In this document: positions 1 to 40,499 of the stretch, piece after piece
Position numbering within the stretch: the first letter of the stretch is position 1
How the letters are laid out: each line of letters starts with the position of its first letter
Assembly: GCA_025965715.1 (NCBI GenBank)
Contig: JAOPWJ010000075.1
Span: forward strand, 1-40,499
DNA length: 40,499 nt
Reading direction: 5' to 3'
Source of the DNA: Blastococcus sp.
GTDB taxonomy: Bacteria > Actinomycetota > Actinomycetes > Mycobacteriales > Geodermatophilaceae
Program-made: the position numbers and the translations under genes
The notes under the pieces: generated by a model
The model's database searches: none
What the model saw: only the letters and a program-made list of their open reading frames with translations
What the model was told of the DNA's origin: nothing

Positions 1-1
1 G

Positions 2-460
2 CTCTCCGCCGTGCGCGACGTCGCGATGGCGGGCGACGACGAGAAGCTCTCCATGGTCGAGCGACCGCTCGCCGAGCAGATTCGCCAAGAGCCCGATCCG
101 CACCGGGCGGTGGAGCTCCTCGCCGGCTTGTTCACCGGGGTCGGCCGCCGCTACGCCCGGATCGACGAAGTCCTGCGCGGAGCCGCCCACAGCGGCGAGC
201 CGGGCCTACGCGAGCTGTGGCAGACCAGCGAGGAGCAGCGGCTCACCGGCGCCCGGATCTGGGCCACGAGCCTGCTCGGTAAGGGCCGGTTTCGCGACGG
301 CGTGGACGTCGCCACGGCGACCGACCTGCTCTGGCTGCACATGGCACCGGACCACTACCACCGGCTCGTCCACGTCCGCGGCTGGTCCGACGACCGCTTC
401 CAGTGTTGGCTCGTCGACAGCTTGACTCGCCTGCTGCTCCCACCGCGGCCGGGCGGCTGA
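2..460 (+). CDS. TetR-family transcriptional regulator, C-terminal part (5' truncated by window edge)
   Basis: ORF open to the window start; 'AVRDVAMAGDDEKLSMVERPLAEQIRQEPDPHRAVELLAGL...' resembles the TetR ligand-binding domain; the HTH lies upstream of the window. Confidence 0.7.
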   Translation, partial: LSAVRDVAMAGDDEKLSMVERPLAEQIRQEPDPHRAVELLAGLFTGVGRRYARIDEVLRGAAHSGEPGLRELWQTSEEQRLTGARIWATSLLGKGRFRDGVDVATATDLLWLHMAPDHYHRLVHVRGWSDDRFQCWLVDSLTRLLLPPRPGG

Positions 461-877
461 CGCCGGTGCACGGTGGGCGCGCGGCTCCCTGTCGAGAGGC
501 CACGAGGAAGCGGTCGGCCGTCCCACGGATGCGGCGGGCCCGCCGGCCGACCGCGGGGCTCGCCACCGGAGTCGATGCGCTTCTTCGCCTGGATGGGGGC
601 GGAGAACGCGCACCGTCAGGGGCAGCCGCCGGCGCCGGGACCCTCGGCGACGAGACGTCCGGACGTCGCGACGAGCCACGGACGGCGGCCAAGACGCTCG
701 GGGTCGGGCAGCGACTCACCGGTCACGGACGTGGGCCCGGTCATCGCGGAGGGGCGTGGTCGGCTGCCGCACCCGCGTCATGACGCAGGAAGCTCCCGTA
801 CGCCCGGTAGGCGCCCACTGGACGCACGTAGCGCCGCGATAGGTCGTGCCCCTCCCCCGTCGACCGGTGACCCGGCG

Positions 878-1279
878 CTACAACCGTTCGACGAGCTCAT
901 ATGTGTGGCCGTCCGGGGCCGTGAAATGGACATAGCGCTCACGCTGGTTGCTCGACACCTGGGTATCCACCTGCACGCCCGCGGAGGCGAGTTCCACTAC
1001 TGCCTGGTCAACGTTGTCGACCAGAAAGCCAAGGCTCCTCTCCGTGGCGCCCATGCCGAGCGGAGACGCCACTGCGAAAGACGACCCGTCCGGCAGATCG
1101 AACAGGTCGGCCTCGACGCCCTCGACCGCGGCGGGCACCATCCCGAGGACCTCCTGCAGGAAGGTGCGCATCTCCGCCCGTGCACTCGTCGCCGTTCCAG
1201 CGAAGACGATTCCTTTGACGATCAACGGCCCTCCCGGTCGCCGGCTCCCGGGAACGACCGTAGTGGCCACGGTGCCCAT
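878..1279 (-). CDS. VOC/glyoxalase-like protein
   Basis: 'FLQEVLGMVP...LFDLPDGSSFAV...LGFLVDNVDQAVVELASAGVQV...YVHFTAPDGHTYELVE' typical VOC pattern; start codon uncertain (TTG near 1224 possible). Confidence 0.8.
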   Translation of the reverse strand: MGTVATTVVPGSRRPGGPLIVKGIVFAGTATSARAEMRTFLQEVLGMVPAAVEGVEADLFDLPDGSSFAVASPLGMGATERSLGFLVDNVDQAVVELASAGVQVDTQVSSNQRERYVHFTAPDGHTYELVERL

Positions 1280-1281
1280 GA

Positions 1282-2241
1282 TCAGCGCTGGACGTCCTCC
1301 CCCTCGGTGAGCAACGACAACTCGTGCGGCCGCGGGAGCGCCTCCCAGTCACCGGTGACGGTGACCGCGAACGCGCCCGCGATGGCGGCCGTGGTCAGTC
1401 GGTTCCGGACATCCCGACCGAGGAGGCGGGAGGCGAGGTAGCCGGCGACGAACGCGTCACCCGCGCCGACGCTGTCGATGGCCCGCACTGCCACCGGGGG
1501 CACGTCGAACACCACGCCCTCGATCCGGGCCAACGCGCCCCGCCGCCCCAGCTTGATCACCACCTCGGTGGGTCCGAGCGCGGCGAGCCCGTCGGCGAGC
1601 GCCTCGGGGCCGACGGACGCGTCACTCCCGAGGCCGATGCGAGCCTCGTCCTCGCCCGCGAAGAGGATGTCCGCGCCGGCCGCGATCTCCCGGAACACCG
1701 GTGCCGCGGTGGCCGCGTCCCACAGCCGCGACCGGAAGTTGAGGTCGAAGGAGACCGGCACGCCGGCCTGGCGGGCGCGCCGCATCGCCTCCCGGACGGT
1801 CTCGGCCGGCCCCGGCCCCAGCGCCGGGGTGATGCCGGACAGGTGCAGCAACCCGGCCTTCTCGATGACGCCGTCGGGAAGATCAGCCGGCCGCAGGTGG
1901 GAACCGGCGCTGCCGTGGCGGTAGTAGGAGACCCGGGCGGTCGTACCGGTGCGCCGTTCGCGCAGCATGATCGCGGTCGGCGACGGATCGCGGTGCACCA
2001 GGCAGCGAACCCGCTCGGCCAGCAGCTGACGTTCGATCAGATCACCGATGGGGTCCTCACCGAGACGCCCGATCCAGGTCGCCGCGACACCGAGGCGCGC
2101 CACCCCGATCGCCACGTTCGACTCGGCACCGCCCATGCTCAGGCGCATCCCCCGGGTCAGCGAGAGCGGCCCCACGTCCTCGGCGACGAGCAACCCCAGC
2201 GTCTCGCCGACGGTGACGAGTCCTCCGTCGGCGTCCGTCAC
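1282..2241 (-). CDS. PfkB-family sugar kinase, probably 2-keto-3-deoxygluconate kinase
   Basis: 'GGAESNVAIGVARLG' N-terminal motif and 'DSVGAGDAFVAGYLA' PfkB signature; GTG start at 2241 overlaps the stop of the upstream aldolase (GTGA). Confidence 0.85.
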   Translation of the reverse strand: MTDADGGLVTVGETLGLLVAEDVGPLSLTRGMRLSMGGAESNVAIGVARLGVAATWIGRLGEDPIGDLIERQLLAERVRCLVHRDPSPTAIMLRERRTGTTARVSYYRHGSAGSHLRPADLPDGVIEKAGLLHLSGITPALGPGPAETVREAMRRARQAGVPVSFDLNFRSRLWDAATAAPVFREIAAGADILFAGEDEARIGLGSDASVGPEALADGLAALGPTEVVIKLGRRGALARIEGVVFDVPPVAVRAIDSVGAGDAFVAGYLASRLLGRDVRNRLTTAAIAGAFAVTVTGDWEALPRPHELSLLTEGEDVQR

Positions 2242-2906
2242 CGGACCTGCGCTCCCACCGCCGCGCGCACCTCGCGCGCCCGCCGGGCCAGGGCGTCCAG
2301 GTCGCCGCCGGGGGACAACGCGTCCCCGATCAGGGGGCTGCCCAGACCCACCGCGGTGGCCCCCGCAGCCAGCCACGCCCCGACCGCCTCGACGGCGACC
2401 CCTCCGGTCGGGACCAGCGGGATGTTCGGCAGCGGAGCGCGCACCGCCTGGAGGTACTCCGGGCCGAGCACCCCGGCGGGGAACAGCTTGACCGCGCTCG
2501 CGCCCGCGGTCCAGGCGGCGCGGATCTCGGTGGGCGTGAAGGCGCCGGGGTAGCTCGCGATCCCGTGTCGCGTCGCCGCCTCGATGACGCCAACGTCGAC
2601 GGACGGCGAGACGACGAAGCGCGCCCCGGCGTCGACCGCCCGGTCCACCTCGTCGGCCGTCAGGACGGTCCCGACCCCGATGTCCGTGTCGTCAGGCACG
2701 CGCGCGGCCAACCGTGCGACGACGTCCAGAGCGCCTGCCGTGGTCAGGGTGAGCTCAACGCTGCGGATGCCGTTCTGCAGGAGGACGTCCACCACGGCCT
2801 CGGCTCGGGATGCGTCCCCGGCGCGCAGGATGGCAACCACCCGCGTCGTCGTGACGGCCTCGCTCAGCGGCACACGCGCGGTCACAGGAACCTGGGGTGC
2901 GCTCAC
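2238..2906 (-). CDS. eda: 2-dehydro-3-deoxy-phosphogluconate (KDPG) aldolase
   Basis: 'RVVAILRAGDAS...IRSVELTLTTAGALDVV...VGVGTVLTADEVDRAVDAGARFVVSPSVD...YPGAFTPTEIRAAWTAGASAVKLFPAG...VPTGGV' KDPG aldolase hallmarks. Confidence 0.92.
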   Translation of the reverse strand: MSAPQVPVTARVPLSEAVTTTRVVAILRAGDASRAEAVVDVLLQNGIRSVELTLTTAGALDVVARLAARVPDDTDIGVGTVLTADEVDRAVDAGARFVVSPSVDVGVIEAATRHGIASYPGAFTPTEIRAAWTAGASAVKLFPAGVLGPEYLQAVRAPLPNIPLVPTGGVAVEAVGAWLAAGATAVGLGSPLIGDALSPGGDLDALARRAREVRAAVGAQVR

Positions 2907-2951
2907 CTGGTGGTCCTTTCGTTCGGCCCGCCGCGACCTCGCCGATGCGGT

Positions 2952-2970
2952 AACCGCCGGCGGGGCGGTT
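2952..2970. promoter_or_regulatory. Inverted repeat AACCGCC-N5-GGCGGTT upstream of eda (candidate operator)
   Basis: Perfect 7-bp arms, 5-nt spacer, about 46-64 nt upstream of the eda start in the eda/dehydratase divergent region. Confidence 0.25.
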
Positions 2971-3313
2971 CACACCCCGCGCGTTCGACGCCCGCGGCGC
3001 GGAGGGACATCCGCCCGACGGAGGCCACCCGGGTGCGGCCGGGACCGACACGCGACGGTGGGCGTCTTGCCGGTGGCGCCGGGGCACAGAGGTGGAGACC
3101 GCGCAGGTACGGGGCGGCGGCCGTGCAGCACCTCCCGGTTGCGCGGTCGCGGGCTCCGCGGCCGGCCAGAACCCTTCCCCTTCCCCGGGCTCGCCCGGCA
3201 CGGGTCGCACCCCGCCGATGAGCAACGATGGGCCCGACCGGCGACTGGGGAGGCCAGCACCGAGCCGCAGCGGCAGCTCAGGCCGCGTTTCGACCCTCGA
3301 CAGGAGGACTCCC

Positions 3314-5110
3314 GTGGACGACGCGTCCCAGAGGCGACTGCGCAGCCAGGCCTGGTTCGACAATCCGCAGAACCCCGGTATGACGGCGCTCTACATCGAG
3401 CGCTACATGAACTGGGGCCTGACCCGCGAGGAGTTGCAGTCCGGCAAGCCGGTCATCGGCATCGCGCAGACCGGGTCGGACCTCGCCCCCTGCAATCGGC
3501 ACCACCTGCAGCTGGCCGACCGCGTGCGCGAGGGCATCGCCGAGATGGGCGGGCTCGCCTTCGAGTTCCCGGTGCACCCCATCCAGGAGACCGGGCGGCG
3601 TCCCACGGCGGCGCTCGACCGCAACCTGGCCTACCTCGGCCTGGTCGAGGTGCTGTACGGCTACCCGCTGGACGGCGTCGTGCTGACCACCGGCTGCGAC
3701 AAGACCACCCCGGCCTGCCTGATGGCGGCGGCGACGGTGAACATCCCGGCGATCGTGCTCTCCGGCGGACCGATGCTCAACGGCTGGTTCAAGGGCGAGC
3801 GCACGGGGTCGGGAACCATCGTGTGGAAGGCCCGCGAGATGCTCGCCGCCGGTCAGATCGACGAGGCGGGCTTCGTCGATCTCGTCGCCTCCTCGGCCCC
3901 CTCCCCCGGCCACTGCAACACCATGGGGACGGCGTCCACCATGAACGCGGTCGCCGAGGCGCTGGGCATGAGCCTGCCGGGCAACGCGGCCATTCCCGCT
4001 CCGCACCGTGATCGCGCCCGGATGGCGTACCTGACCGGCAAGCGAATCGTGGAGATGGTGCGCGAGGACCTCAAGCCCTCGGACATTCTCACCCGCGAGG
4101 CGTTCGAGAACGCCGTCGTCGTCACCTCGGCCATCGGCGGCTCCACCAACGCGCCCATCCATGTCAACGCCATCGCCCGGCACATGGGCGTTCCGCTGGA
4201 GGTGGCCGACTGGCAGCGCCTGGGCCTGAGGGTTCCGCTGATCGTCGACCTGCAGCCGGCCGGCAAGTATCTCGGCGAGGAGTTCTACCGCGCCGGCGGT
4301 GTCCCCGCCGTCGTCCACGAGCTGATGGCGAACGGGCTGATCCACGAGGACGCCGGCACGGTCAACGGCCGGTCCATCGGGGAGAACTGCCGGGCCACCG
4401 CCGCCGAGGACCGCGACGTCATCCGCAGCTTCGACCGCGCGCTGCTGCCCGATGCGGGTTTCCTCGTGCTGAGCGGCAACCTCTTCGACAGCGCCATCAT
4501 GAAGACCAGCGTCATCTCCCCGGAGTTCCGGGAGCGCTATCTGTCCGACCCCGAGCACCCGGGCGTCATGCAGGGGCGCGCCGTCGTCTTCGAGGGGCCC
4601 GAGGACTACCACGCCCGTATCGACGACCCGGCGCTGGACATCGACGACACCTGCCTGCTCGTCATCCGCGGCGCCGGCCCGCTGGGCTATCCGGGCAGCG
4701 CCGAGGTGGTCAACATGCAGCCGCCCGCTGCCCTGATCAAGCAGGGTGTCCACGAGCTGCCGTGCATCGGTGACGGCCGGCAGTCGGGGACGTCCGGCTC
4801 CCCGTCGATCCTCAACGCCTCCCCCGAGGCCGCGGCCGGCGGCGGACTGGCCCTGCTGCAGACCGGTGATGTCGTCCGCATCGACCTCGTCGGGGGCCGA
4901 GCCGACGTCCTGCTGCCTGAGGAAGCGCTGGCCGAGCGCCGGCGCCGGCTCGAGGAGTCCGGCGGATATCCCATCCCCGCCTCCCAGACGCCGTGGCAGG
5001 AGATCCAGCGGTCGATGGTCGACCAGCTGGGCGACGGGATGGTCCTGCGCCCCGCGGTGGCCTACCAGCGGGTCGCGCAGACCCAGGGCATCCCGCGCGA
5101 CAACCACTGA
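3314..5110 (+). CDS. IlvD/Edd-family dehydratase, probable sugar-acid dehydratase
   Basis: '[33 protein letters not shown]', '[30 protein letters not shown]', '[18 protein letters not shown]'; AGGAGG ribosome-binding site just before GTG 3314. Confidence 0.92.
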
Positions 5111-5204
5111 GCGCGGTGTGGATCAGGCCCTGCCGTGGCGGGACGGCTCCGGCGACGTCGGGGCGAGCAGGAGCGCGACGGCGTCCGTGGCCAGGCGCAC
5201 GGAG

Positions 5205-5370
5205 CCCTCGCCCGATGCCCGGGCCCGCGGCCGCGGTGCGGAAGGTGACCTCGGCGACGGGGATCCCGCCGGGGACCAGCGCTCCGGCCAAGGAGGCCGC
5301 GTCCCCGCGTGTCGTCGAGCACCACGACCGGGCCGTGCCAGCCACTCCCCAGCGCTGCCTGCGTGTCCAC
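5205..5370 (-). pseudogene. Frameshifted N-terminal remnant of a second KDPG aldolase
   Basis: One frame reads 'VDTQAALGSGWHGPVVVLDDTR', another 'GDAASLAGALVPGGIPVAEVTFRTAAA'; joined they resemble an Eda N-terminus (VVPVVVLDD...A.LAEALV.GGLPVAEVT.RTPAA); no catalytic lysine region follows. Confidence 0.6.
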
Positions 5371-5396
5371 GGCCGCGCGAGTTCCCGTCGGCGGCC

Positions 5397-6338
5397 TCAG
5401 CGTTCCACGACGTTGCGCAGGTCGCGGCCGGCCAGCAGGGCCGCGAGGTTGGCGGAGATGAGCTCGTCGGCACCGACGGGTCGCCCCCCGGCGGCGTGCG
5501 GCGTGAGAACGATGTCGGGCGCGTTCCAGAGCGGGGAATCAGCCGGCAGCGGCTCGCTGCTGGTGACGTCGAGGGCGGCCCCGGCGATACGACCTGCGGA
5601 AAGGGCCGCGACGAGCGCCGGCTCATCGACGGTGGAACCGCGGCCGACGTTCACCACGTAGGCGTGCGGGGGCAGCGCCGCAAGCCGGTCGGCGTCCAGG
5701 GCACGGGTGGTGGCGGAGGTCGAGGGCAGGATCATGACGAGGACGTCGGTCTGCCCGAGCTCCCCTCGCAGCTCCTCCTCGGCGACGACGGCGAACCCCG
5801 AGCGCTCCCCTGAGCTGCGCGCGACCCCGCGCACCCGGGCACCCAACTGCTCCAGCAACGGCGCGAGGGTCTGCCCGATGGAGCCGAAGCCCCAGACCAG
5901 GACGCGGGCACCGAGCAGCGTGGTCACCGGCCCCGCGGGGTGCAGCGGTTGCAGACCGCCGAGTTCGTCGGCCCAGCGGTGCTCTGCCTGCGCTCGGGCG
6001 GCGGCCGGCAACCGGCGCACCAGGGTGAGGACCAGGGCCAGGGCGTGCTCGGCGACCGGCTGGTCATGCAGTCCCGAGCCGGAGGTGATGACGACGTCGT
6101 CCGGAAAGCCCGCCGCCAGCACCGAGTCGGGACCGGCCGCCAACGTCTGTACCCAGCGAAGCCGGGGCATCCGGCCGGCCACGGCCCGGACGTCGGCGCC
6201 GGAGTTCCCCCACACCACCAGCGCCTCGGCGTCCAGCTGCTCGTCCGGCACCGGGGCCGAGGCGTCGTAGGAAACGGTCTCGACCCCTGGGGGCACCGCC
6301 GGGGCCAGCGGCAGCGAGTCCGGCAACAGGAGCTTCAT
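5397..6338 (-). CDS. D-isomer-specific 2-hydroxyacid dehydrogenase, NAD-binding
   Basis: 'LLGARVLVWGFGSIGQTLAPLLEQLGARVRGVAR', 'YVVNVGRGSTVDEPALVAALSAGRIAGAALDVTSSEPLPADSPLW', 'LTPHAAGG'. Confidence 0.92.
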   Translation of the reverse strand: MKLLLPDSLPLAPAVPPGVETVSYDASAPVPDEQLDAEALVVWGNSGADVRAVAGRMPRLRWVQTLAAGPDSVLAAGFPDDVVITSGSGLHDQPVAEHALALVLTLVRRLPAAARAQAEHRWADELGGLQPLHPAGPVTTLLGARVLVWGFGSIGQTLAPLLEQLGARVRGVARSSGERSGFAVVAEEELRGELGQTDVLVMILPSTSATTRALDADRLAALPPHAYVVNVGRGSTVDEPALVAALSAGRIAGAALDVTSSEPLPADSPLWNAPDIVLTPHAAGGRPVGADELISANLAALLAGRDLRNVVER

Positions 6339-6590
6339 CGTCGATCGTCGTCCTCCGGGCCGCGGTACGGATGGGTGGGTGCTCCGGTCGGCGGAAGTGG
6401 GCCCGCAGCCCGATCGGACGACGGGGAGGGCATCCCGCGGCTCACCCGACGACCGGCACGAATCATCGCTGCTACCCGCCGAGAAGTCGATGCCCGCAGC
6501 CGGTGCGGCCGCGGCTACGGTGCGGTGACGGCGGGCGAGGACAGTGCGGGAGCAGACACCTGCTGACGCGTTCCCGGGGAGGGCCACCCG

Positions 6591-7793
6591 ATGGCGCAGA
6601 CCGTGTCCCGGACCGCGATGTGCGACGAGGCGAGGGCGGGCGGCGATCCCCCGATCGCCGGAGCGCCGACGTCGGTCACCGCCTTTCTCGGGGGGGCGGC
6701 TCAGGGGCCCACCCACGAGGCCGTCCGCGTCGGCGGCGTCGAGGAATTCCATCGCATGTTCGGCGACCTCCACGTCCGCCATCCCATGGGCTACGCGGTA
6801 CGGGACTTCTTCGCCAACGGCGGCACCACAGCCGTGATCGCCCGGCTGTCCGCGGCGTCGGCGGGGGCCGGTGGAGCGCTCGACCCCGCCGCGTACGCCG
6901 GCGACCGCAGCGCGCGCACGGGCAAGTACCTGCTCGACGGCCTGGACCCGGTCAACGTGGTGTGCGTACTGGGCAACGCGCGCGACGAGACCGTGCCCGC
7001 GGCCGTGTACGCGGACCTGCTGGCCTACTGCGTCGAGCGCCGCGCGTTCCTGATCGTCGATCCACCCGTCGAATGGCGACGCGACGAGCTGCTGGCCGAC
7101 CCGGCGGCGCACGTTCGTGCTCTCGGCCTGACCGGTCAGGCGGCCCGGAACGCCGCGGTCTTCTTCCCACGCATCCTGTCCGCCGATCCGCAGCGCGGCG
7201 GACAGGTGGAGAGCTTTCCTCCGTGCGGGGCGGTCGCCGGGACGATGGCCCGCACCGATGCCGCCCGAGGCGTCTGGAAGGCCGCCGCAGGAGCCGACGC
7301 CGGGCTGGTGGGGACGGCCGGCCTCGCCGAGGACCTGACCGACGACCAGAACGCCGTCCTCAACCGGGTCGGCGTCAACCCCCTGCGCAACCTCCCGGCG
7401 GTCGGGCCGGCCGTCTGGGGTGCCGGGACACTGGCCCGCGCCGATCAGGCAGCGGACGCCTACGAGTACGTGCCGGTTCGTCGCACCGCACTCTTCCTGG
7501 AGCGCAGCCTGAGCCGGGGCCTCGAATCCGTCGTGTTCGAACCCAACGACGAGCGGCTGTGGGCACAGATCCGACGCGACGTCGGCGCCTTTCTCGACAG
7601 CCTGTTCCGGCAGGGCGCCTTCCAGGGCAGGACGGCGGCGGACGCGTACTTCGTGACGTGCGACCGGAAGACCACGACGCAGGACGACATCGACCGGGGC
7701 CTGGTCACCGTCGTCGTCGGATTCGCACCGTTGCGGCCCGCGGAATTCGTCGTCCTCCGGCTCCAGCAGAGGGCCGGACGGACGCCGCCCTGA
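6591..7793 (+). CDS. Phage/contractile injection system-type tail sheath protein (isolated gene)
   Basis: 'PIAGAPTSVTAFLGGAAQGPTHEAVRVGGVEEFHRMFG...YAVRDFFANGGTTAVIARL', C-terminal 'IRRDVGAFLDSLFRQGAFQGRTAADAYFVTCDRKTTTQDDIDRGLVTVVVGFAPLRPAEFVVLRL'; GGGGAGGG Shine-Dalgarno upstream of ATG. Confidence 0.85.
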   Translation: MAQTVSRTAMCDEARAGGDPPIAGAPTSVTAFLGGAAQGPTHEAVRVGGVEEFHRMFGDLHVRHPMGYAVRDFFANGGTTAVIARLSAASAGAGGALDPAAYAGDRSARTGKYLLDGLDPVNVVCVLGNARDETVPAAVYADLLAYCVERRAFLIVDPPVEWRRDELLADPAAHVRALGLTGQAARNAAVFFPRILSADPQRGGQVESFPPCGAVAGTMARTDAARGVWKAAAGADAGLVGTAGLAEDLTDDQNAVLNRVGVNPLRNLPAVGPAVWGAGTLARADQAADAYEYVPVRRTALFLERSLSRGLESVVFEPNDERLWAQIRRDVGAFLDSLFRQGAFQGRTAADAYFVTCDRKTTTQDDIDRGLVTVVVGFAPLRPAEFVVLRLQQRAGRTPP

Positions 7794-7998
7794 GCCCGGC
7801 CGGCCGGAGGCCCCGGTCTCGGGCGCCCGGCCGGGGTAGGAGCTGCGGGCGTGATCCGCTCCGGGCAGGCGGCTCCCGGCCGGCGGTCTTACGGTGGCGG
7901 GCGCCGCGCTTCCATGCCGATGGGGGGACCTCCTGGCCGCGCCGAAGGGCACGCCAGAAGGCCGCGCCCGGGATGGGTCCGGCGCAGCCGGCACCGAC

Positions 7999-9079
7999 GT
8001 GGCGCCTGACGACGGAGGTCGGCTGACCGGTGCCGTGGTGGTCGTGGCACTGGTGTCGGCCATCTCGGGTCTGCTCTACGGCTACGACACGGGAATCATC
8101 TCCGGGGCGCTGCTGCAGATCAGCGACGAGTTCGGCATCGGCAACGGTTGGGAACAGCTGATCGCGGCCTCCATCCTGGCGGGCGCGGTCGTCGGGGCCC
8201 TGGTGTGCAGCCGGCTCAGCGAGCGGCGCGGCCGGCGCCTCACGCTGCTGATCGTCGCCGGGGTGTTCATCGTCGGTGCACTCGCAGCGTCGATGGCTCC
8301 GGACGAGGTGACGTTGTCGCTGGCCCGCGTCGTGCTCGGTTTCGCCGTCGGTGGCGCCACGCAGACCGCCCCCGTGTACGTCGCGGAGCTGGCCCCGCGC
8401 AGACACCGCGGGCGCCTGGTGCTGTTCTTCCAGGTCGCCATCGGCGTCGGCATCGTCATCGCCACCATCGTCGGTGCGTCGGGCAGCGTGGGCTGGCGGG
8501 TGGCGATCGGCGCGGCGGCAGTGCCGGCCGCGCTGATGCTGGGGCTGATGCTTCGCCTCCCCGACAGCCCGCGCTGGCTGGTCAAGGCAGCTCAGGACGA
8601 ACGCGCGCGGATCGTCGACCGCGTCGGCCGGCGGCGACTGACCCTGCTCACCCTGCCGGGATCGGCGCTGGCGCTGACTGTGCTGGGTACGTTTCTTCGT
8701 CACCGGAAACGACGGCAAGGCGCAGGTTCCCTACATCATCGCCACGCTGGTCACGTTCATGGCCTTCACCGCCGGCGGCATCCAGCTCATGGGCTGGCTC
8801 ACCGGCTCGGAGATCTCTCCGCTGGCCACCCGCGAGGCCGGCGCGGCCGCGCAGTCGGCCTCGCCGTGGGCCACGAACCTCCTCATCACGTTGACGTTGC
8901 TGAGCATCATCGAGGCGATCGGCACCGGTCAGACGTTCTGGCTGTACGCCGCGTTCAACGTCGCCGGGTTCTTCCTCTACCGGCGCATGCCCGAGCTCAC
9001 CGGCCGGAGCCTGGAGCAGATCGAGAGCAGACCGTCCGCGGGGCGCTTCCGGCCCGCCGATTTCGCCGAAGCTCGCTAG
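7999..9079 (+). pseudogene. Sugar-porter MFS transporter, decayed (internal deletion plus frameshift)
   Basis: 'GLLYGYDTGIISGALL...SPRWLVKAAQDERAR' runs directly into 'IVDRVGRRRLTLL' (loop and TM7 region missing); frame moves from 1 to 2 near 8687; second frame gives 'VRFFVTGNDGKAQVPYIIATLVTFMAFTAGGIQLMGWLTGSEISPLA...RRMPELTGRSLEQIE'. Confidence 0.82.
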
Positions 9080-9305
9080 AGCAGGAGCCCGCCGGACGGT
9101 GGCGATCGTGACCCCGCGGGCGGGTGGAGTCACCCACCACGTCGGCGCACGGCACTGCCCTGTCGCCGGTGGAGTCGACGCCGGACGATCCGGGACGACC
9201 CAGGCGGCTCCCGGGGACAACGACCCTCAGGACGCCGACGCGCACCCGCACGGTCGACAGCGCCCTCGCCTGGGAGCGCGCGGCCTCATCCGTTCCATCC
9301 GGTGG

Positions 9306-11558
9306 TCAGGACGGTCCGGTGCCGGCGTCAGCCTCCGCTGAGCCGTCGGCTGCGTCGAGGTCGTCGAGGTCGTCGAATGCGCTGATCCCTTCCGGCGGTC
9401 GTGCGGCACCGAAGAAGGTGCCCTGGCCCGCGTCGCAGCCCAACGACAGCAAGAGGTCCACCTGCGCCTGAGTCTCCACGCCCTCGGCGATGACCGTGAG
9501 GTTCAGGAGGTGCGCGAGGGAGATCAGGGAGGCCAGGAGCTGGACGTCGAGGGAGTCCACCCCGCCCTCCCCCGGCAGTTCGCGAAGGAATGTCCCGTCG
9601 AGCTTGAGCTCGTCCAGGGGCAACCGCCGAAGGTAGATCAGGTTCGAGTAGCCGGTCCCGAAGTCGTCGATGGCCAGGCGGACGCCCATGTCCGCGAGCG
9701 CTTGGAGCGTGCGGCCGGTCAGCGGATCGGTGCCGATGACGGCGCTCTCGGTGATCTCCAGCTGCAGCTGCTGGGGGCGAAGTCCGCTGTTCGAGAGCGC
9801 CTGTCGGACGTCCTCGACGAGGCTCTCCTCGCGCAACTGGCGCGTGGCCAGATTGACGCTGACGAAGGGCCCGGAGCTGCGGGCCCCGAACCAGGCGAAG
9901 GCCTGCCGACAGGCGACCTGGAGCACGTGCCGCCCGAGCGCGACGATCGATCCGGACTGCTCGGCCAGCGTGATGAAGTTCTCCGGTCCCAGGAGACCCA
10001 GCCGGGGATGGTTCCACCTGACCAGCGCCTCCACCCCGTGCAGCGAACCATCGACGAGGCGGCGAAGCGGCTGGTAGTGCACCAGCAGGTCCTGTCGTAC
10101 CAACGCCGCCGGCAGGGCGGAGGACAGCGAGTAGCGAGTGAGTTCCTGGGCATCGCGCTCGGGCTCGAACAGCGCCCACTGGCTCTTCCCGTCGGCCTTG
10201 GCCCAGTAGAGCGTCATGTCGGCGGCCCGGAGCAGTTCCGCCGGCGTGATCTCGGCGATCGAGCGCTCGACGACGCCGACACTGGCCGTGACCAGGACCT
10301 GCCGGGAACCGAGGCGCAACGGACGAGCCACGACCGCAAGGATCTCCTCGGCGAGAGCGATCAGCTCTGTACTGCCGGAGGACCCGGGCACCAGGACGAC
10401 GAACTCGTCTCCGCCGAGACGGGCGACCGACAGTCCGCGGTCGCCGACCAGGGACTCGAGCCGGCGGGCGACCATCACCAGGAGGTGATCCCCCACCTCG
10501 TGACCGAGCGTGTCGTTGACCGCCTTGAAGCCGTCCAGGTCGAGGAAGCACAAGCCGGCTCGGGTGCCTGCTGCTGCCGTGGCGAACAGGTCGTCGAGCT
10601 GGGTCAGGAACATCTTGCGGTTCGCCAGGCCGGTCAGCGAATCGTGGTGCGCCTCGAACTCGAGTTGCCGCCGGAGCTCGCGCAGCGCGGTGACGTCGTG
10701 GATCAGCGCCAGCTGGTACCGGGGCAGGCCCTCCCGGTCGCGCAGCAGGGACACCGTCAGATTCGTCCACACCGACTCACCGTTGAACCGCTGGAACTGC
10801 TTCTCGAGCTGGAAGTGGTCCCTCTCGCCCCTGATCAGTTCGTCGTAGAGCTGCCACACCCGTTCGACGTCGGCCGGATGCATGAACTCGTTCACCGACC
10901 GGCGCCGGAACTCCTCGAGTGGATAGCCCAGCAACCGGACGAGCGCCGGATTGACGTCGAGTATGCGTCCATCGAGATCCCCGATGCCGATCCCGATGGT
11001 GGCCCCCTCGAACACCGCACGGAAGCGTTCTTCGCTGACGTGCAGCTCCTGGCGCGCCTGTTCCCTGGCCTGCGCCGCAGCCGCGAGGATGTCCTCCTGC
11101 TCGCGGAGCGCGCGCTCCTGCAGGGCGGAGCTGAAGCCCTCCGCCACCGCAGCGACGAGTTCCTTCCATCGACGCTCCGCCATCCGCGGACCACCGGCAC
11201 CGTGGTTCCCGTCGGCGTCCATGGGTGAGGATGCCCCGATGGTGGCCGGGCACTCCCCGAGGAGCACGTCGAGGGTTCGCGACAACGACCGCGGGTTTGT
11301 GAAGTGCGCGTCGATCAGCGCAGCCCCCACCTCCATACCAACCGTCCGCGCGCAGCCCGACGCGTCCAGCAGGACGGCCTTCATGCGGCGCAGGAGCCCT
11401 ACGAGCAGCTGCTCGACCTCCCCCTGCGGCAGCGGCACGTAGCTGGTGCCGGCGACGGCGCCGGCCCAGACCATCGCCAGGCGCTGCACCTCGCCGTCGT
11501 CGCCCGCGGCCCCGGTCCCGCCGGTGCTCGCCGGCGGTTCCTCCTCCGGCGACCTCAC
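9306..11558 (-). CDS. PAS-GGDEF-EAL protein (diguanylate cyclase/phosphodiesterase)
   Basis: 'SEERFRAVFEGATIGIGIGDLDGRILDVNPALVRLLGY' (PAS), 'LGGDEFVVLVPG' (GGDEF), 'GVEALVRWNHPRLGLLGPENFI...AIDDFGTGYSNLIYLRRLPLDELKLD...IAEGVET' (EAL); GTG start overlaps upstream stop. Confidence 0.95.
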   Translation of the reverse strand: MRSPEEEPPASTGGTGAAGDDGEVQRLAMVWAGAVAGTSYVPLPQGEVEQLLVGLLRRMKAVLLDASGCARTVGMEVGAALIDAHFTNPRSLSRTLDVLLGECPATIGASSPMDADGNHGAGGPRMAERRWKELVAAVAEGFSSALQERALREQEDILAAAAQAREQARQELHVSEERFRAVFEGATIGIGIGDLDGRILDVNPALVRLLGYPLEEFRRRSVNEFMHPADVERVWQLYDELIRGERDHFQLEKQFQRFNGESVWTNLTVSLLRDREGLPRYQLALIHDVTALRELRRQLEFEAHHDSLTGLANRKMFLTQLDDLFATAAAGTRAGLCFLDLDGFKAVNDTLGHEVGDHLLVMVARRLESLVGDRGLSVARLGGDEFVVLVPGSSGSTELIALAEEILAVVARPLRLGSRQVLVTASVGVVERSIAEITPAELLRAADMTLYWAKADGKSQWALFEPERDAQELTRYSLSSALPAALVRQDLLVHYQPLRRLVDGSLHGVEALVRWNHPRLGLLGPENFITLAEQSGSIVALGRHVLQVACRQAFAWFGARSSGPFVSVNLATRQLREESLVEDVRQALSNSGLRPQQLQLEITESAVIGTDPLTGRTLQALADMGVRLAIDDFGTGYSNLIYLRRLPLDELKLDGTFLRELPGEGGVDSLDVQLLASLISLAHLLNLTVIAEGVETQAQVDLLLSLGCDAGQGTFFGAARPPEGISAFDDLDDLDAADGSAEADAGTGPS

Positions 11559-12361
11559 CGTTTGCGGCCCACCCCGGCGTAGCCCGTCGTCCTTTCGGGC
11601 TGCTGCTCGGCTGCCGCCGGGTCGTCGGGGCGCCAGAGCGGCAGCCACACCAGCCCAGGCTCCACGAGCTCGAACCCGTCGAAGAAGTTCTCGAGCTCGG
11701 TGCGGCTGCGCATGGTCATCGGCGTCGCGGTACGGCGGTAGAGCTGCCGGTGCGAGCCGGCCTTCTCGGGGCGGCCCTCGGCGCTTGCGTGCGACAACAC
11801 CAGGTAGCTCCCCCCGGCCAGCCGGGCGCGAATCTTCTCGACCGCACCGTTCGGGTCGTCCTCGTCGGGCACGAAATGCAGCACGGCGACCATGAGGACC
11901 GCCAGGGGCTGGTCCAGGTCGAGGGTCGCGGTGAGGGACGGATGCTCGAACAACGCCTCGGGCTGGCGCAGGTCGGCCTGGATGACCGCCGTCCTCTCGT
12001 CGCCGCCGAGAATGGCACGGCTGTGGGCCACCGCCACCGGATCGTTGTCGACGTAGACGACGCGAGCCCGCGGATCGGCCTGCTGGGCCGCTTCATGCAC
12101 ATTGCCGACGGTCGGTATGCCGGAGCCGATGTCCAGGAACTGGGTGATGCCCTGCTCGGCGACGTAACGCACCGCCCTGCGCATGAACGCTCGGTTGCTC
12201 TGCATGATCGCCGGCAGGTCCGGCCAGAGCTCGATCGCCTCGCGCGCCATGCGTCGGTCCACCTCGAGGTTGTGTGACCCCCCGAGGTAGAAGTCGTAGA
12301 CCCGCGCGGCGCTGGGCCGGGTCAGGTCCACCTCGGCCGGTGCCCAACTGGGACGTTCCAT
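11555..12361 (-). CDS. SAM-dependent methyltransferase, DUF574 (Methyltransf_19) type
   Basis: 'SAARVYDFYLGGSHNLEVDRRMAREAIELWPDLPAIMQSNRAFMRRAVRYVAEQGITQFLDIGSGIPTVGNVHEAAQQADPRARVVYVDNDPVAVAHSRAIL'. Confidence 0.92.
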   Translation of the reverse strand: MERPSWAPAEVDLTRPSAARVYDFYLGGSHNLEVDRRMAREAIELWPDLPAIMQSNRAFMRRAVRYVAEQGITQFLDIGSGIPTVGNVHEAAQQADPRARVVYVDNDPVAVAHSRAILGGDERTAVIQADLRQPEALFEHPSLTATLDLDQPLAVLMVAVLHFVPDEDDPNGAVEKIRARLAGGSYLVLSHASAEGRPEKAGSHRQLYRRTATPMTMRSRTELENFFDGFELVEPGLVWLPLWRPDDPAAAEQQPERTTGYAGVGRKR

Positions 12362-12432
12362 GCCCGCTCCCCACGTTCTCCTCGGCGCTCGGACGTCCGC
12401 GCTCCCCCGGCTGGACCGCCCATCCCAGACAA

Positions 12433-12448
12433 CCGGTATCTGTACCGG
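12433..12448. promoter_or_regulatory. Inverted repeat CCGGTA-TCTG-TACCGG upstream of the methyltransferase/GGDEF-EAL operon
   Basis: Perfect 6-bp arms, 4-nt spacer, about 72-87 nt upstream of the ATG at 12361 (minus strand). Confidence 0.25.
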
Positions 12449-12588
12449 AGATTCGGCCCGGTGAGGCCCTCCTGCCGCCTCCGACCGCAGATTGGCAGCG
12501 ACCGCTGGTGGGCGGCTGACCGGCTGGCCCCCGGAATCGTCGGTCAGCGTCGGCCCGAGCCGAGCAGCGCACGGGGCGTTGGCAGGTG

Positions 12589-14985
12589 TCAGCGCGGTGC
12601 CCCGGCGGCGTGGGTGGTGCCGGATGGCGGCGCCGGCCCGAACGCGGTCAGGAACCGGTCGCGGACGGCGTCCATCCGCCAGACCGGCGCCTTCCCACCC
12701 GGCCGCATCCCGTCGTCCCAGCCCCAGTCGGAGATGCGCTCCAGGACCCCCGGATCGGAGGCGACGACGGTGACCGGCACGTCGTGCGTCGCGTCGGGGC
12801 CGCTGACGACCGGGCCGGGCTGGTGGTCGCCCAGCAGGACCAGCACCAGGTCGTGGTCGTGGTCGTGGAACGTCGTCACGAACGAGATGAGGCTGCTCAG
12901 CGAGTACTCGATCGACTCCCCGTAGAGCCTCTTGACCTGGTCGTCGTCCTGGAACGCCTCGGCAGGTGTCAGCCCCTCTGCCGGCATGCCGCGGTAGACC
13001 GAGCCGTCCCCCACCTCGTCCCAGCCGACCATGTCCGGCAACGGCGTCCACGGCTCGTGTGAGGTGACGAGGTCGATCTCCGCCATCACGGGCGCATGAC
13101 CGGGCGCCAGCTCCAGGCGCTCGAAGGCGGCCAGCGTGTACTGGTCGGGCATCGCCGCGAAGCTGAACTTCGGCCCCTCGTAGCCGACGTCGTGCCGGTC
13201 GTAGTCCTCGTCGAAGCCGTAGAACGCCCGGCCCTCCGGCCACGGGTCGCGGTTCGACGGCACGTCCACGACCGTCCGCCAGCCGGCCCGGTGGAACGCG
13301 GAACCCAACGTGAGCCGGTCGGTGGAGAGCAGCTGGTCGTAGCGCTGCTGGCTGTCGACCCACAGGCCCGAGTGCAGCGTGGCGTGCGCCAGCCAGCTGG
13401 TGCCGCCGAACGTCGAGGAGGTCAGGAACGCGCTCCGTGCGGAGAACCCGGCGTCGTTCAGTGCTTCGGTGCCGTCGTCGAGCACGGCTCGGACGCCACG
13501 CGACAACGGGGAACCCTCCACCGCGACCCGCCCGTAGCTCTCGACGAACGCGAAGATCACGTCCTTGCCGCGGAGCCCGGAGAGCAGGTCCTCGGGCGCC
13601 GATGTGCTGTAGGGGTCTGCCGCCGCCAACTGCGCCCTGAACACCGGTCGATCCCGCAGGTTGGCGAGCGCATCCCCCACCTGGTCCGCCGCGAGCACCG
13701 CCGCACTGCGGGAGGCGACGGGCGCGAACGCAGTGAACTGCACGCCCAGCAGCGCGCACACCAGCCAGAGAGCGCCGAACGCCGCGGCGCCCCTGGCCGC
13801 CACCGCCCGGTGGCCCGCGGTAACCCGGAACGCCTGGACGACCGATGCGGTCACGGCCAGGGGGACGGCGATGGCGAGTACGACGGCACCCACTACGGCG
13901 GCGTGGGCCCACCCCCGCCCGACGGAGTCCTGGAGCACGCCCACGGCCGGCCCGAGCAGGCCCGCGTCGTTGACCGGGTTGAACGGCCGGTGGAGCGCCT
14001 CCCAGAAGCCCATGTCGAGCACCCGCACGACCGCGAGCACTCCGATCAGGACGCCGACGGGCACCGCGACCCCGCGGACCCGGCGCGGCGGCAGGACCAG
14101 CGCCACCCCCACGAGGACGAGTCCCTCGACCGGGATGCGGAGATAGGCCGCGACGGTGACGTGATCGAGCCGCTGGGGAGTCTCCAGCACGGCCCAGAGG
14201 AACGAAACGGCGAGGACGGTCGTCGCGGTCGACAGCGCGCCCCTCCGGCGTCCCCCCGCCGGCACCGGATCAGGCCACCGGGCGGCCGCGGACGGGACAT
14301 GGCGCCTGCGCCACAGCTCCCACACCTCACGGCCGAACGACTCCGCGAGCAGCGCCGCCACGACGACGAGCAGGACGAGGACGACGCCGTGCGGCAGCAA
14401 CCCCGAGGCCGCCGCGATCAGCGCCATGCCCTGGACGGCTGCCACCACCTTGCACCAGTAACGCGGCGGCAACGGGCTCCGCAGCCAGGGCAGAACCCGG
14501 CGGGCGACGACGAGGACGTAGTGCACCGATCCGATCGCGAGAACCCAGAGGCCGAGGGAACGGGCGGCGTAGGCACTGAGGACCAGGATCAGGATCGAGT
14601 CGACCTCCATGTCGAAGCGCGCGCCGACGGCCGACACCGTGCCGGTCCTCCGGGCCACCCGGCCGTCCACCGCGTCCAGCGAGAGGGCCACGACCGCGAC
14701 AGCGGTCAGCGCGCCCACCGCCACGGGTCGTGCGAAGGAGTCCGCGACGAGCGCCACGACGCCGCCGACGAGCACGGACCGCGCCAGCGTGACCAGGTCG
14801 GCGGGCCCGAGCACGGCCGTCCGGGAGCGCCGCAGAGCGCGAGTGAGCAGTCCGACCGCCGCCACGCCGTAGGCCAGGCCGGCGAGCCCGCCGGCGCTGC
14901 CGAGCCCCACCGTGCCGGCAAGGGCGGCGAGGACCGCGACCTGGCCGAGCAGCCCGGTGAGTGCTCCCCGGTGAACCGTCAGCAC
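12589..14985 (-). CDS. Fusion: N-terminal CDP-alcohol phosphatidyltransferase and C-terminal alkaline-phosphatase-superfamily (LtaS/phosphoglycerol transferase-like) domain
   Basis: CDP-alcohol phosphotransferase motif 'DAVDGRVARRTGTVSAVGARFDMEVDS'; C-terminal 'VIFAFVESYGR...SSTFGGTSWLAHATLHSG...VLLGDHQPGP' typical of membrane AP-superfamily transferases; one continuous 798-aa ORF. Confidence 0.88.
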   Translation of the reverse strand: MLTVHRGALTGLLGQVAVLAALAGTVGLGSAGGLAGLAYGVAAVGLLTRALRRSRTAVLGPADLVTLARSVLVGGVVALVADSFARPVAVGALTAVAVVALSLDAVDGRVARRTGTVSAVGARFDMEVDSILILVLSAYAARSLGLWVLAIGSVHYVLVVARRVLPWLRSPLPPRYWCKVVAAVQGMALIAAASGLLPHGVVLVLLVVVAALLAESFGREVWELWRRRHVPSAAARWPDPVPAGGRRRGALSTATTVLAVSFLWAVLETPQRLDHVTVAAYLRIPVEGLVLVGVALVLPPRRVRGVAVPVGVLIGVLAVVRVLDMGFWEALHRPFNPVNDAGLLGPAVGVLQDSVGRGWAHAAVVGAVVLAIAVPLAVTASVVQAFRVTAGHRAVAARGAAAFGALWLVCALLGVQFTAFAPVASRSAAVLAADQVGDALANLRDRPVFRAQLAAADPYSTSAPEDLLSGLRGKDVIFAFVESYGRVAVEGSPLSRGVRAVLDDGTEALNDAGFSARSAFLTSSTFGGTSWLAHATLHSGLWVDSQQRYDQLLSTDRLTLGSAFHRAGWRTVVDVPSNRDPWPEGRAFYGFDEDYDRHDVGYEGPKFSFAAMPDQYTLAAFERLELAPGHAPVMAEIDLVTSHEPWTPLPDMVGWDEVGDGSVYRGMPAEGLTPAEAFQDDDQVKRLYGESIEYSLSSLISFVTTFHDHDHDLVLVLLGDHQPGPVVSGPDATHDVPVTVVASDPGVLERISDWGWDDGMRPGGKAPVWRMDAVRDRFLTAFGPAPPSGTTHAAGAPR

Positions 14986-15138
14986 GGCGCCTCCGTGTCG
15001 CTAGGTACGTCCCCATGACACGGAACGCGCGACGATGCGGTTCATCGGACGCGCCGAGGAGGTACGGCAGGTGGCACGAGACGCGCGGTCATCGTGGCGG
15101 TTCGGGCAGCCGCGCGGTCGGATCTGCGGCACGGTTCC

Positions 15139-16227
15139 GTGACGACCGTCCACGTCGTCCTCCCCGACGGCATCGACGACGACGCACGGCCCAGCGGCGG
15201 CAACGGTTACGACCGTCGGCTCTGCGACGAGCTCACCGCGTCGGGCTGGAACGTGCGCGAACTCGTCGTGCCGGGGCCGTGGCCCCGCCCGGGCAGGACG
15301 ACTCTCTCCCGGCTGGCGCGAGCGGTCGCCACCGTGCCGGACGGCGGGCTCGTCCTGCTGGACGGCCTGATCGCCTCCGCCGGCGCCGCCGCCCTCGTGC
15401 CGGAGTCGGCCCGGCTGCGGCTGGTGGTCCTGGTCCACATGCCGTTCGGCGAGGTTGCCGTCGCGGCGGCCGCCGAGTGCGCCGTCCTGACCCATGCCCG
15501 CGCCGTCGTCGCCACCAGCGAATGGACGCGGCGCCAGCTGCTCGACCGCTACCGGCTCCCGCCGGGGAGGGTGCACGTCGCCCGGCCCGGGGCGGATCGC
15601 GGCGACGAGGCGCCCGGCACCCCGGGCGGCGGCCGGCTCCTGTGCGTCGCCGCCGTGGTGCCGCACAAGGGCCACGACCTGCTGCTCAGCGCGCTCTCCG
15701 GCATCGCGTCACCGTCATGGAGCTGCACCGTCGTCGGCCCACTCGACCGCGATCCCCCGTTCGTCGCCCGGCTCCGGCTCCTGTCCGCCGACCGGCTCCT
15801 GGCCGACCGGATCCTCTTCACCGGACCGCTGGCCGGTCCGGAGCTGCGCCGGCAGTACCGACGTGCGGACCTGCTGGTCCTGCCGTCCCGTCTGGAGGCG
15901 TACGGAATGGTCGTCACCGAGGCACTCGCCGTCGGGCTGCCGGTTGTGGCGGCCGACGTCGGTGGCGTGCCCGAGGCACTGGGACGAACCCCGGAGGGTC
16001 TCCCCGGGGTGCTCGTGCCGCCCGACGACGCCGACGCCCTCCGCGTGGCCCTCTGCACGTGGTTGACCGACGCCGGTCAGCGGGCCCGGCTGCGCCGGGC
16101 GGCACGGGAACGACGGCGGGCGCTGGAGGGCTGGGAGGCCACGGCGGCGCGGGTGGCCGAGGTGCTGGTCGCGGTCGGCGCCGAGCCGAGGCCGGTCGCC
16201 CGTGCCGACCCGGTGTGCGGGACATGA
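15139..16227 (+). CDS. GT4-family glycosyltransferase
   Basis: 'VATSEWTRRQLLDRY...HVARPGAD...LCVAAVVPHKGHDLLLSAL...LVLPSRLEAYGMVVTEALAVGLPVVAADVGGVPEAL'; GTG 15139 likely start. Confidence 0.9.
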   Translation: MTTVHVVLPDGIDDDARPSGGNGYDRRLCDELTASGWNVRELVVPGPWPRPGRTTLSRLARAVATVPDGGLVLLDGLIASAGAAALVPESARLRLVVLVHMPFGEVAVAAAAECAVLTHARAVVATSEWTRRQLLDRYRLPPGRVHVARPGADRGDEAPGTPGGGRLLCVAAVVPHKGHDLLLSALSGIASPSWSCTVVGPLDRDPPFVARLRLLSADRLLADRILFTGPLAGPELRRQYRRADLLVLPSRLEAYGMVVTEALAVGLPVVAADVGGVPEALGRTPEGLPGVLVPPDDADALRVALCTWLTDAGQRARLRRAARERRRALEGWEATAARVAEVLVAVGAEPRPVARADPVCGT

Positions 16228-17198
16228 ACGGCCGGTCGTGGGCGTGGGCGCGAGTGCTCGGCGGGGCCGGGATCCTCGCCGTCCTCGGCCGGCACCTCGG
16301 AACAGGCCCCTTTCTCGACGGGGTGCGCCAGATCAGCGTCTGGTCCCTGCTGGTCGCCACGTCGATCACGATCGGAACCACCGTGTGCTCGGCGTGGCGG
16401 TGGCAGACCGTCGCGCGCGGCCTGGGCGTCGGGCTGCCACTGGGCCGGGCGATAGCGGCGTGCTACCGGTCGCAGTTCCTCAACAGCGCGCTGCCCGGCG
16501 GCGTGGTCGGCGACGTCCATCGCGGCGTCCGGCACGGCCTGGATGCCGGGAACCTCGGCCGCGGTCTGCGCGCGGTCGGCTGGGAGCGTGCGGCCGGACA
16601 GGTCGTGTTCACGGTGCTCGCGGGGATTTCGCTGCTCGTCCTGGACTCGCCGGTGCGCGCGCCCATGCCTTGGGTCGCCGCCACCGCCGTCGCCGCGGCA
16701 CTGGCCGTGGCGTTCCTGCTGCGGGCCCTCCCGCCGCTCGGGTCCTCCCGGCGGGCACGGGTCGTACGCGCCGCCCGCGCCGACATCAGGGCCGCCGTGC
16801 TCGACCGGCGGGCCTGGCCGGTCGTCACGGTCACCTCGGGCGCCGTGGCGGTCGGCCACGGCTGCGTCTTCCTGGTCGCGGCGTGGACCACCGGGTCGGA
16901 GGCCTCGCCGGCACGGTTGTGGCCGCTGGCGATGCTGGTCCTCCTGGCAGCGGCCGTTCCCCTCAACGTCGGCGGTTGGGGCCCCCGGGAGGGGATGGCC
17001 GCCTGGGTCTTCGCCGCCGCCGGCCTCGGCGCGGCGCAGGGTGTGGCCACAGCCACGGCCTACGGCGTGCTGGGCCTGGTGGCAACGCTGCCCGGTGCGC
17101 TCGTGCTCGCGGCCGAACGGATGACCCGCCGCCGGGACCGGCCCCCCTCGACCGGGGTTCCCCACGTCAGCGGTGCCGCCGACGTCCCGGTCGCCTGA
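16224..17198 (+). CDS. Lysylphosphatidylglycerol synthase TM-region/UPF0104-like integral membrane protein
   Basis: Multi-TM; 'AWRWQTVARGLG...YRSQFLNSALPGGVVGDVHRGVRHG...VPLNVGGWGPREGMAAWVFAAAGLG'; ATGA overlap with the GT4 gene. Confidence 0.85.
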   Translation: MNGRSWAWARVLGGAGILAVLGRHLGTGPFLDGVRQISVWSLLVATSITIGTTVCSAWRWQTVARGLGVGLPLGRAIAACYRSQFLNSALPGGVVGDVHRGVRHGLDAGNLGRGLRAVGWERAAGQVVFTVLAGISLLVLDSPVRAPMPWVAATAVAAALAVAFLLRALPPLGSSRRARVVRAARADIRAAVLDRRAWPVVTVTSGAVAVGHGCVFLVAAWTTGSEASPARLWPLAMLVLLAAAVPLNVGGWGPREGMAAWVFAAAGLGAAQGVATATAYGVLGLVATLPGALVLAAERMTRRRDRPPSTGVPHVSGAADVPVA

Positions 17199-17239
17199 AG
17201 GCCATTCCCAACCTGCCGGGCCGGGAGCATCCTGGGCCG

Positions 17240-17821
17240 ATGGCGCACACCGCCGCGCAGAAGAGCATGGCGATCCCGCTGACGGCGTTCGCCCTCGGCG
17301 CCGTGGTGGCCCTCCTCGTGGGGGTGTTCGGCCGGGTGCACGACCCGACGCTCGAGGGCACGACCACCCTGGGCTACTCGACCGTCCTCGCGATGAAGAC
17401 GGTGGTCGCGACCGTCATCGGCGTGCTCGTCGTCGTCCAGCTGGTGACGGCGTTGTGGATGTACGGCCGGCTCGGCATCCGGACGCCGTCCTGGCTGGGG
17501 ACGGCGCATCGCACGACCGGGGCGAGCGCCCTCGTGCTGACCCTGTTCGTCGCCTACCACTGCCTGTGGTCCCTGGGCCTCGAGGTCGGGTCGCTGCCGG
17601 ACGGCGAGCAGGTGAGCACCCGGACCTTCGTGCACGGCCTGTCGGGCTGCGCCGTCCTGGGGGCCGTCGTGGTGAAGATCGTCGCCGTCCGGTCTCGGCG
17701 GGCACCCGGATGGTTCCTGCCCGTGGCCGGTGGCCTTCTCCTCTCACTCCTCGTCCTCGCCATCCTGACGTCGGCCGCCTGGTACCTCGGCGTCAAGGGC
17801 TGGCCGAGCCTGGCCGGGTAG
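17240..17821 (+). CDS. Small multi-TM membrane protein with conserved-looking histidines (cytochrome b-like?)
   Basis: About 193 aa, several hydrophobic helices, His in 'TAHRTTGASALVL', 'AYHCLWSLG', 'FVHGLSGCAVLG'. Confidence 0.7.
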   Translation: MAHTAAQKSMAIPLTAFALGAVVALLVGVFGRVHDPTLEGTTTLGYSTVLAMKTVVATVIGVLVVVQLVTALWMYGRLGIRTPSWLGTAHRTTGASALVLTLFVAYHCLWSLGLEVGSLPDGEQVSTRTFVHGLSGCAVLGAVVVKIVAVRSRRAPGWFLPVAGGLLLSLLVLAILTSAAWYLGVKGWPSLAG

Positions 17822-17867
17822 GGAGGACCGCATCCCGCCCCCTGCTCTCCAACGGCTCCGGGCAGGA

Positions 17868-17887
17868 GCTCGAGGTGAGCCTCGAGC
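17868..17887. terminator. Candidate intergenic hairpin between convergent genes
   Basis: GCTCGAGG-TGAG-CCTCGAGC, perfect 8-bp stem and 4-nt loop between stops at 17821 (+) and 17966 (-); no U-tract. Confidence 0.35.
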
Positions 17888-17965
17888 CGCGGCTGTTCGA
17901 CGAGCCCACGGACGCCGAGCTCGAGGTCTCCGAGAACGCCGAGGTGCCGCCCGCGGCGCCGGAGC

Positions 17966-19375
17966 TCAGGGGGTGGGACGCACGTCCTCCCCTGTCCGCG
18001 CCGATCCCGAGCCGACCGGTTGGTCCCGAACGCCCGAGGCGTCGAGCACGTCATAGCCGAGCAGGACGTCGTCGTCGGCCAGGAACACCGAGCGGTTGAC
18101 CAGCCGAATGCCGTCCGCGACGCGGTTCACGCCGAGCGGGCCGACCGCCTCGATGCCCGAACCGATGATCGTCGGCGACAGCGAGACGACGATGCGGTCG
18201 ACCGCGGCCGCCCGCAGCATCGAGGTGATCACGCGGCCACCCCCCTCGACGAGCAGCGACGAGATCCCGAGCGACCGCAGCAGGCGCAGCACGTCGTCCA
18301 TGCGCAACCCCTCGGGCCCCGGCGCGACGTCCCGCACCGTGGCGCCCGTGGACGCGAGGGCCCGGCGGCGCGCCGGATCGGCATCGGGCCGGCAGAGGAT
18401 CACGGTGGCCGCGTCGTCGGAGAGCACCTTCGCGGTGAGCGGAGTGCGCAACGTCGAGTCCAGGACCACGCGCAGCGGCGACGCCCCGGGCACCATCCGC
18501 ACCGTGAGCTGCGGATCGTCCCGGAGCACGGTGCGTGCACCGACGAGGACCGCGTCACAACCGGCGCGCATAGCGTGGGACACCTGCCGTTCCCGCTCCC
18601 CACTGATCCACGTGGCGTCGCCGGTCCTGGTGGCGATCCGCCCGTCGAGGGTCTGGGCGTACTTGACGACGACGCCCGGCCGATCGGCGGAGGGCCGCAG
18701 CGAGCCCAGCAGGTCACCGACGTCGACCGGCGCAACGGGCAACTCGGCCAACCGTGGGCCGATCGACCGCAGGTGCCCGAGCCGTGCCTGCTTGGTCTCC
18801 AGATAGCCACGGTTGTGCCGGTTGGCGGCCGATCCCAGCGACTGCACCGACTCGACCGGGACCCCGTGCCACAGCAGTCCCCCCGCCTTGGCCGGATTGT
18901 TCGTCAGGAGCCGGACCGAGCGGACGCCGAGGGACCGCAGGATCGCCGCCGCGTCGCCGTAGTCGCGCACGTCGGCCTGCAGGCCCAGCCGCAGGTTGGC
19001 ATCAATGGTGTCGGCGCCGGCATCCTGCTCGACATATGCCCGCAGCTTGTTGACCAGTCCGATCCCGCGCCCCTCGTGGCCGTTGACGTACAGCACGATG
19101 CCCCGTCCCTCGGACGCGACGATCCGCAGTGCCGACCGCAGCTGGACGCCGCAGTCGCAGCGGAGCGAGCCGAGGGCGTCCCCGGTCAGGCACTCCGAGT
19201 GCACCCGGGTCAGCAGCGACTCGCCGTCCCCGATCTCGCCGAACACCAGGGCGAGGTGCACGTGCCCCGAGGCGCTCTCGAACGCCCGCGCGGAGAACTC
19301 TCCGTACGGCGTGGGGATCGGCGCTGACGCCACCTCGATCGGTGCCGGGCCGACCGGCGACGGCGCGACGTCCAT
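17966..19375 (-). CDS. Fusion of GTP cyclohydrolase II (RibA-like) and RibD C-terminal reductase domain
   Basis: '[27 protein letters not shown]...[45 protein letters not shown]...[10 protein letters not shown]' (GCHII with three Zn Cys and catalytic-position Tyr), then '[24 protein letters not shown]...[18 protein letters not shown]...[14 protein letters not shown]' (RibD_C). Confidence 0.93.
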
Positions 19376-19467
19376 GGGCTCACTCCTCGTTGCTGCGTCA
19401 ACCGGGATCACGGACGCTAGCGTCGCGCCGGTTCAATGTGCGGGGAAACATCGGGGAGTGAGGCGAC

Positions 19468-20451
19468 GTGCACGCCGTCCGACTGCTGTTCGCGGGACCG
19501 CGGCAGATCCGGTTCGAGCCCCTGGACCTGCCCACACCCGACCCGGACACGCTGCTGGTGCGCACGCTGTACTCGGGGATCAGCACCGGTACCGAGCTGC
19601 TCGGCTACCGCGGTCTGCTGGACCCCGACCTCCCGGTCGACGACCGGATCGGGTCACTCGGCGGCACGTTCCGCTACCCGTTCCCCTACGGCTACAGCTG
19701 CGTCGGCGAGGTCGAGCGATCGGCCGGAACCGTGCCTCCCGGAACGCTGGTCTTCGCGTTCCACCCCCACCAGGACCGGTTCCTGGTCGGGACGGACGAG
19801 GCTGTCGCCCTTCCCGCGGGCACCGACCCGCGCCTGGCCACGTTGCTGCCCTTCGTCGAGACCGGGCTCCAGCTCAGTCTCGACGCCGGCCAGGTCGCCC
19901 AGGAGACGGTCGTCGTACTCGGTCTCGGCGTGGTGGGCGTGATCACGGCTCTGCTGCTGCAGCGGGCAGGCGCCACGGTGGTCGCTGCGGATCCGTGGGC
20001 CGAGCGCCGATCCCTGGCGGCCTCGCTGGGCATCCACGCGGTCGAGCCCGAACAGTTGCCGTCGCGCCTGCCCTCCGGAGGCGTGCCGCTGGTCGTGGAG
20101 CTCTCCGGCTCCCCCGCCGCGCTCGCCGGGACGCTGGACCTGCTCGCCCATGAGGGCACCGCCCTGGTGGGCTCCTGGTACGGCCGCCAGCAGGTGGAGC
20201 TGCCCCTCGGGGGCGCGTTCCACCGCCGCCGCCTGACGATCCGGAGCAGCCAGGTGTCGACCGTTCCCGCCGCGCTCACCGGCCGCTGGGACGTCGGCCG
20301 TCGCCGCCGGGTCGCCCTCGCCCTGCTCGGCGAGCTGCCGCTGCGCGCGCTGGCCACGACCGAGTACGCCTTCGAGGACGCGGCCGAGGCCTACCGGGCG
20401 CTGGACGGTCGTGAACCGGGGATCGTCCACGTCGCGCTCCGCTATCGATAG
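19468..20451 (+). CDS. MDR-superfamily dehydrogenase, BchC-like
   Basis: 'TLLVRTLYSGISTGTELLGYRG...PYGYSCVGEV...TVVVLGLGVVGVITALLLQRAGATVVAADPWAERRSLAASLG'. Confidence 0.85.
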   Translation: MHAVRLLFAGPRQIRFEPLDLPTPDPDTLLVRTLYSGISTGTELLGYRGLLDPDLPVDDRIGSLGGTFRYPFPYGYSCVGEVERSAGTVPPGTLVFAFHPHQDRFLVGTDEAVALPAGTDPRLATLLPFVETGLQLSLDAGQVAQETVVVLGLGVVGVITALLLQRAGATVVAADPWAERRSLAASLGIHAVEPEQLPSRLPSGGVPLVVELSGSPAALAGTLDLLAHEGTALVGSWYGRQQVELPLGGAFHRRRLTIRSSQVSTVPAALTGRWDVGRRRRVALALLGELPLRALATTEYAFEDAAEAYRALDGREPGIVHVALRYR

Positions 20452-20466
20452 CGGCTATCAATAGCA
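20439..20466. repeat. 16-bp perfect palindrome followed by an imperfect 13-bp tandem copy at a gene junction
   Basis: CCGCTATCGATAGCGG (20439-20454); GCTATCGATAGCG (20441-20453) then GCTATCAATAGCA (20454-20466), 11/13 identical. Confidence 0.8.
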
Positions 20467-20468
20467 CC

Positions 20469-20837
20469 GTGTACGAGACCGGGACCGCGCTGCAGGTACG
20501 GGCCTTCCACGTCCTGCCCGGCATGCCTCCCCCGGAGGGTGAGCGGCACGCGCACGACTACCGGGTCGATGTCGTCGTCCGCCGGGACGACCTCGACGAA
20601 CGCGGCATGGTGGTGGATCTGGACCTGCTCGACCAGGCACTGCGAGGCGCCGCCGCGCGGGTCGACGGCGCGGATCTGGAGAACATCGTCGATGTCGAGG
20701 CCGTGACCGTCGAGGTCTTCGCCCGGTGGGTGCACCGGGAGCTTGCGACCGCGCTGGGCGGGCTACCCGGCGCGACGCTCGCCGTGCGGATCTGGGAGTC
20801 GCCCGACGCGTTCGGCGGGTACACGGCGTCGCTGTGA
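20469..20837 (+). CDS. 6-pyruvoyl-tetrahydropterin synthase/QueD-fold homolog, catalytically divergent
   Basis: 'VRAFHVLPGM...RHAHDYRVDVVV...RGMVVDLDLLDQAL...VDGADLENI...EAVTVEVFARWVHREL...WESPDAFGGY' follows the QueD pattern; GTG start. Confidence 0.8.
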   Translation: MYETGTALQVRAFHVLPGMPPPEGERHAHDYRVDVVVRRDDLDERGMVVDLDLLDQALRGAAARVDGADLENIVDVEAVTVEVFARWVHRELATALGGLPGATLAVRIWESPDAFGGYTASL

Positions 20838-21778
20838 CCCGGAGGATCGCCCGGGCGCTGGTCGGTCCGATGCCCGTTCCGTTGGCCGACGCCCTGCGGC
20901 GGGTGCTCCGGCCGGGTGAGGGCGCTCGCCTGCCGGACCGGATGCGCCGGGCGGTCCTGCGCCGCCTCTACCGGGGTGGGATCCCGCGCGGGGTCTCGAG
21001 CTTCCGCCTGGTCGACAACGCCGGCGTCGAATTCGTCGCCGTCGACTCACAGGTGCTCGAGCAGCTGTACTGGTGCGGCGAGCAGGGCTGGGAGCCGGAG
21101 CTCCTGCCATGGTGGCGTGCCTTCTGCCGGCGCTCGCGGTCGGTCCTCGAGCTCGGCACGAACATCGGATACTTCGCGGTCCAGGGCGGTCGCGCCGCGC
21201 CGGGGGTCCGTTACGTCGCCGTGGAGCCGCACCCGTTGTCCGCCGAGATCTGCCGGACCCACCTCGCCCTCAACTCGGTGACCTCCGTCGAGGTCCTCCA
21301 GGCAGCGGCGGTGGCGGACCCCGCCGTCTCCTCCGTCGCGCTGCTCGTCCCGGCCGACCAGGCGGCGACGCCGACGGTCGCCTTCCTGTCCTCGGAGACG
21401 GAGCTGCCCGTGGACATGGCCATGAACGTCACCGCCGTCATCGACGTGCCCGCCATCGACGTCCGGACGCTGCTGGACGGCGTCGACCTGATCAAGATGG
21501 ACGTCGAGGGGCAGGAGCACGTCCTGCTGGGCGCCATGCGGCAGCACCTCCGTCAGCGGCGGCCGACCCTGTTCGTCGAGGTCCTGCCGGGGACGGTGCA
21601 GCTGCGTGCCCTGCTCGCCGAGTTGTGCCGAACCGAGGGATACCGGTGTTATGCCCTGAGCCGGTGGGGGGCCGTCGAGCTCGACGGGGAACGGCTGGCC
21701 ACGGCCCGGCTGATGGACGAGTTCGGATGCCAGGACGTTCTTCTCTGCGCCGGTGAGCTGCCGCCCCTGACCCGATGA
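20834..21778 (+). CDS. FkbM-family methyltransferase
   Basis: 'SVLELGTNIGYFAVQGGRAAPGVRYVAVEPHPLSAEICRTHLALN...IDVRTLLDGVDLIKMDVEGQEHVLLGAM'; GTG start overlaps PTPS stop (GTGA). Confidence 0.88.
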   Translation: MTRRIARALVGPMPVPLADALRRVLRPGEGARLPDRMRRAVLRRLYRGGIPRGVSSFRLVDNAGVEFVAVDSQVLEQLYWCGEQGWEPELLPWWRAFCRRSRSVLELGTNIGYFAVQGGRAAPGVRYVAVEPHPLSAEICRTHLALNSVTSVEVLQAAAVADPAVSSVALLVPADQAATPTVAFLSSETELPVDMAMNVTAVIDVPAIDVRTLLDGVDLIKMDVEGQEHVLLGAMRQHLRQRRPTLFVEVLPGTVQLRALLAELCRTEGYRCYALSRWGAVELDGERLATARLMDEFGCQDVLLCAGELPPLTR

Positions 21779-22131
21779 ACGGAAACGGCGGCCGCACGGA
21801 GGGACCGGCGACGCTCATGGGCTGGCTCGGTCGGAGTACGGTCCGCGCGGCCTCGCCGCTCGCCGTCTACTGGCTGAATGGTCGCCGTCCACGCGTGGAG
21901 CCCGACCGCCCGGATGTGGAAACCGGTCGTCCAGGTTCCGGGGCAACAGCCGCGGACCGCACGTGGTCCAGTGCTCCGGAGTCGGTGCGAGCCAGGTCCG
22001 CGCCCGGGGCGGGTTCCGCCGGCACACGGTTGCCGCACAACCAGCGCCCTGGTTGTCGGGGCGGTCCCGGAGTGCCGGTGCGGATGCCGACGAGCACTCC
22101 GTCGCGGTCCGGCGGCACCCTCGGAGCCTAG
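21775..22131 (+). CDS. Hypothetical protein, possible operon terminal gene
   Basis: ATGA overlap with FkbM stop; stop codon shares CTAG with the convergent gene; composition otherwise low complexity. Confidence 0.3.
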   Translation: MNGNGGRTEGPATLMGWLGRSTVRAASPLAVYWLNGRRPRVEPDRPDVETGRPGSGATAADRTWSSAPESVRARSAPGAGSAGTRLPHNQRPGCRGGPGVPVRMPTSTPSRSGGTLGA

Positions 22132-22709
22132 GACGCCAGAGGCTCAGCGGGCCGGCTTCCACTCCGGTGCCGTTCCAGCAGGAAAAAGCTGACGGGCACC
22201 CGCCTCGGTCCGATCGCCAGGTACGCCTTGCCGAGCAGCAGGTCCGGCGAGCCCGGCTCCAGGGCGACGACGTAGTCCCGGATGGCGCGCGCAACGCTGA
22301 GGCGGGGGTTCTGGGGGACGTCGTAGTCGAACAGCAGCGCGGGCAGGCGCGCACCGACCGGCCCCGAATGGACCGGCTCGACGCGGAAGAAGCCGAAGCG
22401 CTTGGGTGCCTCGGCGGTGGGCAGCGGCGCCCAGTCGCCGTCGAGGCCGTTCTGCCGGACCGGGCTGTTGTGCCCGAGCACCGCGTTTCCGCGCGCCGAG
22501 TCGCCGGCCGGATCGAAGCCTTTGAGGAACGTCCGGATGCGTAGGGCCTCGGCCCAGGCGGGGCGGTTGTAGCCCAGATACGGGGACCCGACGAGGGCGG
22601 ACGGCGACGGCGCGACACCCGCGGCGAAGAGCCGTTCGAGGTCGGCCGGCGAGCGTCGGGCGAGCCGGCGGAACTCTCCGGAGGCCCGTATCGCCCCCTC
22701 ACCGGGCAT
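22128..22709 (-). CDS. Hypothetical protein, third gene of the GMC oxidoreductase operon
   Basis: 'SPYLGYNRPAWAEALRIRTFLKGFDPAGDSARGNAVLGHNSPVRQNGLDGDW...FGFFRVEPVHSGP'; ATG at 22709 overlaps the GMC gene end. Confidence 0.65.
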   Translation of the reverse strand: MPGEGAIRASGEFRRLARRSPADLERLFAAGVAPSPSALVGSPYLGYNRPAWAEALRIRTFLKGFDPAGDSARGNAVLGHNSPVRQNGLDGDWAPLPTAEAPKRFGFFRVEPVHSGPVGARLPALLFDYDVPQNPRLSVARAIRDYVVALEPGSPDLLLGKAYLAIGPRRVPVSFFLLERHRSGSRPAEPLAS

Positions 22710-24243
22710 GACGACGCCAGTTCCCGAGCAGGTTCTCGGCGTTGCGGATGGCCAGCGCCACGATGGTCTCCATCGGATTGACCCCGACCGGACCCGGGAA
22801 CAGGCTCGCGTCGGCGACGAACAGGCCGGTCGCCCCATGAAACTCCCCGAAACTGGACACGACCGCGCGCCGGGGGTCCTCGCCCATCCGCGCCGTGCCC
22901 ATGAGGTGCACGCTGAACAGATCGAGGTCGGACTTCGCCACCGGGCCGGCGAGCAACGCGTCGAGCTCCCGGGGACTGCCGACCTCCGGCGCGCCGCGCA
23001 GCGGCAGCAGCACGCGTCGGGCGCCGGCCGCCAGCAGCGTCTGCGCGGTCAGCGTGATGCCGCGAACCACCCGCCGGGCGCCCTCGTCGTCGAGCTGGTA
23101 GCTGACGACCGGCCCCACCCCGGGGACGCTGCGGACCCGGCCGGTGGTCGTGTCCTCGACCAGGCAGCCGGCCACCACCATCCGGTTGTAGTCGGCCATG
23201 AGCTCGGCCAGCTCCGTCCCGTAGTGCGGGAGACCCAGGGTCACCAGGGCGGGCGGGAGGTTCGCGGCGGCGAGCAGAATGCCCTCGTCGAGGAACTCGC
23301 GCACCTGATAGGCCTGGTGAACTCCGTGCCAGCCACGCACCTCCTCGTCGAAGATGCCGATCACCCGCGCGTTCGGGTGCAGGGTCAGGTTCCGGCCCAG
23401 CCGTCCGGACGGCGACCGGAAACCAGAGCGACGGAGCAGCGTGGGGCTCTGCACAGCCCCGCCGGCCGCAACCACGACCGACGCCCGTACCCGCAGCCGC
23501 GCCCCGGGAGCCCCGTCCCGGGGCCCGAACCGCCCGACGATCCCGGTGGCCCGGCTGCCGATCCGCGTGATGCGCTCGACGCGGCAGTCGGCGTACAGCC
23601 GGGCGCCGCGGCTCAGCGCCCGGGGCACCTCTGTGACGAGCATGGAGCGCTTGGCGCCCGTGGGACAGCCCCACAAGCAGGCGTTGCAGCCGCAGCAGTG
23701 CAGCTGATTGCGGGTGTTGGCGATCAGCTCCCACCCGTTTCGCTCGGCCCCGGCGCGGAAGAGCTCGCTGTCCCGGCCGATCGACGCCGGGTCCTGGGGA
23801 CCGACCGACAGCCGTCGTTCGACGCGCTCGAAGTACGGCTCCATCGCCTGGGGCGTGATCGCGCGCAGTTCCTCGCCGGCCCAGCGCTGCAGTACCCGGT
23901 CGGGGGTGCGGAAGCTCATGCCCCCGTTCACGACGGTCGACCCACCGACGCAGCGCCCCTCCGAGAAGGCGACGGGCGGCCTGCCGAACGCGGTCTGCGC
24001 GCCGCCGTCGCGGTACAGGGTGCGCAACGCGTGCGGAACGTCCACGGAGAACGATGCGGTCGGGTGGTAGCCCCCCTCCTCGACCACGACGACGTCGAGG
24101 CCGCCGTCCGCCAGCTCTGCGGCTGTGCTCGCCCCACCCGCCCCACTCCCGACGACCACGACGTCGCAGTCGACGCTGAGGTCGCCGGGCACGTCGTCGG
24201 CGACGACCAGTCCGCTCGGAACGGTGGCTGACACTGTGGACAT
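22699..24243 (-). CDS. GMC-family FAD oxidoreductase (alcohol oxidase type)
   Basis: 'DVVVVGSGAGGASTAAELADGGLDVVVVEEGG', 'GRCVGGSTVVNGGMSFRTPDRVL', 'CCGCNACLWGCPTGAKRSML', 'VADASLFPGPVGVNPMETIVALA'. Confidence 0.92.
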   Translation of the reverse strand: MSTVSATVPSGLVVADDVPGDLSVDCDVVVVGSGAGGASTAAELADGGLDVVVVEEGGYHPTASFSVDVPHALRTLYRDGGAQTAFGRPPVAFSEGRCVGGSTVVNGGMSFRTPDRVLQRWAGEELRAITPQAMEPYFERVERRLSVGPQDPASIGRDSELFRAGAERNGWELIANTRNQLHCCGCNACLWGCPTGAKRSMLVTEVPRALSRGARLYADCRVERITRIGSRATGIVGRFGPRDGAPGARLRVRASVVVAAGGAVQSPTLLRRSGFRSPSGRLGRNLTLHPNARVIGIFDEEVRGWHGVHQAYQVREFLDEGILLAAANLPPALVTLGLPHYGTELAELMADYNRMVVAGCLVEDTTTGRVRSVPGVGPVVSYQLDDEGARRVVRGITLTAQTLLAAGARRVLLPLRGAPEVGSPRELDALLAGPVAKSDLDLFSVHLMGTARMGEDPRRAVVSSFGEFHGATGLFVADASLFPGPVGVNPMETIVALAIRNAENLLGNWRRHAR

Positions 24244-24746
24244 CAGACCCCGGATCCCGGATCGAGCAGGAACGCGGCGCGCTCGCCGAGACGGATCTGC
24301 TGGCCGTAGCGCTCGATGCGGCGCGCCGCCGTCGCCCGGACATACGCCGCCGGGGAGTACCCGAGCGCCTCCTCGATCCGCGGCAGGCCGTAGTAGTGCA
24401 GCGTGAGCACGCCCTTCATCAGGGTGAGCAACGATCGGGTTCCCCGGGAACCGGCCGCCCGACGCCGGTAGTAGATCTCTGCCTGCCGGCGATCCAGGTC
24501 GACGAAACGCCGTCCGCGTCCCTCCCGGGTCAGCCGGGCGGCCTGGTCGAACACGGCGAACGACGTGAGCAGGAGGGCCCTCGTGCCCTTTCCCGTTGCG
24601 CCGAGGAACTGCTCGACGTTGCCGAGCAGGGCGGGCCAGACCGTGTCGAGCGACGGCTCCGGAGGGCACACGACATCCGCGAACGCGCGCAGCGTCCTCC
24701 GCTGTCGCCGGGAGAGTGCGTGGTCGGGCAGCCGCACACACGTCAA
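24243..24746 (-). CDS. Gluconate-2-dehydrogenase subunit 3-like/hypothetical protein paired with the GMC oxidoreductase
   Basis: 'LSRRQRRTLRAFADVVCPP...YYRRRAAGSRGTRSLLTLMKGVLTLHYYGLPRIEEALGY'; TGATG junction with GMC gene. Confidence 0.65.
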   Translation of the reverse strand: MTCVRLPDHALSRRQRRTLRAFADVVCPPEPSLDTVWPALLGNVEQFLGATGKGTRALLLTSFAVFDQAARLTREGRGRRFVDLDRRQAEIYYRRRAAGSRGTRSLLTLMKGVLTLHYYGLPRIEEALGYSPAAYVRATAARRIERYGQQIRLGERAAFLLDPGSGV

Positions 24747-24819
24747 CGTCCCGCCGGAACGACCCGCCCGTCAATCGGGTCGCGCGCGGTGGACAGCGGT
24801 CTCCGGGCCCGTCGGCGCC

Positions 24820-26934
24820 TTACGCCGACAGCGCGTCCGTCAACAGCGCCGCGAGCGCCTCCAACTGCACGTCGCCAGAGGACGAGGCCTCTTCCTCCGA
24901 GCCGTCGAGCGCCCGAGCGGCCAACCCCGCCTTGCTGTCGATCAGCTCGGCGATCCTGGCGTCGATCGTCTGGGCAGCGATGATGCGCCAGGCGGTGACG
25001 GGTTCGGTCTGACCGATGCGATGGCTGCGGTCGATGGCCTGGGTCTGTTCGGCGTCGGTCCACGACAACTCGGCCAGGACGACGTTGGAGGCGACCTGCA
25101 GGTTCAGCCCCACGCCCGCGGCGGTCAAGGAGCAGACCGCGATGGCGACGTCCGGATCCTTCACGAAGGCGTCGATGTTCTTCTGCCGCGCCGCCGACGT
25201 CTGGTCCCCGCGGATGGAGGAGAAACGGATGCCCTGCTTGGCGAAGGTCTCCTCCGCAGCGTCCATCACATCGACGTGCTTGGCGAAGAAGACGACCTTG
25301 CCGGCGCTCCGGGCGAGCTGGGCGGCATAGTCCGCGGCCAGCGGAGCCTTCGCCTGGCCGATGCGGCGCACCATGCTGAACACGTTCTCGCCGGTCGACG
25401 TGGCCGCGTCCTTCAGCTCCGCCCGGGCGACCCTGCGGACCAGTGCCTGGTCGATGCCCACGACGACCTCGGACGAACGGTTCGCGAGCGCGGTCTCGTA
25501 CCGGGCCACCATCCGGCGCGCGAGCTCCTGCTCGGCCGCCCGGATCGACCGGCCGGCGGCCCCGTCGAGCTCCACCGGCAGATCGGCGATGCGGCGGGCG
25601 GGGATGTCGGCAGCCACGTCGATCTTGCGGCGCCGCACGATGCCCATGTCGATGACGCACGCTCGGGCGGCCGGGTAGAACCCGGGGTCGGCCGGCGTCA
25701 GGCCGGTCTCCTCCAGCGCCTCCATGAGCTCGCCCAGGGGCTTGGTCTCATCGATCCAGCCCAGGAACTGCCAGATGGCACGGAAGTCGTCGATGTCGTT
25801 GATCAGTGGGGTGCCGGTCAGGGCCATCAGCAGCGGGCGAGGCGTCCGGGACCGGATGCGCTCGGAGAGCTCCAGCACGTGCTGGGACCGCTGTGAGTTC
25901 TTGTGCTTGATGAAGTGCGCCTCGTCGACGACCCTGCCGCGGAAGCCGAAGTCGCCGATCCACCCCACATGGCGGTCCAGCACCTCGTAGTTGACGACGA
26001 CGATGTCGGCGAAGCCGTCGATCGTCTCGCCGTTGCCGTGGATCACGGTGGCCGGGCGGTGCGGCGTCCAGCGCCCGGCCTCGCGAGCCCAGTTGGTCTT
26101 GACGACGTTCGGAACGACCACCAGCAGCGGATACGCCGTCGCCGCCTCGGCGGCGAGCAGTGCCTGGGCCGTCTTGCCGAGGCCCGGCTCGTCGGCCAAC
26201 AGGAAGGTCCGGTGGCCGGAAGCGGCCGCGGCCACCACCTGCGCCTGGTGCGGCATCAGCTCCAGCCCACCGGGCGCGTGCAGGGAGGATGGTGCGGGAA
26301 GGGCCATGCACGCCGAGGCCCCGCCACCGGCGCGCTCGAAAGAGTTGAAGAGCGGATTGAGCAGCTCCCATCCGGCCAGCCGGCGCGGGCGGGCGGTGCT
26401 CTGCCGGGGGGCCGAGAAATCGGGCGCGAGAAAGGGGTTGGCCAGCTGTCGGGAGACGACCGACTGGGGCACGACCCGACGCTCGGTCGCGGCGGAGAAC
26501 GGCGTGGGTTCCGTCGGGGGAACCTCGTCGGCGACCGGCTCGATACCGACGGCGCGGAGCATGTCGTGCTTGAGCGACCTGGCGGCGTCGGAGACGACCG
26601 CATCCCCCGTCAGGAGCGCGAGCAGCGCGGAGTCCCGCACTGCGGTCTTGGCGAGGATCGTTCCGATCCCGTCGAGGCGCTTGAGCTGCTCGGCCCGGTG
26701 AGCGGGACTGCTCGTCACGTCGCCGCGGACCCGGGCATGTTCCTCGCGCACCATGAGTGCGACCACCTGGAACTTCGTGCGCACCGCCGGCGTCACCGAG
26801 CCGCGCTGGGCTGCCGCCTCCACCTCGCGCACGACGCGGGCGAGCACCGAGATGACGTCGCGGTCGCGGGCGCGAGGCTGGTTTCGCGGGGCCGGACGGC
26901 GAGTGCCCGTCTGACCCTGGCCTCGTCGAGCCAC
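24820..26934 (-). CDS. SNF2-type DEAD/DEAH helicase
   Basis: 'LADEPGLGKTAQALLAAEAA' (Walker A), 'VVDEAHFIKHKNSQRSQ' (DEAH), 'ALTGTPLINDIDDF', 'LTAAGVGLNLQVASNVVLAELSWTDAEQTQAIDRSHRIGQTEPV'; AGGAGG followed by GTG at 26934. Confidence 0.92.
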   Translation of the reverse strand: MARRGQGQTGTRRPAPRNQPRARDRDVISVLARVVREVEAAAQRGSVTPAVRTKFQVVALMVREEHARVRGDVTSSPAHRAEQLKRLDGIGTILAKTAVRDSALLALLTGDAVVSDAARSLKHDMLRAVGIEPVADEVPPTEPTPFSAATERRVVPQSVVSRQLANPFLAPDFSAPRQSTARPRRLAGWELLNPLFNSFERAGGGASACMALPAPSSLHAPGGLELMPHQAQVVAAAASGHRTFLLADEPGLGKTAQALLAAEAATAYPLLVVVPNVVKTNWAREAGRWTPHRPATVIHGNGETIDGFADIVVVNYEVLDRHVGWIGDFGFRGRVVDEAHFIKHKNSQRSQHVLELSERIRSRTPRPLLMALTGTPLINDIDDFRAIWQFLGWIDETKPLGELMEALEETGLTPADPGFYPAARACVIDMGIVRRRKIDVAADIPARRIADLPVELDGAAGRSIRAAEQELARRMVARYETALANRSSEVVVGIDQALVRRVARAELKDAATSTGENVFSMVRRIGQAKAPLAADYAAQLARSAGKVVFFAKHVDVMDAAEETFAKQGIRFSSIRGDQTSAARQKNIDAFVKDPDVAIAVCSLTAAGVGLNLQVASNVVLAELSWTDAEQTQAIDRSHRIGQTEPVTAWRIIAAQTIDARIAELIDSKAGLAARALDGSEEEASSSGDVQLEALAALLTDALSA

Positions 26935-27274
26935 GAACTCCTCCTTCGGAACGTCCGGCACGGTTGCACCGGCGCGATGCCGCACCCATCCCTCGGTTGG
27001 GACGATCGATGTCGCGAGGGGGGCCTGGCGGCCGCCCCGACGCGACGTGACCCCACGGATCTGCAAGAGATCGATGCCCCGGTGGCGGAGAGCCCGCCCA
27101 CGGTGGGGACCTACGGCCACCAGTCGATGGCCTGGCATCTACCGGCCCCGGGAGCGTAGTCGCCCGACCGGCGACCTCTTCCGGGGTCGATGCTGAACCC
27201 ATGCTAGCGCCCGTCGACGCCTTCGGGGCAGCGGCGCGACCTGGGGGTCGACACACGCGTGAGCAGGAGGACCG

Positions 27275-27670
27275 ATGGGGCCGATGAGAGCCATGAGGCC
27301 GATGTCGATGTGGATGGTCGTACGACCAACGTCTGGTAGCGCCTGCGACCGACGTTCGCCCAGAGTCGCGGCACTGCGCGCGCTCGCGCCGGCAAGGTGG
27401 CACACGGAGGCACCGATGAGGGTCCACGCTCGCGGCACTGCCCGTCGCGATGCCGGCGACCCGCCTCGCCTCGCCCCGCCCGCCACGGCGGCGGCGCCGG
27501 GGGCGGTAGCGGTAGCGCGGTCGAGGCGGCTGCGCCACCATCACGAGCCTCTCCGCCGCATGGCCACCGGCAATCGCGCGGGCCACCGGCTCGATTCCTC
27601 CACGGTCACCGCCTTCGCGGAGACGTCGAACGCAGCGGCACGACCCTCGACCCGCGCACCGAGCCCCTGA
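27275..27670 (+). CDS. Possible small ORF with Met-rich N-terminus upstream of the two-component system
   Basis: AGGAGG then ATG; 'MGPMRAMRPMSMWMVV...'; C-terminal part low complexity. Confidence 0.25.
   Translation: MGPMRAMRPMSMWMVVRPTSGSACDRRSPRVAALRALAPARWHTEAPMRVHARGTARRDAGDPPRLAPPATAAAPGAVAVARSRRLRHHHEPLRRMATGNRAGHRLDSSTVTAFAETSNAAARPSTRAPSP
27315..27328. promoter_or_regulatory. 14-bp palindrome TGGTCGTACGACCA upstream of the histidine kinase
   Basis: Perfect palindrome about 430 nt upstream of the kinase start. Confidence 0.2.
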
Positions 27671-27758
27671 CATGTTCCCCCCTGCCGGCGCCGGTCGGCT
27701 GAGGGCCGACCTCGAGGGCGATCACCCCCGATTCGACCTTGCGCATCGGAGCACCGGC

Positions 27759-29234
27759 ATGGAACAACCACCGCAACGGGAAACCGACGGGGAGCGGAGA
27801 ACAGTGGACGAGGCAGGAGGGACCGCCGGGCCCGTGCCCGTCCTCGGGCCTCTCCCACCGCGAGCCCTCGAGTCGTCGCCGTGGACGAGCCTCGTCGAGG
27901 GTGCGGCGGACAGGGAGTCCCGTCGGCGGACACCGACGGTGGGGCGGGTCGTCGGCCGCTTCGTCGCCGCCAACCTGGTGGGCGTCGTCCTGCTCCTCGC
28001 CGGCAGCGTGTGGGCCAGCCGTCAGGCGGCGCAGGACGAGGCGCTCTCCGAGGCCCGGCACACCGCGGACCTGATCGCCACCCTCCTCGTCGAACCGCAC
28101 ATCGGGGACGATCTCCCGGCCGGCGACGCACAGGCGGTCGCCCGGCTGGACGACGTCCTCCGGGGTCGGCTGGCTTCGGCGGAGGTCATGCGGGTCAAGA
28201 TCTGGGCCCCGGACGGGCGGATCGTCTACTCCGACGAGCCTCGACTCGTGGGGGCGCAGTACCCGTTGAGCAAGGAGGACCAGGAGGCACTGGAGGACGG
28301 CGTCACCCGCGCGGAGCTGAGCGACCTCAGCCGGCCCGAGAACCGGTACGAGCGCTCGGAAGGGCAGGTCCTGGAGGTGTACCGGGTGATCCGTACGCCC
28401 TCCGGCGCACCCCTGCTGTTCGAGACGTACTCCTCCTACGACGAGGCGACGTCCCGCGAGCGAGACATCTGGTTGCGATTCGCGCCCATCTCGGCCGGCG
28501 CGCTGCTCATCCTGCTGCTGCTGCAGATACCGCTGGCACGGCGGATGGTCGTCCAGCTCCGCGCCGGCCAGCGGGAGCGGGAGCAGCTGCAGGCCCGGGT
28601 CGTGGACACGTCCACCGAGGAGCGCCGGCGCATCGCCGGGAGCCTGCACGACGGAATCGTCCAGGACGTCTCCGCATCCGCTCTGCTGGTCGCGGGGGCC
28701 GCCGACCGCCTGCGCAGCGGGTCGACCGGGCGATCCGCCGATGTGGCCGACGTCCTGGGGCAGGCCGCCACCGCCCTGCGGGAGTCCGTCGGCTCCCTCC
28801 GGTCGCTGCTGGTCGAGATCTATCCGCCCAATCTGAGGCAGGCAGGACTGGCCCCGGCCCTGGCCGACCTCGCCGCCCGGCTGCGCCCCCGCGGCGTCGA
28901 CGTCCGCATCCACGTCCCCGAGTCCCTGGACCTGCCTCCGCAGACGGCGACCCTGATGTTCCGGGTCGCCCAGGAGGCCCTGCTCAACGTCGCCAAGCAC
29001 GCCGACTCGTCGACCGTGGAGGTCACCGTCACCGAGACCGAGAGCCGCCACCAGTTGCAGATCAGCGACGACGGGATCGGCTTCGATCTGGCCGACGTCC
29101 GCCAGCGACCGCGCCAGGGACATCTCGGTCTGAGCCTGCTCACCGATCTCGCCGCGGCCGGGGGTGCGGATCTGGCCTTCCGCACGGCTGCCGGCGACGG
29201 CACCTGCCTGCGTCTGGAGGTGCCCCGCCCATGA
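27759..29234 (+). CDS. Sensor histidine kinase, NarL/HisKA_3 type
   Basis: Two TMs flanking a sensor region; 'STEERRRIAGSLHDGIVQDVSASALL', 'FRVAQEALLNVAKHADSSTVEVTV', 'DDGIGFD'. Confidence 0.92.
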   Translation: MEQPPQRETDGERRTVDEAGGTAGPVPVLGPLPPRALESSPWTSLVEGAADRESRRRTPTVGRVVGRFVAANLVGVVLLLAGSVWASRQAAQDEALSEARHTADLIATLLVEPHIGDDLPAGDAQAVARLDDVLRGRLASAEVMRVKIWAPDGRIVYSDEPRLVGAQYPLSKEDQEALEDGVTRAELSDLSRPENRYERSEGQVLEVYRVIRTPSGAPLLFETYSSYDEATSRERDIWLRFAPISAGALLILLLLQIPLARRMVVQLRAGQREREQLQARVVDTSTEERRRIAGSLHDGIVQDVSASALLVAGAADRLRSGSTGRSADVADVLGQAATALRESVGSLRSLLVEIYPPNLRQAGLAPALADLAARLRPRGVDVRIHVPESLDLPPQTATLMFRVAQEALLNVAKHADSSTVEVTVTETESRHQLQISDDGIGFDLADVRQRPRQGHLGLSLLTDLAAAGGADLAFRTAAGDGTCLRLEVPRP

Positions 29235-29884
29235 CCGGTGTCGCGGTCATCGACGTCCTTGTGGTGGACGACCACGCGCTGATGCGGGCAGGACTGCAGG
29301 GGCTGATCGACGGCGCCGAGGACATGCGGGTCGTCGGCATGGCCGGTGACGGCGCCGAGGCGCTCGACCTCATCCCCCGTTCCTCGCCGCACGTCGTCCT
29401 CATGGACCTCTCCATGCCCGGCATGGACGGCGTGACGGCCACCGGTCGCATCAGCGAAGAGCATCCCGACACCGCGGTGCTCGTGCTGACGTCGTTCTCC
29501 GACCAGGCGCGGGTGCTGCAGGCCCTCGACGCCGGTGCGGTCGGCTACGTGCTCAAGGACACCGATCCGGCGGACCTCCTCGATGCCATCCGCGCGGTGG
29601 CCCGCGGGCAGTCCCCGCTCGACCCCCGGGTAGCGCGGACGGTTCTGCACGGGCGGCGAGTGGCGGCGCCCGCACCGGCGGTCGAGCTGACCGAGCGCGA
29701 GCACGAGGTCCTCGCGCTGGTCGGCCGCGGTCTGGCGAACAAGCAGATCGCTCGCGCGCTGGGCATCCGCGAGGCGACGGTGAAGGCGCATCTCACCAGC
29801 GTGTTCCAGCGGATCGGCGTCCGTGACCGCACGTCCGCCGCCCTGTGGGCGCAGAAGAACCTCCCCCGCCCCCGGGTTCGGTAG
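29231..29884 (+). CDS. LuxR/NarL-type response regulator
   Basis: 'VLVVDDHALMRAGLQGLI...VVLMDLSMPGMDGVTAT...LTSFSDQ...YVLKDTDPADLL', HTH 'LTEREHEVLALVGRGLANKQIARALGIREATVKAHLTSVFQRIGVRDRTSAALWA'; ATGA overlap with the kinase. Confidence 0.95.
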   Translation: MTGVAVIDVLVVDDHALMRAGLQGLIDGAEDMRVVGMAGDGAEALDLIPRSSPHVVLMDLSMPGMDGVTATGRISEEHPDTAVLVLTSFSDQARVLQALDAGAVGYVLKDTDPADLLDAIRAVARGQSPLDPRVARTVLHGRRVAAPAPAVELTEREHEVLALVGRGLANKQIARALGIREATVKAHLTSVFQRIGVRDRTSAALWAQKNLPRPRVR

Positions 29885-29914
29885 AGCGACTCCCGGACTC
29901 CTAACCTGGCAGCA

Positions 29915-31375
29915 GTGAGCACGGACCAGGACGCGGTGTCGGCGGGTGTCGGTTTCCGCTCCGAGCGAGGCCCGGTCCTCATCGGCATCATGCTGTCCAC
30001 TGCCCTGGTGGCCATCGACGCGACGGTCATCGCCACCGCCGTCCCGTCGATCGTGGGCAGCCTCGGCGGCTTCGCCGAGTTTCCGTGGCTGTTCTCCGTC
30101 TACCTGCTCGCGCAGGCGGTCACCGTGCCCGTCTACGGCAAGTTGGCCGACGTCTTCGGGCGCAAGCCGATGATGCTGTTCGGGATCGGCCTGTTCCTCA
30201 TCGGCTCCGTCCTCTGCGGCGCCGCGTGGAGCATGGGCTCGCTGATCGCCTTCCGCGCGGTGCAGGGCCTGGGCGCCGGCGCGGTCCAGCCGATGTCGAT
30301 GACGATCGTCGGCGACCTGTACTCCCTGAAGGAGCGGGCGAAGGTGCAGGGCTACATCGCCAGCGTCTGGGGCGTCTCGTCGGTCGTGGGCCCGACGCTC
30401 GGCGGGGTCTTCTTGGAGTACGTCAGCTGGCGATGGATCTTCTTCGTCAACATTCCGCTCTGCCTGATCGCCGCGGCGACGATCGGCCTGCGGTTCCACG
30501 AGCGAGTCGAGCGGCGACGCCCGCGGATCGACTACGCCGGGGCCGGGGTGCTCACCATCGCCCTGACGCTGCTGACCCTCGGCGTGCTCGAGGGCGGCCA
30601 GGCCTGGGCGTGGGCATCGCCGCAGAGCATCGCCGTCCTCGCCGGCGGGGCCGTGCTGCTCGGGGTGTTCGTGCTGGTGGAGCGCAAGGCGGCCGATCCC
30701 GTCGTGCCGCTGCGGCTGCTGCGCAATCGCCTGCTCGTGGCGACGAACCTCGTATCGGCCTGCGTGGGCGCCGTCCTGCTGGGGCTGACCTCCTACGTGC
30801 CGACGTTCGTCCAGGACGTCCTGGGCACCGGCCCCCTGGTCGCCGGGTTCGCGCTGGCCGCCCTCACCCTGGGCTGGCCGATCTCGGCATCCCAGGCCGG
30901 TCGCATGTACCTGCGGGTCGGCATCCGGTCCACCGCCCTGCTCGGCGCGTCCGTCGTGGTCGTCGGCTCGTCGCTGCTGCTGCTCCTCGGCGGGTCCTCG
31001 AGCGTGCTGCAGGTGGGTGCCACGTCGTTCGTGATCGGCCTCGGGATGGGGTTCACCGCGGCGCCGACGCTCATCGCCGCGCAGTCGGCTGTCCAGTGGC
31101 AGGAGCGGGGCGTGGTCACCGGCACCAACATGTTCTTCCGCAGCGCCGGCAGCGCGGTCGGGGTGGCCGCCTTCGGCGCGATCGTCAACGCGACGCTCGG
31201 GGGGTCCGGGACCGACGGCGACCGGGTCGGGCCGGTGGCGCTCACCGCCGCGGTGCACAACGTCTTCCTGGGGACCGCGGTCCTGGCCGTGGCGATGCTG
31301 GCCGCGGTGCTGCTCATGCCACGCAACGCCGCCCGGGCCCCGACGCGGGAGTTCAGCGAGGGAGCGGCCCTCTGA
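29915..31375 (+). CDS. DHA2/EmrB-QacA-type MFS transporter
   Basis: 'VAIDATVIATAVPSIVGSLGG...VYGKLADVFGRKPMMLFGI...FRAVQGLGAGAVQPMSMTIVGDLY...GPTLGGVFLEYVSWRWIFFVNIPL'. Confidence 0.93.
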   Translation: MSTDQDAVSAGVGFRSERGPVLIGIMLSTALVAIDATVIATAVPSIVGSLGGFAEFPWLFSVYLLAQAVTVPVYGKLADVFGRKPMMLFGIGLFLIGSVLCGAAWSMGSLIAFRAVQGLGAGAVQPMSMTIVGDLYSLKERAKVQGYIASVWGVSSVVGPTLGGVFLEYVSWRWIFFVNIPLCLIAAATIGLRFHERVERRRPRIDYAGAGVLTIALTLLTLGVLEGGQAWAWASPQSIAVLAGGAVLLGVFVLVERKAADPVVPLRLLRNRLLVATNLVSACVGAVLLGLTSYVPTFVQDVLGTGPLVAGFALAALTLGWPISASQAGRMYLRVGIRSTALLGASVVVVGSSLLLLLGGSSSVLQVGATSFVIGLGMGFTAAPTLIAAQSAVQWQERGVVTGTNMFFRSAGSAVGVAAFGAIVNATLGGSGTDGDRVGPVALTAAVHNVFLGTAVLAVAMLAAVLLMPRNAARAPTREFSEGAAL

Positions 31376-31616
31376 GCTGCGAGTCGGTCGCTTCGCCGGC
31401 CTCGTCCGGGCGCCTGCTCGACCGCCCGTCGAGGAACGCCTGCCACTCGGCGCGGCCACTCGCCGCGCGTCCCGACATCAGCAGCAGGAACACGACGGCG
31501 GCCAGGAGCACCAGGAGGACCAGGCCGGTGACGATGACCTCCCAGCCGAACAGCGGGGGAACGGTCAGGTTGCCGGGGTCCGGCGCGGCCATGCCGGGAG
31601 TCAGGGCGGGCGTCAT
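31353..31616 (-). CDS. Small single-TM membrane protein
   Basis: 'FGWEVIVTGLVLLVLLAAVVFLLLMSGRAASGRAEWQAFLDGRSSR'; convergent, overlaps the MFS 3' end by 23 nt. Confidence 0.55.
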   Translation of the reverse strand: MTPALTPGMAAPDPGNLTVPPLFGWEVIVTGLVLLVLLAAVVFLLLMSGRAASGRAEWQAFLDGRSSRRPDEAGEATDSQLRGPLPR

Positions 31617-32197
31617 GGGTCGAGGGTCGGCCACCGTCGCCAGCGTCGGCATCCCCTGCGCCCGTCCGGTCACCCGCCTGAGCGACGTTGCGCACAGCAA
31701 CGGCCAACCACCCGGGCCACCGGTTGGGGCGGTGGCCTCGCCCTACCGGGTGATGCCCGTACCGGAACCGGCAGGTCAGCTCATCGGAGCCCCGTAGCGT
31801 TGTTTTCTCGCGTACGGGACTGCGTGGGGAGGCAGGTGGGATGAGCGCGGAGCTGTCCACCGAGGACGAGGCTTTCAGCCCATTCCGAGCGGGCGAGCCG
31901 GATGGGCACGGGCGACCGAACCTGTCCGGAGACCTGCCGGCCGTCTTCCAGGCCGCGCCGATGTTCCGGCGGGCCGCCCTCGGATACGACCGCTTCCAGG
32001 TCGACACCTACGTGCAGTGGGCCGAGGACGAGCTGGCCACGGCGGAGCGGGAGCGGGAGCGCCTGCTGACCCGTCAGGTCGAGACCCGGGCGGCGCTGGA
32101 GGACGCCCGGCAGCTCCTCGCCCACTCGTCGAGCGGCGCCGAGCTCCTGCGGATCTCCGGCCGGATCGGGTCGATGCTCGCGGCCGCCGCCGACGAG

Positions 32198-32260
32198 GCC
32201 GAGGGGATGCGGGCCGAGGCCGAGGGAATCCGGGCCGAGGCCGAGGGGATGCGGGCCGAG
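32198..32260 (+). repeat. Three tandem 21-bp in-frame repeats
   Basis: Unit GCCGAGGGGATGCGGGCCGAG at 32198-32218, 32219-32239 (variant) and 32240-32260; encodes AEGMRAE/AEGIRAE/AEGMRAE. Confidence 0.95.
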
Positions 32261-32831
32261 GCCGGGGCCGAGCGGGCCGCGGCGTCGAAGGCGGCACGGT
32301 GCACCGTGGCCGAGGCGGAACGGGTGCTGGCCGAGTCGGCAGCCGAGGCGGAACGGATCGTGGCCACAGCGGCCGCCCAGGCCGGTCAGACCATCGGCGC
32401 CGCCGAGCAGATCCGCAGCGAGGCCCGCGTCGAGGCGGCGGCTCGCCGGGAAGAGACCGCGGCCCTGCACGTCCGCGCGGCGGTGGAGGCGCAGCGGCTG
32501 CGGCAGGAGGCCGTCGAGGAAGCCTCCGCAGCTCGGGTGCAGGCCCGCTCCGAGATCGTGGCGATGCTGGCTGCCGGACGCGAGGAACGCCGCCGTGCGG
32601 ACGACGCCGCGACGGCGCTCCGCCAGCGCCTGGACCTGGACGCCTGGACGCGGCGCGCCGCCGTGCTGGCGGAGGTGGACGGCCTCGAGCTCCGGCGGAC
32701 CGCCCTCGAGGCGGAAGTGGAGCTGCTGGCCGCCCCCCTCGCGGCTGCGCCCGGCCACCGCCGGCACCTCCCGCTTCGTGGGCTCCGCGACCGGCTCCGG
32801 GTGCCGGGGCCACTCGCTGCGGCTGCCCTGA

Positions 32832-38321
<5,490 letters not shown>

Positions 38322-38624
38322 GGGTGAACCTCTTCCCTGTCGATGCGCGACCCCGCGGCGACTCGCTGTCCGCGGGGCCGTCCCCCACGGGGCCGGTCCG
38401 ACCGTCGTCCACCTGCCGTCGAACCGACCAGCCACGACCCTGCCGCAGCATCCTGTGGGAAGCGAGCGACCGTCAAACGGAGCGGGGAACAACGGAGGGG
38501 CCGGCGGCCCGTCCGGCAGCGGGCGACGCGTCGCCGCGCAGCGGTTGCCGACCAGGACGGCACCCGGCCCGCCGTCCCAGGCTGCCACACTGTCCGGGCA
38601 TCGGAGGACGGCGGAGGGGATGCC

Positions 38625-39311
38625 ATGCGCCCGTTGATCGGCATCACGACCTACCGCGAGCAGGCGCAATGGGGCACCTGGCACGTGCCGGCAGTGCTGC
38701 TGCCCGCCTCCTACGCCGACGCCGTCGCCGCGGCGGGCGGCGAGCCGGTGCTCCTGCCGACCGGCGCGATCAGCGCCGAGGTCGTCGGCCGGCTCGACGG
38801 GCTCGTCGTGGCGGGCGGGGCGGACGTCGACCCTGCCCGGTACGGCCGGCCGGCCGGGCCGCACACCACGACCCTGCGTCCCGAGCGGGATGAGTCGGAG
38901 GTGACGGCCCTGCAGGCCGCACTCGACCGCGACCTGCCCGTGCTGGCCATCTGCCGTGGCATGCAGCTGCTCAATGTCGTCCTCGGTGGAGACCTCGTGC
39001 AGCACCTCCCCGACGTCGAGACCGCCGCGATCCACGATCCCGGCGCCGGCCGCTACCACCGACGCGAGGTGCGCACCGAGCCGGGGACGGGGCTGCACCG
39101 GCTCCTCGGTCCGACGGTGTCGGTGGCCTGTCATCACCACCAGGCGCTGGACCGGATCGCCGCCGAACTCACGGCGTCGGCGTGGGCGGAGGACGGCGTC
39201 GTCGAGGCGGTCGAGGCGGCCGACCGGCGGTTCTGCGTGGCCGTGCAGTGGCATCCGGAGGAGGGCGTGGACCGACGCCTCTTCGCCGCGCACGTCGCCG
39301 CGGCCGGCTAA
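38625..39311 (+). CDS. Class I glutamine amidotransferase-like gamma-glutamyl hydrolase (PuuD family)
   Basis: 'RPLIGITTYRE', 'LDGLVVAGGADVDPARYG', nucleophile motif 'VLAICRGMQLLNVVLGG', 'AVQWHPEE'. Confidence 0.9.
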   Translation: MRPLIGITTYREQAQWGTWHVPAVLLPASYADAVAAAGGEPVLLPTGAISAEVVGRLDGLVVAGGADVDPARYGRPAGPHTTTLRPERDESEVTALQAALDRDLPVLAICRGMQLLNVVLGGDLVQHLPDVETAAIHDPGAGRYHRREVRTEPGTGLHRLLGPTVSVACHHHQALDRIAAELTASAWAEDGVVEAVEAADRRFCVAVQWHPEEGVDRRLFAAHVAAAG

Positions 39312-39421
39312 CGGTCCCACTACCAACCGTTGCAGAGGCTTGTGAACATGATCATGCCGCCCTAGGGTCCGATCCCCGGACCGCCGCCCGGGATCGGTGA
39401 GCCCCCGAAGGTAGGACGCGC

Positions 39422-40499
39422 ATGAGCAGTGAGCCCGCCACCCGAGCCGAGCACCACGACAGCGACACGTCGCGGCTGCATCAACTCGGCTATGCGCAGG
39501 AGCTGGCCCGGCACATGTCCGGCTTCTCGAACTTCGCCGTGTCCTTCACGATCATCTCGATCCTGTCCGGCTGCCTGACGCTCTACGGCTTCGGGCTCAA
39601 CACCGGCGGCCCGGCGGTGATCGTCTGGGGCTGGCCGTTCGTCGGGCTCATGACGCTGTTCGTCGGGCTGGCGATGGCCGAGGTCTGCTCGAGCTTTCCG
39701 ACCGCCGGGGGCCTCTACTACTGGTCGGCGAAGCTGGCGAAGAAGAACTCCGCAGCCTGGTCGTGGTTCACCGGCTGGTTCAACTTCCTCGGCCAGGTGG
39801 CCGTCACCGCCGGAATCGACTTCGGCGCCGCGTTCTTCCTCAACGCCTTCCTCGACCTGCAGTTCGGCTTCGACGCGCGGCCGTGGCACACCATCCTGCT
39901 GTTCGGGCTGATCCTGCTGCTGCACGGCGCCCTGAACCAGTTCGGCGTGCGGGTGGTGGCGCTGCTCAACGACATCAGCGTGTGGTGGCACGTCGTCGGC
40001 GTGGCCGTCATCGTCGGCGTCCTGACCTTCGTGCCCGACCAGCACCAGTCGGCGTCGTTCGTGTTCGGCGAGTTCGTGAACAACACCGGCTGGCAGTCGA
40101 GTCTGTACGTCGCGCTGATCGGACTGCTCCTCGCCCAGTACACGCTGACCGGCTTCGACGCCTCGGCGCACATGACCGAGGAGACCCGGGACGCCTCCCG
40201 CGCGGGCCCCCGCGGCATCGTCATGTCGATCGTCGTGTCGGTCGTCGCCGGCTGGATCCTGCTCATCGGGTTGACGTACGCGATCCAGAGCTACGACAGC
40301 GCCATCGGCACGGCCACCGCCGTCCCGCCGGCCCAGATCTTCATCGACGCGGTCGGCGACACCGGCGGCAAGCTGCTGCTGCTCATCGCCATCGGCGCGC
40401 AGCTGTTCTGCGGCATGGCATCGGTGACGGCGAACTCGCGCATGATCTACGCGTTCTCACGGGACGGCGCGCTGCCGGCCTCGGCGTTCTGGCACCGGA
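39422..40499 (+). CDS. APC-family amino acid permease, 3' truncated by window end
   Basis: My own translation from ATG 39422: 'SRLHQLGYAQELARHMSGFSNFAVSFTIISILSGCLTLYGFGLNTGGPAVIVWGWPFVGLMTLFVGLAMAEVCSSFPTAGGLYYWSAKLA...'; absent from ORF track because no stop lies within the window. Confidence 0.9.
   Translation, partial: MSSEPATRAEHHDSDTSRLHQLGYAQELARHMSGFSNFAVSFTIISILSGCLTLYGFGLNTGGPAVIVWGWPFVGLMTLFVGLAMAEVCSSFPTAGGLYYWSAKLAKKNSAAWSWFTGWFNFLGQVAVTAGIDFGAAFFLNAFLDLQFGFDARPWHTILLFGLILLLHGALNQFGVRVVALLNDISVWWHVVGVAVIVGVLTFVPDQHQSASFVFGEFVNNTGWQSSLYVALIGLLLAQYTLTGFDASAHMTEETRDASRAGPRGIVMSIVVSVVAGWILLIGLTYAIQSYDSAIGTATAVPPAQIFIDAVGDTGGKLLLLIAIGAQLFCGMASVTANSRMIYAFSRDGALPASAFWHR

Follow-up and report, generated by a model that had tools for sequence, protein, structure and literature searches.

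What can a bacterium make with the first enzymes of the riboflavin pathway when their genes lie among those of sugar and membrane-lipid chemistry? The question is raised by a 40,499-nucleotide contig of Blastococcus sp. (JAOPWJ010000075.1, hereafter the window), in which a block of eight genes (12589-21778) codes for a CDP-alcohol transferase fusion, a GT4 glycosyltransferase, a UPF0104-like protein, a DUF6529 protein, a GTP cyclohydrolase II (GCHII)-RibD_C fusion, an MDR dehydrogenase, a PTPS-fold protein and an FkbM-family methyltransferase. The initial annotation had named these families, with the DUF6529 protein as a His-containing membrane protein, and their positions, and all eight genes were confirmed with Pfam and NCBIfam models. 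The couplings it described were also present, an ATGA overlap between the GT4 and UPF0104 genes and a GTGA overlap between the PTPS and FkbM genes. Nucleotide homology in three congeneric genomes covered positions 12628-21764, matching the originally delimited block, and only 3 of 60 genomes of the family carried it. This sparse occurrence marks the block as an accessory cassette, and its distribution is probably horizontal. An ORF at 21815-24343 (minus strand) was rejected as a neighbouring gene because it is a shadow ORF; the true genes there encode a GMC oxidoreductase and a small partner.

Related loci were collected from other genomes, the majority by the MDR dehydrogenase alone and some via the PTPS-fold protein. 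The 107 loci obtained contained PTPS in 98, GT4 in 91, RibD_C in 80 and GCHII in 57 cases, and came from Actinobacteria, Chloroflexi, Proteobacteria, Opitutales and haloarchaea. PTPS and MDR genes were on the same strand in 98/98 loci and at most 1.5 kb apart in 96. Gene distance matrices were congruent (MDR-PTPS, r 0.86, n 77; MDR-RibD_C, r 0.86; MDR-GCHII, r 0.77; 0 of 500 permutations). The clustering of these genes is far above chance, and they occur together well beyond close relatives, from Actinobacteria to gammaproteobacteria and haloarchaea. The cassette is real and widely conserved, with a reduced form in haloarchaea. The three haloarchaeal genomes tested lack GCHII, neither GCHII nor RibD_C adjoins the MDR gene in their loci, and loci L151 and L158 show only MDR, PTPS, GT4 and methyltransferase genes. 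This absence would follow if 2,5-diamino-6-ribitylamino-4(3H)-pyrimidinone 5'-phosphate (DARiPP) came from the archaeal riboflavin route. In about 20 further genomes weak matches to PTPS (L059-L078) had no module around them, and neither had the class-level PTPS genes L194, L195, L200, L201, L203, L205 and L206.

Phosphatases and methyltransferases recur among the module loci. The FkbM methyltransferase of the window (20834-21778, plus strand; PF05050 and TIGR01444 above cut-off) has counterparts, 55-81% identical, adjoining the module in several other loci, and the His-containing DUF6529 membrane protein (17240-17821, plus strand, start codon ATG at 17240; PF20139, 182 bits) is encoded in loci L213 and L214, in the latter at a different place. 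Both are local additions to the module, DUF6529 being local to the genus.

The GCHII-RibD_C fusion (17966-19411, minus strand; PF00925 197 bits, PF01872 153 bits) lacks the deaminase domain. Its first part scored above the TIGR00505 cut-off, and the three zinc cysteines and the catalytic Tyr and Arg (RAY motif) could be read directly in the translation; we take their numbering to follow that of E. coli RibA. The RibD_C part matched the archaeal reductase model TIGR01508 (137.6 bits, short of the equivalog cut-off of 186.45) better than the eubacterial RibD model (116 bits). The archaeal model was likewise ahead in the eight other module members compared, thus in 9/9 with the window, and the order was reversed for the genome's own RibD. 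The resemblance to the archaeal ArfA-ArfB-ArfC branch lies in this score and in a predicted reduction without prior deamination; the window differs in using a bacterial GCHII in place of ArfA and in a reductase below the equivalog cut-off. With the Pfam and NCBIfam models the fusion was the only rib gene of the block, which has no RibB, RibE, RibH or RibD deaminase, as annotated initially. A full ribD-ribE-ribBA-ribH operon is present on another contig of the same genome, so the fusion is not the sole riboflavin set. The proposal that a GTP-derived intermediate is diverted here instead of serving riboflavin synthesis is supported by this separate operon and strengthened by a reductase nearer the archaeal, non-deaminating type. 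FolE is also present in the genome, and a role of the locus in replacing it for folate is unneeded.

The PTPS-fold protein (20469-20837, plus strand; PF01242, 65 bits) lacks the Cys-Asp-His triad. In alignments, including one with PDB structures, E23 occupies the position of the Cys, and the pterin-binding Glu (E110) is retained. The window reads E23xxxH27AH in place of the QueD (PTPS-I) motif CxxxHGH, departs from the PTPS-III motif ExxHGH by G24 at H-3 and by A28 for Gly, and has PPPEGERHAH where the PTPS-IV signature FGPAQ would be found. Streptomyces members do read FGPAQ. The window locus nevertheless has the PTPS-IV type of neighbourhood, with PF00925 and PF01872, which the PTPS-IV passages of PMC5445326 report with no product given. 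The MDR, the GT4 and the lipid genes are not among the partners that the corresponding passages of PMC5041015 and PMC5445326 describe for PTPS-IV of COG0720. A literature search for a pathway product yielded only these PTPS-IV notes, and one for a paper on the SCO6650 structure yielded none.

The hallmark of the module, the MDR dehydrogenase (19468-20451, plus strand; PF00107), had BchC (TIGR01202) as its best model, but the score of 71 bits was well below the cut-off of 291 and the protein cannot be called BchC. Its AF2 model (pLDDT 93) was nearest to the folds of Tdh, TarJ and butanediol, sorbitol, xylitol and arabinitol dehydrogenases. The usual zinc ligands are replaced, and P100-H101, S236-W237, H252 and Q262 are invariant.

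The Streptomyces genes SCO6650 and SCO6655 had been named as orphan members of a similar neighbourhood. This lead was borne out by a Streptomyces-type locus with a PTPS nearly identical to SCO6650 (PDB 3d7j), which also contains CDP-alcohol transferase, MDR, GT4, methyltransferase, UPF0104 and, five genes past PTPS as in SCO6650-SCO6655, GCHII. Its GT4 and UPF0104 proteins are about 50% and 53% identical to those of the window. In contrast to the GCHII-RibD_C fusion, PEGxxHxH, FkbM and DUF6529 of the window, the Streptomyces locus has a separate GCHII, a creatininase and no adjacent RibD_C, and its PTPS has FGPAQ and has lost the third zinc His. RibD_C matches in the Streptomyces genome were weak only. 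With neither an adjacent RibD_C nor that His, one uniform chemistry should not be assumed for all loci.

The second linked half of the locus comprises GT4, the CDP-alcohol transferase, the flippase-like protein and a methyltransferase, and is common to Actinobacteria, gammaproteobacteria and Opitutales. The GT4 of the window (15094-16227, plus strand; PF00534/PF13692) is of a lipid type, scoring 505 bits with an HMM that gave 125-218 bits for other module GT4s, in a bimodal distribution. UPF0104 genes were found beside lipid-type GT4 in 24/25 loci versus 8/66 with other GT4, and CDP-alcohol transferase genes in 23/25 versus 5/66. Distances of the three proteins track one another and the core (r 0.59-0.93). 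The UPF0104/LPG_synthase_TM-like protein (16224-17198, plus strand) matched TIGR00374 weakly (23.7 bits, cut-off 43.2), and its orthologues elsewhere, 45-80% identical, adjoin the same GT4; a separate member of the LPG_synthase_TM family takes its position in gammaproteobacterial loci. Non-lipid GT4s make up 66 of the 91 GT4-bearing loci, mostly without CDP-alcohol transferase. The lipid half is a feature of one module sub-type, and the original inclusion of the membrane genes in the pathway holds for that sub-type and not for the module as a whole.

In the N-terminal part of the CDP-alcohol transferase fusion (12589-14985, minus strand; PF01066 44 bits, above cut-off) the motif DxxDGxxARx8GxxxDxxxD could be read in the translation as DAVDGRVARRTGTVSAVGARFDMEVD. 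Residues from about 430 to 798 appear to form an extracytoplasmic LtaS/EptA-like domain, for which neither a Pfam match nor a PDB sequence match was found. Its AF2 model (pLDDT 74.5) had LtaP/LtaS, MCR and GacH as best PDB folds (match probability 1.00, TM only about 0.5), and the motifs ESYG, TFGG and GDHQ are largely conserved among homologues. The domain is thus predicted to belong to the alkaline-phosphatase superfamily, the level at which the initial annotation had placed it. It resembles the LtaS, EptA-MCR and GacH phosphotransferases in predicted fold and metal-site motifs, but is fused to a CDP-alcohol transferase and is only 10-15% identical to them.

A route can be proposed from these families. 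GCHII opens GTP to 2,5-diamino-6-ribosylamino-4(3H)-pyrimidinone 5'-phosphate, which would be the first step. Since the deaminase is missing and the reductase is archaeal-like, RibD_C would reduce this compound without deamination to DARiPP, an intermediate of archaea and fungi that does not build up with bacterial RibD. The Zn-less, polyol-dehydrogenase-like MDR may then oxidise the ribityl chain. If C2' were oxidised, the ketone and the 5-amino group could give a 7,8-dihydroneopterin-type ring; however, reduction and re-oxidation at C2' would amount to a plain Amadori isomerisation, and oxidation may therefore take place at a different carbon. Formation or tailoring of the ring might fall to the PTPS-fold protein, in which the Glu that binds 2-amino-4-oxo-pyrimidines is retained and the lyase triad is lacking. 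GT4 would glycosylate and FkbM would methylate the product. In this sub-type the CDP-alcohol transferase, UPF0104 and the LtaS-like domain might attach the unit, on the outer side of the membrane, to a phospholipid or a polymer of the envelope. Chemistry and end product are deduced from gene families, and we give an even chance to the cassette branching off riboflavin precursors towards a glycosylated, methylated pterin-like unit on a lipid or envelope carrier.

Alternatively, the core could make a soluble cofactor or pigment, a glycosylated pterin or pyrimidine, while the genes for the CDP-alcohol transferase, UPF0104 and the LtaS-like domain serve a separate envelope function and merely travel along. 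The many loci with non-lipid GT4 and the four-gene haloarchaeal loci speak for this, but the lipid gene set recurs in three groups with distances that follow the core, and LPG_synthase_TM or acyltransferase genes are found at other core loci; we consider it possible but rather unlikely. Less probable still is a secreted, toxoflavin- or nucleoside-like specialised metabolite. GCHII/RibD paralogues do occur in toxoflavin-type pathways, the cassette is patchy in its family, and methyltransferases and a glycosyltransferase are at hand. Against it stand conservation in bacteria and archaea, congruent gene distances, recurring membrane-lipid genes and the fact that no assembly-line genes recurred among the gene clusters scanned.

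Two further roles are very improbable. A back-up supply of riboflavin would account for the presence of its first enzymes, but the later ones are missing from the locus, and the complete operon elsewhere leads us to reject this role; moreover, expression of SCO6655 falls as the predicted flux to riboflavin rises (r about -0.61; PMC2853524). Synthesis of coenzyme F420 was suggested for PTPS-IV on unpublished work, according to the relevant passage of PMC5041015. CofG scored above cut-off in 12/24 module genomes but not in the other half, which includes the isolates Desertimonas flava, Desulfopila sp. IMCC35006, Methylomonas methanica and Ca. Chloroploca Khr17, and an F420 role is largely refuted.

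Overall, the initial interpretation is supported: the cassette appears to divert an early precursor of vitamin B2 into a sugar-decorated pterin-like compound, probably attached to the membrane. A bolder generalisation, which we consider possible but rather unlikely, is that pterin or pterin-like rings are made across domains by GCHII and not GCHI chemistry, and that one widespread sub-type displays them on the envelope as lipid-linked glycosides, a lipid class not yet described. So far PTPS-IV/SCO6650 proteins and the GCHII that accompanies them have been orphans: a structure has been solved and the neighbourhood noted, but the literature searched gives no product. The analysis supplies their full gene complement, distinguishes the core from the lipid half, speaks against the F420 role suggested in print and puts forward DARiPP as a candidate branch-point metabolite. 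Should a pterin-like lipid or glycoside prove to be the product, bacteria and archaea would be putting riboflavin precursors to a new use, and the recurrence of the cassette from soil actinobacteria to gammaproteobacteria and haloarchaea makes it worth isolating.

All eight gene families named in the initial annotation were found in the cassette (12589-21778), which lies on a contig (C164) of a 3.5 Mb, 80% complete assembly. The first gene (12589-14985, - strand) encodes a fusion of a CDP-alcohol transferase with an extracytoplasmic domain and is followed by genes for a GT4 (15094-16227, +), a UPF0104-like protein (16224-17198, +), a DUF6529 protein (17240-17821, +), a fusion of GTP cyclohydrolase II (GCHII) with RibD_C (17966-19411, -), an MDR dehydrogenase (19468-20451, +), a PTPS-fold protein (20469-20837, +) and an FkbM methyltransferase (20834-21778, +). 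The cassette has no deaminase. As anticipated, a complete rib operon is present elsewhere: ribD (deaminase plus reductase), ribE, ribBA and ribH are consecutive on contig C220, and FolE is on contig C64, indicating that the locus is neither the only riboflavin set nor required for folate.

When 396 genomes of the phylum were searched for PTPS, the top-scoring matches adjoined GCHII/RibD_C, MDR and, nearly always, GT4; about 20 weaker matches had no module. Scanning an MDR alignment against the genome_contigs collection (84,980 species, one genome each) yielded 358 relatives, of which 80 were kept. These came from Actinobacteria, Rubrobacter, Chloroflexi, gamma- and deltaproteobacteria, Opitutales and haloarchaea, so the families co-occur well beyond close relatives. 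Together with loci from the PTPS searches, these 80, which had been chosen solely by MDR, made up a set of 107 that contained PTPS (98), GT4 (91), RibD_C (80), GCHII (57), UPF0104-like (34) and CDP-alcohol transferase (30) genes. Since genomes with PTPS genes carry only one or two, the number of PTPS genes expected within 10 kb by chance, summed over all 107 loci, is well below one. Distance matrices of the genes were strongly congruent, an agreement to which shared species history contributes. Haladaptatus pallidirubidus carries two MDR-PTPS-GT4-methyltransferase sets on a single chromosome (L151, L158).

The module PTPS-fold proteins lack the catalytic Cys, and with it the PTPS triad. FGPA-clade members have Ala at this position, and those of the window clade, of gammaproteobacteria and of haloarchaea have Glu. 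All three zinc His are retained in the window protein, as is the invariant Glu (E110); Streptomyces members have lost the third His. The predicted MDR model (pLDDT 93) is closest to threonine, butanediol, sorbitol, xylitol and arabinitol dehydrogenases and TarJ. The customary zinc ligands are substituted, and the family has its own invariant set (P100, H101, S236, W237, H252, Q262). For RibD_C, the archaeal reductase model outscored the eubacterial one in 9/9 module members and the reverse held for the genome's own RibD, with a small margin in some members and a eubacterial model that includes the deaminase half.

GT4 scores were bimodal. The 25 loci with a lipid-type GT4 (at least 370 bits; Actinobacteria, gammaproteobacteria, Opitutales) had UPF0104-like and CDP-alcohol transferase genes in 24 and 23 cases, whereas loci with other GT4s had them in 8 and 5 of 66 (Fisher about 1e-14). 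Methyltransferase MT14 was found in 18 of the 25; the window carries FkbM in its place. The C-terminal half of the window CDP-alcohol protein is predicted, with moderate confidence, to have an LtaP/LtaS/MCR/GacH-like fold. Its distances were weakly congruent with those of the core genes (r 0.13-0.45, n 7-8) and highly congruent with those of GT4 and UPF0104 (0.93). In Anaerolineae (L131, L135, L136, L139) the module is extended upstream of MDR by genes for an LPG_synthase_TM protein and for an acyltransferase, making it an alternative, putatively lipid-linked version.

The SCO6650/SCO6655 neighbourhood of Streptomyces coelicolor was matched by a Streptomyces-type locus (L191). Its PTPS is nearly identical to SCO6650 (PDB 3d7j), its neighbours belong to the same families as the window cassette, and its GCHII lies five genes past PTPS, like SCO6655, if the creatininase is counted and SCO numbers are taken as gene order. 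In Streptomyces-type loci, which have no RibD_C adjoining the module, the creatininase-family gene (ArfB-like family; L191:13878-14639, -) is flanked by UPF0104 and GCHII. In PMC5445326, PF00925 (called FolE2 there) and PF01872 were reported to adjoin PTPS-IV, a COG0720 subfamily, and PMC5041015 cites F420 involvement of PTPS-IV from unpublished work. A general F420 role was rejected because, among 24 module genomes, half lack CofG, four named isolates being among them. SCO6655 expression was anticorrelated with predicted riboflavin flux (PMC2853524).

The cassette is an accessory unit, present in 3 of 60 genomes sampled from the family. Positions 12628-21764 are the sole stretch with nucleotide homology to the congeneric loci L213 and L214. 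Genome G548 has no match to the locus PTPS and conserves the PAS-GGDEF-EAL cyclic-di-GMP protein gene (9306-11648, -) immediately left of the cassette; its homology stops at 12484, about 100 bases ahead of the block. In L214 DUF6529 has been relocated across the CDP-alcohol gene, and in L081 it had no match; it is thus a loose part. To the right (22128-24774, -), a GMC oxidoreductase gene, its small partner and a 167-aa ORF (24243-24746) are shared with one Blastococcus MAG (L081/L216) and missing from most sampled genus genomes. The window also encodes a phage tail sheath-like protein (6591-7793, +; PF17482 and PF04984 matches), possibly of a contractile system, and a very long ORF (32832-39326, -; 2164 aa).

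We propose that 2,5-diamino-6-ribitylamino-4(3H)-pyrimidinone 5'-phosphate may be the branch point. MDR would act on the ribityl chain, the ring would close, and the product would be glycosylated and methylated and probably attached to a lipid or the envelope. The main difficulties are Streptomyces, without an adjacent reductase, and the identity of the carbon that MDR would oxidize. That the locus specifies an orphan pathway, partly noticed before, is well supported; new here are its gene complement and a testable chemistry.
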